This document shows positions 1 through 64,000 of a stretch of 64,000 nucleotides of DNA, piece after piece. A program made the translations under genes and the position numbers. The notes beneath the pieces are model-generated. The model was not told the DNA's origin. It searched no databases and worked only from the letters and a program-made list of their open reading frames with translations. The stretch comes from Oscillospiraceae bacterium (GTDB taxonomy: Bacteria; Bacillota; Clostridia; Oscillospirales; Oscillospiraceae): assembly GCA_902790375.1 (NCBI GenBank), contig CADARY010000012.1, positions 44,886 to 108,885 on the forward strand. The letters are read 5' to 3'. Positions within the stretch are counted from its first letter, which is position 1. Each line of letters starts with the position of its first letter.

Positions 1-12
1 ATTTTGATATCG

Positions 13-63
13 AAAAGCTATCAGACGAAGGTGAGCGTTTCATCTTTGTCCGGTAGCTTTTTT
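13..63 (+). terminator. Rho-independent terminator
   Basis: A two-part stem ends in a T-run. AAAAGCTA (13-20) pairs with TAGCTTTT (54-61), and inside it GACGAAG (24-30) pairs with CTTTGTC (44-50). It would end a transcript entering from the left edge. Confidence 0.6.
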
Positions 64-81
64 GCTTGAAAATGGTGGGAT

Positions 82-207
82 ATGGATAGCGCGACGCGGT
101 GGCTCTGGCAGGTCGCCGGAAGGAAAAAAGCTTGTGTGCTTGCGCTGACGCTGATCCAGGGCGCAAGCGGTGGCTTAGGCGTGCTCTACGCGCTGCCGCG
201 AAGAGAA
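82..207 (+). pseudogene. ABC exporter N-terminal remnant, copy A
   Basis: The frame encodes about 40 residues typical of the start of an ABC exporter (RWLWQVAGRKKA, then LTLIQGASGGLGVLYAL), where the first membrane helix would begin. It then runs into unrelated residues. The same segment, with a few substitutions, recurs at 1173-1298. Both copies lose similarity to each other at the same point, just after the bases CTGCCGCG. The first half of a transporter gene is therefore present without membrane core or ATPase domain. The open frame continues to 321, but the rest overlaps the next gene and looks accidental. Confidence 0.6.
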
Positions 208-235
208 GCGGCGCGGGGGTATTTGCACGGGAGAA

Positions 236-1180
236 ATGAAGATGTTCTCAACACAGGAAAGATACTGGAAAGTATGTCTCAGAAAAAGAAACGACGATGC
301 CGATTATTTTTGGAAAGATAAGAATGCCCAATTTTATACAATCAAAACCCCGGCCAGATACTGGATCGCAGATCCCTTTTTAATTACAAAAGACGGAAAA
401 GACTACCTCTTCGTAGAGGCATTTGACAGAATTACACATAAAGGTAAAATCGGGTATTATGATCTGTCAAAATCAAAAAATCCTCGCTTAAAGATCGTAA
501 TCAAGGAACCATATCATTTGTCTTTCCCCAATGTTTATCAAGAAAGAGGCAAGGTCTATTTAATACCGGAAAGTATTTGTAACCGTACGATTCAAAGATA
601 TTATTCCAAATCTTTTCCCGACGTGTGGGAGCTTGAAAAAATATTGGTTCCTGAAATATATGCAGTTGACAGCATTCTGCTGGAGAGTATGGATGGCGGC
701 AAGTTCTTAATGACATCTGTTTCTCCTGAATTCAGTCCGTGTCATGTAGACAATATTCTGTTCAGAACGGTAAACGAAGAAGTGGTCCTGGATTCCAGAC
801 AGATCGTTAAAAGCGGAGACTATGGGGTAAGGAACGGCGGAAGAATACTCCTTATAGACGGCAAGCAAATACGTATTGGACAAAACTGCACAAACAAAGA
901 ATACGGAAAAGGAATAGTTTTCTGGAAGATTAGCTCGATTCAACCCTATATGGAAGAAAAATATATGGAAATAGACGCCGCCACTGTTGACCATATCATA
1001 GATAAAGGGGTTCACGCACAGATTTATGGGGTCCATAGTTATTCAGTATCATCAAAGTTTGAAGCGATTGACTACTTTGTGGCGGGTAAAAAACCGATGT
1101 ATATAACGATACCGGAATTGATACATAGAAAGTATTCTTCTTTCAAGAGAATGCTCAGAAGAGGACATGCGCATGGATAA
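236..1180 (+). CDS. GINT1_N-like beta-propeller protein, putative glycan enzyme
   Basis: The 314-residue protein resembles the bacterial family related to the N-terminal domain of plant glucosamine inositolphosphorylceramide transferase 1. Visible motifs are WIADPF (43-48), HLSFP (94-98), the IPES turn (110-113) and AVDS (143-146), as in the repeated blades of that fold. Relatives occur in surface-glycan loci, but no catalytic residues can be named here. The gene is clearly richer in A and T than its neighbours and is bracketed by two ABC-exporter remnants, so it looks inserted. Either ATG 236 or ATG 242 can serve as start, behind GGGAG. Its stop overlaps the second remnant by eight bases. 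The family call is moderately secure, the activity is not. Confidence 0.65.
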   Translation: MKMFSTQERYWKVCLRKRNDDADYFWKDKNAQFYTIKTPARYWIADPFLITKDGKDYLFVEAFDRITHKGKIGYYDLSKSKNPRLKIVIKEPYHLSFPNVYQERGKVYLIPESICNRTIQRYYSKSFPDVWELEKILVPEIYAVDSILLESMDGGKFLMTSVSPEFSPCHVDNILFRTVNEEVVLDSRQIVKSGDYGVRNGGRILLIDGKQIRIGQNCTNKEYGKGIVFWKISSIQPYMEEKYMEIDAATVDHIIDKGVHAQIYGVHSYSVSSKFEAIDYFVAGKKPMYITIPELIHRKYSSFKRMLRRGHAHG

Positions 1181-1336
1181 CGCGGTGCGGTGGCTCTGGC
1201 GGGTCACCGGGAGAAAAAGGCTTATGTGTTTGCGCTGACACTGATCCAGGGCGCAAGCGGTGGCTTAGGCGTTCTCTACGCGCTGCCGCGCTTCACGGAG
1301 GCGGGCATGGAGGACGTGACAGAACAGAACGGATAG
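1173..1336 (+). pseudogene. ABC exporter remnant, copy B (frameshifted, internally deleted)
   Basis: Starting at ATG 1173, this copy matches the 82-207 segment closely, but a one-base loss in the A-run near 1218 shifts the frame and leads to an early stop. Read in the restored frame it gives LTLIQGASGGLGVLYALPR and then FTEAGMEDVTEQNG before a stop, which looks like an exporter start joined to an exporter end after deletion of the middle. It lies immediately upstream of the HPr-kinase-like gene, where an intact cassette would be expected to carry its transporter. Confidence 0.55.
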
Positions 1337-1351
1337 AAAGAGGAAAGACCT

Positions 1352-2269
1352 TTGCACGAATATTTCTTTGCAAACTACCGTCTCCTGACGGAAGACGGTA
1401 TTGCGAATCACGTATCAGCAAAACTGCTGGCGGAGTTTGCGGCCCCCATGCCCTACACCCACAGCTTCACCCTGCGCCTCGGCGACGCGAGGGAGCTGGA
1501 CGAGAGACGCGCATGGGCGCTGGGCTGTCCGACGGCGTATGAGACGGACCGCTTCACCATCCACGACACACCCGACGGCTGGGCCTTTGTCAACACCCCG
1601 GCGGACGAGCTTCGGCTTTCCGAGGACGCGCGGAATGTGGTGCTGTGTTCTTGCGATTATGGTGAGCTGACCGTCTATGTGACAGACAAGCCCTTCAATC
1701 TGGAATACAATGGACACCGTTATCAAAAGACCCCTGTTCCTTTGTTCAGCTCCATCCGCGCCGCCTGCGAAGCGGGCATGGTGACACGGGACGGGCTTCC
1801 GCTCCACGCCTCTCTTGTGGAGAAGGACGGCTTCGGCGTGGTCTTCCTGGGCCCCTCGGGCACGGGGAAATCCACCCAGGCAAAGCTGTGGGAGCAGTAC
1901 CTCGGCGCGGACTTCCTGATCGGCGACCGCCCCGGCCTGCGGAAGATCGACGGCCGGTGGTTCGGCTTCGGCATGCCCTGGGACGGCAAGGACGCGATCT
2001 ATCGCCAGGCTTCCGTCCCCCTGCGGGCGCTGGTGTGGCTCGAGCAGGCGAAGGAGAACCGCATCGCGCGCATGAGCACCATTGAGGCCATGGCCGTGAT
2101 GCTCAAGCAGGCGATGATGCCCGTATGGGACGATACGGCGATGGACGGCGCCGCGGCCCTGATGGGGGCGGTCGCGGAGGAACTGCCCATGTACCACCTG
2201 CGCTGCCTGCCAAACGAGGCGGCGGCGCGCCTGACATACGAAACGATATGCAAGGAGCAAACGCTATGA
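1352..2269 (+). CDS. HPr kinase/phosphorylase-related kinase
   Basis: A 305-residue protein with a P-loop GPSGTGKST at 167-175, preceded by LHAS (151-154) and followed by GDRP (191-194), the arrangement of HprK-type serine kinases. The usual N-terminal HprK domain is replaced by an unrelated segment of about 140 residues. Such HprK-related proteins accompany PqqD-like and nucleotidyltransferase proteins in peptide and exopolysaccharide loci. In the lasso peptide paeninodin, a relative phosphorylates the precursor. The start is TTG 1352 behind AGAGGAAAG. Its last codon overlaps the radical SAM start (ATGA), so the two are translationally coupled. The likely substrate is the small peptide encoded at 3611, which is an inference. 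Confidence 0.8.
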   Translation: MHEYFFANYRLLTEDGIANHVSAKLLAEFAAPMPYTHSFTLRLGDARELDERRAWALGCPTAYETDRFTIHDTPDGWAFVNTPADELRLSEDARNVVLCSCDYGELTVYVTDKPFNLEYNGHRYQKTPVPLFSSIRAACEAGMVTRDGLPLHASLVEKDGFGVVFLGPSGTGKSTQAKLWEQYLGADFLIGDRPGLRKIDGRWFGFGMPWDGKDAIYRQASVPLRALVWLEQAKENRIARMSTIEAMAVMLKQAMMPVWDDTAMDGAAALMGAVAEELPMYHLRCLPNEAAARLTYETICKEQTL

Positions 2270-3363
2270 ACACGATCAACTACGGCAAATTCTACAACGA
2301 GGCGAAGAAAAACGCCCGCGAGACCGACACGCCGATCAGCGGCGGCTTTGAGCTGACGCCGCTTTGCAACCTGGATTGCAAGATGTGCTACGTTCACCTG
2401 ACCGACCCAACGGTGAAGGAACGGATGCTATCGGGCGGCGAGTGGATCAGTCTCATGGAACAGGCGATCGCTCACGGCATGTTGACCGCCCTGCTGACCG
2501 GCGGCGAGGCCATGACCCACCCGGATTTCAAAAAAATCTACATGTACCTGATCGAGCAGGGCGTGTTTGTGGTGGTAAAGACCAACGGCATTCTGTTGAA
2601 CCGGGAAGCCATCATTCTTTTCACGGAGTACCCACCCTATGCCATCGACGTGTCCCTCTACGGCTGTGATGGGGAATCCTACAAAGCCGTCACCGGGCAT
2701 GACGTGTTTGATACGGTCACAACCAACATCCGCGCCGCCATTGAAGCGGGGCTGCATCTGCGCCTGAAGATTACGCCCAGCGCCTACATGCTGCCGTGGG
2801 TAGACAAAATCATGGAGTACGCCAAGACCTTCGGCGCGGACGACGTGAGCGTGAATACCTTGCTGACGGAGGCAAACCCGGACACCGGGCGCAGCATGGA
2901 GGATTTTGGACTGAGCCTGGAAGAAAACGCACACATCCACCGACAATATTACGACATGTTCCTACGGACTCTGAAAAGACAGGCGGAGGAAGAGGAGGAG
3001 CTGATGGGCGAGATCCCGGCAGACGAGCCCCACATCCTGCCCCGCGGCCTCTACTGCAACGGCGGCAGGACGGCCTTCGCCGTGAACTGGGACGGCACCA
3101 TGGTGCCCTGCCCGACTTTTCCACGGAACGTGATCTGCGCCGACGTGAAAAACAACGGCTTTGAAAAGGCGTGGCTGGAGGTCAATCAAGGCGTCAAGGA
3201 CTATACCGTGCCGGACGAGTGCCGCGTCTGCGCCTACAATAACAAATGCCACTACTGCCCGCCCCAGCACAAGAGAGTCGCCGCGAAGCATCTCTGCGTC
3301 GCGGAGTCCTGCGCCTGGCGCAAGATCCAGGCGGACATCGCGGAAGAGTACCGGGCGAAGTGA
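2266..3363 (+). CDS. Radical SAM/SPASM enzyme, putative peptide maturase
   Basis: 365 residues. The radical SAM cluster motif is C34-x3-C38-x2-C41 (CNLDCKMC), followed by the glycine motif LLTGGEAMTHPDF. The C-terminal SPASM region holds cysteines near 264, 282, 319, 322, 328, 331, 344 and 349, enough for auxiliary iron-sulfur clusters. SPASM enzymes with small peptide neighbours commonly install cross-links or epimerise residues in ribosomal peptides. RBS AAGGAG lies just before ATG 2266, which overlaps the kinase stop. Its position ahead of a 41-residue precursor and a PqqD-like protein supports a maturase role. The product chemistry cannot be read from sequence. Confidence 0.88.
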   Translation: MNTINYGKFYNEAKKNARETDTPISGGFELTPLCNLDCKMCYVHLTDPTVKERMLSGGEWISLMEQAIAHGMLTALLTGGEAMTHPDFKKIYMYLIEQGVFVVVKTNGILLNREAIILFTEYPPYAIDVSLYGCDGESYKAVTGHDVFDTVTTNIRAAIEAGLHLRLKITPSAYMLPWVDKIMEYAKTFGADDVSVNTLLTEANPDTGRSMEDFGLSLEENAHIHRQYYDMFLRTLKRQAEEEEELMGEIPADEPHILPRGLYCNGGRTAFAVNWDGTMVPCPTFPRNVICADVKNNGFEKAWLEVNQGVKDYTVPDECRVCAYNNKCHYCPPQHKRVAAKHLCVAESCAWRKIQADIAEEYRAK

Positions 3364-3600
3364 CGCGGCGACCCCCTCTCCGTCACTGCGTGACACCTCT
3401 CCCCCGAGACGCGCGTAGCGCTGGGGCGAGGCAAGGGGATTGCGTAAAAGCTGGCGCACAGCGCCTGAGACTTGGCTCGCCCCCGAGCGAATGCGAGAGG
3501 GGAGAGCTGGCGCGCAGCGCCTGAGAGGGGCATTCCATCGCTGTTTCCCGCCCTGCGGCGGTAAACATAGAAGCAAAGACCCGACTTTTGAAAGAAAGGA
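3364..3600 (+). repeat. Non-coding tract with internal repeats
   Basis: A 240-base spacer between the radical SAM gene and the peptide gene. It contains the palindrome GTCACTGCGTGAC inside CCTCTCC-rich flanks (about 3370-3400). A repeated unit, GAGAGCTGGCGC then CAGCGCCTGAGA, appears in similar form near 3448 and 3508. This has the look of a dispersed intergenic repeat of GC-rich Clostridia. No gene is supported here. Confidence 0.45.
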
Positions 3601-3610
3601 GGAGACCGAA

Positions 3611-3736
3611 ATGAAGAAGACCTACGAGTCCCCCGCAGTCACCAAGGTGGAGTTTGACGCCAGCGACCGTATTACGGCAAGTCCTTGTGCTGTTAACGGG
3701 ATGGCAGCTTCCACTGGCTGCACCGATTGGGAGTAA
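3611..3736 (+). CDS. 41-residue precursor-like peptide
   Basis: A strong RBS (AAAGGAGGAG) precedes ATG 3611. The product begins MKKTYESP and has a leader-like, charged first half (VEFDASDRITAS, about 13-24) and a short small-residue tail with two cysteines (C26, C37) ending TDWE. The YESP at 5-8 matches the YxxP motif that PqqD-like recognition domains bind in lasso peptide leaders. It sits among an HprK-like kinase, a SPASM enzyme, PqqD and a peptidase. Short peptides starting this way are frequent in Clostridia. I infer that it is the substrate of the cassette; length and position fit, but no family name can be given. Confidence 0.7.
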   Translation: MKKTYESPAVTKVEFDASDRITASPCAVNGMAASTGCTDWE

Positions 3737-3785
3737 TAATGCAGCAATGCTCCATTGACACAGATGACGGTTGATGGACCCACCC

Positions 3786-3820
3786 AAGCCTGCCGGGATT
3801 TGTAAATTCCGGCAGGCCTT
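3786..3820 (+). terminator. Hairpin after the peptide gene (attenuator-like)
   Basis: CCTGCCGG (3789-3796) pairs with CCGGCAGG (3809-3816) across a 12-base AT-rich loop. Only CTTCCC follows, so it is a weak terminator or an mRNA-stabilising hairpin. Such a hairpin would raise peptide mRNA over downstream enzyme mRNA. Confidence 0.45.
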
Positions 3821-3875
3821 CCCAAGTACACCGCCCGGGTTCGGGCGTAGAGATAGAGAGCATGGGAGGCCTGGA

Positions 3876-4970
3876 ATGAACATATTGTTCCTGTCGAACA
3901 TATTTGATTATCCGTTTTACGGGCCGTCTCACTGCATTCCGGAGATCGTCAGGGCGCAAGCCGAAGTCGATTCCGTGTTCTGGTACAATATTGTGCGGGG
4001 AGAAAAAGCGTGGAAGGCGTTGCCGTATTATCACGACTTATCCGAATATCCAAACCAATCCATTTCTGACCTGCCGGAGCCCTTCAACCACCCGGACGTC
4101 ATTGTCGCGGAGTCCAACTATCCGAAATTTGAATCCAGTCTCGGGCTGGAGCTGCTCGCGGGAGAGATACCGTATGTATACGTTACCAACGGATCGCTCA
4201 CAGCGCGGATGACCGAGTATATCAACGCGAATCGGAAGCGGGAGCGGGAGAAGATCCTGTTCGATCAGGCCTTTCTCCGCAAAGCGGCGGCGATCCAGTA
4301 TACAACCGAGCAGGAGTACAAAGCGTCAGGAGACGGCTGGAACGAAAGGCATGTCATTATTCCGAACGGCATCGCCATGCCTGAAAAGAGCAAAAGCGGC
4401 TTCCACGAAGGACGGATTCAGGGCTTGTTTATCGGAAGGCTGAACGCCTACCAGAAGGGCCTGGATCTTCTGATAGACGCCTGCGCGCTGATACGGGACG
4501 AATTGGTGAACGCGGGCTTCACGATCGCCATATACGGCCCTCACGAGCATTCTGACGAGCAGGCGTTAATGGAACAGGCGGCCTGCAAGGGTCTGGAGGG
4601 CATCGTACAGTTCCCCGGCCCCGTCTCCGGCGAGGAGAAGGAGCGGGTGCTTTTGGCGTCCGATGTTTTCGTGATGACCTCGCGCACCGAGGGCCAGCCT
4701 ATAGCACTGCTGGAGGCACTGTCCTACGGCCTTCCCTGCATCGTGACGACGGGCACCAATATGCGTGACGAGATCAACGCTTTTCATGCCGGATGGACGG
4801 CGGACAACACCCCGGAGGATATTGCCCGGGCGCTTGCGGAAATGCTGCGGGAGAAGGACACTCTGGCGGAGCTTTCCGGAAACGCCAGACGCCTTGCGAA
4901 GGAGTACGACTGGCATTCGATCGCGCAAAAGCAACATGAATTCTATTTGGAGATTGCAAACAGCAGGTAA
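3876..4970 (+). CDS. GT4-type glycosyltransferase
   Basis: 364 residues starting at ATG 3876 (MNILFLSN) after GGGAGG. An in-frame start upstream at 3771 would run through the hairpin and is rejected. The C-terminal half carries the GT-B signature of GT4 enzymes: IGRLNAYQKGLDLLIDA, then EGQPIALLEALSYGLPCIVT with the conserved E...E pair for nucleotide-sugar binding. No signal peptide, so it is cytoplasmic. Placed between the peptide gene and PqqD, it could glycosylate the peptide or belong to the polysaccharide pathway downstream. Acceptor and sugar are unknown. Confidence 0.85.
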   Translation: MNILFLSNIFDYPFYGPSHCIPEIVRAQAEVDSVFWYNIVRGEKAWKALPYYHDLSEYPNQSISDLPEPFNHPDVIVAESNYPKFESSLGLELLAGEIPYVYVTNGSLTARMTEYINANRKREREKILFDQAFLRKAAAIQYTTEQEYKASGDGWNERHVIIPNGIAMPEKSKSGFHEGRIQGLFIGRLNAYQKGLDLLIDACALIRDELVNAGFTIAIYGPHEHSDEQALMEQAACKGLEGIVQFPGPVSGEEKERVLLASDVFVMTSRTEGQPIALLEALSYGLPCIVTTGTNMRDEINAFHAGWTADNTPEDIARALAEMLREKDTLAELSGNARRLAKEYDWHSIAQKQHEFYLEIANSR

Positions 4971-5045
4971 AGCGGGGCGGACTTTGGACGAACCGGAGGC
5001 GCTGCCGGCTTGCTTTCATCTACACAAATAAAAGGAGCAAACAAC

Positions 5046-5312
5046 ATGAAGATCAAAGACGGATTCATTTTACGGAAGGTGCCGGGCATGAACCTTGTCA
5101 TGCCCACAGGGAAGAAGGTGAAGGAATTTAACGGCTCGCTGATCCTCAACGACACAGGCGCGTTTATTTTCGAGCGTCTGCAGAAGGGCAGCACCGCCGA
5201 TGAGACGGCGCAGGCGCTGACGCAGGAATATGACGTGGCGCTCGATACGGCCGGAGTCGATGTGCAGAACACCATCAACTCGCTGATCGAGGCGGGCGTG
5301 GCGGAAGCGTGA
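5046..5312 (+). CDS. PqqD-like peptide chaperone
   Basis: 88 residues from ATG 5046 behind AAAAGGAG. It has the PqqD layout: KIKDGFILRKVPGMNLVMP, the middle NDTGAFIFERLQKG and a C-terminal helix pair with TAQALTQEYDVA and INSLIEAGV. PqqD domains (RiPP recognition elements) bind leader peptides and present them to modifying enzymes. Here it would link the YxxP peptide at 3611 to the radical SAM enzyme. An in-frame start at 5010 adds 12 residues without an RBS and is less likely. Confidence 0.88.
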   Translation: MKIKDGFILRKVPGMNLVMPTGKKVKEFNGSLILNDTGAFIFERLQKGSTADETAQALTQEYDVALDTAGVDVQNTINSLIEAGVAEA

Positions 5313-5331
5313 CGCAGCGCGCGGGCGCGAT

Positions 5332-5808
5332 ATGGGATTCGAAGTGACAAAGCGCAGCGTCGCCGACTGGATCGCCCTGACGCAAAACCGGGAGCTCCGC
5401 ATCCCCCTGACCCTGCATACGACGAGCGGGAGCATGCTCCCGGCGATCCGCATGAACGTGGACACGGTCGTCGTCGTCCCCTGCGGGGCGGAGGACGTCC
5501 GACCCGGCGACATCGTGCTGATCCGCAAGCCTGATTCGCCCGCAGGCGTGCTGCTGCACCGCCTGGTGCGGATCAAAAACGGCAGACTTCTCACCCGCGG
5601 CGATAACATGCCCCATTCGGACGGGGAATCAGACGCGAACGACCTGCTCGGGCGCGCCGTCTCCGTCGCCGGGCCGGGAAAAAGCGTCGATTGCGACAGC
5701 CGCCTGCGGCGCTTGCAGGGCAGGCTGATCACCCACAGCTATCCGCTGCGGCGCGCCGCCGCGCTCGCGCTCGGGGTCTGCCGCAAGCTCGCCCGCGTGC
5801 TCTCGTAG
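5332..5808 (+). CDS. S24/S26-type serine peptidase (signal-peptidase-like)
   Basis: 158 residues. The nucleophile motif SGSMLPAI places Ser34. The second box is VLLHRLVR (H76) where the general base sits in S26B-type signal peptidases, followed by TRGDNMPHSD (90-97). There is no N-terminal membrane anchor, and the only hydrophobic stretch is short and near the C-terminus. Proteins of this kind recur beside HprK-like, PqqD and nucleotidyltransferase genes. A role in leader removal is plausible but inferred. It starts 20 bases after the PqqD stop. Confidence 0.8.
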   Translation: MGFEVTKRSVADWIALTQNRELRIPLTLHTTSGSMLPAIRMNVDTVVVVPCGAEDVRPGDIVLIRKPDSPAGVLLHRLVRIKNGRLLTRGDNMPHSDGESDANDLLGRAVSVAGPGKSVDCDSRLRRLQGRLITHSYPLRRAAALALGVCRKLARVLS

Positions 5809-5825
5809 GGGCTTGCGCCCCTGAC
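5805..5825 (+). repeat. GTAGGGGC-type palindromic repeat at a stop codon
   Basis: GTAGGGGC then GCCCCTGAC forms a small hairpin beginning inside the peptidase stop codon. It shares the GTAGGGGC core with the longer palindromes at 30659, 40579 and 49642. Confidence 0.4.
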
Positions 5826-5847
5826 AAAAAACCATCGGAGGTACCCA

Positions 5848-6942
5848 ATGGAAGCACAGGATTTGATATACCTCGTATCATGCGCCGTCAACGGCGTGAA
5901 GCCCGAAGCGGCGCGGGTCGCCGGGATGGATCTGGACGCGCTGTACAAGCTGGCTTCCAAGCACATGCTTACCGCTGCCGCAGCCCACGCGCTGGAACAG
6001 GCCGGAGTGCAGGACGCCCGTTTCGTCAAGGCAAAGGAGCATTCCGCATCGAAAAACGCCACGATGGACATGGAGATGGAGGCCGTCTTCTCTGAGCTTG
6101 ACGCGGCGGGCATCTGGCACATGCCGCTGAAGGGGATCGTATTACAGCATCTGTACCCCGTCTACGGCATGCGCGAAATGTCCGACCACGATATCCTGTT
6201 TGACGCCAAACGCGCCGACGACGTGAGGCGCATCATGGAAAGTCTCGGCTTCTGTGCAGAGGAACTCGGCCTCATCAATCATGATGTCTACCACAAAGAT
6301 CCGGTCAGCAATTTTGAGATGCATTGGGCATTGTTCGGCGCTAATGCTGACGAAAAGATGTGTGCGTATTACAAGGATGTGGAAAAAAAGCTGCTTGGAG
6401 ACGGCTATGAAAAGCATTTAAGCCCCGAGGACTTTTACATCTTCATGATCGCACATGAATATAAGCACTATACCCTCAGCGGCACAGGGCTGCGCTCTCT
6501 GCTGGATACCTATGTGTATTTGCAAAAGACATCCCTTGATATGCGCTTTGTGACGGCAGAGATGGAAAAGCTGGGTATCGCGGCGTTTGAAGCCACCAAC
6601 CGCTCCCTGGCACAGCATCTGTTTTCAGATGGGGCGCTGTCGGAAACGGAAGCGGATATGCTGGATTTTATGTTGGCTTCGGGCACATACGGGGCGATGA
6701 ATGTTGCAGTGCAAAAAAGACTGCGGGATTTTGGGGCTGGGAAGCTCCACTATGTTATCAACCGCTTTTTTGAGCCGCTTAGAAAAGGCAGCAGGAGCTA
6801 CCGAATTTTCTCTCAGCAATATCCGTTCTTCTATAAGCACAAAATCCTGCTTCCTTTCCTGCATCTTTATCTGATATACGTCTATCTGCGCAGTGGAAAG
6901 CTTAAGAGTGAGTTAACAGCGATAAAAAACGCAAAGCAGTAA
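5848..6942 (+). CDS. Nucleotidyltransferase family protein (NTP_transf_5 type)
   Basis: 364 residues. The family signature LKGIVLQHLYP (94-104) is followed by MREMSDHDILF with the acidic pair D113/D115, the metal ligands of this polymerase-beta-like fold. The rest is helical, including a HEYKHY segment. Family members sit in lasso peptide, thiopeptide-like and exopolysaccharide clusters, often with HprK-related and PqqD proteins, as here. A biochemical role is not established to my knowledge. ATG 5848 follows GGAGG. It is the last gene of the peptide cassette before the polysaccharide genes. Confidence 0.85.
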   Translation: MEAQDLIYLVSCAVNGVKPEAARVAGMDLDALYKLASKHMLTAAAAHALEQAGVQDARFVKAKEHSASKNATMDMEMEAVFSELDAAGIWHMPLKGIVLQHLYPVYGMREMSDHDILFDAKRADDVRRIMESLGFCAEELGLINHDVYHKDPVSNFEMHWALFGANADEKMCAYYKDVEKKLLGDGYEKHLSPEDFYIFMIAHEYKHYTLSGTGLRSLLDTYVYLQKTSLDMRFVTAEMEKLGIAAFEATNRSLAQHLFSDGALSETEADMLDFMLASGTYGAMNVAVQKRLRDFGAGKLHYVINRFFEPLRKGSRSYRIFSQQYPFFYKHKILLPFLHLYLIYVYLRSGKLKSELTAIKNAKQ

Positions 6943-7020
6943 TCACTTCGATCGGCCGTCAGCGCGGAGGAGTGCTGACAGCATATTTCTGTACCGCAGA
7001 TACAGGGAGTTGATCGGAAT

Positions 7021-8910
7021 ATGAAAACAGATATTAAAACAAGGTGGCTGCTACTGCTGCTGATTTCCGTTTTCTTTATAGGCGCTGCCGCCACATTGCT
7101 GACTGCACTCGGCGATAACAGCCCACAGCCGGAGGAGCCTGTCAGCTTGTATCCCGGTTCAGACTATTATGTCTATGGCATGGAGGTGGACGGCAATGTA
7201 TTTACGCCGACCAACAACGACCCACAGATTTCTTTTGTGATGCCCCCTGTATGCGTCAGGTCTGTGACGATCGTATTTGCCGAAGCGATGCGGCAGGATA
7301 TCGCTGTTCAGGTCTTTTACGCCCCGGAGGGAGAGAGCTTTTCGGAAGCCAACAGTGTCCGTTCCACCGCGTGGGAGAACAGTGCCGAGAGCAGCGTCAC
7401 GCTGCCGGGCGGACTATATGCGAGCATCCGCCTGGACATAGACGGGCAGGTGAAACTGAAGGAAGTGCGCCTCAACGAGCCCCAAGAAGTCTATGCCGCG
7501 CGCTATGCGACATGGCTTTGCATTGCGCTGCTGGCTGCGCTGGCCATCACAGCGGCTGACTTTATCCGGAGCGGGTGGAACGTAGAAAAGCTCTATCCGA
7601 TCTGCGCGCTCTCGCTGGGCTTGCTCTATCTCACAGCGCTCACGCCGCTGTCTGTGCCCGATGAAGGGCATCACTATCAATCGGCGTATGAGCTGTCCAA
7701 CGTGCTGCTGCTTCAGGCGGACAAGCGAGGACTGGGAGACAGCGCGGACTTTGATTATACGGATTTTACGCATCACCACAACACCTCGGCAGGCTACAGC
7801 CGCATAGCCAGAATCGTGAACGCGCCCGCTGAGCAGGGACAGGACATCCCGATCCCCACGCCGAGGGAGCACAACTATTTCCCGATGCATCTGCCCCAGG
7901 CGATGGGGCTTGCCCTCGCGCGTGTGCTTGGCTTCAATTTTATTTGGACGTTTTGGCTGGGGCGGCTGTTCAATTTGCTGTTTTATATACTGCTGAGCTA
8001 TTGGGCGATCCGAATCGTGCCCAGGTTTAAGACGTTGTTTTTCCTGGTCGCGCTTTCGCCGATGTCCCTTCATCAGGCGGCGTCCTTCTCCTACGATGCC
8101 TTTGTCAACGCATTGTCGCTTCTTCTGCTCGCGCTCCTTCTGCGGGCGATCCTTACGGAAAAGCCGTGGGATGGACGCGCCTTTGGCACAGCCCTTGTCG
8201 TCAATATGCTGCTGACCCCGGCCAAAGTCGTCTATTATCCCATCTCGGCCCTGGCGCTTCTGATCCCTGAAGCGCGCTTTCGGAACAGAAAAACGCGCCT
8301 TGTGTATCTCATCGCGTTCTTTCTGCTGCCGCTCCTGTTTATGCTGCTGTTCCGCATGCGGGTCCTGAGGACTACCGTGGTCGCGGCTGCGGGCACTGTG
8401 GTGAACCGAACGGGCGGACACAGCTATACGCTTTCTTTCCTGCTCAGTCACCCCGCTCAAACGGTAAAAATGTTTGTTGTGACTGCGTTGAAGAATGGCG
8501 TGGATTGGTTGGAAGGCGCTGTGGGACTCTCGCTCAGCGGGCTGTCATTACCGCTGCCCGAATGGATTCCTCTTGGGTACATCGTGCTGCTTGTCCTCGC
8601 AAGTATCCATAAGGAACAGGAAGGCCCCTGCCTGGGCGGCAGGGTGCGCCGCACGTTTTGCGCGGTGGCGTTTGTGGTCAGCATCCTGGTAATGCTTAGC
8701 CTGTGTGTGGGCTGGACCTCAGACACCAGCGACGTAATACAGGGCATCCAGGGCAGATATTTTATCCCGATCCTGCCTCTGGCATTCCTCTCATTGAACA
8801 GCAACACACTTGTCCTGAAAAGGAATTTTGACCGGGAGCTGATGCTGATGGGGAGCCTGATGAATATCGCAGCACTCCGTCAGATCATAGAGTTTACGTT
8901 GATGAACTGA
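7021..8910 (+). CDS. DUF2142 polytopic membrane protein (GT-C-like)
   Basis: 629 residues with an N-terminal membrane helix, a soluble segment to about residue 160, then many membrane spans. The motif PDEGHHYQSAYE near 213 and GIQGRYFIPILP near the C-terminus are typical of DUF2142, a family related to GT-C enzymes that use lipid-linked sugars outside the membrane. It is the first gene of the polysaccharide cluster and overlaps the next gene by one base (TGATG). The probable role is transfer of a sugar to an exported glycan; donor and acceptor are unknown. Confidence 0.85.
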   Translation: MKTDIKTRWLLLLLISVFFIGAAATLLTALGDNSPQPEEPVSLYPGSDYYVYGMEVDGNVFTPTNNDPQISFVMPPVCVRSVTIVFAEAMRQDIAVQVFYAPEGESFSEANSVRSTAWENSAESSVTLPGGLYASIRLDIDGQVKLKEVRLNEPQEVYAARYATWLCIALLAALAITAADFIRSGWNVEKLYPICALSLGLLYLTALTPLSVPDEGHHYQSAYELSNVLLLQADKRGLGDSADFDYTDFTHHHNTSAGYSRIARIVNAPAEQGQDIPIPTPREHNYFPMHLPQAMGLALARVLGFNFIWTFWLGRLFNLLFYILLSYWAIRIVPRFKTLFFLVALSPMSLHQAASFSYDAFVNALSLLLLALLLRAILTEKPWDGRAFGTALVVNMLLTPAKVVYYPISALALLIPEARFRNRKTRLVYLIAFFLLPLLFMLLFRMRVLRTTVVAAAGTVVNRTGGHSYTLSFLLSHPAQTVKMFVVTALKNGVDWLEGAVGLSLSGLSLPLPEWIPLGYIVLLVLASIHKEQEGPCLGGRVRRTFCAVAFVVSILVMLSLCVGWTSDTSDVIQGIQGRYFIPILPLAFLSLNSNTLVLKRNFDRELMLMGSLMNIAALRQIIEFTLMN

Positions 8911-9614
8911 TGAAAACACTGATTATTATTCCGGCCTGCAATGAGGCGAAAAATATAGCCGGCGTCATAGCGGATCTGAGGCGCTTCTACCCGGAGGGGG
9001 ATTATCTCGTCGTCAACGACTGCTCCACGGATGAAACAGCGGCCACGGTCCGACAGCTTGGGGTGAAGTGTCTGTCGCTTCCCGTAAATCTGGGGATCGG
9101 CGGCTGTGTGCAGGCCGGTTATCGTTATGCGCAGGAGCAACACTACGAGTACGCAGTCCAGTTTGACGGCGACGGGCAGCACAAGGCGCAGTACATCCGC
9201 GACCTGCTTCGACCGCTGGAGGATGGAGAGGCGGATATGGCAGTTGGCTCTCGTTTTCTGGCGGACGGGGGCTTTCAGTCTACCGCTATGCGCCGTCTGG
9301 GTATCAAATTCCTGAGCAGGCTTATCCATGTCCTGTGCGGAATCCGTGTGAGCGATGTGACCTCCGGGATGCGGGCGGTCAACAGGAAGATGATACAGTT
9401 CTTTTCCGCACACTACGCACAGGATTATCCCGAGCCGGAGTCCACACTGGCTGCTGCACGGCGCGGCGCGCGTATTGTCGAAATCCCTGTCCAGATGCGA
9501 GAGAGGCAGTACGGGGAGAGTTCGATCAAGCCAGGACACGCTGCGTATTATATCGCAAAGGTTACGCTGGCTCTTCTGATGTCCAATGCGGAGAAGGAGG
9601 AGGGCGAGATATGA
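8910..9614 (+). CDS. DPM1-like GT2 glycosyltransferase
   Basis: 234 residues, soluble. GT2 motifs are IIIPACNEAKNI at the start, VVNDCSTDET for nucleotide binding and QFDGDGQHKAQYI with the DGD metal site. This is the short dolichol-phosphate-mannose-synthase-like form that loads a sugar onto polyprenyl phosphate. It overlaps the DUF2304 gene by four bases (ATGA), a pairing common in surface-glycan loci. The lipid-linked sugar it makes could feed the DUF2142 protein just upstream. Confidence 0.9.
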   Translation: MKTLIIIPACNEAKNIAGVIADLRRFYPEGDYLVVNDCSTDETAATVRQLGVKCLSLPVNLGIGGCVQAGYRYAQEQHYEYAVQFDGDGQHKAQYIRDLLRPLEDGEADMAVGSRFLADGGFQSTAMRRLGIKFLSRLIHVLCGIRVSDVTSGMRAVNRKMIQFFSAHYAQDYPEPESTLAAARRGARIVEIPVQMRERQYGESSIKPGHAAYYIAKVTLALLMSNAEKEEGEI

Positions 9615-10015
9615 ACAGAGCACTGCAACTGTTTTTACTACTGGCCATTACGCTGTATTTTTTCGCACTGGTGCATTTTTCGCGCCGGAAGCGGGTTGAG
9701 CCGAAGTATATGCTCCTGTGGATCATATCCGGCGTCATGATGATCGCGCTTACCCTGTTTCCTGCGTTGCTGAATCGGGTGTCACGCTTTCTCGGTATTT
9801 ACGATCCGACGAATGCGCTGTTTGCCATCGTGCTCTTTTGCGTCATCATTATCCTGATGGCTCTGACGGCTATTCTCTCTCACCATAATGCAGATATTAT
9901 AAGACTGGTTCAGGAAAATGCTTTGCTGGAACAGCGTATCCGGGAGTTGGAGAATAAAGCCGAAACGGACGAAGCCATGAAGAGTGCCGAAAAAGGTGAA
10001 AGGAATGCAGTTTAA
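9611..10015 (+). CDS. DUF2304 membrane protein
   Basis: 134 residues with three predicted helices (about 3-20, 34-52, 68-90) and a C-terminal charged helix likely to coil (VQENALLEQRIRELENK). DUF2304 proteins are small partners of DPM1-like glycosyltransferases and may help flip or anchor them. Its start overlaps the GT2 stop and its end overlaps the next GT2 by 11 bases, so the three are tightly coupled. Confidence 0.85.
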   Translation: MNRALQLFLLLAITLYFFALVHFSRRKRVEPKYMLLWIISGVMMIALTLFPALLNRVSRFLGIYDPTNALFAIVLFCVIIILMALTAILSHHNADIIRLVQENALLEQRIRELENKAETDEAMKSAEKGERNAV

Positions 10016-10811
10016 GAACTCGGATCATACATTTGTTCTTCTTGCCTATAAGGAGAACCCCTTTTTAGAGGAATGTATCCGCTCTATCCTTGCACAGAGC
10101 GTTCTCGGCGAGGTGATGATGGCGACCTCAACGCCTAACGAGTATCTATATCGGCTTTCGGAGTGCTACTCCATTCCGCTGTTTATCAACCCCTCCCATA
10201 CAGGAATCGGGTCAGACTGGAATTTTGCCTGCTCCATTGCACGAACATCCTTGGTCACGCTCTGCCATCAGGATGACTGGTATCATCCTGATTTTCTAAA
10301 ATATACGCTCGATGCGATTGGCCCGAAGCAGACGCCGCTTATCATTTTTACAGACTATGACGAGAAGCGCGAAGGAGAAACGGCGTATGCAAAGAGAAAT
10401 CTACGCATTAAACGCATTATGGAGGCGCCGCTTCGCCTCCGAACCGTTCAGCGGAGCATTTTTGCTCGACGCTTGATCCTTGCCTTTGGTGATCCTATCT
10501 GTTGCCCTGCTGTGACGATCAATAAGATGCTTGTGCCAGCCGAGCTCTTTAGCTCACAGTACAAGAGCTGCGTGGATTGGGACGCCTGGGAGCGCCTGGC
10601 CAGGCTGAATGGCGATTTCGTATACTGTCCAAAACGGCTGATGGCTCATCGGATCTGGCCCGGCTCGACCACATCGGCATGTATCGACGAACACAGCCGC
10701 ACCAAAGAGGAACTGGAGATTCTGGAGCGCTTTTGGCCTCCATTTGCGGCGACGATCATTTCAAAGCGATACTCCACGGCGCAGCAGAGCAACACCGTGA
10801 AACAGAAATGA
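10005..10811 (+). CDS. GT2 family glycosyltransferase
   Basis: 268 residues from ATG 10005, which has GGTGAAAGG upstream. The in-frame 9984 start lacks an RBS. Motifs: FVLLAYKENPFLEECIRSI at the start and CHQDDWYHPDFL with the QDD metal site. The C-terminal part, CVDWDAWERLARL, fits the acceptor-side helix of GT2 enzymes. Its start lies inside the end of the DUF2304 gene in another frame. The sugar is unknown; the RfbC gene next door suggests a rhamnose-containing product. Confidence 0.85.
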   Translation: MQFKNSDHTFVLLAYKENPFLEECIRSILAQSVLGEVMMATSTPNEYLYRLSECYSIPLFINPSHTGIGSDWNFACSIARTSLVTLCHQDDWYHPDFLKYTLDAIGPKQTPLIIFTDYDEKREGETAYAKRNLRIKRIMEAPLRLRTVQRSIFARRLILAFGDPICCPAVTINKMLVPAELFSSQYKSCVDWDAWERLARLNGDFVYCPKRLMAHRIWPGSTTSACIDEHSRTKEELEILERFWPPFAATIISKRYSTAQQSNTVKQK

Positions 10812-10879
10812 GCCTTATCGGAGAACACATTGTGGAGAGAATCACATTACCGGAGTACAGAGAGAAGGAAAAAACGAGC

Positions 10880-11443
10880 ATGACAGTCGGAAACTTCACC
10901 TTCATTGAAACAGAAATTGAGGGCGTGTTTATCATCGAACTGAAAGCATATGGCGACAGTCGGGGCTATTTCATGGAGACCTACAAAAAGCCCGACTTTG
11001 ATGCCGCAGGTCTGCGGTACGATTTCATTCAGGACAACCAGTCCGCATCTCGGAAGGGCGTTCTCCGCGGCCTGCACTTTCAGAAGAATCATCCCCAGGC
11101 CAAGCTGGTACGGGTCTTCTCTGGAGAAGTGTTCGATGTGGCTGTGGATCTGCGCAAGGGCAGCAAAACCTATGGGAAATGGGTTGGCACCTGCCTCAGC
11201 GCGGAGAACAGGCGGCAGCTTTTGATCCCTCGGGGCTTTGCTCATGGATTTCTTGTGCTGAGCGATTTCGCCGAGTTTACCTACAAATGTGATGAGGTCT
11301 ACCATCCGGAGGACGAGGGCGGCATCGCCTGGAATGATCCTGACATTGCGGTAGCTTGGCCGGATATGGGAGAGCTGATCCTGAGCGAGAAGGACAAAAA
11401 GAACCCCACGATGGCAGATCGCCCGGTGGAGTTTCAGGTGTGA
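10880..11443 (+). CDS. rfbC: dTDP-4-dehydrorhamnose 3,5-epimerase
   Basis: 187 residues from ATG 10880. The cupin motifs of RmlC are clear: FIQDNQSASRKGVLRGLHFQ with the catalytic His in RGLHFQ, VFDVAVDLRKGS, and PRGFAHGFLVLSD. It converts dTDP-4-keto-6-deoxyglucose to dTDP-4-keto-rhamnose, and RfbD at 12412 completes dTDP-L-rhamnose. RfbA and RfbB are not in the window. An upstream in-frame start at 10577 lies within the preceding gene and is rejected. Confidence 0.95.
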   Translation: MTVGNFTFIETEIEGVFIIELKAYGDSRGYFMETYKKPDFDAAGLRYDFIQDNQSASRKGVLRGLHFQKNHPQAKLVRVFSGEVFDVAVDLRKGSKTYGKWVGTCLSAENRRQLLIPRGFAHGFLVLSDFAEFTYKCDEVYHPEDEGGIAWNDPDIAVAWPDMGELILSEKDKKNPTMADRPVEFQV

Positions 11444-11447
11444 ATAT

Positions 11448-12401
11448 ATGGGAGAGGATAAGCCAAAGATTTCTGTTTTGATGGCTGTTTACGAGCCACG
11501 GCTGGACTGGCTGAAGGAACAGCTCATGTCATTGAATGCCCAGACCTATCCCAATCTCAGACTCTATGTGCGGGATGATTGTTCACCCGATGTTCCATTC
11601 GAGATGGTGAGGGCGCTTGTTGAGCAATGCATCACGTCCTTTCCGTATACCATTGAGCGCAACGAGCGAAACCTTGGTTCTACGAAGACCTTCGAGCGCC
11701 TGACCATGGAGGCAGAGGGCGATTATCTTGCCTATTGCGATCAGGATGATATATGGCTTCCAGAAAAGCTCAGCGTGTCAGAGACACAGATCGGTTCTGC
11801 GGGATTGCTTTGCGGAGATGTGATCCCCATTGATGCAGATGGCAGGAGACTTGCAAGCAGCATCACAGAGCTTAGACCGAGGATCATTCTTAAAGAAGGA
11901 GCCGGTCTTGGCGGCAGCTTGATTTACAGAAACTTTGTCATTGGCTGCACAATACTGATCCGAAGCGACATAGCAAAAGCCGCTGTGCCCTTCGCGCAAA
12001 GCATGGTGCATGACCACTATCTGGCGTGGTATTGTGCGCAGAAAAACGAAATTGCCGTGGCGAAACAACCGCTTTTATATTACAGGCGGCATGAGGGAAA
12101 TCAGACAGCAGTTTTAATGAATGTCGTAACAAAACAGGACTATCTCCGTTTCCATTTGGGAGAGTTCCTTTCCCGAGTCTCCGATTTGTCGGAACGGTCG
12201 GATGGAGAGGAGCTGCGTGAGGCTGCTGAATGGGCACAGGCGCGCTGCGACAATGCGGCTAAAAAAAGAGGCGCAATCAGACGGCTTTGGGCTCTGCGCC
12301 GCGTGGATACCGCCACAACCCTGTTTGAAATCATTGGATTAAAACTTCCCGAGCCTCTGTTCCAATGGGCAATCAGACTGATCCGTTCGGGAAAACTGTG
12401 A
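11448..12401 (+). CDS. GT2 family glycosyltransferase (rhamnosyltransferase-like)
   Basis: 317 residues. Motifs: KISVLMAVYEPRLDWLKEQL, YVRDDCSPD for UDP/dTDP binding, and YLAYCDQDDIWLPEKL with the DQDD metal site. MVHDHYLAWYCA and a YYRRHEGN box follow, as in RgpB-like rhamnosyltransferases of rhamnan polysaccharides. It starts five bases after rfbC and is followed ten bases later by rfbD, so a dTDP-rhamnose donor is a reasonable inference. A related enzyme with the same boxes is encoded at 13254. Confidence 0.88.
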   Translation: MGEDKPKISVLMAVYEPRLDWLKEQLMSLNAQTYPNLRLYVRDDCSPDVPFEMVRALVEQCITSFPYTIERNERNLGSTKTFERLTMEAEGDYLAYCDQDDIWLPEKLSVSETQIGSAGLLCGDVIPIDADGRRLASSITELRPRIILKEGAGLGGSLIYRNFVIGCTILIRSDIAKAAVPFAQSMVHDHYLAWYCAQKNEIAVAKQPLLYYRRHEGNQTAVLMNVVTKQDYLRFHLGEFLSRVSDLSERSDGEELREAAEWAQARCDNAAKKRGAIRRLWALRRVDTATTLFEIIGLKLPEPLFQWAIRLIRSGKL

Positions 12402-12411
12402 GGCGATCAAA

Positions 12412-13257
12412 ATGAAAATTCTGGTGACCGGCTCAACGGGTCAGTTGGGCCACGATGTTTGTGGCATCCTCTCGCAGCGCGGAATTAAACACAAAGGCGT
12501 GAGCAGTGCTGATTTTGATATTACAAGCAAAGAATCGACGCAAGCATTTCTTGAAAACTATCAGCCGGATGCAGTCATTCACTGCGCGGCGTACACAAAG
12601 GTCGATCTGGCCGAAGATGAAGCGGAGCGCTGCATGTGCGTCAACGCGGAGGGAACGCGGAATATCGCCGAAGCGTGCCGGGAGTGCGGCGCAAAGCTGC
12701 TCTATGTCTCCACAGATTATGTCTTTCCCGGTACGGGGGAAAAGCCCTGGGAGACCTGCGACCCGACCGGGCCGCTGAACGTCTACGGCAAAAGCAAGCT
12801 CGCAGGCGAAGCGGTGGTAAAGGAGCTGGTCGAAAAGTATTTCATCGTCCGCACCTCCTGGGTGATCGGCGAGCACGGGAACAACTTCGTCAAAACCATG
12901 CTGCGCCTTGCGGAGAATCACGACAGTCTGAGCGTGGTGGACGACCAGATCGGCTCGCCCACCTTTACAGCCGAGCTCGCCTCGCTGCTGTGCAGGATGA
13001 TCGAAACGGAAAAGTACGGCGTCTACCACGCGACGAACGAGGGCTTCTGCTCCTGGGCGGAGTTGGCCGAGACGGTCTTCCGGTTCGCCGGAAAGAACGT
13101 GACCGTGCATCCCGTCAGCACGGAGGAATACGGCGCAAAGGCTCTGCGCCCGAAAAACTCCCGCCTGAGCAAGGCGTCCCTGGATGCGCGCGGCTTTGCG
13201 AGGCTGCCGGAGTGGGAGGAAGCGCTTGCGCTTTTTATGAAGGAGAGATTGCTGTAA
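12412..13257 (+). CDS. rfbD: dTDP-4-dehydrorhamnose reductase
   Basis: 281 residues. Short-chain dehydrogenase features: N-terminal GSTGQLGHDV for NAD(P)H, AYTKVDLAEDE, the STDYVFPG box, and catalytic Tyr-Lys in YGKSK (PLNVYGKSKLAGE). It reduces dTDP-4-keto-rhamnose to dTDP-L-rhamnose after RfbC. The gene overlaps the start region of the next glycosyltransferase, whose SD lies inside its last codons. Confidence 0.95.
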   Translation: MKILVTGSTGQLGHDVCGILSQRGIKHKGVSSADFDITSKESTQAFLENYQPDAVIHCAAYTKVDLAEDEAERCMCVNAEGTRNIAEACRECGAKLLYVSTDYVFPGTGEKPWETCDPTGPLNVYGKSKLAGEAVVKELVEKYFIVRTSWVIGEHGNNFVKTMLRLAENHDSLSVVDDQIGSPTFTAELASLLCRMIETEKYGVYHATNEGFCSWAELAETVFRFAGKNVTVHPVSTEEYGAKALRPKNSRLSKASLDARGFARLPEWEEALALFMKERLL

Positions 13258-14186
13258 ATAAGGAAGCAGAAAAGATCGCCATTTTGCTGGCGTCCTATAA
13301 CGGGGAAAAGTACATAGCGGAGCAGATCGAATCCCTGCTTAAGCAGACGGAAGCGGGATGGGAGCTGTTCATCCATGACGACGGTTCGACGGACTGCACG
13401 CCGGTAATTCTCCGCCGCTATGAGGCGCGGTATCCGGATCGAATCCACGTTCTGGACGGTCCCCCGTGCGGCGGCGCAAAGGACAATTTTCTCCGGATGC
13501 TGCGGGAGGTCCGGGCGCCCTATGTGATGTTCTGCGATCAGGATGACGTATGGCTTCCCGAAAAAATGGAAGTTACACTCGGGGAAATGAAACGGCTCGA
13601 GGTGAAGCACGGCGCGGAGAAGCCGCTGCTTGTGTTCACGGATCTGTGCGTGACGGATGAGCGTCTGCATCCCATCGCCGCGCGGCTGAGCGCCTATCAG
13701 AAGCTCGATCCGCGGCGCACAAAAGCGAAGGAGCTCATGATCCAGAATGTGATTACCGGCTGCACCGTCATGCTCAACCGCGCGCTGGTCAAACTTGCGA
13801 TCAGGCCCGAGAACACCACCGGGATCATCATGCACGACTGGTGGTGCGCGCTGATTGCGGCCTCCTTCGGCGCTGTTTCCTATGTGGACCGAGCGCTTGT
13901 CCTGTACCGTCAGCACGGCGGCAACTCTGTGGGCGCGAAAAATCTGAACAGCCTGCGCTATTTAACAGCGAAAATCAGGAGACCGACAGGCATCCAAAAT
14001 TCTCTGCTGGCAACACGGCGTCAGGCCGCGCTCCTTGCGGAGACCTTTCCCGGCGCGGACGCGATTTTCCGCGAATACGGGCGGCTCGGCGGCAAAAGGA
14101 AGGGCGAGCGGCTTCGCTTCTACGCGAAAAACGGAATTTGGAAAAGCGGCTGGCAGCGGAATCTGGGGCTGTTGGTCTGGGGGTAA
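13254..14186 (+). CDS. GT2 family glycosyltransferase with no standard start codon
   Basis: About 310 residues. Motifs IAILLASYNGEKYIAEQI, IHDDGSTDCTP, MFCDQDDVWLPEKM and a YRQHGGNS box mark a rhamnosyltransferase-like GT2, similar to the product at 11448. The domain begins a few residues after the RfbD stop, and no ATG, GTG or TTG lies in frame where the start should be. AAGGAGA (13240-13246) is placed seven bases before GTA 13254, exactly where a GTG overlapping the rfbD stop would be expected. Either a point change or base error altered the start, or translation begins at ATT 13248 or GTA. The upstream in-frame extension within rfbD is unlikely. Confidence 0.8.
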   Translation, partial: VNKEAEKIAILLASYNGEKYIAEQIESLLKQTEAGWELFIHDDGSTDCTPVILRRYEARYPDRIHVLDGPPCGGAKDNFLRMLREVRAPYVMFCDQDDVWLPEKMEVTLGEMKRLEVKHGAEKPLLVFTDLCVTDERLHPIAARLSAYQKLDPRRTKAKELMIQNVITGCTVMLNRALVKLAIRPENTTGIIMHDWWCALIAASFGAVSYVDRALVLYRQHGGNSVGAKNLNSLRYLTAKIRRPTGIQNSLLATRRQAALLAETFPGADAIFREYGRLGGKRKGERLRFYAKNGIWKSGWQRNLGLLVWG

Positions 14187-14205
14187 AGGAAAGGATTTTA
14201 TTAGC

Positions 14206-17200
14206 GTGAACACGGAAAAAAACCAACCGCGTGCGTCGATCATTATTATCGCGTACAACGACGAGGCGCATATCGAACGGGCGATACAGAGCGCCTGTAA
14301 TCAGACCGAAAGCAATATTGAGATCATTTGTGTTGACGACGGATCCATGGACTCTACCTATGAGCGCATGTGTCAGTGCGCGGCCCGGGATGATCGGATC
14401 AAAACGATCACCCAGCCGAACAGCGGGATTCTCGCCGCGCGGTACGCGGGCCTTCAGCAGGTTTCCGGCGAATATACCCTGCTTATAGACTCGGACGATT
14501 TCCTTTTACCGGACGCAGTAAGAACGGCATACGACGCTGCGGACAAGCTCGGTGCGGACGTTCTGGAATACGGGATCAAACTTGAAAAGAGCAGCACTGA
14601 CCCTCCATCCGAAGTGGTGTGGCGCTACTCAGAACGCTATTATTCCCAGGACAAGCCGCTGCCTGAGGCGATCAGCGGACCCGAACTGATTAATGCCTGC
14701 TATGCCGATCGGGCAATGCCATGGAATGTCTGGAACAAGCTGTACGATACTGCGTTACTGCGGAGAGCCTTGCGGGAATACCGGGGAGAACGGATCTGCA
14801 TGTGTGAGGACATGCTGATTACGCTGATGGTTCTGTGCCATGCGAAGCATTACGCGCGCATAGATGCGAAGCTGTATTCGCATCTGGTCGGAGGCGGAAT
14901 GTCTTCAACATCAGATAGTATGGGTTCTTCTGAGCACATAAAGCGCAGGGGTATTGAATGGCTCGTCCTGAAGCTGGCGCGGGAATGGCTGAACAGAATC
15001 GCTTATCCCCAAATTGAAATCACTCGTGGTATGGAGGCGTTCGGCTGGGAAATCCTGGAAAGCACGATTGCCAGCCTGACTACGAGAAACTCTCGGGCCG
15101 TGCTTGCGGAGTACCTCGTCCAGCTTTCACAGCTTTGTAAAGCGGAGGAATTCTCGGACCTGTTGAGCATATGCATCGAACGTCAGCAGGCCCTTCTGGT
15201 ACAGTCAGCAAAAGAGGAGCGGCAGCTCGGCGTAGACCTGCGCCAGGAGCGCGAGCGGGCCGCGCGGCTGGAGGAGGATAAGCGACGGCTCAGCGAAGTC
15301 CTGGGGCAGCAGCGCACACAGATCGCACAGCTTGAGGCGCAGAACCGCAATCTCAGCGTGAGCTTTGAGACCATCTCCAATTCGACCTGCTGGAGGATCA
15401 CAAAACCGGTTCGTGTTGTTTTGGATACAGTAAAGGCATTGCCGTACAAAGGGAAAGCGTATATCCTTCTTGCTAAAAAGGCGGCCGTTATTCTGAGGAC
15501 TCAGGGAGCCAAAGCGGTTTTTGAAAAGTACAGACAGAGAAGGCTTCGCTTGCGTAAAGCATACAATCTGACGGGATCAGGTCGTGTTACCCGCAATTCC
15601 TTTGTCGATGATGCAGGGGAAGAACAGGAGCCTGTCATTCCACAGGAATGGCTTGATATTCAACGGCAAAAGCCGCTGATTTCGATTGTGATTGCAGCAA
15701 AACGCCTGGATGTGCGCGCTCCGTATCTGAAAAAAGCGCTTGCGTCCTTATGTGCACAGCGCTACCAAAACCTGGAGGTCATTGTCGTTGCGGATGCGGT
15801 GGATATGCCCTTTGTCCAGGAGCTGATACGCTCCTTTGATGCGCAAATCACACTGAGAAGCGTTATGCTGGAATGTGATGCGCAGAATCGGTGGGCGTAT
15901 TGGTGTGAGGGCATATCTGCGGCGAGTGGGGATCTGATTGGTTTCCTGGAGCAGGAGGACACGCTGAGTCCCAATTGCCTGGCCTATGTGCTTGAGGCAT
16001 ATAATGAGTCAATGGTCAAAAACTGTGAGCTTTATCTGATTCCGGATGAATCGCAGACGAAAGACGATGAGACACGTTTTAAGGATTGGAAGTCTGGAGC
16101 CGGCTGGCATTGCGGCGGAGCGGATGGCTTGCTGCACTTCGGCGTGTTTGACAAGAGGCGTTTTCTGTCCGATCAAGCCGCATTTGAACAATGGCTGCTC
16201 TCCTTGAAACCGGAGCAGATTTTTGTCGCGCCTTGGGTCGGCTGCCGTGAAGCCGCGATAGAAAATCTTTGGGGCGATAACAGCGTCAAATGCCTTGCGT
16301 TCTACCTGCCTCAATTCCATGAGATTCCCGAGAATAACCGGTGGTGGGGAGAGGGCTTCACAGAATGGGTGAATGTCAGGAAGGCCGAGCCTCTCTATCA
16401 GGGCCATCATCAGCCCAGAATCCCGGGCGAGCTGGGGTATTACAATTTGGGCGGAGCGGAAGGAGCCGAGATTCAGAAAAAACAGATCGCGCTGGCCAGG
16501 GAGTACGGTCTTGCGGGCTTCTGTTATTACTATTACTGGTTCGACGGCGGAAAGCGCCTGCTGGAAATGCCGCTGGACAGGCATCTTCACGATAAGACGA
16601 TGGACTTCCCGTTCTGTCTGTGTTGGGCGAACGAAAACTGGACGCGCCAATGGGACGGACAGCAGAGTGAAATCCTCATGCCTCAAACCTATCAGCCCGG
16701 TTGGGCCGAGCAATTTATTCTTGACCTGTTGCCCTATCTGAAGGACGAGAGATATATCCGCGTCAACGGAGCGCCTTTCCTGTTGATTTACAATTTGCAG
16801 GATATTCCGAATCCTTCCGAGGCAATCAACACCTGGCGGGCGGTTGCGGAGCAAAACGGCATAGAAAGGCTGCATATCTCTGCGGTAAGACGGACGATGG
16901 AGTCCGGCGAGCTGGAGTTGTCCGGGCATTCTCTGGACTCCCTGACAGACTTCCCGCCGCATCTTCTTGGGCTTGTGAACATCGACCATGATGAGGACGT
17001 CAGATTCAGGCTTCCCCACGGACAGGTAAAGGATTATCGAAAAGCGGCCAGCTTCTGCGCGGAGATGCCCAAACAGAATTACACCTATTTCCGTACGGCC
17101 ATGCTGGAATGGGACAATACCGCCAGACGGGGGAAAAAAGCTTACATATTTGAAGATTTCTCCATGAAAGAGTATCAGAAATGGCTTTACGCCGCAAAGA

Positions 17201-17349
17201 GATATACGCTCCGTCAGAACCGCCCCGGAGAGGATCTTGTGTTTATCAATGCCTGGAATGAATGGGCTGAGGGTACGTATCTGGAGCCATCTGAACCGTG
17301 GGGCAGAGCCGCTCTCGACGCGACGAAAGAAGTGCTGGAGAGGAGATAA
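14206..17349 (+). CDS. Multidomain glycan enzyme: GT2 - coiled coil - GT2-like - WbsX/GH99-like
   Basis: 1,047 residues from GTG 14206. Residues 1-230 form a GT2 domain ([36 protein letters not shown]). A charged coiled coil lies at about 325-390. A second GT2-like domain follows at about 485-620 ([13 protein letters not shown]); its expected DxD is altered to EQED, so activity there is doubtful. From about 690 comes a WbsX-type domain (GH99-like): [23 protein letters not shown] split around its conserved Trp/Glu, [12 protein letters not shown] and [16 protein letters not shown]. WbsX domains occur in O-antigen and rhamnan loci. One polypeptide could therefore carry two or three steps of chain building. 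Confidence 0.88.
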   Translation: [1047 protein letters not shown]

Positions 17350-17357
17350 CGATCAAC

Positions 17358-18263
17358 ATGAATAAGAGTATTTCCGTGATTGCACCGGCATACAACCATG
17401 AAAAATACATTGAATCGTGCCTCTGGTCCATCGCAAAGCAGAGCTGCAGGGAAATGGAGCTCATCGTTCTGGACGACTGTTCAAAGGACAGAACGCGGGA
17501 TATTATCCAGCAGGTGCTCGCACAGGAGAGCTTCTGCGAAAGATTCTCCATGGGCGTCAGGTTTATTCCGCACGAGAAAAACAAAGGTGCACATGATACC
17601 ATCAACGAGGGCCTGATGATGGCGAAGGGGAATTACCTCGCCGTTATCAATACCGACGACGCCTTTGGAGAGGAGCATCTTGAACTGCTTTTGGACGCCT
17701 GCGAGCGGGAGAACAGTGAATTTGCATTCGGCGGGGTTCGTGTGGTCGATGAAAATGACCGGCTGGTCAACGAAGGATATGGGAAGGCCATCATGAAGTA
17801 TCAGGATACGGCGCGCATGTGTCCGACCATTACGATGGCCCTGACCAGAGGCAACTCCACAATCAGCACGGGGAACATGGTCTTTACCGCAAGACTCTAT
17901 CGGGAACTCGGAGGATTCAGAAACTATAAATACGTACATGACTGGGATTTCGCGCTGCGCGCCGCACTGATCACGGAGCCAGTTTTCGTTCCGGAGGCGT
18001 ATTACGTTTATCGGCTGCATGGAGGAAACACCATCAGTGAAATTGCAGGCCACCCGGAAGAAGCCGACAAAACGGAAAACGCGGAAGACGGTTCGACTCC
18101 AAACCCGTTGATTCAATTTATGCAGAAAATCCTGAGAGGCGAATATACCAACACGAGAATTCCTTGGTTTCCTGTCTGGGAGTATTTCTTTCAGTACAAA
18201 AAATACTACTCCGATGATACCAACGCCAAGTCGGCATGGGCCGAGGCAAAAAAACTACAGTAA
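17358..18263 (+). CDS. GT2 family glycosyltransferase
   Basis: 301 residues from ATG 17358, eight bases after the WbsX gene. Motifs: ISVIAPAYNHEKYIESCL, VLDDCSKDRT and LAVINTDDAFGEEHLELL with the TDD metal site. FVHDWDF-like text appears as YKYVHDWDFALRA, and YRLHGGNT resembles the same box in the rhamnosyltransferases nearby. No membrane segment. It is probably one more sugar-adding step of the same polysaccharide. Confidence 0.88.
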   Translation: MNKSISVIAPAYNHEKYIESCLWSIAKQSCREMELIVLDDCSKDRTRDIIQQVLAQESFCERFSMGVRFIPHEKNKGAHDTINEGLMMAKGNYLAVINTDDAFGEEHLELLLDACERENSEFAFGGVRVVDENDRLVNEGYGKAIMKYQDTARMCPTITMALTRGNSTISTGNMVFTARLYRELGGFRNYKYVHDWDFALRAALITEPVFVPEAYYVYRLHGGNTISEIAGHPEEADKTENAEDGSTPNPLIQFMQKILRGEYTNTRIPWFPVWEYFFQYKKYYSDDTNAKSAWAEAKKLQ

Positions 18264-18313
18264 CAGGATGAAATCCGGTGAGACAGTCCAACTGATTGAC
18301 CATTAAACAATTG

Positions 18314-18709
18314 ATGAAAACTTCAATTTGTCGGCACATCAACAAACCTGCAGAGCGGACAATTCAAGTATTCGGTTGGGGTTCAATACCAGGATGCGAA
18401 AGTTCAAAAAATGAAGTTTATTTATTTCTGGATGACGAAGCACATCGTGTCTATTACAAACTCGCATCCGGTCAGGAGCGTCCGGATGTCGCGGCTGCGC
18501 TGGGTGATCCCCGGCAGCTTCATGCTGGCTTTTCTGTAAGGACTGTTCTTCCGGATGATTTTACCATGACGGAGAATGTTGAGATTGGTTTCTGTGTTGT
18601 AAACAGAGAAGAAAAACAAGTCGCGGAATTGACAAGAGGGACTGTCAAAATGGTCTTTGAGAACGCAGATGAACGTATACAAACAGCATCGCAGCCTGGA
18701 GTATTCTGA
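18314..18709 (+). CDS. Stand-alone beta-sandwich domain (sugar-enzyme accessory), possible fragment
   Basis: 131 residues from ATG 18314; an in-frame TTG 18296 is also possible and neither has a good RBS. The sequence IQVFGWGSIPGCESSKNEVYL, then YYKLASGQERPDVAAALGDP and GFSVRTVLP, resembles a beta-sandwich domain usually appended to glycosyltransferases or DUF2142-like proteins in surface-glycan loci. Here it stands alone, 50 bases after a GT2, with no enzyme attached. It could be a separated accessory protein or a leftover of a larger gene. Confidence 0.5.
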   Translation: MKTSICRHINKPAERTIQVFGWGSIPGCESSKNEVYLFLDDEAHRVYYKLASGQERPDVAAALGDPRQLHAGFSVRTVLPDDFTMTENVEIGFCVVNREEKQVAELTRGTVKMVFENADERIQTASQPGVF

Positions 18710-18918
18710 ACCCGCTGATGACATTGCTGATCATGCGCGTCGTGTTTGGTCACTTCTTTGGCAGCGCGATCCCAGATTCTAGTTTCCCACTCACCGGACC
18801 AGGTGCGCAAGCTGTGCAATAAGGTACTCTGGCTTCATTAGGGGCGGCAGATCGACTTTGGAGAAACCGGGGGAATATGTGACCGTTACCAGGCATTTCT
18901 GCATGGAGAAATCAAACT
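18710..18918 (+). other. Non-coding or decayed stretch
   Basis: About 200 bases between the accessory domain and the next GT2. Only short broken frames are seen and no motif is recognised. The SD of the next gene (GGAG near 18905) is at its end. Confidence 0.4.
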
Positions 18919-19788
18919 ATGAACGTCAGCGTCATCATCCCCACGCTCAACGCAGAGCGTTGGATCACCCGACAACTGAATATGCTGCTGAGCCAGACCG
19001 TGGAGGCAGAGATCATCGTCATTGACTCCGGCTCGGCGGACAGTACGCCCGCCATTGTCAGGCGCTTTGCCCCGCGCGTGCGGCTGCTGGAGATTCCGCC
19101 CAGGGACTTCGACCACGGCGGCACGCGGGATTACGCCCTGCGGCAGAGCACGGGGGATTATGTGCTTTTCTTTACTCAGGATGCCATACCGACGGATACC
19201 CGCTGCATCGAAAAGCTGCTCGCGGCCTTCTCCGCCCCGGATGTCGCGGCGGCTTACGGCAGGCAGATTGCTTACCCCGACGCCCCGGAATACGAAAAAC
19301 TGACCCGGCAGTTCAATTACCCGGATCAGCCAAGAGTCTGGCGGGAGGCGGACATTCCCCGCTACGGGGTCAAGGCGTATTTCTTTTCCGACGCCTGCGC
19401 CGCCTACCGGAGAGACGCCTATCTTGCCGTCGGCGGCTTTGACGCGCCCATCATCACCAACGAGGATATGATGATGGCGGGCAAGCTGCTCCACGCGGGA
19501 TACGCGCTGGCCTATACGCCGGAGGCGGCGGTGCATCACTCTCACCGCTATACGCTGGGAGAAGAATACCGCCGCAACAAAAAAATCGGCCTCGTCATGG
19601 AGCAGTACCGGCCACGTCTCACAGGCGCAGAGGCTGACGCCGAGGGCTGGCGCATGCTCCGCTTTGTCGGCGGTGAGCTTGCACGGGAGGGACGCATCGG
19701 CGAACTGTTTGACTTTTTAGCGCACGTGTGTGTCAGGTTCGCAGGAAACCGGATTGGAAAACGCAAGGGAAAGCGGAGCGGGACATGA
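18919..19788 (+). CDS. GT2 rhamnosyltransferase-like protein
   Basis: 289 residues. Motifs: VSVIIPTLNAERWITRQL, IDSGSADSTPAIV, the FDHGGTRDYA box found in RfbN/RfbF-type rhamnosyltransferases, and FFTQDAIPTD. A C-terminal basic helix may touch the membrane. It is the last gene of the polysaccharide cluster and is closed by the strong terminator at 19847. Rhamnose as donor fits rfbC/rfbD upstream. Confidence 0.88.
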   Translation: MNVSVIIPTLNAERWITRQLNMLLSQTVEAEIIVIDSGSADSTPAIVRRFAPRVRLLEIPPRDFDHGGTRDYALRQSTGDYVLFFTQDAIPTDTRCIEKLLAAFSAPDVAAAYGRQIAYPDAPEYEKLTRQFNYPDQPRVWREADIPRYGVKAYFFSDACAAYRRDAYLAVGGFDAPIITNEDMMMAGKLLHAGYALAYTPEAAVHHSHRYTLGEEYRRNKKIGLVMEQYRPRLTGAEADAEGWRMLRFVGGELAREGRIGELFDFLAHVCVRFAGNRIGKRKGKRSGT

Positions 19789-19846
19789 GGCTGATTGTCC
19801 TGCTCTCCGCACGCCCCCGCAGGAAAAACGAATGAATGACAGACAG

Positions 19847-19899
19847 TATTGGGCGGATTCGCAGTACATCCTTTTTGCGAATCCGCCCAATATTTTTTT
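19847..19899. terminator. Strong bidirectional terminator
   Basis: A perfect 17-base stem (19847-19863 with 19876-19892) around a 12-base loop, followed by seven T. It ends the polysaccharide cluster and, on the other strand, the exonuclease gene ending at 19907. Confidence 0.9.
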
Positions 19900-19906
19900 A
19901 CAATAT

Positions 19907-20446
19907 TCATGTATTACTGCGCAGGCGGTAGGTCCGGATGTATTTTTCCGGCTCGGCCCCGCCCGCCAGATAGCGCAGCAGGATCTCGGCGCAGGCGCGG
20001 CTGTCGCTGTCGGCCCGGTGGTGGTTGAGATCAATGCCGTAATAAGCGCACATGTCGTTGAGCCTGTGGCTGATGCCGGGCAGCAGGCTGCGGCCCATGA
20101 TGACGGTGCAGAGGCCTTTGGCGCTCGGCTTCCAGTCGATGCCGTAATCGCAGAGGCAGCGCCGCAGCACCCCCATGTCGAAGCTCAGGTTATGGGCTGC
20201 CAGGACGCCGGAGGACATAAGCGGCTCGATCTGCTCCCAAAGCCGGGGAAAGGTCGGCGCGCCGGCCACGGACTCTTCGCTGATGCCCGTGAGGCGGGTG
20301 TTGAACCAGTCAAAGGGCTGCTCGGGATCGACCAGGGAATAGAACTCCTCCACGATCTGGCCGTCCTCAATGACGCTGATGCCGATGGCGCTCATGCGGC
20401 TGTTGTATCGGTTCGGTGTCTCCACATCAAAGACTATGTATCTCAT
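19907..20446 (-). CDS. DEDDh 3'-5' exonuclease (DnaQ/epsilon-like)
   Basis: 179 residues. Exonuclease motif I is FDVETPN (DxE), motif II is AAHNLSFDMGVL, and motif III is HHRADSDSRACAEIL with the DEDDh-type histidine. These are the four acidic residues and the His of DnaQ-fold exonucleases. It lacks polymerase or BRCT domains, so it is a stand-alone exonuclease of unknown pathway. It is convergent with the polysaccharide genes and shares their terminator. Confidence 0.9.
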   Translation of the reverse strand: MRYIVFDVETPNRYNSRMSAIGISVIEDGQIVEEFYSLVDPEQPFDWFNTRLTGISEESVAGAPTFPRLWEQIEPLMSSGVLAAHNLSFDMGVLRRCLCDYGIDWKPSAKGLCTVIMGRSLLPGISHRLNDMCAYYGIDLNHHRADSDSRACAEILLRYLAGGAEPEKYIRTYRLRSNT

Positions 20447-20666
20447 GGTATCCTCCCGATCCGCAAAAGCGGATCGCTTTCATTATACCCGGGCTTTGCG
20501 CGCTGCGCAAGAGGGGGCTTTGCTTTTGACCCGTTCCGCGGTACATCGTTTCCAAACGGACCTCGGCAGCAGGTTTCGTGGGAATTGAAATGTTGCTGCA
20601 AACAACACAGAACCGCAGAATTGGCGCAAATTAAACAATTTAACGCTTGCTTTGGCAACATTTCTC
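20447..20666. other. Intergenic spacer between divergent genes
   Basis: About 220 bases between the exonuclease start (minus) and the promoter of the dehydrogenase fusion (plus). Short frames here carry no recognisable motif. Confidence 0.4.
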
Positions 20667-20695
20667 TTGACCACCTGGGAGAAATATGCTATCAT
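20667..20695 (+). promoter_or_regulatory. Sigma-A-type promoter for the HTH-dehydrogenase gene
   Basis: TTGACC (20667-20672), 17 bases, TATCAT (20690-20695). It lies about 40 bases upstream of the start at 20734. The encoded HTH domain could act on this region, which is an inference. Confidence 0.6.
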
Positions 20696-20733
20696 CTGTT
20701 AAAACCTGTTTTGAATCTGAGGAGGAATTTCCA

Positions 20734-22236
20734 ATGCGTACACTGTCCTTACCGCTTCTCGCTGAGACCGTTGTCTCCCGGCGAAAGGCGCTCAATATCA
20801 CCCAGGCGCAGCTTGCGGCCAGGGCCGGGATCAACCGCTCGGTTCTGTCCGGACTGGAAAACGGAACGCATAAGCCCTCGATTGACCAGCTGGAGGCCCT
20901 TGCGGCCGTGCTGGGCTTTGAGCCGACGGAGGTCTTTGCCGAACAGAGCGGCGAGGCGGTGCAGCTTGACCGGCAATACAAGATCGCTGTCGCGGGCGCG
21001 GGCTATGTGGGCCTGTCCCTCGCGGTCCTGCTGGCCCGGCGCCATGAGGTCACGGCCGTCTGCACAAAGGAGGAAAAGGCGGCGATGATCAACGCCTGGC
21101 GCTCGCCGATCCAGGACGATTATATCGAGAAGTATCTGGCCGAGGCCGGGGCGGGGAAGCGGGAGCTGCGGCTTCACGCGACGACAGACGGCGCCGCGGC
21201 CTATGCGGATGCCGACTTTATCATCCTGGCCGTCCCGACAAACTATGATCCCAAGACCAATTATTTTGACTGCTCCGCTGTTGAGTCGGTGCTGAAGCTG
21301 ATACAGGAGGCCACCGCGGAGCGGGCGGAAAAGCCTGTTGTCGTCATCAAGTCCACCGTGCCCGTGGGCTATACGGCCCACACGAGAAAGCTTTTCGGCA
21401 TGGACAGGCTTCTTTTCAGCCCGGAGTTTTTGCGCGAGTCCAAGGCCCTCTATGATAATCTCTATCCCAGCCGCATCATTGTGGGCAGCGATGCGGGCAA
21501 TGAGGAGCCTGCGCGGGTCTTTGCCTCCCTGCTCCAAGAGGCGGCCATCAAAAGGCCCGTGCCCACGCTCTTCATGGGCACCACCGAGGCGGAGGCGACC
21601 AAGCTCTTCGCCAATACCTATCTCGCCCTGCGGGTGAGCTATTTTAACGAGCTGGACACCTATGCCGAGATCAAGGGCCTCGACACCTCCTCTATCATCA
21701 GGGGGGTGTGCCTGGATCCCAGGATCGGGGATTATTACAACAATCCCTCCTTCGGCTACGGCGGCTACTGCCTGCCCAAGGACACCAAGCAGCTTCTGGC
21801 AAACTACCGGGATGTGCCCGAGAATCTGATCCATGCCATCGTAGAGAGCAACCGCACCCGCAAGGACTTCATCGCCGACCGGGTCCTGGAGATCGCGGGG
21901 ACCTATGGCAGCAGCGAGGCCTATTCCGCCGAGAAGGAGAGCCGGCAGAAGGAGCTGGTGGTGGGCGTCTACCGCCTGACCATGAAGGCAAACTCCGACA
22001 ATTTCCGCGCGTCCTCCATCCAGGGAGTCATGAAGCGTATCAAGGCCAAGGGGGCCGCCGTGGTGATCCATGAACCGACGCTGCCCGACGGCTCCACCTT
22101 CTTCGGCAGCGTCGTGGTCAATGATCTGAAGAGGTTTAAGAGCATGTGCGGCTGCATCATCGCAAACCGCTATGACCGCGCGCTGGATGATGTGAAGGAA
22201 AAGGTCTACACCCGGGATCTGTTTCAGCGGGACTGA
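20734..22236 (+). CDS. XRE-HTH / UDP-glucose (GDP-mannose) dehydrogenase fusion
   Basis: 500 residues from ATG 20734 after GAGGAGG. Residues 10-65 form a complete XRE-type helix-turn-helix ([18 protein letters not shown], then [15 protein letters not shown]). From about 88 follows a full UDP-glucose/GDP-mannose dehydrogenase: NAD motif [46 protein letters not shown] and the catalytic Cys346 in [11 protein letters not shown]. The enzyme oxidises a UDP-sugar to the uronic acid used in surface glycans. A DNA-binding domain on a metabolic enzyme suggests that it senses its nucleotide sugar and regulates its own or nearby glycan genes (inference). An earlier in-frame start at 20686 lies within the promoter and is rejected. 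Confidence 0.9.
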
Positions 22237-22244
22237 GGGCCGCC

Positions 22245-22409
22245 ATGGCGCATTACAGAAGCCTCAACGCCGCCCTGCGGGAGCGCTTCGGCGAAAAGCT
22301 CTGCAAGCTTGCCCTGGACGGCGGCTTCACCTTTGTATTGCTGATTCAAGCCGATACCCACATAGGAAAAAATAAGATTCATCCGTTTGAACAGGGGGTG
22401 CCATCATGA
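22245..22409 (+). pseudogene. Truncated TIGR01212-type radical SAM (YhcC-like) start
   Basis: ATG 22245 opens MAHYRSLNAALRERFGEKL and LALDGGFT, which is the conserved beginning of YhcC/TIGR01212 radical SAM proteins. The expected CPNRDG and cluster cysteines never come: after residue 29 the sequence turns to unrelated residues and stops at 22409, overlapping the next start (ATGA). Only the first tenth of the gene remains. Confidence 0.6.
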
Positions 22410-23242
22410 AAAGATTACTCGCGCTGCTTCTTGCGGCCGTGCTCTGTCTGTCGGCTGCGTCGACAGCCGCGGCTGAAAATCCGGCCTCGTGGGAACTCAC
22501 TGAAAAAATCGTTGTCCTGTACGGCGCAAACGGGGCGGCCGCCGCCGACAGGATCAGCCAACTGCTGGGAGAGCTGGAGACGGTCGACGCCGCCGCCGCA
22601 GAAAAATGGACGGCAATCCTGCAGCTCTGGCACGGCAGTGAGCTGACCATAAACGAAGAAATCCTCCCGGACGGTCTGCCGGACACGGATGAGCTCTGCC
22701 TTGTCGCCCTGGGATTTCAGCTCGATCCGGACGGAAGCATGAAGGAGGAACTCATCCATCGCCTGGAGACTTTAAAACGCTGTGCGCAGAAGTATCCCAA
22801 CGCTGTAATCGTCTGCACCGGCGGCGGTACAGCGCGGGATAATCCTTCCGCCACGGAAGCCGGAGAAATGGCAAAATGGCTTCGGGACAACGGGATCGAG
22901 CCCTCGCGCATCCTTGTGGAGGACAAGTCCCGGACCACGGCGCAGAACGCAGTCTATACCCTGGACCTTCTGAAAAAAGAATGCCCGAAGGTCTCCGGGC
23001 TTGCGATCATATCCAGCGATTATCACATTGCGACCGGGGCGCTGCTGTTTGGGGCGGAACTCATATTGCGGGAGGAACCCGATATGCACGTCATCTCAAA
23101 TGCAGCGTGGAAGGCGCCCGGCGGTACGCTCTCCCGCATGTTTCAGGCGGGCGCCCTGATCGAGCTGCTCGGGGACAAACAGACCGCCTATGATATTTAC
23201 TTTGATACCTATGACATTCATGAGATCCTTCCGCTCGCCTGA
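22406..23242 (+). CDS. Secreted DUF218 (YdcF/SanA-like) protein
   Basis: 278 residues. A signal peptide (KRLLALLLAAVLCLSAAS, cleavage near AAA-EN at 22-24) precedes a DUF218 domain: VIVCTGGGTARDNPSATEA near 133, then RILVEDKSRTTAQNA and IISSDYHIATG. DUF218 proteins are envelope-associated and linked to cell-wall metabolism, though their reaction is poorly defined. The domain is usually membrane-anchored; here it seems fully exported. The start overlaps the radical SAM fragment above. Confidence 0.82.
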   Translation: MKRLLALLLAAVLCLSAASTAAAENPASWELTEKIVVLYGANGAAAADRISQLLGELETVDAAAAEKWTAILQLWHGSELTINEEILPDGLPDTDELCLVALGFQLDPDGSMKEELIHRLETLKRCAQKYPNAVIVCTGGGTARDNPSATEAGEMAKWLRDNGIEPSRILVEDKSRTTAQNAVYTLDLLKKECPKVSGLAIISSDYHIATGALLFGAELILREEPDMHVISNAAWKAPGGTLSRMFQAGALIELLGDKQTAYDIYFDTYDIHEILPLA

Positions 23243-23306
23243 AATACAAAGCCGAACAGATTCCGCGCGCTTACCCTGCCTGCGCGGTCCCGAAACAGAA
23301 AAAAAC

Positions 23307-23335
23307 TTGACAAGCCTGTACAGCTTCGATATAGT
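23307..23335 (+). promoter_or_regulatory. Sigma-A-type promoter for the EFR1 gene
   Basis: TTGACA (23307-23312), 17 bases, TATAGT (23330-23335): near consensus. It lies about 95 bases upstream of the EFR1 start. Confidence 0.75.
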
Positions 23336-23430
23336 ATCTGTGAACACTTTACGGCCGGGAACCGCAGATTTGCTGCGATTCACATCCGTCACAGACATTT
23401 TTACAGGTATTATTTCAGGAGACAACGATC

Positions 23431-24213
23431 ATGAGCGAAAACATTATTTACTGTTACTCCGGCTCCGGCCACTGCCTGGACATGGCCAGGAATATCGCGT
23501 CCCGTCTGGGCGACACGGACATTGTCCTGATGCGCTCCTTCCCTGAGAAGACCGACGCCACCGAGGCAAAGCGCGTCGGCTTCATCTTTCCCTGCTACGG
23601 CGGCGGCCTGCCGGGGCATGTGGAGCAGTATCTGAAGGTAATCAAAATCGCCCCGGATGCCTACAGATTTGCGGTGGAGCAGTTCGCCGGATACATGGGC
23701 TGCGGCCTGCACAAGATCGACGAAATCGTGGGTCTCGACTACTGGAACACGATCTCCAACCACTCCACCTGCATCTGGCTGATGCCGCACAGCCTCAGCT
23801 TCCCGCCCACGTCGAAGGAGAGCGCGCAGGCCCGCATCGACAGGAAAGCCATGGAGGTTGCCGCCGCGGTCAAGGCTATGAAGAAGAGCGAAAGAAAGCC
23901 GCCGGAGAAGGCGTTCTTCGCGCTCGAGAGCAAGGCCTTTTCCAAAATGCATCCCAGGCGCGTCAGAAAATTTTGGGTCAACGACGCCTGCATCGCCTGC
24001 GGCACCTGCGCCCGGGTGTGTCCCCGCGGCAACATCGAGCTGCGGGAGAAGAAGCCGACCTTCGGCACTGACTGTATCGGCTGCCTGAGCTGCGTGCAGT
24101 ACTGCCCGAAGCAGGCGATCAATGTGGGCAAAATCACCGAGAAGCGGGAGCGCTTCCCGAACAAAAACGTGAAGGCGGCGGATCTGACGAAAAAGGTCAT
24201 CCACATCGACTGA
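23431..24213 (+). CDS. EFR1-family flavodoxin-ferredoxin protein
   Basis: 260 residues. The N-terminal half is flavodoxin-like (YCYSGSGHCLDMARNIA, then FIFPCYGGGLPGHVEQYL). The C-terminal part holds two 4Fe-4S motifs: C187-x2-C190-x2-C193-x3-C197 (CIACGTCARVCP) and C215-x2-C218-x2-C221-x3-C225 (CIGCLSCVQYCP). This is the EFR1 layout common in anaerobic Firmicutes, presumably carrying electrons between FMN and iron-sulfur partners. RBS CAGGAG is present upstream. It stands alone between its promoter and the terminator at 24250. Confidence 0.92.
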   Translation: MSENIIYCYSGSGHCLDMARNIASRLGDTDIVLMRSFPEKTDATEAKRVGFIFPCYGGGLPGHVEQYLKVIKIAPDAYRFAVEQFAGYMGCGLHKIDEIVGLDYWNTISNHSTCIWLMPHSLSFPPTSKESAQARIDRKAMEVAAAVKAMKKSERKPPEKAFFALESKAFSKMHPRRVRKFWVNDACIACGTCARVCPRGNIELREKKPTFGTDCIGCLSCVQYCPKQAINVGKITEKRERFPNKNVKAADLTKKVIHID

Positions 24214-24249
24214 ACAGCGGGGGAGAAGCGCTGCCCTGCGGAATATGCG

Positions 24250-24291
24250 AAAGCACCGGTCAAGCCCTCTCGGGTCTGACCGGTGCTTTCT
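24250..24291. terminator. Bidirectional terminator
   Basis: AAAGCACCGGTCA (24250-24262) pairs with TGACCGGTGCTTT (24277-24289). It separates the convergent EFR1 and DUF624 genes. Confidence 0.85.
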
Positions 24292-25095
24292 TCAGCGCCG
24301 CCGTCTGATTTTCTTCTGCGGCCTGTCGGGGCCGACGATGTCCTCGCGCCGGTTCCAGTTCGGATCGGAGTAGCTGCTCTCCTGGATCATGTAGTCCCCG
24401 TCCCGGTGCTCCTCGTCCGTGAAGACGGAGCCCTCCGCCCGCAGGGTTTTGCGCTTCATCACCACGGGGTCGAGCTTCGAGAAGGCCTTGAGGATCAGAA
24501 AGCTCTGCAGATAGGCGACAAGGCCGAAGCCGCAGACGGCCCAGAGATAGGTGAAGAGATTCACGGCGTCGGGATTCATGACGAAGCTGATGTAAAAGGC
24601 CGCAGCCGCAAGCAGGATGCAGAGCACCGTCCAGGGGAAGGCCGCCGCGCCCAGGAGCCAGGCGTTGCGCAGGGTGTTCCCGACTGTGTTCTTATAGCGG
24701 GCCTGGAGAGGGAAGAGGTAGACAAAGCCGAAGAGAAACAGAAAGACCAGAAGATAAAAGGTGATCTGATAGAGCCTGCCGGCAGCGCCCTCGAGATTCT
24801 GCACGGCCCAGTAATAGGCCCCGAGAAAGAGCAGGATCAGCAGGCAGATCAGCCACAGGATCGTCGCCTGTTTGAAATTGCGCCTGAAGGCCAGCCAGAA
24901 ATCCCGGAAAACCAGGCCCGTGTCCCTGTCCTCCTCGTACACGAACTGCAGCGTGCAGGTGTACAGCGCCGTCAGGGAAGCGCCGATCGTGAAGACGGGG
25001 AGGGAGAAGAGCACGAACATGAGATTGCAGATCACGATATCCGCGAATCTGCTCAGGGCCGTCATGAGCGGCCCGTCGGAATCAAAGAGCTTCAT
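24292..25095 (-). CDS. DUF624 (YesL-like) membrane protein
   Basis: 267 residues from the ATG at 25095, with GGAGG just upstream. Starts with LFDSDGPLMTALSRFADI, the usual DUF624 opening, followed by about five membrane helices and a charged, arginine-rich C-terminal tail. DUF624 proteins are encoded beside carbohydrate ABC importers in Firmicutes, as here. Their function is not known. It follows the permease gene after a hairpin at 25127, so it may be expressed at a lower level than the importer. Confidence 0.85.
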   Translation of the reverse strand: MKLFDSDGPLMTALSRFADIVICNLMFVLFSLPVFTIGASLTALYTCTLQFVYEEDRDTGLVFRDFWLAFRRNFKQATILWLICLLILLFLGAYYWAVQNLEGAAGRLYQITFYLLVFLFLFGFVYLFPLQARYKNTVGNTLRNAWLLGAAAFPWTVLCILLAAAAFYISFVMNPDAVNLFTYLWAVCGFGLVAYLQSFLILKAFSKLDPVVMKRKTLRAEGSVFTDEEHRDGDYMIQESSYSDPNWNRREDIVGPDRPQKKIRRRR

Positions 25096-25115
25096 TTTGC
25101 CGACCTCCGATCGAG

Positions 25116-25150
25116 AGATAAAATCAGGGGTGCCGGATGACGGCACCCCA
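25116..25150 (-). terminator. Hairpin after the permease gene
   Basis: GGGGTGCCG (25127-25135) pairs with CGGCACCCC (25141-25149). On the minus strand it is followed by GATTTTATC, a weak T-tract, so readthrough into the DUF624 gene is likely. Confidence 0.55.
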
Positions 25151-25178
25151 AAGAATGCGTTTTCGAGTTCGGGTGTAA

Positions 25179-26039
25179 TTACTTGATAGCGCCCTGAACC
25201 ATGCCGTCCATGATGTGCTTCTGCGCGATCAGGAAGATCACGATCATGGGGATCATGGCGAGCAGAGCCGCCGTCAGGATCATGTCCCACGACTTCACGA
25301 AGGAGCCGACGAAGGCCTGCACCGCGACGGGCAGGGTCTTGTTCGGATTGTTCTGGCCCAGCAGAATGGAGGGGAGCAGGTAGTCGTTCCAGATCCACAT
25401 GCCGTTGAGGATCGTGACGGTCACGATCGTGGGCTTGAGAAGCGGGAAAATGATGCGGAAGAAGGTGCCCTCGGGAGAGCAGCCGTCGATGGCCGCGGCC
25501 TCCTCCAGCTCGTAGGGGATGCCCTTGATGAAGCCGGTGAGGATGAACACCGTCATGGCACCGCCGAAGCCGCAGTAGGCAAAGATCAGGCCGGGCAGCG
25601 TTCCGTTCATACCCAATCCAATGTATTTTCCCACTTCGCGGAAGGTGGCGATCAGCGGGAGCATAACCACCTGGAAGGGGATGATCATGGAGGAGATGAA
25701 GGTCATATAGATGACGGTGGACCATTTGGTCTTGTTGCGGCAGATGACCCATGCGGACATGCCGCCGAACACGGCCAGCAGAACCAGGGAGATGATGGTG
25801 ACCACGGCCGAGGAGCCGAAGGCGCGCCAGAAGGAGAAGTTCTTGTTGTTCACGACCGCGCTCAGGTTGGAGGCAAACTGCTTGAAGCTTGCCCCCGTGG
25901 CGGAGATTGGGTTCTGCACGATGGCGGCCTGGGTCTTGAAGGAGTTCAGAACCACCAGCGCGAAGGGGAACAGAATGTAGATTGCAAGAAGAACGGCGAT
26001 GATCGTCAGAATAACCGCCCTGGACGTCTTCATTTTCAT
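25179..26039 (-). CDS. Carbohydrate ABC importer permease (MalG-type)
   Basis: 286 residues with six predicted membrane helices. The EAA loop that docks the ATPase is ELEEAAAIDGCSPEGTFFRI followed by PLLKPT. It forms the membrane channel with the MalF-type protein encoded just upstream, and the start overlaps that stop by one base. No ATPase gene is nearby, so a shared MsiK-like ATPase encoded elsewhere is likely, as in many Gram-positive sugar importers. The sugar is unknown. Confidence 0.92.
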   Translation of the reverse strand: MKMKTSRAVILTIIAVLLAIYILFPFALVVLNSFKTQAAIVQNPISATGASFKQFASNLSAVVNNKNFSFWRAFGSSAVVTIISLVLLAVFGGMSAWVICRNKTKWSTVIYMTFISSMIIPFQVVMLPLIATFREVGKYIGLGMNGTLPGLIFAYCGFGGAMTVFILTGFIKGIPYELEEAAAIDGCSPEGTFFRIIFPLLKPTIVTVTILNGMWIWNDYLLPSILLGQNNPNKTLPVAVQAFVGSFVKSWDMILTAALLAMIPMIVIFLIAQKHIMDGMVQGAIK

Positions 26040-27103
26040 TACATTTCGACCTCCCTCTTATTGGAGATGCGCACCTGCAGCAGCGAAACGCAGGCCAGGA
26101 TGATAAAGAAGAGGATGGCCTTGGCCTGGGCATAGCCGTACTGGTCACGTGCAAAAGCGGTATTGTAGATATTCAGCGCAATCATCTGCGTACCGTTTGA
26201 TAGGCGCTTGCCCATGAAGCCTCTCACAGTGCCGCCGCCGTTGGTTAAGGCAAGGTTCACGTCGAACTGCTTGAACGCGGAGGTCAGGGTCAGGAAGGTG
26301 CAGATGGTGAAGGTGGCGGCGATCATGGGGATCTTGATCTTGAAGAGGGTCGCGATGTCGCTCGCGCCGTCGATCTGCGCAGCCTCCAGCACGTCCTTGG
26401 GGACGGTGGCGAGACCGTTGATGTAGATCAGCATGATGTAGCCCGCGTACTGCCATACATACACGACGATGATGGCGATGAAGGCCGTCTTGGTTGTGGC
26501 GAGGGCAGAATGCGGAGAGTTGAGGATTTTGGTGAGCACATTGGAGAAAATGAACTGCCAGATGTAGCCAAGGACGATGCCGCCGATCAGGTTCGGCAGG
26601 AAGTAGGCGGCGCGGAAGAAGCCCACGCCCTTGAGCTTGGTGGTGCAAAGCAGAGCCAGCAGGAAGGCCACGAGGTTCACCATGATCATGTTCACGATCA
26701 CGAACAGGACTGTGATCAGCAGCGACCACATGAAGGCCGGATCCTTAAACATGGCCTGGTAGTTTTCAATGCCGACCATCTTCGTGTAGAAAACGCCGTT
26801 CCAGTCCGTGAAGGAGTAGAAAATACCGACGAACATGGGGATGATGACGGTAACGATGAATGTGAAGATCAGGGGGAAGAGGAAAATAAAGTTGATGATG
26901 GCGCGGTGGTGCAGGACGGTGGGGATGAAGTAGATCCCGGCCAGAACCATCAGGGCACCCAGAACCAGAAACATACCGCGCATCGCACCGAGGCCGGCGT
27001 AGTTCTTGGTGATGTCAAAATACAGCGCGGCGAGCATCAGCACAAAGCCGACAATCAGGAGCGCCATTGAGAGGGCTTTCTTTCCAGAGGTGTTTTCGTT
27101 CAT
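26039..27103 (-). CDS. Carbohydrate ABC importer permease (MalF-type)
   Basis: About 354 residues starting at the ATG at 27103 (MNENTSGKK). A GTG four codons upstream has no room for an SD and is less likely. It carries two extra N-terminal helices (about 10-65) before the usual six. The EAA loop is VLEAAQIDGASDIATLFKI then KIPMIAAT. It pairs with the permease at 25179 and the binding protein at 27198. The extended N-terminus is known for the MalF side of these pairs. Confidence 0.92.
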   Translation of the reverse strand: MNENTSGKKALSMALLIVGFVLMLAALYFDITKNYAGLGAMRGMFLVLGALMVLAGIYFIPTVLHHRAIINFIFLFPLIFTFIVTVIIPMFVGIFYSFTDWNGVFYTKMVGIENYQAMFKDPAFMWSLLITVLFVIVNMIMVNLVAFLLALLCTTKLKGVGFFRAAYFLPNLIGGIVLGYIWQFIFSNVLTKILNSPHSALATTKTAFIAIIVVYVWQYAGYIMLIYINGLATVPKDVLEAAQIDGASDIATLFKIKIPMIAATFTICTFLTLTSAFKQFDVNLALTNGGGTVRGFMGKRLSNGTQMIALNIYNTAFARDQYGYAQAKAILFFIILACVSLLQVRISNKREVEM

Positions 27104-27148
27104 ATCGCTGAACACTCCCTTTTCACTGTCTTTACTCCCAAAATGGAG

Positions 27149-27175
27149 CAGGACGGCGACTGAGCCGCCGCCCTG
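27149..27175 (-). terminator. Intercistronic hairpin after the binding-protein gene
   Basis: CAGGACGGCGA pairs with CCGCCGCCCTG with few mismatches. There is no T-run. Such hairpins often protect the binding-protein mRNA and reduce transcription into the permeases. Confidence 0.5.
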
Positions 27176-27197
27176 TTATGATGCGGGTACGCGGGAA

Positions 27198-28466
27198 TTA
27201 CTGGTTGACTGCATCAGGAATGGTGACGGTCATATCCTCGATGAAGCCGTTGATGTCAATGGCGCCCATCGCGAAGTCTTGGAAGATGCCGCCTATAAAG
27301 TCCTCAGCCATGTTCGCGGGCTGGTCGAGGAAGTGCCAGGAAGAGGTCTTGCCTCTGGCGGTGAAGTCGGCGATGGTGGGAGCGAACGGGTCGTTCGCAA
27401 CGACGGTGCAGCTCTTGAAGGGGCTGTTCAGACCGGCTTCCTGAACCATGATCTGCTGGCCGTCGGGGCCGGCAAGCCACTGCAGGAAGGCCAGAGCCTC
27501 GTCAACCTTGCCCTCTTTGTAGACAGCCCAGTGTGAAGGAGGATTGGTCAAGATGGTGTCGATGCCTTCCTCGAAAGCGTAGGGGATCATGCCGCACTCG
27601 AAGTTGCCGGCTGCGGCGTAGAGCTCCTTGTACTGGTCGGTCAGGGAAGCACCGATCCAGGAGCCCTGGGTCACAAAGGCGTAGTTGCCAGCGGCGAAGC
27701 CGGAGACCTGGAGGTCATAGTTGCCGGAGACGAGGAGGGCGGGGTCGGAGTACTTGTTGAAGAGATCGACCATCGCGGCGAAGTCGGCGAAGCGCTGCTC
27801 GTCCAGCTTGCCCTCTTTCATCATAAGATCAAAATACGTGGAGTCGTCACGAGCAAGACCGGCGTCGAGATAGTTGCAGAAGAGATGGTTGCCGGTGGAC
27901 CAGTAGAGCTCCTTGGAATTGGCGCAGTAGCCGATGACGGCCTTGATGCCGAGCTCGTCCTTCATGGAGTCGAGCTTCTCGAAGGCGGCCTTCATGGACT
28001 CGGGCCCTGTGATGGAGGCGGGGTCAATGCCAGCCTTGTCAAGGATGGACTTGTTGTAGGCAAGACCAATGGCCTCGGTGGTGTAGGGGAAGCCGACGGT
28101 GGCACCGGTGGAGTCGATGAACTCGGCCTCGGTATCGGCGGCCCAGGGCTGATCGGCCATATCGACCATCATGCCGGTCCAGTTGGAGAAGTCAGGCGTG
28201 CCCTCGCAGGTGAAGATGTCGGGCATGTTGCCGGCCTGATAACGCTGCTTCAGCTCGGACTGGAGATCGACGCCGCCGCCAAGAGAATTGACTTCGACGT
28301 GCTTACCGGTTGCCTGCTCATAGACTTCGGCGGCGTGCTGCAGAGCATTGGCAATTTCAATTTTGCCATTGAAGAGAATGATGCCGTCATCAGCTGCAAA
28401 CGCGGCTGTGGGCAGCAGTGCGACGAACATCGTCAGCACCAGGAAGATTGCAAGATACTTCTTCAT
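27198..28466 (-). CDS. Extracellular carbohydrate-binding protein of ABC importer
   Basis: 422 residues. The signal peptide KKYLAIFLVLTMFVALLPT ends with AAFA before ADDG. The mature part has the family 1 solute-binding layout: VYEQATGKHVEVNSLGGG, LKQRYQAGNMPDIF, GFPYTTEAIGLAYNK, and a C-terminal FLQWLAGPDGQQIMV. No lipobox cysteine is present, although lipid anchoring is the rule for these proteins in single-membrane Firmicutes. It may be held in another way or released. It is the first gene of the importer operon, behind the promoter at 28526. Confidence 0.9.
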   Translation of the reverse strand: MKKYLAIFLVLTMFVALLPTAAFAADDGIILFNGKIEIANALQHAAEVYEQATGKHVEVNSLGGGVDLQSELKQRYQAGNMPDIFTCEGTPDFSNWTGMMVDMADQPWAADTEAEFIDSTGATVGFPYTTEAIGLAYNKSILDKAGIDPASITGPESMKAAFEKLDSMKDELGIKAVIGYCANSKELYWSTGNHLFCNYLDAGLARDDSTYFDLMMKEGKLDEQRFADFAAMVDLFNKYSDPALLVSGNYDLQVSGFAAGNYAFVTQGSWIGASLTDQYKELYAAAGNFECGMIPYAFEEGIDTILTNPPSHWAVYKEGKVDEALAFLQWLAGPDGQQIMVQEAGLNSPFKSCTVVANDPFAPTIADFTARGKTSSWHFLDQPANMAEDFIGGIFQDFAMGAIDINGFIEDMTVTIPDAVNQ

Positions 28467-28525
28467 ACTGTTTTCCTCGCTTTTTCATAAAATTTTCGGA
28501 CGGGTCTACCCCGCCTGCTTGATTG

Positions 28526-28554
28526 ATTCTACCATTTTGACAGGATAAAATCAA
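28526..28554 (-). promoter_or_regulatory. Promoter of the sugar importer operon
   Basis: On the minus strand TTGATT (28554-28549), 17 bases, TAGAAT (28531-28526). It lies about 60 bases upstream of the binding-protein start, with GCGAGGAAA as RBS. Confidence 0.6.
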
Positions 28555-29039
28555 TCTCATTTTGTTCGTTCCGACGAATCTGGGCGTTTTGTACGAAGGC
28601 TAATTCAAAAAATTATAGCATTTGCCCAATTGACAAAGCTGTATTTTCGGTTCCTTAAAAACCGGCCCTTTGAGCAGCCCTGTGAGAACAAAATTATGTA
28701 ACCTCGGGTTACTATATTATTTATCATTTTCGCGGCGGGAATCGACAGGCACGGGAGAGGCCACAAGATAGGCGCCTGCACAGCCTGCTGCACCACAAGC
28801 TGTAGATGCGCGGAACGCGAGAAATTGATAAATCAGTTGCAATTAATTACAAAACGTCACATTTATTCGACATTTCACGAAGAATTGTTCACGGGAATGA
28901 AAATCACAAAACCACAATATATTGTGCCGGAGGAGGATTGAGAGCAGATTCGGCACAGCATATGGGAAAGAAAAACGGAGAAGGAGGGAAGGGGAAAATG
29001 GACGCAAATTAGCGCATTTACACAAATTTAATAAATCAC
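28555..29039. other. AT-rich intergenic region
   Basis: About 480 bases between two divergent promoters. It is AT-rich compared with its surroundings. A 68-codon frame at 28806 has no RBS or motif. No gene, tRNA or clear hairpin is supported. Confidence 0.5.
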
Positions 29040-29068
29040 TTTACATAACGGTCGTTTTATGTTATTCT
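29040..29068 (+). promoter_or_regulatory. Promoter of the LysM-like gene
   Basis: TTTACA (29040-29045), 17 bases, TATTCT (29063-29068), 30 bases before the start at 29098. Confidence 0.55.
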
Positions 29069-29097
29069 TAAGCCACGGAAAGAAGGGGGGGTCTGCA

Positions 29098-29775
29098 ATG
29101 GTTAAGCGTATGTTATCTCTTATCCTTTGCCTCACAATATTTGTTCTTTTGGTTCCTGCCGCGGCGATGGCCTGGGACGGCATCGTTGCAGTGACGCTGG
29201 AGCCGGGCGATACCGTCTACGATATCTGCCGGGCATACAACGTGGACTATTATGACGCCAGGGACGTGATCCTGGCTCTCAACGGCTTTGAGGAGGAGTG
29301 GCAGCTTGCAACGCTGTATCCGGGAAACACGATCCTGCTTCCGGTGAATTACGGCGTCACGGAGACCTACAACGCGCCTGCGCCGGAGGATGATTATCCT
29401 GCCGATGCGGTCCTGTTTTACGTCGTGCCCTATACCATCCACAACGGCGACACCATTGAGAACGTGTACAATCGCTGGGGCCTGCGTTATGAGACCTATG
29501 CCGGCCTGATCCGCAGCCTCAACGGCGTGGAGGATCTGGACGCGCTTACGGTGGGGACGACCTATTATCTGCCCACGACGTCTGAGAATGTGCAGACCGG
29601 CTCTGCTGTCGCGGTTGTCTGCCATATCATGCGCTACGGCGAGAACGCGGCTGATGTGTACTATGACTACGGCATCAATTACGGCCGTTACAGCAATATC
29701 CTGATGGCCTTCAACGGCTGGAGAGATCTGACCCGGCTCGGCGTCGGCGATCAGCTCCTGATCCCGGTCATCTAA
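29098..29775 (+). CDS. Secreted protein with three LysM-like repeats
   Basis: 225 residues from ATG 29098 after AAGAAGGGGGG. Signal peptide: VKRMLSLILCLTIFVLLVP, with AMA near 22-24 as cleavage site. Three repeats of about 50-60 residues follow, each with an opening like LEPGDTVYDICRAYNVDY, a middle ILALNG / IRSLNG / LMAFNG and an ending ILLPV / YYLPT / LLIPV. This is the LysM pattern of peptidoglycan binding, somewhat divergent. No catalytic domain is attached. It is probably a cell-wall-associated protein; the gene is monocistronic between a promoter and a terminator. Confidence 0.75.
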   Translation: MVKRMLSLILCLTIFVLLVPAAAMAWDGIVAVTLEPGDTVYDICRAYNVDYYDARDVILALNGFEEEWQLATLYPGNTILLPVNYGVTETYNAPAPEDDYPADAVLFYVVPYTIHNGDTIENVYNRWGLRYETYAGLIRSLNGVEDLDALTVGTTYYLPTTSENVQTGSAVAVVCHIMRYGENAADVYYDYGINYGRYSNILMAFNGWRDLTRLGVGDQLLIPVI

Positions 29776-29781
29776 AAAATG

Positions 29782-29814
29782 AAAAACGGGCTTTCTGCGG
29801 GAAGTCCGTTTTTC
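29782..29814 (+). terminator. Terminator of the LysM-like gene
   Basis: AAAAACGGGCTT (29782-29793) pairs with AAGTCCGTTTTT (29802-29813), with one G-T pair. Confidence 0.75.
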
Positions 29815-29947
29815 GGCTCCACCCGTAAAGGCTGCCGCTTCCGAGGCATATTGATTAAATGAGCGCCGGATCTGTCGGCAATACCCGGCAGCCTGGGAAC
29901 GCGGTCTGCGTCCAAAAGAAAATCTGCATTTTCCGGAGAACGGTCGT

Positions 29948-30598
29948 ATGAAAAGGTACAAGCTAAAACACCAGAAGATAATCGGCGCGATCCTGCTGCT
30001 GGCCCTGGTCTTGCTGCTGGGCGCCTGCTCGCGCATCGCAGCGGTTCAGATCCCGCCGCTCCCGACGCCGAGAAGCAGCCAGCCCGAGGCGACTGCGGAC
30101 ATCATGGCGCAGCCGACGCTTTCCCCGATAACGCCGCCGCCGGTTTTGAGCCCGGCCCCGACGGCACAGATGCCCGCGCCGACGCTTCCTCCCACGCCCG
30201 CGCCGGTACAGACGCCGCCTCCCACACCCACGCCGGAGCCTGTGCACGAGGACCCGAATACCCCGCACCTGCGCATCGAAAACGCGACGCTGCCTCAGAA
30301 TATGGAGCCCTACGGGATCGTGGATCTGCACGGGGAAATCTATACGGACAAGGGCGTGATCGCCCAGGTCTGCGGGAGGATCTACAACAACGACACCGGG
30401 CAGAACGACCAGATCTGCATGTATTATCCCTATGAGCCCTATTTCAGCCTGGCGGGCACGGTCAACTCCAAGCTCATCTTCGGCGTGCTGGAGCCCGGCC
30501 ATTACTCCTATATCGTCTCGGCGATCGCGGAGAACAATTCCTTCTCCAGCGGGGAGCAGGTTCTGATCGAGCATGCCTTTGAAATCTACTATCCCTGA
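29948..30598 (+). CDS. Lipoprotein with proline-rich linker
   Basis: 216 residues. The signal peptide ends in LLLGAC (lipobox, Cys27), so the protein is probably anchored to the outer face of the membrane. Residues 37-95 are a Pro/Thr/Ala-rich spacer with PTP and PPTP repeats, typical of cell-wall-spanning linkers. The last 120 residues form a compact domain (LRIENATLPQNMEPYGIVDL, then GHYSYIVSAIAENNSF) that resembles a small beta-sandwich. I do not recognise the domain. The upstream LysM-like gene is closed by its own terminator, so this is likely a separate unit. Confidence 0.7.
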   Translation: MKRYKLKHQKIIGAILLLALVLLLGACSRIAAVQIPPLPTPRSSQPEATADIMAQPTLSPITPPPVLSPAPTAQMPAPTLPPTPAPVQTPPPTPTPEPVHEDPNTPHLRIENATLPQNMEPYGIVDLHGEIYTDKGVIAQVCGRIYNNDTGQNDQICMYYPYEPYFSLAGTVNSKLIFGVLEPGHYSYIVSAIAENNSFSSGEQVLIEHAFEIYYP

Positions 30599-30658
30599 GT
30601 AGGGAAAAACCATATGGGGCTGTCTCAAAACAAAGCAATCCCTGCATAAATATGAATG

Positions 30659-30690
30659 TCGTAGGGGCCGATGCCCTCATCGGCCCGCCG
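30659..30690 (+). repeat. Dispersed palindromic repeat, copy 1
   Basis: TCGTAGGGGCCGATG continues into CCCTCATCGGCCCGCCG. It contains the inverted pair GGGCCGATG/CATCGGCCC. The same 32 bases recur at 40579-40610. Confidence 0.7.
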
Positions 30691-30734
30691 TTTTGCAGCA
30701 TTCTGCGTTTTTCGGACAAGCTCTCTTTTCTGCC

Positions 30735-30763
30735 TTGACAGATACCCCCATGGGGTATATAAT
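30735..30763 (+). promoter_or_regulatory. csoR-copA promoter with CsoR operator inside
   Basis: Perfect TTGACA (30735-30740), 17 bases, perfect TATAAT (30758-30763). The spacer holds the inverted repeat ATACCCC (30742-30748) / GGGGTAT (30752-30758), the known CsoR operator type. Bound CsoR would cover the polymerase site, and Cu(I) would release it. Confidence 0.88.
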
Positions 30764-30787
30764 GAGCCCGAAAAGAGGTGATCCGCC

Positions 30788-31108
30788 GTGTCCGAAAAGA
30801 CGCCTGAGCAGCGGGAGTGCTGCGGCTGTCACAAAACAAAGGCGCGTTCCGAGGAGGAGGTCAGGCGGCTTGTCAATCGGCTGAGCCGCATTGAGGGACA
30901 GATCCGCGGCATCCGCGGCATGCTGGAACGGGACGCCTACTGCCCGGACATTCTCGCCCAGGCGGCGGCTGCCAACGCGGCCCTCAACGCCTTCAGCCGG
31001 GAGCTGCTGTCGAGCCATATCCGCTCGTGTGTGGTAAACGATGTGCGCGCGGGGAATGATGAGATTGTGGACGAGCTGCTGGCTACGCTGCAAAAAATGA
31101 TGAAATAA
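30788..31108 (+). CDS. csoR: Copper-sensing repressor CsoR
   Basis: 106 residues from GTG 30788 after GAGGTG. The helical DUF156 fold is clear (VRRLVNRLSRIEGQIRGIRGML). The Cu(I) ligands of CsoR are present as C52 (AYCPDI), H77 and C81 (SHIRSC). An N-terminal extension CCGCH (11-15) adds three cysteines not needed for the canonical site. It represses its own promoter, whose operator lies between the -35 and -10 boxes, and controls copA, which starts 13 bases after its stop. Confidence 0.93.
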   Translation: MSEKTPEQRECCGCHKTKARSEEEVRRLVNRLSRIEGQIRGIRGMLERDAYCPDILAQAAAANAALNAFSRELLSSHIRSCVVNDVRAGNDEIVDELLATLQKMMK

Positions 31109-31120
31109 GGTCGTGATCTT

Positions 31121-33646
31121 TTGAAGCAATACAATATCAGCGGCATGAGCTGCGCGGCCTGCTCCGCCAGGGTCGAGAAGGCCGTGTCCGCGGTGCCCGG
31201 CGTGGAGGCCTGCTCGGTCAGCCTGCTGACAAACTCCATGGGGGTCGAGGGGACTGCCGACGAGCAGAGCATCATCACCGCAGTCGAGCAGGCAGGCTAC
31301 GGCGCAAGCCCGAAGGGCAAGGAGCAGAGCGCCGCATCCGCGGAGGAGGACGCCCTGCGCGACCGGGAAACGCCGGTGCTCAGGCGGCGTCTGCTTGCCT
31401 CCCTGGGCTTTCTGCTCGTGCTGATGTATATCTCCATGGGGCATATGATGTGGGGCTGGCCGCTGCCGCGCTTTCTGGACGGGAACCACACAGCCATGGG
31501 CCTTGCCCAGATGCTGCTGGCCATCGCGGTCATGGTCATCAACCAGAAATTTTTCATCAGCGGCTTCCGGGGTCTCCTGCACCGCGCGCCCAATATGGAT
31601 ACGCTCGTGGCGCTCGGCTCCGGCGCGTCCTTCGTCTACAGCGTCTATGCGCTCTTTCGCATGACAGGGGCGCAGATCGAGGGCGGCAGCGATGCCGCCA
31701 TGGTCTGGATGCATGAATTTTATTTTGAATCCGCCGCCATGATCCTGACGCTCATCACCGTGGGCAAAATGCTCGAGGCGCGCTCCAAGGGGAAGACGAC
31801 GGACGCGCTGAAGGGGCTCATGAAAATCGCGCCGAAAACCGCGACGATCGTACAGGACGGAAAAGAGCGGACTGTGCCGATCGAGACGGTCAAAAAGGGC
31901 GACGTTTTTGTGGTGCGCCCCGGGGAGAGCATCCCGGTGGACGGCGTGGTGCTGGACGGAAACAGCGCTGTGGATGAGTCCGCTTTGACCGGCGAGAGCA
32001 TTCCCGTGGACAAAGCGCCCGGAGATCCGGTCTCTGCCGCGACCATCAACCAGGCGGGCTTTATCCGCTGCGAGGCTGCCCGCGTGGGAGAGGATACCAC
32101 GCTCAGCCAGATCATCCGCATGGTGTCCGACGCGGCGGCGACAAAAGCGCCCATTGCCAAGATCGCGGACAGGGTGTCCGGCGTGTTCGTGCCGGTGGTG
32201 ATCGGCATTGCGCTTGTGACGACGCTGGTCTGGCTGGCGCTCGGACGGGGGATCGGCTTCGCCCTCGCGCGCGGCATTTCCGTGCTGGTCATCAGCTGCC
32301 CCTGCGCCCTCGGGCTTGCCACGCCGGTCGCCATCATGGTCGGCAACGGCGTCGGCGCGAGGAACGGCATCCTGTTCAAGACGGCGGCGGCCCTGGAGGA
32401 AACCGGCCGGGTGGACGTGGTGGCCCTGGATAAGACCGGGACGATCACAGCCGGCAGGCCGAGGGTCACGGAGCTTGTCCCCGCCGAGGGCACGGACGAA
32501 ACGACGCTCCTGCGCGCCGCGGCGTCGCTGGAGGCGAAGAGCGAGCATCCCCTCGCCGCCGCCGTCATGGAGCGCGCCGGAGAGGAGGGCATCGAGCCGG
32601 AAGCGGTCAGAGACTTTGAGGCCCTGCCCGGCAACGGCCTGAGCGCGGTGCTGAACGGAAAGGCCCTGCTCGGCGGCAGCGGCAGCTATATGAAGCGGCG
32701 CGTCAAAATCCCCGAGGCGCTGCTCCAAAAAAGCGAGGCGCTGGCCTCTCAGGGCAAGACCCCGCTGTTCTTCGCTTATGACGGGGCGCTGCTGGGCGTG
32801 ATCGCCGTGGCGGACGTCATCAAGCCCGACAGCGCCCAGGCCGTGCGGGAGCTGAAAAACCTCGGCTTGAAGGTCGTTATGCTGACCGGAGACAATCGGC
32901 GCACGGCGGACGCCATCGGAGCCGAGGCCGGCGTGGACGCCGTTGTCGCGGGCGTCCTGCCCGACGGAAAAGAAAAAGTGATCCGGGATCTCGGCAAATT
33001 CGGCAGGGTCGCCATGGTGGGCGACGGCATCAACGACGCCCCGGCCCTGACCCGGGCGGACATCGGCATCGCCATCGGGGCGGGGGCGGACGTGGCGGTG
33101 GACGCGGCGGACGTGGTGCTCATGCACGGCAGCCTTCTGGATGTCTCGGCGGCGATCCGGCTCAGCCGCGCGACGCTGCGCAATATCCATGAAAACCTGT
33201 TCTGGGCCTTTTTCTACAACGCCGTGTGCATCCCGGTCGCGGCGGGCGCGTTCGTCCGGGCGGGGCTTACGCTCAACCCCATGCTGGGCGCGGCGGCGAT
33301 GAGTCTGTCGAGCTTCTGCGTGGTGACGAACGCCCTGCGGCTGAATCTGTTCAGGGTGCATGACGCCTCAGGCGACAGGCCCCGGAGAAACCACAGGGAT
33401 TTTGAAATCAAAATTGAAAATATTGTCAAGGAGGAAAACAGCATGAGCACAACACTGAAGATCGAGGGCATGATGTGCCCGCACTGCGAGGCCCGCGTCA
33501 AAAAGGCGCTGGAGGCGCTGGACGGCGTGGAGAGCGCCGTCGTCAGCCACGAGGCCGGCACCGCCGTCGTCACGGGCAGCGCCGGCTTTGAGGAGATGAA
33601 GGCCGCCGTGGAAGCCCAGGATTACAAGGTCCTCGGGACAGTCTGA
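31121..33646 (+). CDS. copA: Cu(I)-exporting P1B-type ATPase fused in frame to a CopZ domain
   Basis: 841 residues from TTG 31121. Order: N-terminal heavy-metal-associated domain (GMSCAACSA), membrane helices, actuator loop with LTGES, the CPC ion site (SCPCALG, about 391-397), phosphorylation site DKTGT near 437, GDGINDAPA near 633, and the final helices with the N-Y and M-S residues of Cu(I) pumps ([20 protein letters not shown]). Usually the gene ends there. Here the frame continues through a charged linker (about 748-774) into a second metal domain with GMMCPHCEA at 775-841. That part also has its own SD and ATG, so a full fusion and a separate CopZ may both be made. Confidence 0.95.
33443..33646 (+). 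CDS. copZ: CopZ-type copper chaperone from an internal start within copA
   Basis: ATG 33443 is preceded by AAGGAGGAAAACAGC, an ideal SD at good spacing, although it lies inside the copA reading frame. The 67-residue product has the ferredoxin-like HMA fold with the GMMCPHC copper site and fits the usual length of free CopZ. In most relatives copZ is a separate gene after the copA stop. Here that stop is absent and the former spacer reads as a linker. Internal initiation would still give free chaperone. Confidence 0.7.
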
Positions 33647-33652
33647 TACCGT

Positions 33653-33686
33653 GATAACAGCGGATTCGTCCGCTGTTATCATTTTT
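33653..33686 (+). terminator. Terminator of the copper operon
   Basis: GATAACAGCGGA (33653-33664), TTCG loop, TCCGCTGTTATC (33669-33680), then A and five T. Confidence 0.92.
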
Positions 33687-33710
33687 ATATGAATTGTAAC
33701 CGTATTGTGA

Positions 33711-33739
33711 TTGCATGAAGAGGGAAGAGACATTATAAT
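33711..33739 (+). promoter_or_regulatory. Promoter of the CHAP-domain gene
   Basis: TTGCAT (33711-33716), 17 bases, TATAAT (33734-33739). Confidence 0.6.
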
Positions 33740-33803
33740 CGTACAGTAAAAACATAATAGGACAGCGGCTGTATTTTCGCCGCTGCCTCCCAAAAACAGG
33801 AAG

Positions 33804-35102
33804 ATGGAATGCAGTCTTCCGCAAGTATGGATTATGACAATGAGACAGAAAATAAAAATGATACGCCCGGGCGCGGCGTCCCTGAAGCGAGCGCTGAGTC
33901 TGCTCTGCCTTGCCTCCATGCTGTGCTGCCTGCTGCCTGCCGCCGCATTTGCCGACGGGCATGTGCATACGGCCCAATGCTACAGCACGGGCAATCATCT
34001 CGTGTGCGATCTGGAGGAGTCGGAAGGCCACGTGCACACGGATGAATGCTATGGCCGCGTGCGCGGCGAGCTTTTGTGCACCGACAACACCGGCGACCAT
34101 ATTCACGGCGACGAATGCTATGCCTGGTCGACGGAGCTCGTGTGCGGTCTTGAGGAAGGAGCAGGCGCGCACAAGCACAGCCAGGACTGCTATGAGGAGG
34201 ACCGCGTGCTGGTCTGCGCGCTGCAGGATACTGCCGACGAGACGCCTGTGATCCTGGACGAGGCAAGCGAGGATAAGGAGCCGGGCGCGAAGCCTGAGGA
34301 CGAAGAGCCCGAGATCGGCCCCGGCGACGGGATCGTATCGCTCCTGCAGCTGGAGCGTGAGCTGAGCTTTGCCGGGGAAAGCGATCCTACCGCCGATTTG
34401 GAGGACGAGGTGGACTGGTGGCGGATGTTCGCGGATATGGAGCTGAGCGGCAACTGGGCGGAGGATCTGCTGATGATCGCCGAAAGCCAGGTCGGCTATA
34501 CCGAGAGCGAGCTCAATTACGCCGCGGATGACCCGTGGAACCCCAAGGGCTATACCCGTTACGGGGCCTGGTACGGCATCCCCTATGGCGACTGGTGCGC
34601 CATGTTCATTTCCTTCTGCCTGTATTACGCCAATATCCCCGCCTCCGCGGTACCCTACAACTGCTACTGTGACGAATGGGTCAGGGATCTGAGGGGGCTT
34701 GGCCTCTACCGGAACTGGGATGAGGGTTACACGCCACGGCCCGGCGACCTGATCTTTTTCGACTTTGACAGCGACGAGCATGCCGAGCACATGGGTATCG
34801 TGCGCGAAGTGGATCAACAGCGCGGCTGGATCTACACCATCGAGGGCAACCGTTACGATTACGTGGAGCTTTTCACCCTCACGGAGGACGATTACTCCAT
34901 CATCGGCTTCGGCGTCCTGCCGGAGAATCCGGATTACGATCCGGAGAACCCCGGCGTGGAATACCGCAACGGCGAGGTTGAGCTTCCGCCCGAACCCGTG
35001 GAGCCGGAGCCGCCGAGCTGGGACAGCATTCTGGATGCGGCGGCGGGAATCAAAACAGTCAGTATCGTGCCGAGCATCGAAGAATCGAGAGTCACCTATT
35101 GA
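33804..35102 (+). CDS. Secreted CHAP-domain protein with His/Cys repeats
   Basis: Up to 432 residues. The start is uncertain: ATG 33804, 33834, 33840 and 33858 are in frame and none has an ideal SD. A signal peptide (ALSLLCLASMLCCLLPAAA) is followed by four repeats of the form GHVHTAQCY...LVC (about 50-140), each with His-x-His, Cys-Tyr and a later Cys, seen in clostridial surface proteins and possibly metal-binding. After an acidic linker comes a CHAP-type domain at about 225-380, with the catalytic Cys in GDWCAMF and His in HAEHMGIV. CHAP enzymes cut peptidoglycan cross-links. It probably acts on the wall. Confidence 0.82.
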   Translation: MECSLPQVWIMTMRQKIKMIRPGAASLKRALSLLCLASMLCCLLPAAAFADGHVHTAQCYSTGNHLVCDLEESEGHVHTDECYGRVRGELLCTDNTGDHIHGDECYAWSTELVCGLEEGAGAHKHSQDCYEEDRVLVCALQDTADETPVILDEASEDKEPGAKPEDEEPEIGPGDGIVSLLQLERELSFAGESDPTADLEDEVDWWRMFADMELSGNWAEDLLMIAESQVGYTESELNYAADDPWNPKGYTRYGAWYGIPYGDWCAMFISFCLYYANIPASAVPYNCYCDEWVRDLRGLGLYRNWDEGYTPRPGDLIFFDFDSDEHAEHMGIVREVDQQRGWIYTIEGNRYDYVELFTLTEDDYSIIGFGVLPENPDYDPENPGVEYRNGEVELPPEPVEPEPPSWDSILDAAAGIKTVSIVPSIEESRVTY

Positions 35103-35120
35103 CATAAAACTAATGAAACG

Positions 35121-35156
35121 AAGGCCGCTGAAAAATGAAATGTTTTCGGCGGCCTT
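35121..35156 (+). terminator. Terminator of the CHAP gene
   Basis: AAGGCCGC then GAAAA (35121-35134) pairs with TTTTC then GCGGCCTT (35143-35156). The trailing T-tract is weak (TTAGCTTAT). Confidence 0.7.
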
Positions 35157-35168
35157 AGCTTATGGAAT

Positions 35169-35918
35169 ATGAAATATTATATTTTATCCGATATTCACGG
35201 CTTCTTTACCCTGTTTCAAAAGACCCTGCGGGAGTGCGGATATTATGACGATCCGGAGGAGAAAAAGCTCCTGCTGCTCGGAGATCTCTTTGACCGGGGC
35301 GAGGAGGCGCTGGCCCTGCAGGACTATATCCTCGAGCTTATGCGGGAGGAGCGCGTGATCCTGGTCAAGGGGAACCACGAGGATCTGTTCCGGGAGCTCG
35401 TGACAGCGGACAGGGGCCGCCCCCTGCGCCACCACGTTCAGAACGGAACCTACAGCACGCTCGAGCAGCTCACGGGCATGAGCGCCGGGTACAGCTGGAA
35501 CGCGAATCTGCGCCTTGCCAGAGCCGGGCGGGAGACGCCGCTCTATACGACCATCATTCCGGCCATGCTGGACTATTACGAGACCAGGAGCTATATCTTC
35601 ACCCACGGCTGGATCCCCTGCCAGATGTGGTACGGCGGCATGGTTTACGACGCGGACTGGCGGCACGCGGATGCCGACGCCTGGCGCGAGGCCCGCTGGA
35701 TCAATCCCATGGAGGCCGTGCGCACGGCGCGGCCTGAGGAAAAAACGGTGGTCTGCGGCCACTTCCACTGCTCTTACGGCCATGCCCATTTTGAAAACAG
35801 AGGGACGGAGTTTGGCCCGGATGCGGATTTCAGCCCCTATATCGCGCCGGGGATCATCGCCATTGACGCCTGTACGGCATACAGTAAAAAAATGAACTGC
35901 GTCGTGCTGCGGGATTGA
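35169..35918 (+). CDS. Calcineurin-like metallophosphoesterase
   Basis: 249 residues. The metal-binding signatures are SDIHG at 7-11, GDLFDRGEE near 38 and KGNHEDLF near 66, with FTHGW and CGHFH further on. This is the PP2A/ApaH-like serine-threonine phosphatase subfamily. Substrate unknown: a phosphoprotein or dinucleoside polyphosphate is possible. No signal peptide, so cytoplasmic. It directly follows the CHAP terminator with a poor SD and may be read through from it. Confidence 0.9.
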   Translation: MKYYILSDIHGFFTLFQKTLRECGYYDDPEEKKLLLLGDLFDRGEEALALQDYILELMREERVILVKGNHEDLFRELVTADRGRPLRHHVQNGTYSTLEQLTGMSAGYSWNANLRLARAGRETPLYTTIIPAMLDYYETRSYIFTHGWIPCQMWYGGMVYDADWRHADADAWREARWINPMEAVRTARPEEKTVVCGHFHCSYGHAHFENRGTEFGPDADFSPYIAPGIIAIDACTAYSKKMNCVVLRD

Positions 35919-35938
35919 CCGCGGACGCTTCGGAGGTG

Positions 35939-36736
35939 TTGAAGCTGCCGTATATGCTTTTGTGCATCCTGCTTGCGGCCGGGTGCGTATACGCGCTCAG
36001 GAAAAGGAAGGGCTCCCGTCTTTGCCGCGCGGCGCTCGTGTCGGCTGCGCTGCTGTTCACGGCGGGCGCGGTCTTCTTCGGGTGGCTCGGCAGGGTTTAC
36101 CGCGCGGATGCGGCGGCCCTTGAGGCCCTCTCTTCGCGCGATACGGTGACGGTTGAAAAAATATCCGGGGGCTGGCGCTTTGACGGACCGGGAGAAGACA
36201 CGGCGCTGATCTTCTATCCCGGCGCGAAGGTGGAGGCCGCCGCTTATGCCCCGCTGCTCCTGCGCCTCGCGGAGGGCGGCGCGGACGGCTTTCTGCTGGA
36301 GATGCCCTTGAAGCTGGCTCTCCTTGACAGGGACGCGGCGGACAGGATCATCGGGAAATACGCTTATGCGCATTGGGTCCTGGCCGGGCACTCTCTCGGC
36401 GGCGTGGCGGCGTCCGACTATGCCGCAGCGCACCCCGACCGGGTGAAGGGGCTGCTGCTCCTCGCCTCCTACCCGACGAAGGAATTGGACGGGAGGCTGT
36501 CTTTCCTCTCTGTATACGGGGACAGGGACGGCGTCCTGAACCGGGAAAGCTACGAAAAAAGCCGGGTGTTCTGGCCTCAGGGAGCGCAGGAGCTGGTGAT
36601 CCCCGGCGGCAGCCATGCCGGCTTCGGAAGCTACGGCGCACAGAAGGGCGACGGAGAGGCCGCGCTCTCTGCGCAAAAACAGCAGGAGCTGACAGCGTCG
36701 GCGGTCCTGAGCTGGCTCGGGCAAGGGGCGGCGTAG
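35939..36736 (+). CDS. Membrane-anchored alpha/beta hydrolase
   Basis: About 265 residues. Two N-terminal hydrophobic helices (MLLCILLAAGCVYAL and a second before residue 60) anchor an alpha/beta hydrolase of the PF12695 kind: YPGAKVEAAAYAPLL for the oxyanion strand, the nucleophile elbow AGHSLGGVA with Ser, an Asp in YGDRDGV, and His in GGSHAGFG. The start is unclear: TTG 35939, GTG 35936 or ATG 35954 follow GGAGG, and TTG 35915 overlaps the previous stop. Substrate unknown. Confidence 0.85.
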   Translation: MKLPYMLLCILLAAGCVYALRKRKGSRLCRAALVSAALLFTAGAVFFGWLGRVYRADAAALEALSSRDTVTVEKISGGWRFDGPGEDTALIFYPGAKVEAAAYAPLLLRLAEGGADGFLLEMPLKLALLDRDAADRIIGKYAYAHWVLAGHSLGGVAASDYAAAHPDRVKGLLLLASYPTKELDGRLSFLSVYGDRDGVLNRESYEKSRVFWPQGAQELVIPGGSHAGFGSYGAQKGDGEAALSAQKQQELTASAVLSWLGQGAA

Positions 36737-36741
36737 GAAAA

Positions 36742-36764
36742 CCCCGCGCCGGGCGGGCGCGGGG
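36742..36764 (-). terminator. Terminator between convergent hydrolase and bofA
   Basis: CCCCGCGCC (36742-36750) pairs with GGCGCGGGG (36756-36764). The T-run lies on the minus-strand side (TTTTCC), so it mainly ends bofA. Confidence 0.65.
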
Positions 36765-36766
36765 GC

Positions 36767-37042
36767 TCATCCCATATAATTCAAAAAATAAACCGCAACC
36801 ACGAGGAAGATCACCCCGGGGATGCCGAATGCCCCGGCAATGATGCAGGTGAGAATGTTGACCGGGATCTGAAAGTCAAAAAAGCCGCCGATGAAGTTTG
36901 CCGCGAAGAGCAGCGCAAAGCCGCAGACGGCGTTGATGAGCAGCTTGAAGATCTTCTTGATGGGCGCCGCGAGGATGCGCACCAGCACGTACAGCGCCAC
37001 GACCACCGCCGCGGCGAAGAGAATCAGTTTCACAGTATCCAT
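36767..37042 (-). CDS. bofA: BofA-family pro-sigma-K processing regulator
   Basis: 91 residues from the ATG at 37042, with CAGGAG seven bases upstream. Two or three membrane helices carry the BofA motif: KIFKLLINAVCGFALLF, FIGGFFDFQIPVNILT, AGAFGIPGVIFLVV. In Bacillus, BofA holds the SpoIVFB protease inactive in the forespore membrane and so delays sigma-K activation. Its presence suggests a spore former. Many Clostridia keep bofA although their SigK lacks a pro-sequence. An extension to 37093 adds residues without support. Confidence 0.88.
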   Translation of the reverse strand: MDTVKLILFAAAVVVALYVLVRILAAPIKKIFKLLINAVCGFALLFAANFIGGFFDFQIPVNILTCIIAGAFGIPGVIFLVVAVYFLNYMG

Positions 37043-37158
37043 ATCAAAACTCCTGACAGAACTTACCTGTTTATTATGTCCCGCCCGACACAAACTAAGA
37101 CCGGACAGATTTCCGGCGGACGAGAAAGAGACAGTCCGTCAATGATCCGTATACTATA

Positions 37159-37187
37159 TGGATACACCGAAAACGGAAAAATGTCAA
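37159..37187 (-). promoter_or_regulatory. Possible bofA promoter
   Basis: On the minus strand TTGACA (37187-37182), 17 bases, TATCCA (37164-37159). The -10 is weak and the distance to the start is over 100 bases. Confidence 0.35.
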
Positions 37188-37235
37188 GCGGCATGGGTCC
37201 CTGTCCGCACGGGGAGATGACCGCGGCCGCGGGGA

Positions 37236-37265
37236 CGGGCCGGTGAAAACCGGCCCGCCTTTTTG
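37236..37265 (+). terminator. Terminator-like hairpin with no obvious upstream gene
   Basis: CGGGCCGGT (37236-37244) pairs with ACCGGCCCG (37249-37257), then CC and five T. No plus-strand gene precedes it, so it may end an unseen short RNA or insulate the DUF6291 operon. Confidence 0.6.
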
Positions 37266-37399
37266 CGCCCGCACGCAGGGCAGGCGCACAGAAGCAGTAC
37301 GCGCCGCCCGGTCCCCGTTGGCATGCCCGTGCCGTCGGGAAGGAGCTGCGGCCCGGTTTCGTCATTTTGCATGAATCTCAAAAAAGTGAGAGCGCGCCC

Positions 37400-37428
37400 T
37401 TGAAAATCTAAATTTGAGATGATACGAT
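37400..37428 (+). promoter_or_regulatory. Promoter of the DUF6291 operon
   Basis: TTGAAA (37400-37405), 17 bases, TACGAT (37423-37428). Confidence 0.5.
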
Positions 37429-37461
37429 GGGGACATCTTAAAAAACGAAGGGGGCGCGAGC

Positions 37462-37506
37462 ATGGACTTCATCACAGGCGGCAGCGGACAGGGAGGGCGC
37501 TTATGA
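37462..37506 (+). CDS. 14-residue leader open reading frame
   Basis: ATG 37462 follows GAAGGGGG and encodes MDFITGGSGQGGRL, then stops at TGA 37504, overlapping the DUF6291 start (ATGA). The glycine-rich GGSGQGG is reminiscent of a P-loop start, so it may be the remnant of an NTPase gene or a coupling leader. Good SD and exact overlap make translation plausible. Confidence 0.35.
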   Translation: MDFITGGSGQGGRL

Positions 37507-38126
37507 CGGCAAGGCAGAAGGAGCGCCCGGGCGTGATGCTCTATTTCGACGCGGTGAGACCGGCGATCAGCCGGCTGAATGAAGCGCAGTGCGGGGTGCT
37601 GCTGCGCTCAGTCATGGATTACGCGCAGTACGGCGTCCTGCCGGAGCTGGATCCCATGACGGGCCTGGCCTTCGATATGCTGGTTCCGAAGATCGACCGG
37701 GACGCCGAGCGCTATGAGGAGAGCCGGGAGCAGCGCCAGTACGCGGCCTATACGAGGGAGAAGAAGCGCAGCGGCGAGCAGGCCCTGAGCATTGCCGAAT
37801 GGCGGCTTGCGAGACTGAGAACGGACGAACGGGACAACGGCCCGTTACGGCTCGACAACGGCCCGTTACCATCTGCATCCACATCCACACCTGCACCCGC
37901 ACCTGCACCCGCATCCGCATCCATATCCACAGCTTCATCCTCATCCGCAGCCGCAGCGGGAGAGGGATACAAGGGGGAGGGTGTGGCCCACAGCCTGTTT
38001 GCCCAGTGGCTCCGGGCGCTGGACGCAAAGGACAGCAGGACGGCGATGAAGCTTGACGGACAGCTCTACGCCCTCGGCTATCAGACGGACATCACGACAA
38101 AGCAGCTTCGCCCCCGCTCACGGTGA
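37503..38126 (+). CDS. DUF6291-like protein
   Basis: 207 residues from ATG 37503 after CAGGGAGGG. The N-terminal domain (PGVMLYFDAVRPAISRL, LRSVMDYAQYGVLPEL, FDMLVPKIDRDAERYEES) resembles DUF6291, found in phage and plasmid replication-initiation-like proteins of Firmicutes. A low-complexity Ala/Pro/Ser/Thr stretch at about 120-155 joins it to a short C-terminal segment (LFAQWLRALDAKDSRTAM). No recombination or phage genes are adjacent. It could be a relic of a mobile element or a domesticated regulator. The in-frame start at 37419 lies in the promoter. Confidence 0.65.
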   Translation: MTARQKERPGVMLYFDAVRPAISRLNEAQCGVLLRSVMDYAQYGVLPELDPMTGLAFDMLVPKIDRDAERYEESREQRQYAAYTREKKRSGEQALSIAEWRLARLRTDERDNGPLRLDNGPLPSASTSTPAPAPAPASASISTASSSSAAAAGEGYKGEGVAHSLFAQWLRALDAKDSRTAMKLDGQLYALGYQTDITTKQLRPRSR

Positions 38127-38186
38127 GAGGCCGGGGCCGCAGGCACAAAATGTAACCAAATTGTAGTGTCCATCCACAGAAAAGTA

Positions 38187-38195
38187 TGCTATACT
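38187..38195 (+). promoter_or_regulatory. Extended -10 promoter of the topoisomerase operon
   Basis: TGC followed by TATACT (38190-38195), an extended -10 without a clear -35 at the right distance. The start codon is 50 bases downstream. Confidence 0.5.
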
Positions 38196-38245
38196 GCTTT
38201 AGTTAAAATTGCAAGGAATATGCCCGCTTTCGGGCAGAAAGGTTT

Positions 38246-40246
38246 ATGGAATCTATGAGCAATACCCCCAATTACGGCAACGAAAGCATTTCCCAGCTCA
38301 AGGGCGCGGACAGAGTGCGCAAAAGACCCGGCGTTATTTTCGGCTCCGACGGGCTTGACGGCTGCGAGCATGCCGTGTTCGAGATCCTCTCCAACGCCAT
38401 CGACGAGGCCAGAGAGGGCTACGGCAAGCTCATCACGCTTACATATTACAAGGATCATTCGATCGAGGTGTCCGACTTCGGGCGCGGCTGCCCGCTGGAC
38501 TGGAACCCCAACGAGAAGCGCTATAACTGGGAGCTGGTGTTCTGTGAGCTCTATGCCGGCGGCAAGTACAACAATCTTGACGGCGGCGACTATGAGTATT
38601 CCCTGGGCCTCAACGGCCTCGGCTCCTGCGCGACGCAGTACGCCTCGAGCTATATGGACGTGACCGTGTGGCGCGACGGGAAGAAATATACCCTGCACTT
38701 CAAAAAGGGCAAGGCCCTCGGCAAAAAGGGGCAGGAGCTGAGCGTCGAGCCCGCGGACCGCAGGCAGACCGGGACCACGATCCGGTGGCTGCCGGATCTG
38801 GAGGTCTTTACCGACATCAACATCCCCGAGGAATATTTTGACGACGTGCTGCACCGTCAGGCGGTGGTGAACGCGGGCGTCACCTTCCGCCTGCGCATCG
38901 AGCGGGACAAGGGCTTTGACACCAGGGACTATCTCTACGAAAACGGCATCATGGACTATGTGACGGAGCTGGCAGGGGACAACCCCCTGACCGCCCCGAC
39001 CTTCATTTCGGCCGAGCGCAGGGGCCGCGACCGGGAGGACAAGCCCGAATACAAGGTCAAGCTCTCCGCCGCCTTCTGCTTTTCCAAAACGGTGAACGCC
39101 CTGGAGTATTACCACAACTCCTCCTGGCTCGAAAACGGCGGCGCGCCGGACAAGGCCGTGAAGCTCGCCTTCACGTCCGCCATTGACAGCTATATCAAGC
39201 AGCTCGGCAAGTACCAGAAGAACGAGAGCGCCATCAAGTTCCAGGATGTGCAGGACTGCCTGATCCTTGTCACCAACTGCTTTTCCACCCAGACCTCCTA
39301 TGAAAACCAGACCAAGAAGGCCATCAACAACCGCTTTATCCAGACGGCCATGACCGAGTTTTTCAAAAGCCAGCTCGAGGTCTATTTCATCGAAAATAAG
39401 CCCGAGGCCGACCGCATCGCCGAGCAGGTGCTCATCAACAAGCGCAGCCGCGAGACGGCGGAGCGCGCCCGGCAGGGGATGAAGAAGAAGCTCTCCGGCA
39501 GCATCAATATCACAAACCCCGTGCAGAAATTTGTCGACTGCCGCAGCCGCGACGTGGACCGGCGCGAGATCTACATCGTGGAGGGCGATTCGGCCCTCGG
39601 CGCGTGCAAGCTCTCGCGGGATGCGGAGTTTCAGGGCATCATGCCCGTGCGCGGCAAGATCCTCAACTGCCTCAAGGCGGACTATGTGCGCATCTTCAAA
39701 AGCGACATCATCACCGATCTCATCAAGGTCCTCGGCTGCGGAGTCGAGGTGAAGGACAAGCACACCAAAGAGGTGTCGAGCTTCGACCTCAATAACCTGC
39801 GCTGGAACAAGGTCATCATCTGCACCGACGCGGACGTGGACGGCTTCCAGATCCGCACGCTGATCCTCACCATGCTCTACCGCCTGGCGCCCACCCTGAT
39901 CCGGGAGGGCTATGTCTACATAGCCGAGTCGCCGCTGTATGAGATCGAGTGCAAGGGCAAGACGTATTTTGCCTATTCCGACCGGGAAAAGGCCGAGATC
40001 CTCGACTCGCTCAAGGGCGCAAAGGCGGCGATCAACCGCTCCAAGGGCCTCGGCGAGAACGATCCGGACATGATGTGGATGACCACCATGAATCCCGAGA
40101 CCCGCCGCCTCATCAAGGTCATGCCGGAGGACGCCGAACGCATGGCGGAGGTATTCGAGCTGCTGCTGGGCGATAACCTGGAGGGCAGGAAGAACCATAT
40201 CTCCGAGTTCGGCGCGCGGTATCTGGATCTGGCGGATATATCATAA
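38246..40246 (+). CDS. Type IIA topoisomerase subunit B (ParE/GyrB-like, divergent)
   Basis: 666 residues. The GHKL ATPase part has VRKRPGVIFG, the Mg-binding Asn in EILSNAIDEA, and YSLGLNGLGS for the lid. The usual DNGRG is DFGRG here. The Toprim part has IVEGDSALGACKLSRD near 445 (canonical EGDSAGGSA is altered), FQGIMPVRGKILN and the DADVDG metal triad. It supplies ATP hydrolysis and one strand-passage gate. Together with the ParC-like protein at 40698 it forms a second topoisomerase, separate from gyrase and probably a decatenase. ATG 38246 or 38255 can start; AAAGG precedes. Confidence 0.9.
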   Translation: MESMSNTPNYGNESISQLKGADRVRKRPGVIFGSDGLDGCEHAVFEILSNAIDEAREGYGKLITLTYYKDHSIEVSDFGRGCPLDWNPNEKRYNWELVFCELYAGGKYNNLDGGDYEYSLGLNGLGSCATQYASSYMDVTVWRDGKKYTLHFKKGKALGKKGQELSVEPADRRQTGTTIRWLPDLEVFTDINIPEEYFDDVLHRQAVVNAGVTFRLRIERDKGFDTRDYLYENGIMDYVTELAGDNPLTAPTFISAERRGRDREDKPEYKVKLSAAFCFSKTVNALEYYHNSSWLENGGAPDKAVKLAFTSAIDSYIKQLGKYQKNESAIKFQDVQDCLILVTNCFSTQTSYENQTKKAINNRFIQTAMTEFFKSQLEVYFIENKPEADRIAEQVLINKRSRETAERARQGMKKKLSGSINITNPVQKFVDCRSRDVDRREIYIVEGDSALGACKLSRDAEFQGIMPVRGKILNCLKADYVRIFKSDIITDLIKVLGCGVEVKDKHTKEVSSFDLNNLRWNKVIICTDADVDGFQIRTLILTMLYRLAPTLIREGYVYIAESPLYEIECKGKTYFAYSDREKAEILDSLKGAKAAINRSKGLGENDPDMMWMTTMNPETRRLIKVMPEDAERMAEVFELLLGDNLEGRKNHISEFGARYLDLADIS

Positions 40247-40260
40247 GAAGGAGCAGGGGA

Positions 40261-40551
40261 ATGAATACCTATATCAACGGCTTCATGCGCGGCAGGGATC
40301 TGCTGAAAAAGCTGCTGATCTGCGATCTGATCACAGCGGGCCTGGCGCTCTTCATGCGCTCCAATCCCACGATGATGGCCCTGTTTTCCGGGGCGACGCT
40401 GATCCTGTTCATTGCGATCATCTATATCGACATCAAGTTCTGCCGCTGCCCGAGCTGCGGCAAGGTGATCCTGCTGGGCGTACTCGCGGTCGACACCTGC
40501 CCGCGCTGCAAGCGCAATCTGACCACTGGCAAGAAAATGAAAAAGCGGTAA
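40261..40551 (+). CDS. Small membrane protein with zinc ribbon
   Basis: 96 residues encoded 15 bases after the topoisomerase B gene. Two hydrophobic helices (about 20-33 and 38-57) precede a CPSC...CPRC zinc ribbon (CRCPSCGK and DTCPRCKRN) and a basic tail. I do not recognise a named family. Its place between the two topoisomerase subunits suggests co-expression, but nothing in it shows a link to topology control. Confidence 0.75.
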   Translation: MNTYINGFMRGRDLLKKLLICDLITAGLALFMRSNPTMMALFSGATLILFIAIIYIDIKFCRCPSCGKVILLGVLAVDTCPRCKRNLTTGKKMKKR

Positions 40552-40578
40552 GGGTGTGCAGCGGCGCACATTCGCACT

Positions 40579-40610
40579 TCGTAGGGGCCGATGCCCTCAT
40601 CGGCCCGCCG
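40579..40610 (+). repeat. Dispersed palindromic repeat, copy 2
   Basis: Identical over 32 bases to 30659-30690. It lies in the spacer between the zinc-ribbon gene and the ParC-like gene. Confidence 0.7.
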
Positions 40611-40697
40611 ACGCGGTACGGCGTCTGGGCCATCGACCCCTGCGGCTGAAAACGCAGGTCTCCTATCATAATTCAGATTAAAGTTGAGTAAAAAGCT

Positions 40698-42938
40698 ATG
40701 GCAAGAAAAAAGCAGGAAGAAAAGAAAAAATACGATAATCCCAACGTGGTCGGCCTCAGGGCGGAGATCCTGGAGCAGCCCATCACGGAAACGCTGGAGA
40801 CAAACTACATGCCCTATGCCATGAGCGTGATCGTCTCCCGCGCCATCCCGGAGATCGACGGCTTCAAGCCCTCCCACCGCAAGCTCCTGTACACGATGCT
40901 CAAGATGGGGCTGCTGACCGGCGCGCGCACCAAGAGCGCCAACATCGTCGGCCAGACCATGAAGCTCAATCCCCACGGCGACGCCGCCATCTATGAGACG
41001 ATGGTCCGCCTCTCGGCGGGCTATCAGGCGCTGCTCACGCCCTTTGTGGACTCCAAGGGCAACTTCGGCAAGGTCTTCTCGCGGGACATGTCCTATGCCG
41101 CGCCCCGCTATACCGAGGCGAAACTCTCCGCCATCTGCGCCGAGCTCTTCCGCGACATCGACAAGGACACCGTGGACTTTACGGACAACTACGACGGCAG
41201 CATGAAGGAGCCGACGCTGCTGCCCACGGCCTTTCCCAACGTGCTGGTGTCCTCCAACCTGGGCATCGCCGTCGGCATGGCAAGCCAGATCTGCGGCTTC
41301 AATCTCGCCGAGGTCTGCGAAACCACCGTCGCCTGGATACGCGATCCGGAGCATGATCTTCTGAGCACGATGCCCGCCCCGGATTTCCCGACCGGCGGGG
41401 AGATCATCTATGACCGCGCCCAGATGGAGAGCATTTACCGCACGGGCCGCGGCAGCTTCAAGCTGCGCGCCCGCTGGCGCTTTGTTGAAAAAGAGAACAT
41501 CATCGAGATCTATGAGATCCCCTATACCACCACCTCCGAGGCCATCATCGACAAGGTGCGCGAGCTCATTACCTCCGGCAGGATCCGCGAGATCAACGAC
41601 ATGCGCGATGAGACGGACCTGAGCGGCCTGCGCCTCGCCATTGACTTAAAGCGCGGCGTGGACCCGGAAAAGCTCATGCAGAAGCTCTTCAAGCTGACCC
41701 CGCTGATGGATTCCTTCCCCTGCAACTTCAACATCCTCGTGGCGGGCAATCCCCGCGTCATGGGCGTGGGGGAGATCCTCGAGGAGTGGACCGCCTGGCG
41801 CATGGACTGCGTGCGCAGAAGGGTATACTTCGACCTCAACAGGAAAAAGGAAAAGCTCCATCTTCTCAAGGGCCTGGAGAGCATCCTCCTGGATATCGAC
41901 CGGGCGATCGAGATCATCCGCGGCACCGAGCTGGAGGCCGACGTGGTGCCGAACCTGATGCTGGGCTTCGGCATCGACCAGGTCCAGGCGGAGTATGTGG
42001 CGGAAATCAAGCTCAGGAACATCAACCGCGAATACATCCTCAAGCGCACCGCCGAGACCGAGGAGCTGGAGCGGGAGATCGAGGAGCTGGAGAGCATCCT
42101 CAATAACCGCCGCCGGATCAAGGGCATCATCGTCGACGAGCTCAGGCAGATCTCCAAAAAGTACGGCGAGCCCCGCAGGACCGGCATCGTCTACGCAAAC
42201 GAGATCGAGGAGTACACCGAGGAGCAGACGGTGGAGGATTACCCCGTCACGCTCTTCCTCTCTAACGAGGGCTATTTCAAGAAGATCACGGCCCAGTCCC
42301 TGCGCATGAGCGGGGAGCAGAAATACAAGGAGGGGGACAGCCTGCGCGTGAGCTTCGAGACCACGAACCGCGCGGAGATCCTCTTCCTCACGGATCGACA
42401 GCAGATGTACAAGGCAAAGGCTTCGGACTTTGAGGACGGCAAGGCGTCCCAGCTCGGGCTGTATCTGCCGACCAAGCTCCAGATGGACGAGGGGGAGAGC
42501 ATCCTTGCCATGCTGCTGCCGGGGGACTATACGAAGCACCTGCTGCTGATCTTTGAAAACGGCAAGGCCGCGCGCATAGAGCTGTCCGCCTATGAGACCA
42601 AGACCAACCGCCGCAAGCTGGTGGGCGCCTGCTCGGACAAGAGTCCTGTCGCGGCGGTGTTCCTGCTGGACGAGGAAAAGGAGATCGCCTGCTTCTCCAG
42701 CGACGGGCGGGTCCTGATCTTCAGCAGCGCCCAGCTTCAGCCCAAATCCAGCCGCACGACCCAGGGCGTCAACGTCATGAGCCTGAAGGCAAAGCGCACT
42801 CTCATCCGCGCGCAGGAGCTGCGCGAAGCCGGCATTGTGAATACCGCCCGCTACAGGGTGCGGAGCCTGCCGGGCGCGGGCGCGGTTTTAAGGCCGGAGG
42901 ATACCGGCGAACAGCAGATGTCTCTGCTGGAAGAATAA
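40698..42938 (+). CDS. Type IIA topoisomerase subunit A (ParC/GyrA-like, divergent)
   Basis: 746 residues. The catalytic tyrosine is Y138 in SYAAPRYTEAKLS. The start of the breakage-reunion domain is MPYAMSVIVSRAIPEIDGFK. The quinolone pocket reads NPHGDAAIYE, with Ala96 and Glu100 where E. coli GyrA has Ser83 and Asp87. A coiled coil lies around 440-480, and a C-terminal beta-pinwheel follows (FLSNEGYFKKI onward). No GyrA box is seen, which argues for topoisomerase IV-type decatenation. It pairs with the product of 38246, with a small membrane protein and a repeat in between. Confidence 0.92.
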   Translation: MARKKQEEKKKYDNPNVVGLRAEILEQPITETLETNYMPYAMSVIVSRAIPEIDGFKPSHRKLLYTMLKMGLLTGARTKSANIVGQTMKLNPHGDAAIYETMVRLSAGYQALLTPFVDSKGNFGKVFSRDMSYAAPRYTEAKLSAICAELFRDIDKDTVDFTDNYDGSMKEPTLLPTAFPNVLVSSNLGIAVGMASQICGFNLAEVCETTVAWIRDPEHDLLSTMPAPDFPTGGEIIYDRAQMESIYRTGRGSFKLRARWRFVEKENIIEIYEIPYTTTSEAIIDKVRELITSGRIREINDMRDETDLSGLRLAIDLKRGVDPEKLMQKLFKLTPLMDSFPCNFNILVAGNPRVMGVGEILEEWTAWRMDCVRRRVYFDLNRKKEKLHLLKGLESILLDIDRAIEIIRGTELEADVVPNLMLGFGIDQVQAEYVAEIKLRNINREYILKRTAETEELEREIEELESILNNRRRIKGIIVDELRQISKKYGEPRRTGIVYANEIEEYTEEQTVEDYPVTLFLSNEGYFKKITAQSLRMSGEQKYKEGDSLRVSFETTNRAEILFLTDRQQMYKAKASDFEDGKASQLGLYLPTKLQMDEGESILAMLLPGDYTKHLLLIFENGKAARIELSAYETKTNRRKLVGACSDKSPVAAVFLLDEEKEIACFSSDGRVLIFSSAQLQPKSSRTTQGVNVMSLKAKRTLIRAQELREAGIVNTARYRVRSLPGAGAVLRPEDTGEQQMSLLEE

Positions 42939-42956
42939 ACAGGGGAGGGCCGGAAT

Positions 42957-43835
42957 ATGACACGGCTGCAAGAAGACCGCGCTGCGCATATCCTGCTGAA
43001 GTATCTGCTCATCACGCTCGGCGCGGCGATCTATGCGGTGGGCTTTCAGTTTTTCCTCTATCCCAACAACATCACCTCCGGCGGCGTCGTGGGCACCTCC
43101 ATGATCATCAATCAGCTCACGGGCATGCCTGTCGGCGTGATGACGATCCTGCTGAATATCCCGCTGTTTATCATTGCCTGGCGGCATTTCGGGCTGGATT
43201 TCCTGATCGGGTCGCTGGTCGGCATGGGGCTGAGCTCCGTGCTGGTGGACGTTTTCGCCGGCCTTGACCTGAGCTTTACGGACGATCCCATGCTCGCCGC
43301 GGTGATCGGCGGCGCGGTCAAGGGGATGGGCCTCGGGATGATCTACTATGTGGGCGGCACCACCGGCGGCATCGACATCGTGGTCAAGATCCTGCGAAAA
43401 AAGCTTGCCTCCGTCAATTTCGGCACGATCATGCTCTGCCTCGACACGATCATCATTGCGGTCTATGCGATGGTGCTCGGCCGATATGAGAGCGCCATGT
43501 ACTCCCTCATTGCCATGTATGTCACCACCAAGGTCGTGGATCTGGTCCTCTACGGCATCGACAATGCCTGCCTGTGCTATATCATCAGCGAGAGCACCGG
43601 GGAGATCACGAAGGAAATCGTCTCGGGCCCGCTCCACCGCGGCGTGACGCTGCTTGAGGGCAGGGGAGCCTATTCCGGCACGCAAAGGGATGTGATCATG
43701 TGCGTCATCAAGCGCCAGCAGATCGGCCAGCTCAAGCGCCTGGTGAGGAATGTGGACGAGAAGGCCTTCTTTATCGTGACAAACGCGAAGAATGTCTTCG
43801 GCAACGGCTTTGAGAGTTTTTCCGAGGTGCGCTGA
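42957..43835 (+). CDS. YitT family (DUF161/DUF2179) membrane protein
   Basis: 292 residues. Five to six membrane helices with the YitT pattern (AVGFQFFLYPNNITSGG, then YYVGGTTGGIDIVVKIL) are followed by a cytoplasmic DUF2179 domain (GRGAYSGTQRDVIMCVI, TNAKNVFGNGF). Function unknown in general; members are common in Firmicutes. It lies 18 bases after the topoisomerase A gene and three bases before the next gene, so it is in the same operon. Confidence 0.93.
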   Translation: MTRLQEDRAAHILLKYLLITLGAAIYAVGFQFFLYPNNITSGGVVGTSMIINQLTGMPVGVMTILLNIPLFIIAWRHFGLDFLIGSLVGMGLSSVLVDVFAGLDLSFTDDPMLAAVIGGAVKGMGLGMIYYVGGTTGGIDIVVKILRKKLASVNFGTIMLCLDTIIIAVYAMVLGRYESAMYSLIAMYVTTKVVDLVLYGIDNACLCYIISESTGEITKEIVSGPLHRGVTLLEGRGAYSGTQRDVIMCVIKRQQIGQLKRLVRNVDEKAFFIVTNAKNVFGNGFESFSEVR

Positions 43836-43837
43836 CA

Positions 43838-44998
43838 GTGAAAAAGAAACTTGTTTGTCTCCTGTGGGGCCTGACGGCGGCCTGCATGCTCTGCGGCTGC
43901 TCCTGGCTGAATAAGGAATATGTCTCCATCCATCAATACAGCGTTTCGGAGGAGGCGGAAAACCCCATCGGCGGGCGTACCACGGTGCACAGCTTCGGCG
44001 CGCTCAGCTCTGCCCTGCTCAGCATGGCGTATGAGGGGAGGACGGAGGGCAGCATCGTCTTCGACTCCGCCTATGAGGGGGATGCCGGAGAGGATCTGGA
44101 GACCGCCTGCCGGGCGCTGCGCACGGAGGATGCGCTCTGCGCCTACTGCGTGGAGGATATCTCCTATGAGTTCAATAAAATCGTCACGATCAATGAGGCC
44201 ACCGTCCATATCCGCTATTCCAAGGTCAGCGAAAGCCCCAAGCGCATCGTGCACCTGGGCTTTTCGTCGGAGGCGGAGACCGCGATCCTGAACGCCTTCA
44301 AGCGGGGCACGCGGACCCTGACGCTGCTGGTCGGGCGCAGCGGCTTTTCGGCGGAGGATATGGCGGCGCAGGTCGTGAAGACCTATCGGGATAATCCGAC
44401 CGTCATTCCCAAAAAGCCGGAGGCGACGGTGAACGTCTTCAGCGGCGCCGGCTCCCAGCGCCTCTATGAGATCCAGATCGACTACGGCCTGACGACGGCC
44501 ATGCTCTGGCAGTGCCGGATGGAGCTGGAGATCTTCAGGCCCTTTGCCGAGACGGACTGGACAAGTCTCAGCGAGGTGGAGCGGGCGTATCTGGCCTGCC
44601 ACTACCTGGTGGGAAACTGCGAAATCACCGACAATCCCGACGGCAACAGCGCCTATGCGGCGCTGATCCAGCGCTCGGCCAACAGCGAGGGGCTGGCCTT
44701 CGCGTATGTGGAGCTCTGCCGCCAGCTCAATGTGGACTGCCGGATCGTCTATGGTCAGCATGACTGGACGGAGCACTGCTGGAACATCGTCAGGATGGAC
44801 GACAGCTACTACCATGTGGACATTACCCAGTGCGCCAAGGGAGGCCCGGCCCTGGGCTTCATGCAGAATGATGAGAACTTCTGGCGCAACTACCGCTGGG
44901 ATGTGGCAGCCTATCCGAAGTGCACCGGCACGAAGACCTTCTTTGACTTCTTCCCGCCAACGACGGTGGAGACAGCCACAGGCGAGAAAGCGCAATAA
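43838..44998 (+). CDS. Lipoprotein with transglutaminase-like fold, catalytic Cys replaced
   Basis: 386 residues. Lipobox LCGC with Cys21 marks a lipoprotein. The C-terminal half has a transglutaminase/protease-like core: NSEGLAFAYVELC, then TEHCWNIV with H313 and YHVDITQ with D328. The position that normally holds the nucleophile Cys is Ser283, so classical activity is probably lost, although Ser could act in principle. The N-terminal half (about 30-215) is not recognised. An exported binding or scaffolding role is a reasonable guess. It overlaps no gene but starts three bases after yitT. Confidence 0.82.
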   Translation: MKKKLVCLLWGLTAACMLCGCSWLNKEYVSIHQYSVSEEAENPIGGRTTVHSFGALSSALLSMAYEGRTEGSIVFDSAYEGDAGEDLETACRALRTEDALCAYCVEDISYEFNKIVTINEATVHIRYSKVSESPKRIVHLGFSSEAETAILNAFKRGTRTLTLLVGRSGFSAEDMAAQVVKTYRDNPTVIPKKPEATVNVFSGAGSQRLYEIQIDYGLTTAMLWQCRMELEIFRPFAETDWTSLSEVERAYLACHYLVGNCEITDNPDGNSAYAALIQRSANSEGLAFAYVELCRQLNVDCRIVYGQHDWTEHCWNIVRMDDSYYHVDITQCAKGGPALGFMQNDENFWRNYRWDVAAYPKCTGTKTFFDFFPPTTVETATGEKAQ

Positions 44999-45002
44999 CA
45001 GC

Positions 45003-45037
45003 AAAGCCCCGGGCAGTCTGATCTGCCCGGGGCTTTT
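45003..45037 (+). terminator. Terminator of the topoisomerase-YitT operon
   Basis: AAAGCCCCGGGCAG (45003-45016) pairs with CTGCCCGGGGCTTT, followed by T. Confidence 0.92.
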
Positions 45038-45058
45038 GGCAAGACTGTGAAAAAAATC

Positions 45059-45086
45059 TTGACAAACCGGAGAAATGTGCTATAAT
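45059..45086 (+). promoter_or_regulatory. tRNA promoter
   Basis: Perfect TTGACA (45059-45064), 16 bases, perfect TATAAT (45081-45086), ending 16 bases before the tRNA-Gly. Confidence 0.85.
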
Positions 45087-45102
45087 GCACATCGTTGTCG
45101 AT

Positions 45103-45178
45103 GCGGCTTTAGCTCATCCGGTAGAGCGCCACCTTGCCAAGGTGGAGGTAGCGAGTTCGAGCCTCGTAAGCCGCTCCA
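45103..45178 (+). tRNA. tRNA-Gly (GCC)
   Basis: A 76-base cloverleaf. Acceptor GCGGCTT pairs with AAGCCGC, the anticodon arm is CCACC-TTGCCAA-GGTGG giving GCC, the T-arm has GTTCGA, and CCA is encoded. Confidence 0.95.
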
Positions 45179-45181
45179 AAA

Positions 45182-45211
45182 GCCCGTTGCTCATGCAACG
45201 GGTTCTTTTTT
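45182..45211 (+). terminator. Terminator between the two tRNA genes
   Basis: CCCGTTGC pairs with GCAACGGG across TCAT, followed by TTCTTTTTTT. Confidence 0.9.
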
Positions 45212-45218
45212 TGAATAT

Positions 45219-45303
45219 GCGGGTATGATGGAATTGGCAGACATGCGAGATTTAGGTTCTCGTGCCGAGAGGCGTGCAGGTTCGACCCCTGTTACCCGCA
45301 CCA
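45219..45303 (+). tRNA. tRNA-Leu (UAG)
   Basis: An 85-base long-variable-arm tRNA. Acceptor GCGGGTA pairs with TACCCGC, the anticodon arm is CGAGA-TTTAGGT-TCTCG giving UAG, the variable arm is GTGCCGAGAGGC, the T-arm has GGTTCGACCCC, and CCA is encoded. No promoter of its own is obvious after the hairpin at 45182, so transcription may pass through it. Confidence 0.93.
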
Positions 45304-45341
45304 GAAAAGGGGAAATCCGAACAGGATTTCCCCTTTTCTGG
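45301..45341 (+). terminator. Long hairpin overlapping the tRNA-Leu CCA end
   Basis: A perfect 18-base stem, 45301-45318 with 45324-45341, begins inside the encoded CCA. It has no final T-run but a T-rich inner arm. It is the first of several stems in the following tract. Confidence 0.7.
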
Positions 45342-45371
45342 TGCCGCGCCTTTGGCGCGGAGTGATCCGCT
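45339..45371 (+). repeat. 33-base direct repeat, copy 1
   Basis: TGGTGCCGCGCC then TTTGGCGCGGAGTGATCCGCT, identical to 45618-45650. It contains the inverted pair CCGCGCC/GGCGCGG. Confidence 0.8.
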
Positions 45372-45496
45372 GCGCTCAAACGCGAAAGGGGATTCCCGTC
45401 CCCTCTCGCGCTCTCCCCATGCAGACATGGAAGTCGGTTCGGATTCATATTACCCCGGTGCACCTGGGCAATTCAATTCCGAACCGTTCCCCATAA

Positions 45497-45532
45497 CCGA
45501 AACGGGAGTCCCCCGTGAGACTCCCGTTTCGG
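45497..45532. other. Long inverted repeat
   Basis: CCGAAACGGGAGTC (45497-45510) pairs with GACTCCCGTTTCGG (45519-45532). It lies inside the non-coding tract 45304-45689 between tRNA-Leu and the LytTR gene, where no protein gene is supported. Confidence 0.75.
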
Positions 45533-45617
45533 AAAGGAAGAAGGAGACTGCGGATGTGCAGCTTTCCCGGCACTTACGCAAACCGGGGAAGCGGAACGGA
45601 GCAGGCTTCTTCTGACG

Positions 45618-45650
45618 TGGTGCCGCGCCTTTGGCGCGGAGTGATCCGCT
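45618..45650 (+). repeat. 33-base direct repeat, copy 2
   Basis: Exact copy of 45339-45371. The two bracket about 250 bases of hairpin-rich sequence. Confidence 0.8.
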
Positions 45651-45689
45651 TTTACGTCCCGCTCGTCCCCATCCTTCAGCTCCTGCGAT

Positions 45690-46499
45690 TCACGCGAACG
45701 CGTTCAGATCCCGCTTGAACGCGGTGTAGGTCTTTTCCGGGATCGGCAGCTCAGAACCGTCGGTCATGGTCACAGTGAAACGGCGCAGACTCTTTACGAA
45801 TTTGGGATTGATAAAGTGGCTGCTGTGGCAGCGCAGAAACAGCTTCGGATGCGCCGCGACGACGTCCCGCACGGACATGGTGATTTCCGCCGTCGTGCCA
45901 TCCGTCAGATGCAGCAGGCAGCGCTGCCCGTTGGCGCAGGAATCGCCCCACATGACGGAGCTGGACAGGAGGTAATACTCCGTATTCCCATATCCGTGGA
46001 AATGCAGACGCTCCCCTGTGCTCGGAGCGGTTGTGAAGCCGGTGAACACATGCTCAGAGTGGACAGGATATATTCTGTCGTCCATGCTCTGGGGGTGCGG
46101 ATTCGTGATATCGCAGAGCAGGATACGGGGCTGACCGCTTCGTCTCCCTTGCCCGTCGGTGACGGTCCTCTCATACCAGGTGAGCGCGATCCGCTGATTC
46201 AGCATAAGATCATTCCCGCTCGGATAGTGCGTTACAACATAAAAAAGCATGATCACGATACACAGGGAAGGCCCCGGTGAAATCAATTCCGTCTTGAGAT
46301 TGCCTATTGTGAAAGTCAGCGGATTGTTCTCCGAGGCCCATGCCGCGACCATTGCGTCCTTGCCGCGCAAAAACTGCCTCTCAGCCGGTCCGTACCACAG
46401 CACATGATCATCCAGGTATTCCAGGAACATCGACACGTCGTTGTCGTAATAACGCAGCAGAATTTCGGTGGAAAGGTTCTCGATCGCCCGGCGGTTCAT
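45690..46499 (-). CDS. LytTR regulator with SnoaL/NTF2-like N-terminal domain
   Basis: 269 residues from the ATG at 46499, with GCAGGAGGAA upstream. The C-terminal 100 residues are a LytTR DNA-binding domain (LLHLTDGTTAEITMSVRDVV, FLRCHSSHFINPKFV, PIPEKTYTAFKRDL). The N-terminal half (about 1-140; ILLRYYDNDVSMFLEYLDDH, then FLRGKDAMVAAWASE) looks like a SnoaL/NTF2-type ligand-binding fold instead of a receiver domain. It is therefore probably a one-component regulator sensing a small molecule. It is divergent from the secreted-protein gene at 46711, a likely target. Confidence 0.82.
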   Translation of the reverse strand: MNRRAIENLSTEILLRYYDNDVSMFLEYLDDHVLWYGPAERQFLRGKDAMVAAWASENNPLTFTIGNLKTELISPGPSLCIVIMLFYVVTHYPSGNDLMLNQRIALTWYERTVTDGQGRRSGQPRILLCDITNPHPQSMDDRIYPVHSEHVFTGFTTAPSTGERLHFHGYGNTEYYLLSSSVMWGDSCANGQRCLLHLTDGTTAEITMSVRDVVAAHPKLFLRCHSSHFINPKFVKSLRRFTVTMTDGSELPIPEKTYTAFKRDLNAFA

Positions 46500-46710
46500 A
46501 ACGGCTTCCTCCTGCGGAAATGATGATAACACTATATCGCACAGCGTCGGATAATACAAGTTATTTTCACTGAATTTGACGTTATTATCACGGAAGATAT
46601 TGACATCATCCTTCATTCCTGTAAACTGTGATATAGAATCCGACCGGCATGATACAATACCGGGTCATTGACCGCAACGCTTGAAAAAAAGAAAGGAAGG
46701 TTCGTCCATT
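46500..46710. promoter_or_regulatory. Divergent control region
   Basis: 210 AT-rich bases between the LytTR gene and the secreted-protein gene. An inverted pair GATAATA/TATTATC spans about 46551-46591. An extended -10 (TGATACAAT, near 46648) faces right. No definite LytTR direct repeats were found. Confidence 0.4.
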
Positions 46711-48540
46711 ATGAAGAGAGTATTTATCCTTGCCCTGGCTGTTCTGATGGTGCTGTCCGTGTGTTCCGTCTCCGCGTTCGCGGACGCGGCGGAAGAACCG
46801 GACGAGGCCGCCGCAATTGAGTTTAACCACAAGGTCTTCGAGGCCAACAGGCTCGACACCCTGTTCGGCAGGCACGAATCGCTCACATTTTCCTTCGTCT
46901 ACCCGGAGGAGCCCGGACGCACCTGGTTTGTCTGGGAGACAAGCGATTGCATGTACCAGGAGTGGGGAACGCAAGCCGCGCAGCTCGACCGGGATCGCGT
47001 GGTCTATGCCATGAACTGCGATGAGGAAACGGGCGCGGTGAGCGTCCACTGCGGCGTGAATGTTGAGCCGGATTATAATCCCTTCTACAGTTTTGTGCGA
47101 GAAACAGAGGAGGCGTTCTTCGACCCCGCGCACGATCATGTCACCCGAATCTGGGAGGAGGACGGCGCGATCCATGGCGCCTCGCAGTTTGACGAAACGC
47201 TGAGCCGGGGCTTTGTCGAAAACGAGCTGGGCTTGGAGTATACCGGACAGACGATCCGGACGGAGCTCACCCTCGACGCCGAGACCTATGAGCTTCTGAA
47301 GAGTGTCGAAACAATGGTACAGGACGGCAAAGAGACCGTTGTGTGCGTGATCGACATGGAATACGATATGCCGGAGCCTCTGGCCTGCCGCACCCTGCGC
47401 GCCCCCTTTGAGCGCAATACCGAGAACGCCATGACCGTGAACTATTTCGTCGATGCCGGCAGCGATCACGCGTTCAGCCGGACGCTCACCCTCCCCGTCA
47501 ACACGGAGGCCGGCATGGTGTTCGGCGACGTGCCCTTCGTCTATTTCAACGACCCCGACGGTGAAACGCTGGCTCACTGGGACCGCATGAGCGATTTGAC
47601 TATGTACCTCTTCACAAATCCCGACGAGGAGCTGAGCGCCAGGTTCCGGACCTTGTACGATAAGGTCATGCAGGAAATGCGATCCGCCGAGCCGGATGCC
47701 GAGACCTTTGAAAAATTGGTCGCCGCCAACAGCGCGGAAGAGGTGCTCTCCCGTCATGAGAATTTCACCATGACGAGATCCGTTTTCCGCGATGATGCGG
47801 AAATCTACTCCGCGTATGAATACAGGGATGCCGACACCTATTTCTGGGGCTACAGCGACGGAAGCGCCTCGCTGCTAAAGCCCGATCTCACTGTGCTGCG
47901 GAATTCAAGCGAACAAGGGTCTTCCTACGTCACAACGATCTATGATACCCCGGAGACCTGTGCGTCTACATTCGAGTATTGGAAGAACAGCGCGATCATC
48001 TACATTCCCGAAACAGAGCTCCTGCTGGAGACCCGCGATACCGGCACCGGCGCATTCGTTGCCGTCACAAAGACAAGTGATCCCGTTTTAGTCGAGCAGG
48101 CCCTGACGGAGCATGCTTCCCGTGGTGGCTGTGAATACGCCGAGGGTATGAGCCTGCGCTTCGAATATACCTTTGACAAGGAAACCGGCGACCTGCTGGC
48201 CCTTGACACTTTCCTGATCGATGCGCAAGGAGAATCCACCTGCTATGTCCGGGACAGCTATGCTTATAACGTGGAGGTTTACGATCCTGTCGCGGAGGGC
48301 GAGCCCTTCGCCGAATACAAGACCGCCGTGGCATCCCCGGAGCTTTCGCGCACCATCAGCGTCACGTTTGCGCCCGATACCGGCAAGGAGCGCACCATCG
48401 CCTGTGATCTTCCCAATGCCGGACGTTTCAGAATCATTTGCGACGGGAAATATGTGGAGGAGCTCTATACCGACCGTGCCTGCACCCAGCTCTTTACGAC
48501 CAGCGACGGCGTGTCGGATCTGGAGCTGTACGTCAAGTAA
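46711..48540 (+). CDS. Secreted protein with an internal domain duplication
   Basis: 609 residues from ATG 46711 after GAAAGGAAGG. The signal peptide VFILALAVLMVLSVCSVSA ends near FA-DA. Two related halves follow: the first opens with KVFEANRLDTLFGRHESLTF near 47, the second with FEKLVAANSAEEVLSRHENF near 335, each followed by a beta-rich stretch of about 230 residues. The family is not recognised. No transmembrane or sortase signal is seen. The neighbours are a divergent LytTR regulator and a CPBP protease, which recalls peptide-responsive systems, but the protein itself shows no such feature. Confidence 0.75.
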   Translation: MKRVFILALAVLMVLSVCSVSAFADAAEEPDEAAAIEFNHKVFEANRLDTLFGRHESLTFSFVYPEEPGRTWFVWETSDCMYQEWGTQAAQLDRDRVVYAMNCDEETGAVSVHCGVNVEPDYNPFYSFVRETEEAFFDPAHDHVTRIWEEDGAIHGASQFDETLSRGFVENELGLEYTGQTIRTELTLDAETYELLKSVETMVQDGKETVVCVIDMEYDMPEPLACRTLRAPFERNTENAMTVNYFVDAGSDHAFSRTLTLPVNTEAGMVFGDVPFVYFNDPDGETLAHWDRMSDLTMYLFTNPDEELSARFRTLYDKVMQEMRSAEPDAETFEKLVAANSAEEVLSRHENFTMTRSVFRDDAEIYSAYEYRDADTYFWGYSDGSASLLKPDLTVLRNSSEQGSSYVTTIYDTPETCASTFEYWKNSAIIYIPETELLLETRDTGTGAFVAVTKTSDPVLVEQALTEHASRGGCEYAEGMSLRFEYTFDKETGDLLALDTFLIDAQGESTCYVRDSYAYNVEVYDPVAEGEPFAEYKTAVASPELSRTISVTFAPDTGKERTIACDLPNAGRFRIICDGKYVEELYTDRACTQLFTTSDGVSDLELYVK

Positions 48541-48627
48541 GCGCGCCGGTTTCAAGATTTCGTACCCTGATAAAGACGTAAACACATTTCACGGATCCGG
48601 GTGCCCGGATTTTATGGAGGTAAAACC

Positions 48628-49452
48628 ATGACAAAGTTTTTTGAATTATTGAAAAAGCAGCCATTATTTACGGCGGCGCTTGCCGTCGCGGTGGCGGTAT
48701 TGGCAGTCAGGCTCCCGCAGCCCAGCTATTGGAACAAGTGCGTGCTGCGCATATTGATGTGCGGGACAACGCTGTTTTTCCTGTATCTTGTTTCGGGAGA
48801 AAAAACGATTTTCCAGAGCAGCGCGCAGATCGGCTATACATTCAAGCACTTGCTTGGCTTTTTGATTTTCGCGTTTATTATGGGATTGCTCGGCGTCTTT
48901 GGCATCATACAGAGCGGCTCCGTCGAGGGCGGGGTTCTGCTCAGGCTGATCACGCTGGCGCTGATGTTTCTGTTTGCCTGCCTGTTTGAAGAGCTGTGTT
49001 TCCGAGCCGTCCTGAACGACGCTATCGTTTACCAGTTCCGCCATTCAAAGAACGTATTCGTCGTCAGCGCCGTTGTCTCGTCTCTGGTTTTCGGCGTCGT
49101 GCATATCATCGGCTCTCCGGTGACAAACGCTGTCGAATGGGGACAGGCTGTCATGAAGACGCTGTCCTGCGCGATTATGGGCTTTGCTATGCTGATCCTG
49201 TATTGGAAAACGCGCAGCGTGTGGGCAATCGGCCTTGTTCACGCCCTGTTCGACTTTCTGTCCTCGTTTGGCCTGATATTCGAAGGCACGGCGAGTCTTG
49301 GCGCAGGCAGCTATGTGCGGGCGGGACAAGAGGGCGTCGTCGGATTCATCACGCTTGGCGTCCAAACCCTGGTCAGCGCGGCGATCACGCTGCGTGTCTG
49401 GAAAAAGGTTGGAAAGACCATTGATTTCGAGGCCATGAGAGAAAGCTGGTAA
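48628..49452 (+). CDS. CPBP intramembrane metalloprotease
   Basis: 274 residues from ATG 48628 after GGAGG. About seven membrane helices. The CPBP/CAAX-protease motifs are FEELCFRAVLND with E121/E122 and R126, FGVVHII, and a later HALFDFLSS. These are the zinc-ligand and catalytic residues of the family (formerly Abi). Members act in bacteriocin self-immunity or membrane-protein cleavage. It lies 88 bases after the secreted-protein gene, in the same direction. Confidence 0.9.
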   Translation: MTKFFELLKKQPLFTAALAVAVAVLAVRLPQPSYWNKCVLRILMCGTTLFFLYLVSGEKTIFQSSAQIGYTFKHLLGFLIFAFIMGLLGVFGIIQSGSVEGGVLLRLITLALMFLFACLFEELCFRAVLNDAIVYQFRHSKNVFVVSAVVSSLVFGVVHIIGSPVTNAVEWGQAVMKTLSCAIMGFAMLILYWKTRSVWAIGLVHALFDFLSSFGLIFEGTASLGAGSYVRAGQEGVVGFITLGVQTLVSAAITLRVWKKVGKTIDFEAMRESW

Positions 49453-49641
49453 CGCCTTGCGGCGTACATGCCCTTATGGCTTTATCCCGCCCGGTGAACG
49501 GATGGAAAACTCCCTGAGCGGACAGGTTGGGCGCTGCATTTTGCCGGACAATAAAAGAAGAAAATCTTGCCAAATTCACGATCAGGCTTTATAATTATAT
49601 ATGGGTATCAGCTTACGTCAGCTAACAATCACCGTGTACAA

Positions 49642-49755
49642 CGTAGGGGCCGTTCACGAACGGCCCGGCAGTATAAAGTCGGTTTTTCGGATTCGCCCGG
49701 GCGCATTCGTCGGATATGGCCTTTGCCGCCGGGCGATTCGTGAATCGCCCCTACG
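49642..49755 (+). repeat. Pair of GTAGGGGC-type palindromes in inverted orientation
   Basis: CGTAGGGGCCGTTCACGAA then CGGCCCGG (49642-49668), and an inverted relative at 49727-49755 (GGCGATTCGTGAATCGCCCC then TACGG). The gap 49453-49862 holds these repeats and no gene. Confidence 0.65.
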
Positions 49756-49862
49756 GTCATACATGGAACCTTGCTGATGAATGCCGATACGCATTTAATT
49801 ATAATTGTATTTTTTTATCGACACTGAAACCAACCTGTTCAATCGAATTAAGGAGTGAGCTT

Positions 49863-52800
49863 ATGACAAAAATCAGAAGACCTGCATGCAATATGCTTCT
49901 TGTTCTGATCGCGCTCGCGCTTTGTCTCATGTTCCATGCAGTGCCCGCCCATGCCGAAGGCTATACCCGGCCGGCGACGCTGAGGGACGGCAGCGCTTAT
50001 CCCGGCGTGTATTATGTGAAGGCGGTGCCGGGCGACGCGGATGCCACCATCGGCATCCCCAGCATTGACAAGAATGTACTCAACGCTCCGACGACCGAGT
50101 CCCCGGCCATCATTATGGGCGCGGCGGTCCCCTACGAGGTGAAGACCGGCCCCACCTCCTATACGCCGCTGCCGGGCGGGGCGCTCTATCCGCCCTACAG
50201 CTATTTCCGCTACGATATCATCAATGAGCAGAGCGCGGACGGAAGCTGGCACCTGAAAATGTCCGGCTTTGACGGCAGCTATTTCATCATTCGCGTGGAT
50301 GTCAGCGAGCTCATTAAGGACGCTCCGGAGGGCAGCTGCCTGCATGTCAAGCAGGAGGGCAACAAGGCCCTGATGGCGTCGCTGCTGTACGAAAAATACG
50401 ACGCGGCCGTCGGGCGCGGCAGCTTCTCGGAGGCGCTGGGCAACAAAACGGCGGTCTACGCCATCCAAAACGGCGGCGTCTCCATGAAGGATAAGACGGG
50501 CGGCGACAACGCTGCCCCCTATGTGGACGTGATCGTCTATTCCTCCGGCACGCTCGTCGCGGGCGCGGATACCGGCAGCGCCACCGCCGCGCAGAATGCC
50601 GACTTCAAGCTCAAGTTTTACATCGACCGCACGGCGGACTATAACCCCTCGCTGGACTATGATCCCAACAATCAGAGCACCGGCACGCCCACCCACGCCG
50701 AGCAGGTCATGGCCAAGTTCTATGACGAGAGCAAGGCGCCCGGCGCGCAGGTCACCAGCTATATCGTCAAGGGCAACGACCTGGAGATCGAGGTCATCCA
50801 TCCCGGCCCCGACGGCAGCGCCGCGGAATTCTGGTCCCTGCGCAAGGCCATGGGCTGGCCCCGGTACGACAATACCGCCATCAAGATGATCTGCGAGGTC
50901 CCGGTCCTCGAGGGCCTGCGTATCGACGGCGGGCGCTATGTCATCTTTGACGTCAACAGCTTCGATATCCAGATCGCAAACCATCAGACGACCGGGGCCG
51001 CGGCGCTGACGGTTGAAAACGGCACGCTGAAAATCATGGACGGCTTCAACACCACCGGCGCGGAGCTGGCTGTGGGCAACAACGCCAGAATGTATATCGG
51101 CAGCGGCGGCAAGCTCATCATCGACGAGACCTGCCAGGTGGAGGTGGAGTACGATGCCGCCTCTGTCGCTCCGACCGAGGGCAGCAGCGCCGCGCCCACG
51201 ACCTATGACGTGGGCCTCATCACCATCGCCGACGGGGGAGAGATCGAGAATAACGGCGTCATCTCCATCGAGGGCACCGAGGGCAAGCCCATTGACCCCG
51301 CAGCCCCCGCGATCCGCGACATGAAGGCGGCGGAGCTGCACGTCGAGAAGGGCGGCAAGCTCACGAACAACGGCGCGCTCGTCGCCTACGGCGGGCTTTA
51401 TAACCTCGGCACGATCGAGAACAACGGTCTCTACAGCGACACCATTGCCTCCAACGACCCGGACAAGGGCCGCTTCATCTATCACAAGGGCATCCAGGTC
51501 GCCTGGAAGGACGATGTGACCCAGTCGGGCGTGCGCATGGGCTACTTCTCCAACGGCGAGGAGGCGAACGGGAACGCGAGCCTGATCAACAACGGCGATA
51601 TCGTGCTGGCCCCGGGCTTCCTGGAAAACTACGGAACCCTGACGAACAACGGCAGCGTGTATCTCTGCGCGGTGGATGAGGCCGTCATCCCCCTGCAGGT
51701 ATCCTGGTCGGCCCTCATCATGGAGCAGCGCATCGGCTTTGATCACCCTGTCGGCGTTTACTTTACCAACTACCGCGGCGCAAAGCTCGAAAACGCCGGC
51801 ACTGTCTCCGCCGCGCAGGTGGAGATCCCCGGCAACGGGAATCTCGGCACGCTGATCCCGGGCATCCCGACGGAGCTTGACTGCGACATCTGCGTCGATA
51901 ACTTCGGCCAGCTTCAGAACAGCGGCAGCATCAGCCTCAACGGTCTGTATAACTTCGGCAGCATGAGCAATACCGGCGAGGTATCCAACAAGATCGTGCT
52001 GGAGGCCAATGCCGAGACGGAGGGAAGCCTCACGGATACGGCGGGCCTGAGCGATGTCTATAACGCCGCGAAGAAGACGGAAGGCGGCACGGCCACCTGG
52101 ACCCGCGTGGCCTGCGATAAGTTCAGCATCAGCCCCGCCGTGCAGTACGGTCTTGGCGGCGAGACGGTGAACTGGAAGCTCCGGGCGGACACGGTCGACC
52201 CCGATGCCGAGGGTGTGCGCTATTATGTCGTGGCCCTGCAGGGCAACGGCGCAACGCCGGACGCATGCTACGTGATCACGGCCAATACGGACAACGCCGT
52301 CACAAGCCCGGCGCTTCCCGCCTTCAACGGCAATGTGGTCTATCGCTTCCATCTGCTCGACGGCCTTGACAGCGTGTACGCGGACGCAAGCGTCAAGGTG
52401 AGCTCCACCCTTGTGACGGCCCCGGCTGCCATCCAGGATCTCGTATACAGCGGCAGGGAGCAGAGCCTCGTGACGGCGGGCGGCACTCCCGACGGCACCA
52501 TGCTCTACAGGCTCGGCGAGGATGGGGCATGGAGCGAGACGATCCCCACCGCAAAGGACGCGGGCAGCTATAAGGTATACTACAAGGTCTCCGGCGACAG
52601 CGACGATACGAACCAGCTCTTCGCCGAGGTCACGATCGGCAGAAAGCCCGTGACGGTTTCCGGCACGGACGCCGCCAGCCGGGTCGGCGCGGAGCTGGCA
52701 GAGCTCAGCTATACCGTGAGCGGCCTCGTGGAGGGCGAAACGCTCAGCGGCATCAAGGTCAGCACCGACGCGCAGAAGGATACCGCCGGCGAGTATAAGA

Positions 52801-53894
52801 TCAGCGTGACCGTCAGCGGCGAGAACCCGAACTATGACGTTGCCGCGCGCGAAGGCAAATATACCGTGACAAGCGGCGCCTTTGTCGTGACGGCAAAGGA
52901 CAAGTACGGCGTCTTCAGCGACGAGGCCACCTATACGGGCTTCAATATCGAGCTGACCGTCCCCGAGGGGGCAACGAGCTATTACAGCACCACAACGCCC
53001 CTGACGAAGACAAACTACCTGGTCGACGGCATGACCGCCCTCAAGAATCTCCCGGCCACAGCGGGCACGCACACGGTGTATTATTACGTGACGAACGGCA
53101 CCGACGCTGTCAGCGGCAGCAAGCAGGTCATGATTGAAAAAGCCTCCCAGACCGCGCCTGACGCCTCGAAGCTCGCGACCCGCGCCGAGACCCGCCGCAA
53201 TTCCGGCGACGGCATCATCCAGGGCCTCACCGCCCGCAAGATGGAATACCGCAGCAAGGACAACGACGGCGTCTATACCCTGGCCTATATGGAAAAGGTT
53301 TATGTCGAGCCGGGCGTCTACCTTGTGCGCATGGCGGGCGACGAAAACCACTACGCAAGCCCGGATACGGAGGTAACGGTGGCCGAGGGCCCGTTCATCA
53401 CCGTGTGGTTTGACCTCAACGGCAGCAAGGACGCCATGGACGATATCACCGGCCTTGCCTGCGGCGATCAGATCCCGCGCCCGAAAACCAACCCGACCAT
53501 GCCCGACGCGACCTTCCTCGGCTGGTTCTGCCATGGGAAGCCCTATGATTTCAACGCGCCGGTCAGCTTCGATATGACCCTGACCGCAGGCTGGGCTCCG
53601 AAGACCATCGACTTCAAGCTTCCTGACGGGATCAAGAATATCGAATACTCTGCCTTCGAGGGGGGCACGATGAAGTCCGTGGAGTTCCCGGCAGGCTGCG
53701 AGTGGGTCTACCCGGATGCCTTTAAGGACTGCGCCGCGCTCAGACAGATACTGATCCGCTCCTCTGACACGAGCTTTACCCCGACGGCCTTTGACGGGTG
53801 CAGGGATGTGTATGTTTTCGCTCCGGGCGACAGCCTTGCGGTATACCTCTGCACCGAGGCGAACGGCTTTATCTTCGTCGAGACCTTTTCGTAA
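49863..53894 (+). CDS. Large secreted surface protein with MBG, Listeria-Bacteroides and BspA repeats
   Basis: 1,343 residues from ATG 49863 after TAAGGAG. The signal peptide (MLLVLIALALCLMFHAVPA) ends at AHA-EG. Residues about 35-850 are a beta-rich region with repeated NNG/ENNG turns (EIENNGVISIEG, LTNNGALVAYGG, TIENNGLYSD), like a right-handed beta-helix. Ig-like MBG domains lie at about 856-1092 (DLVYSGREQSLVTAGG, then GRKPVTVSG). A Listeria-Bacteroides repeat is at about 1178-1246 and a BspA-type leucine-rich repeat at 1250-1343. No LPxTG or SLH anchor was seen at the end. It is probably an adhesin. In-frame residues upstream of 49863 lack an SD. Confidence 0.88.
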   Translation: MTKIRRPACNMLLVLIALALCLMFHAVPAHAEGYTRPATLRDGSAYPGVYYVKAVPGDADATIGIPSIDKNVLNAPTTESPAIIMGAAVPYEVKTGPTSYTPLPGGALYPPYSYFRYDIINEQSADGSWHLKMSGFDGSYFIIRVDVSELIKDAPEGSCLHVKQEGNKALMASLLYEKYDAAVGRGSFSEALGNKTAVYAIQNGGVSMKDKTGGDNAAPYVDVIVYSSGTLVAGADTGSATAAQNADFKLKFYIDRTADYNPSLDYDPNNQSTGTPTHAEQVMAKFYDESKAPGAQVTSYIVKGNDLEIEVIHPGPDGSAAEFWSLRKAMGWPRYDNTAIKMICEVPVLEGLRIDGGRYVIFDVNSFDIQIANHQTTGAAALTVENGTLKIMDGFNTTGAELAVGNNARMYIGSGGKLIIDETCQVEVEYDAASVAPTEGSSAAPTTYDVGLITIADGGEIENNGVISIEGTEGKPIDPAAPAIRDMKAAELHVEKGGKLTNNGALVAYGGLYNLGTIENNGLYSDTIASNDPDKGRFIYHKGIQVAWKDDVTQSGVRMGYFSNGEEANGNASLINNGDIVLAPGFLENYGTLTNNGSVYLCAVDEAVIPLQVSWSALIMEQRIGFDHPVGVYFTNYRGAKLENAGTVSAAQVEIPGNGNLGTLIPGIPTELDCDICVDNFGQLQNSGSISLNGLYNFGSMSNTGEVSNKIVLEANAETEGSLTDTAGLSDVYNAAKKTEGGTATWTRVACDKFSISPAVQYGLGGETVNWKLRADTVDPDAEGVRYYVVALQGNGATPDACYVITANTDNAVTSPALPAFNGNVVYRFHLLDGLDSVYADASVKVSSTLVTAPAAIQDLVYSGREQSLVTAGGTPDGTMLYRLGEDGAWSETIPTAKDAGSYKVYYKVSGDSDDTNQLFAEVTIGRKPVTVSGTDAASRVGAELAELSYTVSGLVEGETLSGIKVSTDAQKDTAGEYKISVTVSGENPNYDVAAREGKYTVTSGAFVVTAKDKYGVFSDEATYTGFNIELTVPEGATSYYSTTTPLTKTNYLVDGMTALKNLPATAGTHTVYYYVTNGTDAVSGSKQVMIEKASQTAPDASKLATRAETRRNSGDGIIQGLTARKMEYRSKDNDGVYTLAYMEKVYVEPGVYLVRMAGDENHYASPDTEVTVAEGPFITVWFDLNGSKDAMDDITGLACGDQIPRPKTNPTMPDATFLGWFCHGKPYDFNAPVSFDMTLTAGWAPKTIDFKLPDGIKNIEYSAFEGGTMKSVEFPAGCEWVYPDAFKDCAALRQILIRSSDTSFTPTAFDGCRDVYVFAPGDSLAVYLCTEANGFIFVETFS

Positions 53895-53921
53895 TGTGTG
53901 ATGCTTGTGTGACGGTTCGTG

Positions 53922-53930
53922 TGCTATGAT
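53922..53930 (+). promoter_or_regulatory. Extended -10 promoter of the PepSY gene
   Basis: TGC followed by TATGAT (53925-53930), 50 bases before the start. No good -35 is seen. Confidence 0.45.
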
Positions 53931-53979
53931 AGGCTCACAAAGAACAAAGCACAAACAACATAAAAAGGAGGAAATAAAA

Positions 53980-54243
53980 ATGTCTGAAATCAATAAACTC
54001 AATGATAACGAACTGGAAAAGGTTGCCGGCGGTACGCTCACGCAGGACGAGGCCCTCGGCAAGGCGCTCGAGCACGCGCAGCTCCGCAGGGATCAGCTCG
54101 ACTTTGTGAAGAAGGCGGAGATGGACTACGAGCACGGCAGAAAGGTCTGGGAGATCAAGTTCTACCAGGGCGGCCTTGAGTATGAGTACGACATCGACGC
54201 CGAGAACGGCAAGATCCTCAAGTTCGAAAGGGACTGGGATTAA
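53980..54243 (+). CDS. PepSY protein with double-glycine leader
   Basis: 87 residues from ATG 53980 after AAAGGAGG. The first 18 residues end LNDNELEKVAGG, a textbook double-glycine leader as cut by C39 peptidase exporters of class II bacteriocins. The remaining 69 residues form one PepSY domain (LTQDEALGKALEHAQL, then WEIKFYQGGLEYEYDI and ENGKILKFE). PepSY domains usually inhibit proteases and come with a Sec signal or membrane anchor, not a GG leader. If the leader is real, a C39-type exporter must exist; the ABC pair at 54437-57996 lacks a C39 domain. The function is unknown. Confidence 0.85.
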   Translation: MSEINKLNDNELEKVAGGTLTQDEALGKALEHAQLRRDQLDFVKKAEMDYEHGRKVWEIKFYQGGLEYEYDIDAENGKILKFERDWD

Positions 54244-54288
54244 TACCGCAGACAACAACGGCGGGCTGTGAAAAGCCCGGTAATACAG

Positions 54289-54319
54289 CACGGGCGGCTA
54301 TCAGCCGCCCGTGTTGTTT
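54289..54319 (+). terminator. Terminator of the PepSY gene
   Basis: CACGGGCGGCT (54289-54299) pairs with AGCCGCCCGTG (54303-54313), followed by TTGTTT. Confidence 0.9.
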
Positions 54320-54422
54320 AAGGCAACACCGCACAATCCGCCTTCGGCATCTCCTGGAAAATTTGTGCCCTGATTTCGTCACTTTTTCTTGAGGTACACA
54401 AAGTACATCTGCATTGCCTTAA
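54318..54422. mobile_element. MITE-like element
   Basis: TTAAGGCAA (54318-54326) and TTGCCTTAA (54414-54422) form terminal inverted repeats around about 90 bases without coding capacity. The start AAGGCAACACCGCACAAT resembles a repeat I recall from Ruminococcaceae genomes. No target duplication could be defined. Confidence 0.5.
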
Positions 54423-54436
54423 TAAATATGATGGCG

Positions 54437-56251
54437 TCAGGTCTCCTGGCCGGCAAACTGCGTCATGTACAGGCGGTAGTAGTCGCCCTTCCTGTTGAGC
54501 AGCTCCTCATGGGTTCCGGTCTCGATGATGTGCCCCTGCTCCATGACGACGATCTCGTCCGCGTCGCGGATCGTGGACAGGCGATGGGCGATAATGAGGC
54601 TGGTGCGGTCTTTCATCAGCTTTATCATGGCGTTCTGGATATGCTTTTCGGTGCGGGTATCGACGCTGGAGGTAGCCTCATCCAGAATCAGGATCTTCGG
54701 ATAGCTGAGGAAGGCCCGCCCTATGGTCAGAAGCTGCCGCTGCCCCTGGGAGAGACTTGCGCCCGCGGCGGTCAGCACCGTATCGTAGCCGTCCGGCAGC
54801 GCCGCCACCACTTTGTCGCAGTTGGAGCTTTCGGCCGCCTCGATCATCTTCTTGTCGGAGATGGTGCGGTCGGCGTATTTGAGATTGCTGCGCACGGTAT
54901 CGGTGAACAGAACGCTGTCCTGCAGGACGATGCCCACCGCGTCGCGCAGCACATCGCAGGAGATGTCCCGGATATCCACCCCGTCGACCGTGATGGAGCC
55001 GCTGTCCAGCTCGTAAAAGCGCATCAGCAGATTGACGACGGTGGTCTTGCCGGAGCCCGTGGAGCCGACCAGCGCTATTTTTTTGCCTGCCTCCACCCTG
55101 AGATTGAAGTCGTAGATGACCTGCTTGCCGGGGACGTAACTGAAATTCACGTGCTTGAATTCAATGATGCCCTCATGAACGGGCAGGGCGTTGTCGCCGC
55201 TCTTGTCCTCGCTCTCCTCATCGAGCACGGAGAAGATGCGCTCGGCCCCGGCCACGGCGGTCTGGATCTGACCGTAGAGCTGCGCAAGCTCGTTGATCGG
55301 GCGGCTGAACTGCTTGGAGTAAATGATGAACGCGGAGATCACGCCGACCGAGATCATGCCGCGAAGCGCAAACCAGGCGCCGAAGGCCGCTACGATCACA
55401 AAGGAGAGGTTGTTGATCATATTCATCAGCGGCCCCATGGCGTTGCCGATGACATCGGCGATGATGCCGGCCCTGGTCAGCGCGTCGCTGGTCGCGGCAA
55501 AATCCCGGATCGTGGCCTCCTGGAGATTATAGGCCGCGACGGTCTTCCCGGCGCTGACCTTTTCTTCGACAATGCCGTTGAGCTGCCCCAGCAGCACCTG
55601 CCGACTGAGATAGTAGCGCCGCATGAGCCTGGACAGCACATTCGTCACGATCAGGGACAGAACCACGGTTACGCAGGTCAGCAGCGTCAGCCTGACACTG
55701 TAGCTGAGCATCATGATCACCGTGCCGACGAGCGTCAGTACGCCGGAGAACAGAGAGGACAGGGAGGAGCTGATGACGTTGGAGACGTTTTCGGCGTCGT
55801 TGGTCATGCGGCTCATGAGATCGCCGTGGGAGTGATTGTCAAGATAGGGGATGGGCAGATTGATGACCTTGCCGAAAAGCTCCGCGCGCAGACGGAAAAT
55901 GACCCGCTGCCCGAGGCGGGCCGACAGAAAGCCCTGCAGAAGCGTGGCAATACCGTTTATGATGTATACGCAGAGCATCATGCCGAGCAGCGGCGGGATG
56001 GCGCTGAAATCCCGCGCGACCAGATCGTCGATCACAGAGCTCTGCAGGCGCGGTGCGATCACGCCCGCCGAGACGGCCAGCACGACGCTGAAGGCCAGAT
56101 AGATCACATATTTCCGCTCCGGGCGGAAATAGCCCAGCAGACGGCGGAGGGTCTGCCGCCCGGCCCGGGGCTTCTCCGTGGGCGCGCCCAAATTGGGGCC
56201 GCGCCGTCCGAAGCCCTGCTGCGCGGCCCTGGACTGTACGCTGCCGCTCAT
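54437..56251 (-). CDS. ABC exporter half-transporter, second of a pair
   Basis: 604 residues. A basic, low-complexity N-terminal segment (about 1-40) precedes six membrane helices (about 45-330) and an ATPase: Walker A GSTGSGKTT near 403, signature LSQGQ (instead of LSGGQ), Walker B ILILDEATSSVD and the H-loop in AHRLST. It overlaps the upstream exporter gene by four bases (ATGA), so the two form a heterodimer like LmrCD or BmrCD. The substrate may be a drug, lipid or peptide. No C39 peptidase domain is present. Confidence 0.93.
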   Translation of the reverse strand: MSGSVQSRAAQQGFGRRGPNLGAPTEKPRAGRQTLRRLLGYFRPERKYVIYLAFSVVLAVSAGVIAPRLQSSVIDDLVARDFSAIPPLLGMMLCVYIINGIATLLQGFLSARLGQRVIFRLRAELFGKVINLPIPYLDNHSHGDLMSRMTNDAENVSNVISSSLSSLFSGVLTLVGTVIMMLSYSVRLTLLTCVTVVLSLIVTNVLSRLMRRYYLSRQVLLGQLNGIVEEKVSAGKTVAAYNLQEATIRDFAATSDALTRAGIIADVIGNAMGPLMNMINNLSFVIVAAFGAWFALRGMISVGVISAFIIYSKQFSRPINELAQLYGQIQTAVAGAERIFSVLDEESEDKSGDNALPVHEGIIEFKHVNFSYVPGKQVIYDFNLRVEAGKKIALVGSTGSGKTTVVNLLMRFYELDSGSITVDGVDIRDISCDVLRDAVGIVLQDSVLFTDTVRSNLKYADRTISDKKMIEAAESSNCDKVVAALPDGYDTVLTAAGASLSQGQRQLLTIGRAFLSYPKILILDEATSSVDTRTEKHIQNAMIKLMKDRTSLIIAHRLSTIRDADEIVVMEQGHIIETGTHEELLNRKGDYYRLYMTQFAGQET

Positions 56252-57996
56252 GCCGTCGCCTCCTCTCGAAGCTGGGAATCATAGATATCCCGATAGATGG
56301 GGCTTGCCGCCATCAGCTCCCGATGGGTCCCGCAGGCGGCGATGGTCCCGCCGTCAAGCACGACGATGCGGTCCGCGTTCTGTACCGAGGCAATGCGCTG
56401 GGCAATGATGATCTTTGTCACATCGGCATAGCTGCGGCTGAGAGCCTCATACAGCTTCGCCTCCGTCTTGAGGTCGAGGGCGCTGGTGGAATCGTCAAAT
56501 ATCAGGATCTCGCCGCGCTTTAAAAGGGCGCGGGCGATGGCGACGCGCTGGCGCTGTCCGCCGGAGAGGCTCATGCCGCGCTCCGCGACGGGGGTATCGT
56601 AGCCCTGCGGCTGCTGCCGGATAAAGCCGTCCGCCTGGGCGGCCTTCGCGGCCTCCTCGATCTCCGCCTGCGTGGCGTCCGGCCTGCCGAGGGCGATGTT
56701 ATCGCGGATGGTGGTTGAAAACAGCTCGCTCTTCTGCAGGCAGATCGTAACCTTTTCCCGCAGGGCCTCAGGCTCCCAGGCGCGCACATCCGTGCCGTCC
56801 ACCAGGACCTGACCCGCCGTCACATCGTAGAAGCGGGGGATGAGATTGACAAGGGTGGTTTTGCCGCAGCCGGTGGAGCCGATGATGGCCAGCGTTTCCC
56901 CGGAGGCGATGTCGAGGTTGATATCATGCAGCACGTTTCTGCCGTTGGCGGCATAGGCAAAGCACACGCCCCGGAAGCTGACGGAGCCCTTCTGCCCGTC
57001 GGCGGCAGGGGAGAGCGTCCCGTCCCGGACGATGGCGGCCCCGGTATCCAGCACCTCGCCCAGACGCCGGGCCGAGGCCATGCCGCGCGAGAGCGTCTGA
57101 AAGATCATGGCGAGCATCATCATGCCGTTGAGGATCTGGGAAATGTAGGTGATGGCGGCCATGACCATGCCGGGGGCGACAGAGCCCTGCCGCACCTGCA
57201 CCGAGCCGACATACAGAATCCCCACCACGGCAAGGTTGAGCACGATGTTCATGACCGGGCGCAGGAAGGACAGCATGACCTGCACGTTAAACTGGGTGTC
57301 CACAAGCTGGCGGTTTGCCTCACCGAAGCGCTCCTGCTCGCGCTTTTCCTGAACGAAGGCCTTGACCACACGGATGCCGGCCACATTCTCCTGAATGACG
57401 CCGTTGAGGCGGTCAAGACTCTCCTGCAAAACGGTAAAGAGCGGGTTCGTGCGCCAGACAACAAAGATAATGTCGATCAAAATGAGCGGGAAGGCGCAGG
57501 CCACGATCGCGCCGAAGCTCAGGTCAAGGCTCACAAGCGCCGCCGTACCGCCGACAAAAAACATCAAGCAGCGCACAAAGCCGCGGATCATCTGCATGAC
57601 GAGCTGCTGGAGCTGCGTAACGTCATTTGTGATGCGCGTGATGAGCGAGCCGGTGGAGAAGCGGTCGGTCTGCTCAAAGCTCAGATGCATGATCTTCTCA
57701 AAGCAGGCCTTGCGGATATCGTTGCCGTAATTCTGCCCGGTGATATTGGCAAAAAGGCCCGAGCCGATGCCGCACAGACCGCCCGCAATCACGACCAGCA
57801 GCATCCGGACCCCGGTGGAAACCACCAGGTCAAGATTGGAAACGCCGCCGCTGCTCACACCGAGGATGCCCTCGTCGACGATACGCTGCATCATGCGCGG
57901 CTGGTAGAGATCCACATACACCTCTGCCACCATAAAGCCCGCGGCCAGCAGGGCGGAGAACCAATATTTTTTCAGATATTTGAGTAAATTCTTCAT
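56248..57996 (-). CDS. ABC exporter half-transporter, first of a pair
   Basis: 582 residues. Six membrane helices at about 15-310 (FSALLAAGFMVAEVYVDLYQ onward) are followed by an ATPase with GSTGCGKTT (Walker A), LSGGQRQR (intact signature) and ILIFDDSTSALD. In this Walker B region the usual catalytic Glu is Asp (DD), which marks the degenerate ATP site of heterodimeric exporters. The partner at 54437 supplies the Glu but a changed signature, consistent with one active site per dimer. No clear promoter was found upstream. Confidence 0.93.
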   Translation of the reverse strand: MKNLLKYLKKYWFSALLAAGFMVAEVYVDLYQPRMMQRIVDEGILGVSSGGVSNLDLVVSTGVRMLLVVIAGGLCGIGSGLFANITGQNYGNDIRKACFEKIMHLSFEQTDRFSTGSLITRITNDVTQLQQLVMQMIRGFVRCLMFFVGGTAALVSLDLSFGAIVACAFPLILIDIIFVVWRTNPLFTVLQESLDRLNGVIQENVAGIRVVKAFVQEKREQERFGEANRQLVDTQFNVQVMLSFLRPVMNIVLNLAVVGILYVGSVQVRQGSVAPGMVMAAITYISQILNGMMMLAMIFQTLSRGMASARRLGEVLDTGAAIVRDGTLSPAADGQKGSVSFRGVCFAYAANGRNVLHDINLDIASGETLAIIGSTGCGKTTLVNLIPRFYDVTAGQVLVDGTDVRAWEPEALREKVTICLQKSELFSTTIRDNIALGRPDATQAEIEEAAKAAQADGFIRQQPQGYDTPVAERGMSLSGGQRQRVAIARALLKRGEILIFDDSTSALDLKTEAKLYEALSRSYADVTKIIIAQRIASVQNADRIVVLDGGTIAACGTHRELMAASPIYRDIYDSQLREEATA

Positions 57997-58270
57997 CTTA
58001 TCATTCCGCGATCCTGTTGCCCGCAGCCCGGCTCCCGCTCCCTTGCGGGCTCCGGGCTTTTGCGCGCAGGATCATACTGCCTGTCCTGTTTTCCCTGAAA
58101 AAATAGCATAAAACAATGGACGTGTCAAGAAAAGCCACGGCGCGCGGAAGCGGAAAAAAACGGCGCGGGATGCATGAATGATTATGCGGCGCGGCCCCTG
58201 GGATATCCGCTCGGCTTATCCGGAATAAGGACATTCCGTGCCGCAATAGGATGAAGCGGAGGTGATGCGC

Positions 58271-58600
58271 ATGCTGGAAAGCGCGCTTTTGCTGATGATG
58301 AACGGTCTTCTCCTCATGCTCCGCATTGCGCCGGGGGAATCCTTCCCGAAGCCCCTGAGCCGGGAGGAGGAGAGGGCGTACCTGGAGCGCTGGCTGGATG
58401 GGGACCTGGAGGCCCGCAACAAGCTTGTCGAGCACAATCTGCGTCTTGTGGCTCACATCGTAAAAAAATACTACCAGAATGACGATGCGGACGATCTGAT
58501 CTCCATCGGCAGCATCGGCCTGATCAAAGGGATCAATACGTATAAGCCGGACAAAGGGGTGCGCCTTGCGACCTATGCCAGCCGCTGCATTGAAAATGCT
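58271..58600 (+). pseudogene. sigK: SigK N-terminal fragment, broken at the skin-type crossover point
   Basis: ATG 58271 follows CGGAGG at eight bases. The frame gives a SigK/SigE-like start: [20 protein letters not shown], then [36 protein letters not shown] and [12 protein letters not shown]. Here it stops resembling a sigma factor. The next residues should be EILMYFR; instead unrelated sequence follows to a stop at 58991. The break is at bases AATG (58595-58598). In B. subtilis the skin element joins sigK halves at AATGA within this same CIENE codon run. This is therefore either one end of a skin-like insertion or a decayed gene. Regions 3 and 4 of sigma are missing. Confidence 0.75.
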
Positions 58601-59012
58601 ACCCTCCCGTTATGGAACAAAGGTTCCGGCGCAGGCCCGACGCCGGATCGACCCCCGCGGCATGCCTTATTTCGATTCAGCCCCCTTGTCGGCGGACGAG
58701 CCTTTGCCCGCGCCGCTGTCAAGCTTTTCAATGATGGAATCGATCAGCGCCAGCTTCTGATCGGAGGGACAGGAAAGGCTTTTTACCCTGGACAGAAGAA
58801 AATCCGCATGTACGCGGGCAACCCTCAAAAACAGGCACCTCCCATGCGCATAAAGCAGACAAAACGACAACGCCCGTATCCGCTCTGGTTCTGCGGGGCT
58901 TCCATTGAGGCGCTGACCCAAGCATATGCCTGCGAGGCGGCTGAAAGAAGACGCGCGCCTGCGCCGGCGAGCGCGGCTTCTTCAGCTTAAAAAAACCGGG
59001 GCGATGAATGAC
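58601..59012. other. Unrecognised sequence right of the sigK break
   Basis: About 400 bases with no convincing gene on the plus strand. An 84-codon frame on the minus strand (58921-58667) ends with a helical, charged stretch ([18 protein letters not shown]) and could be the tail of a truncated protein, but has no good start or SD. No serine recombinase, as in skin elements, is visible. Confidence 0.4.
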
Positions 59013-59041
59013 TTGACGAAAACAGAGCATAAGCGTATAAT
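59013..59041 (+). promoter_or_regulatory. Promoter of the PrsW gene
   Basis: TTGACG (59013-59018), 17 bases, TATAAT (59036-59041). Confidence 0.75.
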
Positions 59042-59104
59042 TCAACACAGTTCTTTTCCGATGCGGTCGCATTTAGAAAAAAAGATATATTCACAGGAGG
59101 ATTT

Positions 59105-59866
59105 ATGGGAATCTTATCTGTTGTACTCACCATCGCCATTCTGGGCTTTCTGTATTGGCGCATGATCAAAAGAGAAACCCCGGAGCAGATCGGAGCGTTT
59201 CAGGCCCTGCTTCCGCTTGCGCTCGGCGTCGGCTCTATGTTTCTCGGAGCGCTTGCCACCGTCCTGCTTGCCAAAGCTTTCGGGGGCATGGCGAATATGC
59301 TCACGGGGAACAAAGGCTTCGGCGGCTCGCTGCTGCGTTCCTTTCTCATGGCCGGCTTTACGGAAGAAGCCGCAAAGCTGCTCATGATTCTCCTTTCGCT
59401 TGTGATCCTTAAATCCAGGGTCAAAAATGTCTATGAATACGTTTTGATCGGCGCGGCTGTCGGCTTCGGCTTTGCGGTAGCGGAGGAATTTTATTACGGC
59501 GACGCGGGCGCCGGAGGGGGCGCCTCGGATTACGTCTCCCTTGTCGGGAGAATGATCTCGGTTCCGGCGCACATGACGTTCAACATGGTCATGGGCGAGC
59601 TTCTGGGCAGAGCCAGATACGACAGGCTGACAGGGAAGGGCTCTCCGGCTCTGGACTGCGTCCTGGCGCTTCTGCTCCCGGTGTGCGCGCACACATTGTT
59701 TGACGCCTGCACGATCTTCAACAGCAAGCTGATGAGCGGAGAGATGAGCGGCATCGTGATTGCGCTTGCAGGCTATGTCGGGCTTATGATTTACGAAATC
59801 GCGGTGCTGATCCGCTTCAGGAAGAACACGGAGAAGTTCTGCGGCATGCGTACCTCCGCGGTATAA
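59105..59866 (+). CDS. PrsW-family intramembrane metalloprotease
   Basis: 253 residues from ATG 59105 after GGAGG. About eight membrane helices. The PrsW motifs are FTEEAAKLLMI (E87, E88), FGFAVAEEFYY and the histidines in VPAHMTFNMVMG and VCAHTLFDAC. In B. subtilis, PrsW performs site-1 cleavage of the anti-sigma factor RsiW; the target here is unknown. It has its own promoter and terminator. Confidence 0.92.
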   Translation: MGILSVVLTIAILGFLYWRMIKRETPEQIGAFQALLPLALGVGSMFLGALATVLLAKAFGGMANMLTGNKGFGGSLLRSFLMAGFTEEAAKLLMILLSLVILKSRVKNVYEYVLIGAAVGFGFAVAEEFYYGDAGAGGGASDYVSLVGRMISVPAHMTFNMVMGELLGRARYDRLTGKGSPALDCVLALLLPVCAHTLFDACTIFNSKLMSGEMSGIVIALAGYVGLMIYEIAVLIRFRKNTEKFCGMRTSAV

Positions 59867-59896
59867 ACCCGCCCCGTTTCGGGCAGATCGAATATG

Positions 59897-59929
59897 GAGC
59901 GCCTCTTCTTCCGGGGAGGCGCTCTTTTT
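59897..59929 (+). terminator. Terminator of the PrsW gene
   Basis: GAGCGCCTC (59897-59905) pairs with GAGGCGCTC (59916-59924), then five T. Confidence 0.9.
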
Positions 59930-59957
59930 CCGCATTGCGCTTTTTGAATCTTACCCC

Positions 59958-59986
59958 TTGATTTTTTATGCAATTTCTGGTATATT
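59958..59986 (+). promoter_or_regulatory. Promoter of the small membrane-protein gene
   Basis: TTGATT (59958-59963), 17 bases, TATATT (59981-59986). Confidence 0.6.
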
Positions 59987-60091
59987 AGCTTGCAGCTCGC
60001 AGCGTATAAATCCCAAGGCGTTGCAGTAGATAACAGAATGAACCCCAAAAGCTTCATTCACAAAGAAAACCAGTTTTAGGAGGAACAAATC

Positions 60092-60520
60092 ATGAGTCTT
60101 GAACAAAGTCAGAAAATCATCAAGGTGCTGGGTATCCTCAGCATTATCTCGGCTGTGCTTGGCATAATCCTCGCAGTCAGCATGCTTGGCCTCACCGGCT
60201 TTGGCGCCGCAACGATGGATTCCGCAACGATGGACGATGAAACCGCCGGCGGTCTGGTCAGCCTGGGCCTGATCGGGGTCGTCGTTCTTGTGGGCGCGGT
60301 CGTGGATCTGCTCCAGGGGATCTTCTCCCTGCAGGCCGCAAAGGACGCCTCCAAGGCTTTGCCCCTCTGGATCATCTCGATCGTCGGCGTTGTGCTGAGC
60401 GTGATCTCTCTTATCAACAGCTTCGGCGGCGGTACGCAGGGGATCTTCTCCGCCATCTTCGGCCTCGCTGTCAGCTGCGGCATTTTCTATCTGGCCAACA
60501 TCATTAAGAAGAATGCGTGA
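60092..60520 (+). CDS. Small four-helix membrane protein
   Basis: 142 residues from ATG 60092 after AGGAGG. Four hydrophobic segments (about 12-35, 54-78, 88-107, 115-135) separated by short loops, one holding the small repeat ATMDSATMDD. No charged active-site motif is visible. Proteins of this size and layout are common and unnamed in Clostridia. It has its own promoter and is closed by the hairpin at 60584. Confidence 0.75.
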   Translation: MSLEQSQKIIKVLGILSIISAVLGIILAVSMLGLTGFGAATMDSATMDDETAGGLVSLGLIGVVVLVGAVVDLLQGIFSLQAAKDASKALPLWIISIVGVVLSVISLINSFGGGTQGIFSAIFGLAVSCGIFYLANIIKKNA

Positions 60521-60583
60521 ACATAGTGCCTTTATCACGCATTTGGCAGCAATTGTGATCGAGGCTATCCTGAATTGATGAAT

Positions 60584-60650
60584 ATGGGTATCAGTTGAAG
60601 CCGGCTTTCTCCCAAGATCCGATGAAATGGCGACTGATACCCATTTTTTC
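60584..60650 (+). terminator. Terminator with long loop
   Basis: ATGGGTATCAGT (60584-60595) pairs with ACTGATACCCAT (60633-60644), followed by five T. The 37-base loop is unusual. Confidence 0.75.
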
Positions 60651-60679
60651 GTCACATGCTTGATTAAGGAGGAACGGAT

Positions 60680-61360
60680 ATGCAGTACAATATTCACGGA
60701 GACAACATGCCGGTGGTGATCTGCTCGCTGGACGATGGGGAGTCCATGATCTGCGAAGCCGGCGCCATGAGCTGGATGACGCCGAACATGGAAATGGAGA
60801 CAAAGAGCGGCGGAGCGGGAAAGCTCTTCGGTCGTGTCTTTTCCGGCGAGACGGCGTTTCAGAACTATTATACTGCCCGCGGCGGCAGCGGCATCATTGC
60901 CTTTACTTCCTGCTTCCCCGGCGACATTCTGGCTGTGGAGGTCACCCCGGAAAAGCCCATTGTCATCCAGAAGAGGGCGTTCCTTGCCTGCACGACCGGC
61001 GTCCAGATGGAGGTCGTTTTCCAGAAGAAGCTGGGTACCGCAATCTTTGGCGGAGAAGGCTTCATCATGCAGAAGCTGTCCGGCAGAGGCACTGTTTTCC
61101 TTGAAATCGACGGCAGCACCATCAACTACAGCCTCAAGCCCGGACAGCAGATGCTGATCTCCACCGGACATCTGGCGATGATGGACGAGTCGGTCACGAT
61201 GGATATCCAGCAGGTCAAGGGCGTGAAGAACGTCCTCTTCGGCGGCGAGAGCCTGTTCAACACGGTCGTCACCGGACCCGGCACCGTCACCCTGCAGACG
61301 ATGCCCATGACGAATCTGATTTCCGCAATTATCGCAAGGCTGCCGGGCAAGAGCGGCTGA
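60680..61360 (+). CDS. AIM24/TIGR00266 family protein
   Basis: 226 residues. The family signs are an early GESMICEAGAMSWM, then ETKSGGAGKLFGRVFSGE, and FTSCFPGDILAVEV. The fold is a beta-prism-like double repeat of unclear function, related to mitochondrial AIM24. The protein is soluble and has no signal peptide. AAGGAGG precedes ATG 60680, and the gene is flanked by terminators on both sides. Confidence 0.92.
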   Translation: MQYNIHGDNMPVVICSLDDGESMICEAGAMSWMTPNMEMETKSGGAGKLFGRVFSGETAFQNYYTARGGSGIIAFTSCFPGDILAVEVTPEKPIVIQKRAFLACTTGVQMEVVFQKKLGTAIFGGEGFIMQKLSGRGTVFLEIDGSTINYSLKPGQQMLISTGHLAMMDESVTMDIQQVKGVKNVLFGGESLFNTVVTGPGTVTLQTMPMTNLISAIIARLPGKSG

Positions 61361-61371
61361 CACACATACAG

Positions 61372-61414
61372 AAAGCGCCGGTCAGGTCCTTTTGGGGATC
61401 TGAACCGGCGCTTT
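61372..61414 (+). terminator. Terminator of the AIM24-like gene
   Basis: AAAGCGCCGGT (61372-61382) pairs with ACCGGCGCTTT (61404-61413 and on), with a partly paired loop and trailing T. Confidence 0.8.
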
Positions 61415-61470
61415 TGCGGTGAAAATATTTTGAAAAATATCTGGTATACAGAGCTTTGCCTGCCGCGCCA

Positions 61471-62745
61471 TTATTGCCCCGCTTTTTTCCTGATTTTCTC
61501 TCTGGGAAGCGCGTGCTTTGTAAGCCTTTTCGGAAACGGACCCTCAGCCTGAAACGGTATCCCGAGTTCCTTCAGGACAGCTTCAAAGGCGTCCGTATAT
61601 TTCTTCTCATCCAGAAGCTGCATGAAGCTGAGAAAAATCCTGTCTCCCAGGGAGGATACCTCGAGCAGCACGTGCCCTTCCACGATGAACACGAAGGAAT
61701 CCACATAGTCCGCGACTTCGCCCCAGTCCATCCAGCCTGTGTAGTTGGCAATAAAGGTTCCGTGCTGGGCGTTTTTTCCCGCGAAGGGATCATGCTTTTT
61801 GAAATATGTCAGCTTTTGCTTCTGCCCATGGATCGTTTCCAGCTCTTCGAGAAAACAGAATTCCTTCCTCAGCTCCGCGAAGCTGACACTGGGATCGGTC
61901 TGCAGGGCGATCTGCCCTCTTGTCATGGTCCCGAGCTTCTCCATATCCCATTGCAGCTGCTCGCGCGTATAATCCAGATGGACATGGCTGAGCAGATCAA
62001 TATGGCTTTGCGGCATGCCGAGGCTTGCGGAGGGGTTATGCGCCGTCTCGCCGCCGATGACGCGGATCTTCTCCGGGAGCACCTTGTCCAGCGCCTTTGC
62101 CATCACATTGTTCTTCGCAAAGGACAGGATGTCCTTCTGGGCGAATGTATAGAGCCGAAAGTTGGGCTTTCTCTTAAACGGATTATACATGCCGTTGAGA
62201 TAATCCAATCCCAGAACCGCCGGCTTTTTACTGTTGTAGCGGTAGATCGGCGGCTCACCGCCCAGCATATCGAGCGTCGGCTCCTCATCCTCCCCCGGGA
62301 GCAGGGGGCTGTCCGGCTTGCGTATCGCCGGGGCGTTCGGCACGACATGGTATCTCTCTATGATGTACTGATACACCGTGGTCATGACCCAGGGCTGCGC
62401 GCCTCTGCCGCCGCACAGGGCATGGCTGATATAGAAGTTGATCTCCCGGCCTTCGCACTGCACAAACAGCAGATGCCCGTTCACAGCGCGGCTTCCCAGC
62501 CTGGGAAGGCGTCTTGTCCTCCCGAGGATCACGACCTGCTCCGGATTCGACGCAAGGACATAGCCGCCGTCTTCATCCAGGCCGACCCTGACAGCGAAAT
62601 AGGGATACCGCCTGATCGCAATATTCACGGCGGACTTGAGCGTTTTGACATCCACCTTTTCCTTCATCACGACGCGAATACGCATAATCATGGCGAAAAC
62701 GGATTCGTCCTTATATAATTTGAATGTATTGAGGCTGTATTTCAT
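61471..62745 (-). CDS. Condensation/acyltransferase-fold protein
   Basis: 424 residues. The N-terminal half shows the chloramphenicol-acetyltransferase-like fold of NRPS condensation and alcohol acetyltransferase families: VKTLKSAVNIAIRRYPYFAV near 38, then ISHALCGGRGAQPW near 106 with the active His and the glycine pair. The usual Asp after the His motif is absent (Gly-Gly), so some members' HHxxxDG is reduced to H only. The C-terminal half (LGMPQSHIDLLSHV, HGTFIANYTG) completes the fold. It lies 83 bases after the methyltransferase-STAS gene on the same strand and may share its operon. Substrate unknown. Confidence 0.75.
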   Translation of the reverse strand: MKYSLNTFKLYKDESVFAMIMRIRVVMKEKVDVKTLKSAVNIAIRRYPYFAVRVGLDEDGGYVLASNPEQVVILGRTRRLPRLGSRAVNGHLLFVQCEGREINFYISHALCGGRGAQPWVMTTVYQYIIERYHVVPNAPAIRKPDSPLLPGEDEEPTLDMLGGEPPIYRYNSKKPAVLGLDYLNGMYNPFKRKPNFRLYTFAQKDILSFAKNNVMAKALDKVLPEKIRVIGGETAHNPSASLGMPQSHIDLLSHVHLDYTREQLQWDMEKLGTMTRGQIALQTDPSVSFAELRKEFCFLEELETIHGQKQKLTYFKKHDPFAGKNAQHGTFIANYTGWMDWGEVADYVDSFVFIVEGHVLLEVSSLGDRIFLSFMQLLDEKKYTDAFEAVLKELGIPFQAEGPFPKRLTKHALPREKIRKKAGQ

Positions 62746-62828
62746 GCAGTTGTCTCCTTACGCATCGCAGCTTGTCAAATCAGCAGAGCCGGACCGGTTT
62801 TTTTCATAAGCGGCAAGGACCTGGCATA

Positions 62829-64000
62829 TCAGTGGAAAATGGAATCAAAGCCGGTCTGCTCCAGAATTTCCCTCACGGTCTCGTTTTCGCCGTGAAGGGA
62901 GACCCTGCCCGCGCAGGCCTTGTGCATGATCAGCAGCACGCGCAGGCCGGCGGAGGAGATGTATTCGAGGCGGCTGCAATCCACCTCCACGGCATCCGGC
63001 GACTGCTCTGCCTTTATCTTTTCAAAGAAGGACAGCAGGCTCGGCGCGGTGATCGTATCAAGCCGCCCCGTCAGCGCCAGGGACAGCGTGCCTGACTGCA
63101 TGGAGGCGTCGGCATGAAAGTCCTTCGTCTCCGTGGAAGCAAGCGCCGCCGGCGCTCCGCCCGGGGTGATTTTCCAGAAGGCGCAATGCTTCATGCCCTC
63201 GCATACCGCGGCGGCCTGCTCAGGGCTGACCCTGTCCAGGGAAGCCAGCTTCGGCATGTTTTCGCCGACATTCACACGCTCGGCCTTCAAACCGTGCTTT
63301 GCAAGAAAAGCCATCGCTCGCCTGATGCTGCCCTCCATATCGGCAGGAGAGGCGATCAGCGCGTTTTTGCCGATCTCCACGTCGGACTTGTCCTTCGTCT
63401 GCTGCGTCGCATTCTTCATGATCTCCATGAAGCGATCGCCCACCAGGGCGCGCATGACAAGGACATACTGAAGGGAGCATTCCACGTCGGCCGTGTACCA
63501 GCAGCCGCCCTTCTTCTCCAGGATGCGGCGGATATTGTCGCAAAGCGCAGCCGCCTCAGAATCGGTAAAGTACATCAGCAGGCCCTCGGTGGTGATCGTG
63601 ACAGGGCCGTCGGTATCCTCGAGCGCTTTTTCCAGCGAGGCATAGTTGGTCGCGTCCACCTCCCGGAAGCGGGCATGCTCCCGCTGCTCCGCCGGGATCA
63701 GCGCAAGGATTTTGTCCGACGCCTCCCGGATGACCACCGGGAGATCCAGACCGTAATAGGTCAGGCCCTTCTCTGCAAATTCGATCGCCCGCGGCGTATA
63801 CCCGCAGGGCATATCCACCAGCGTACAGCCGGATTTCTCCGCCAGACCTGCCATCGTGCGGTAACGGCATTCCAGCATGATCGTGCCGCCCAGCACCTGC
63901 TCCGGCGACGCCTTCGTGTTCGCGCTGTTTTGCGTGGCCTCCAGCGTAAGGCCCATGCTCTTCGCCAGCGCCGCCGCGTCCCTGTCGCCGTTTGCGGCCA
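62829..64000 (-). CDS. Leucine-carboxyl-methyltransferase-like domain fused to STAS, 5' end beyond window
   Basis: At least 375 residues; the frame stays open to the right edge, so the true start may lie outside (ATG 63956 is the first inside, without a good SD). Near 46-56 of that version LVDMPCGYTPRAIEF is the SAM-binding box of the LCM/PPM1 family, followed by REVDATNYASL and ITTEGLLMYF. The last 90 residues are a STAS domain (LALTGRLDTITAPSLLSF, then VDCSRLEYISSAGLRVLL), as in SpoIIAA-type anti-anti-sigma factors, with the phosphorylatable Ser in SSAGLR. A methyltransferase-STAS fusion suggests regulated or scaffolded methylation. Confidence 0.82.
   Translation of the reverse strand, partial: AANGDRDAAALAKSMGLTLEATQNSANTKASPEQVLGGTIMLECRYRTMAGLAEKSGCTLVDMPCGYTPRAIEFAEKGLTYYGLDLPVVIREASDKILALIPAEQREHARFREVDATNYASLEKALEDTDGPVTITTEGLLMYFTDSEAAALCDNIRRILEKKGGCWYTADVECSLQYVLVMRALVGDRFMEIMKNATQQTKDKSDVEIGKNALIASPADMEGSIRRAMAFLAKHGLKAERVNVGENMPKLASLDRVSPEQAAAVCEGMKHCAFWKITPGGAPAALASTETKDFHADASMQSGTLSLALTGRLDTITAPSLLSFFEKIKAEQSPDAVEVDCSRLEYISSAGLRVLLIMHKACAGRVSLHGENETVREILEQTGFDSIFH

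Follow-up and report, generated by a model that had tools for sequence, protein, structure and literature searches.

A sigK gene divided between two contigs

The window analysed here is a 64,000-nucleotide stretch of an Oscillospiraceae genome, assembled in 95 contigs and 88.57% complete. It covers positions 44886–108885 of contig C12 and extends to the right-hand end of that contig. Near that end lies the 5' half of sigK (58262–58598, plus strand), 112 codons and a core at which the gene is truncated. SigK coding is open from a GTG at 58262, used here in place of the ATG at 58271 chosen in the original prediction, to an Asn codon at 58595–58597, and ends where that codon is directly followed by GCTACCC. 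The reading frame itself runs on to a stop at 58988–58990; position 59012, previously given as the end of the feature, has no meaning of its own. Two NCBIfam SigK models match the resulting 242-aa ORF (E 1.9e-42 over residues 3–115 and 6.9e-42 over residues 10–115).

Comparison with a close relative defines the point of interruption. A genus search (102 genomes, 77 with a match) included the sister genome G353, which has an intact, uninterrupted sigK (contig C6 from 8611; locus L226) with collinear outer flanks. The G353 matches listed comprise sigK and a sigE-like gene, with no recombinase among them. Window positions 54428–58598 are collinear with the G353 locus at 91% identity, and the match stops at 58598, so that sigK is indeed intact up to the core and then cut, as first proposed. 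This collinear stretch includes two ABC transporter genes (54428–58260, named from reading their translations), which form the left chromosomal flank outside the element; the 5' half itself is 96% identical to residues 1–112 of G353 SigK. The G353 gene resumes at 94% identity on another contig, at C59:2943–3300. The two matches overlap by exactly five bases, AAATG, which mark the attL crossover core at 58594–58598 (plus strand) and the same core at attR (C59:2943–2947). Of the 231 positions compared after putting the halves together in frame, 219 agree with the G353 protein; the last one compared is their own stop. Scanned without its last codons, G353 SigK passes one of two NCBIfam cut-offs (279.8 against 252; 269.6 against 298.65). 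Another genome, G174, was considered as the empty site and rejected in favour of G353, since its sigK is inverted and its neighbours lie elsewhere.

The element-side arm of attL (58597–58618, plus strand) is an imperfect inverted repeat of the recombinase-side arm on C59, matching at 13 of 22 positions and at 10 of the inner 12. From this arm symmetry we infer that the central dinucleotide of the core is AA.

The original prediction held that the window might contain one end of a skin-like insertion, with a 3' half starting EILMYFR-like behind AATGA and a serine recombinase elsewhere in the genome. Contig C59 supports it on all three points: the 3' half (NEILMYFR...) lies at C59:2943–3303, is preceded by AAATGA and stands directly behind a large serine recombinase. 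The opposite outcome, a complete sigK elsewhere and no 3' half, is not what the genome holds. Searches located sigma region 2 at 12 places and region 4 at 11. The 5' half as query found the window at 237.5 bits and the SigE gene second at 86.6, and the recombinase–3'-half protein found C59 first and the SigE gene next; beyond its own place, neither half matched anything in the genome better than the SigE gene. Because SigE is the next-best match to either half, the assembly holds one sigK, in two halves. A plain truncated pseudogene without any element is what the window alone would suggest, displaying only half a gene, but the C59 3' half with its matching core and recombinase, together with the collinearity with G353, contradicts this explanation and makes it very improbable.

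We conclude that the locus is probably a skin-like sigK-intervening element with derived features. In the mother cell, the recombinase on C59 would join attL (58594–58598) to attR (C59:2943–2947), which would restore sigK and set free a circle. In the host genome, homologues of Spo0A, SpoIIID, SigE and SigG reach their curated cut-offs; SigF has a best match, yet one below its own cut-off.

A large serine recombinase open into sigK

The recombinase gene (C59:1189–2943) adjoins the sigK 3' half and reads into it in frame, giving 704 codons from an ATG at 1189 to a stop at 3301–3303. Pfam identifies PF00239 (resolvase), PF07508 (recombinase) and PF13408 (zinc-ribbon) followed by Sigma70_r4 in the same frame, and the best NCBIfam SigK model covers residues 584–701 of this fused ORF. 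In an alignment of 20 recombinases, this one included, R13, S15 and R87 are the same in every sequence and R84 in nearly all; S15 is presumably the catalytic serine. SigK at this junction ends at a new stop, without the last five codons of the G353 gene. A SpoIIE-type phosphatase gene follows directly.

Such an in-frame fusion is peculiar to this genome, occurring at 1 of 92 comparable loci in which a recombinase lies beside a sigK 3' half. The C59 recombinase enters sigK in a frame other than that of most of its relatives, which is most simply explained by an indel in its variable tail.

Chromosomal genes between the two halves

The content between the sigK halves differs from that expected of an ordinary element. 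Immediately right of the core, 58599–59940 has no blastn match in the G353 locus; it encodes a small ORF and a PrsW-type intramembrane protease (59105–59866, plus strand; PF13367, E 1.6e-24). On C59, positions 1–2942, which carry a nucleosidase and the recombinase, likewise have no blastn match there. The intervening block of four genes (59941–64000, reaching the contig end) encodes a 142-aa protein, an AIM24 family protein, a 424-aa protein and a methyltransferase–STAS protein. In G353 the order is sigK, the four genes matching this block, then the SpoIIE-type phosphatase gene; what lies in G353 between the last of the four and the phosphatase gene matches only the C12 end and C59:3304–3340. 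Here the block lies right of attL, and the likely arrangement is 5' half, PrsW, block, gap, nucleosidase, recombinase, 3' half. The end of C12 and the start of C59 do not overlap, and the gap between them is unbridged. In G353, 59941–64000 does not belong to an element, so what separates the halves here is unlike the usual cargo.

The proteins encoded between the halves were also compared with the fetched loci. The PrsW protease, the 142-aa protein and the nucleosidase matched the window genome alone, and an AIM24 match in L143 lies beyond the sigK 3' half of that locus. The 424-aa protein has a 27% relative upstream of the recombinase in L162, perhaps inside that element; its remaining hits fall in chromosomal DNA of the window genome and of its genus mates. 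Pfam found no phage structural genes in the five proteins of 59105–64000 or in the C59 nucleosidase. The fourth protein of the block (62829–63998, minus strand) fuses a methyltransferase-like domain (LCM) to a STAS domain.

This arrangement raises the question of whether the halves lie at separate chromosomal places after a rearrangement, in which case recombination of attL with attR would cause a large deletion or inversion instead of the excision of a small element. The genes right of attL are chromosomal in G353, 61494–64000 is chromosomal in G174 as well, and the C12–C59 gap is unclosed. However, a single line accommodates everything (5' half, 58599–64000, gap, C59:1–2942, 3' half, phosphatase gene) with outer flanks as in G353, and the minimum distance between the halves, 8.3 kb, falls within the 3.6–15.3 kb of 20 sized elements; longer elements are indicated by coordinates in G284 (~18.5 kb) and G254 (~35 kb). 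We therefore regard rearrangement as unlikely, and the two contigs would join across one element.

The same oddities could stem from the assembly or binning, with mixed strains or indel errors producing the frame fusion and the odd gene order. The assembly is fragmented and incomplete, as noted above, and the oddities affect two genes. Yet the two contigs have similar blastn identities to G353 (84–96% for C12 and 89–94% for C59, one 88-base piece at 78% excluded), and the attL and attR arms match as a pair. An artefact thus seems quite unlikely, and a skin-like element stays the favoured reading.

A recombinase lineage mostly beside sigK

Relatives of the recombinase are associated with sigK. 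Among 300 family genomes searched with it, 281 had some match, and a sigK half abuts the recombinase in 25 (this locus included) of the best 30 loci, which were fetched. A scan of ~85,000 species genomes returned 481 relatives; a sigK-half match accompanied 77 of the best 80, some of these at 41–50% identity, a level at which a SigE paralogue would match too. Pooling gave 110 loci, 106 of them distinct after removal of 4 duplicates. In 3 of these the element is inverted and the recombinase adjoins the 5' half; in 11 no sigK abuts it.

In most of the 92 loci with a neighbouring 3' half, the recombinase and sigK share bases at the core. In 67 of them the core is AATGA, and its TGA serves as the stop codon of the recombinase. 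Another 17 have the core AACGA, and there the recombinase reads on in a frame other than that of sigK; in 7 the recombinase stops earlier, one of these having its 3' half 1.4 kb away. The frame able to use the TGA is common to 84 of the 92. sigK contributes the final base of this stop codon, where the predicted circle would have C. In the inverted elements (L028, L035 and L044), the data fit near-symmetric attP arms that allow inversion, with the central dinucleotide alone setting polarity.

These associations bear on how sporulation is read from genomes. Since the recombinase lineage lies beside a sigK half in most of the best relatives, interrupted sigK may be frequent in Clostridia-type genomes, where gene content decides whether sporulation is called, and a split sigK could be scored as missing in such genome-based calls. 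To us, the pattern in the relatives is more surprising than the window itself.

Several loci depart from the usual arrangement. L176 (G112, 18558–1717) and L174 (G091, 1119–19884) have sigK in three pieces with two intervening stretches, the breaks lying near codons 67–69 and 112. The 5' half is also broken near codon 70 in G154, G198, G170 and perhaps G288. The break at codons 67–69 probably lies close to nt 195, where an element of the B. cereus group is inserted (PMC10745906). In L184 (G023, 5675–8988), a 5' half with the usual attL arm has a recombinase only 1.4 kb downstream, with no 3' half within the 12 kb examined. In the genus mate G301 (C19:16781–17107), the sigK 3' half next to a recombinase is interrupted by two stop codons, and this sigK is likely dead. 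Four IMG/VR contigs (L249–L252) carry a recombinase of the same kind beside a sigK half; their presence in a viral collection indicates that such elements are already being binned as viruses.

A candidate directionality factor inside attL

Excision by large serine recombinases of known skin elements involves small directionality factors, such as CD1234 of 72 aa (available text of PMC5025042) and Skr of 64 aa (available text of PMC6957869). A small conserved ORF recurs in 11 of 20 elements here, and we built a profile from those 11. With a profile built without it, a window ORF just inside attL (58670–58981, minus strand, stop to stop) matches at E 3.6e-10. The alignment covers profile positions 60–98 of 108, the C-terminal part only, and the window candidate has no recognisable N-terminal motif.

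The profile recovers this ORF no more than 1.5 kb from the core at 26 of 37 interrupted sites, 9 of these 26 having supplied profile sequences, and in 25 of the 26 it is encoded on the strand opposite to sigK. The same search gave no hit at 28 uninterrupted loci; 6 of these loci (L080–L085) are probably sigE. Of the 11 remaining interrupted sites, 2 have the factor at a distance of 3–4 kb; the other 9, with 3 inverted elements among them, gave no match in the stretch examined. The predicted structure of the factor from the L091 relative is a helical hairpin (mean pLDDT 85), which has no PDB match at E <= 0.001; searches of Pfam and PHROGs gave no significant family for the candidate factor (best E 0.06 and 0.15). 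From its conservation and position, this ORF is a likely candidate for the directionality factor of the C59 recombinase.

The divergent factor is one of several observations that count against the main reading, along with the contig gap, the G353 chromosomal genes between the halves, the recombinase in the sigK frame, the shortened SigK and the 11 of 37 interrupted sites that have no candidate factor within 1.5 kb. Reduced activity or decay of the element is possible, given the chromosomal neighbours between the halves and the recombinase open into the sigK frame. Decay would mean that the element was once excisable but that its recombinase tail, its factor and the locus order are now damaged, sigK is dead and late sporulation is lost. 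A recombinase frame unlike that of 84 of 92 comparable loci, an unrecognisable factor N-terminus, neighbour genes between the halves, a shortened SigK C-terminus and the two stops in sigK of G301 all favour this scenario. Against it, both sigK halves and the recombinase are still open, R13, S15 and R87 are kept, and Spo0A, SigE, SigG and SpoIIID are still present. We give decay an appreciable chance, though one clearly short of even, and retain an element with derived features as the explanation of choice.

A possible split integrase

At 37 distinct interrupted attL sites, the frame continuing the recombinase past the predicted attP is open for at least 120 codons in 12, compared with 1 and 3 for the other two frames. 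One conserved protein occupies the continuing frame at 16 of the 37 sites, namely those 12 and 4 more with 93–107 codons that are apparently frameshifted. All three of these proteins that were scanned contain HTH_3 domains; one further site, L075, carries the conserved protein in another frame. Predicted circles from 17 genomes with both ends add 147–204 codons to the recombinase in 9 and 7–86 in 7, while that of the window genome adds 131 codons in a shifted frame with no match to the HTH protein. In 13 of the 16 cases a possible start codon occurs before codon 25, which speaks against the split-integrase reading set out below; in the other three, the first ATG, GTG or TTG is at codon 25 (L076), 35 (L133) or 43 (L121).

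These observations raise the possibility, less likely than not, that a clade of serine recombinases targeting sigK has its attachment site within the integrase gene. The free circle would encode a recombinase of ~560 aa fused in frame to a ~200-aa helix-turn-helix protein. Integration would cut the fused gene, with a sigK base turning TGC into the new recombinase stop TGA. Excision in the mother cell would then rebuild both sigK and the full-length recombinase–HTH protein, so that the element would carry its own switch between a form for excision and one for integration. On this reading the window genome is derived: its HTH part would be missing and its recombinase would have slipped into the sigK frame. 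A precedent exists in the SSV1-type integrases of archaeal viruses, whose attP lies inside the integrase gene so that integration splits it. The pattern resembles that proposed for some relatives here, but the SSV1 enzyme is a tyrosine recombinase, whereas here a serine recombinase is involved whose N-terminal part must work for excision.

Searches for the unsplit form weigh against this idea. The free attP pattern GGRTAGCRAATGCWAYCC occurs in 8 IMG/VR stretches and in 2 of 400 family genomes, and none of the 10 stretches has a recombinase, HTH-extension or sigK match at E <= 1e-3. We rejected them as free attP sites, as they look like chance palindromes; the attP pattern thus located no circular recombinase–HTH form in IMG/VR or the 400 family genomes. 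We also examined the best 80 of 140 viral relatives of the recombinase, in which L249–L252 are the members abutting a sigK half. In 5 of these 80 the HTH profile matches no more than 1.5 kb downstream of the recombinase gene, and no unsplit recombinase–HTH fusion was found among the 80. In two of the five, L292 (5587–6054) and L321 (5530–6075), an HTH ORF resembling the one behind attL overlaps the recombinase end in another frame, an arrangement that supports neighbouring separate genes and speaks against an ancestral fusion. Because of this separate frame, we lowered our estimate for a split integrase from not far short of even to doubtful. The frame common to recombinase and HTH protein may instead be inherited. 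Open-access titles and the openings of abstracts on split integrases and on sigK elements in this bacterial group describe neither. Ideas on direction control that can be put to the test come from the stop codon shared with sigK, from the candidate factor and from a possible splitting of the integrase.

Relationship to known sigK elements

Developmental DNA rearrangement by skin elements is a textbook subject, with Bacillus and C. difficile as the main known cases. The skinCd element of C. difficile is organised much like the one described here: it splits sigK, its large serine recombinase CD1231 lies immediately upstream of the 3' half and shares PF00239, PF07508 and PF13408 with the C59 recombinase, and it encodes the small directionality factor CD1234 (PMC5025042, available text). 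It differs in that the candidate factor here sits at the attL end on the minus strand, and the recombinase here is open into sigK, unlike that of skinCd. The same source places skinCd at a sigK site different from that of B. subtilis.

The B. subtilis skin element (SpoIVCA, Skr) shares with this locus AATGA at the point of recombination, a split sigK and a serine recombinase at one end, according to the available portions of PMC6957869 and PMC10745906. The latter confirms AATGA as the B. subtilis recombination site, as the original prediction had stated, and also describes three B. cereus strains with AATGA at nt 423 and another element at nt 195; the further proposal of the prediction, a cut in the same codons as in Bacillus, is conjectural. 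The recombinase of B. subtilis is encoded next to the 5' fragment of sigK, the one here next to the 3' half. The Skr gene and the start of spoIVCA overlap, and skin carries many prophage-like genes (same portions of PMC6957869 and PMC10745906). CD1234 and Skr come close to our candidate factor in size (available text of PMC5025042 and PMC6957869).

Alicyclobacillus phage MMB025 also resides inside sigK with a recombinase near a short core (PMC13141910, available text). It is a 105-kb infectious phage with a TCTC core according to that text, whereas the scanned window proteins include no phage structural gene.

A repeat of ~95 bases, assigned to no Rfam family at gathering score, is shared by three genus genomes. 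Its copies, 82–90% alike, lie at 54315–54413 in the window, where it is intergenic, at 19407–19497 in L194, and at 10686–10779 and 18410–18505 in L227.
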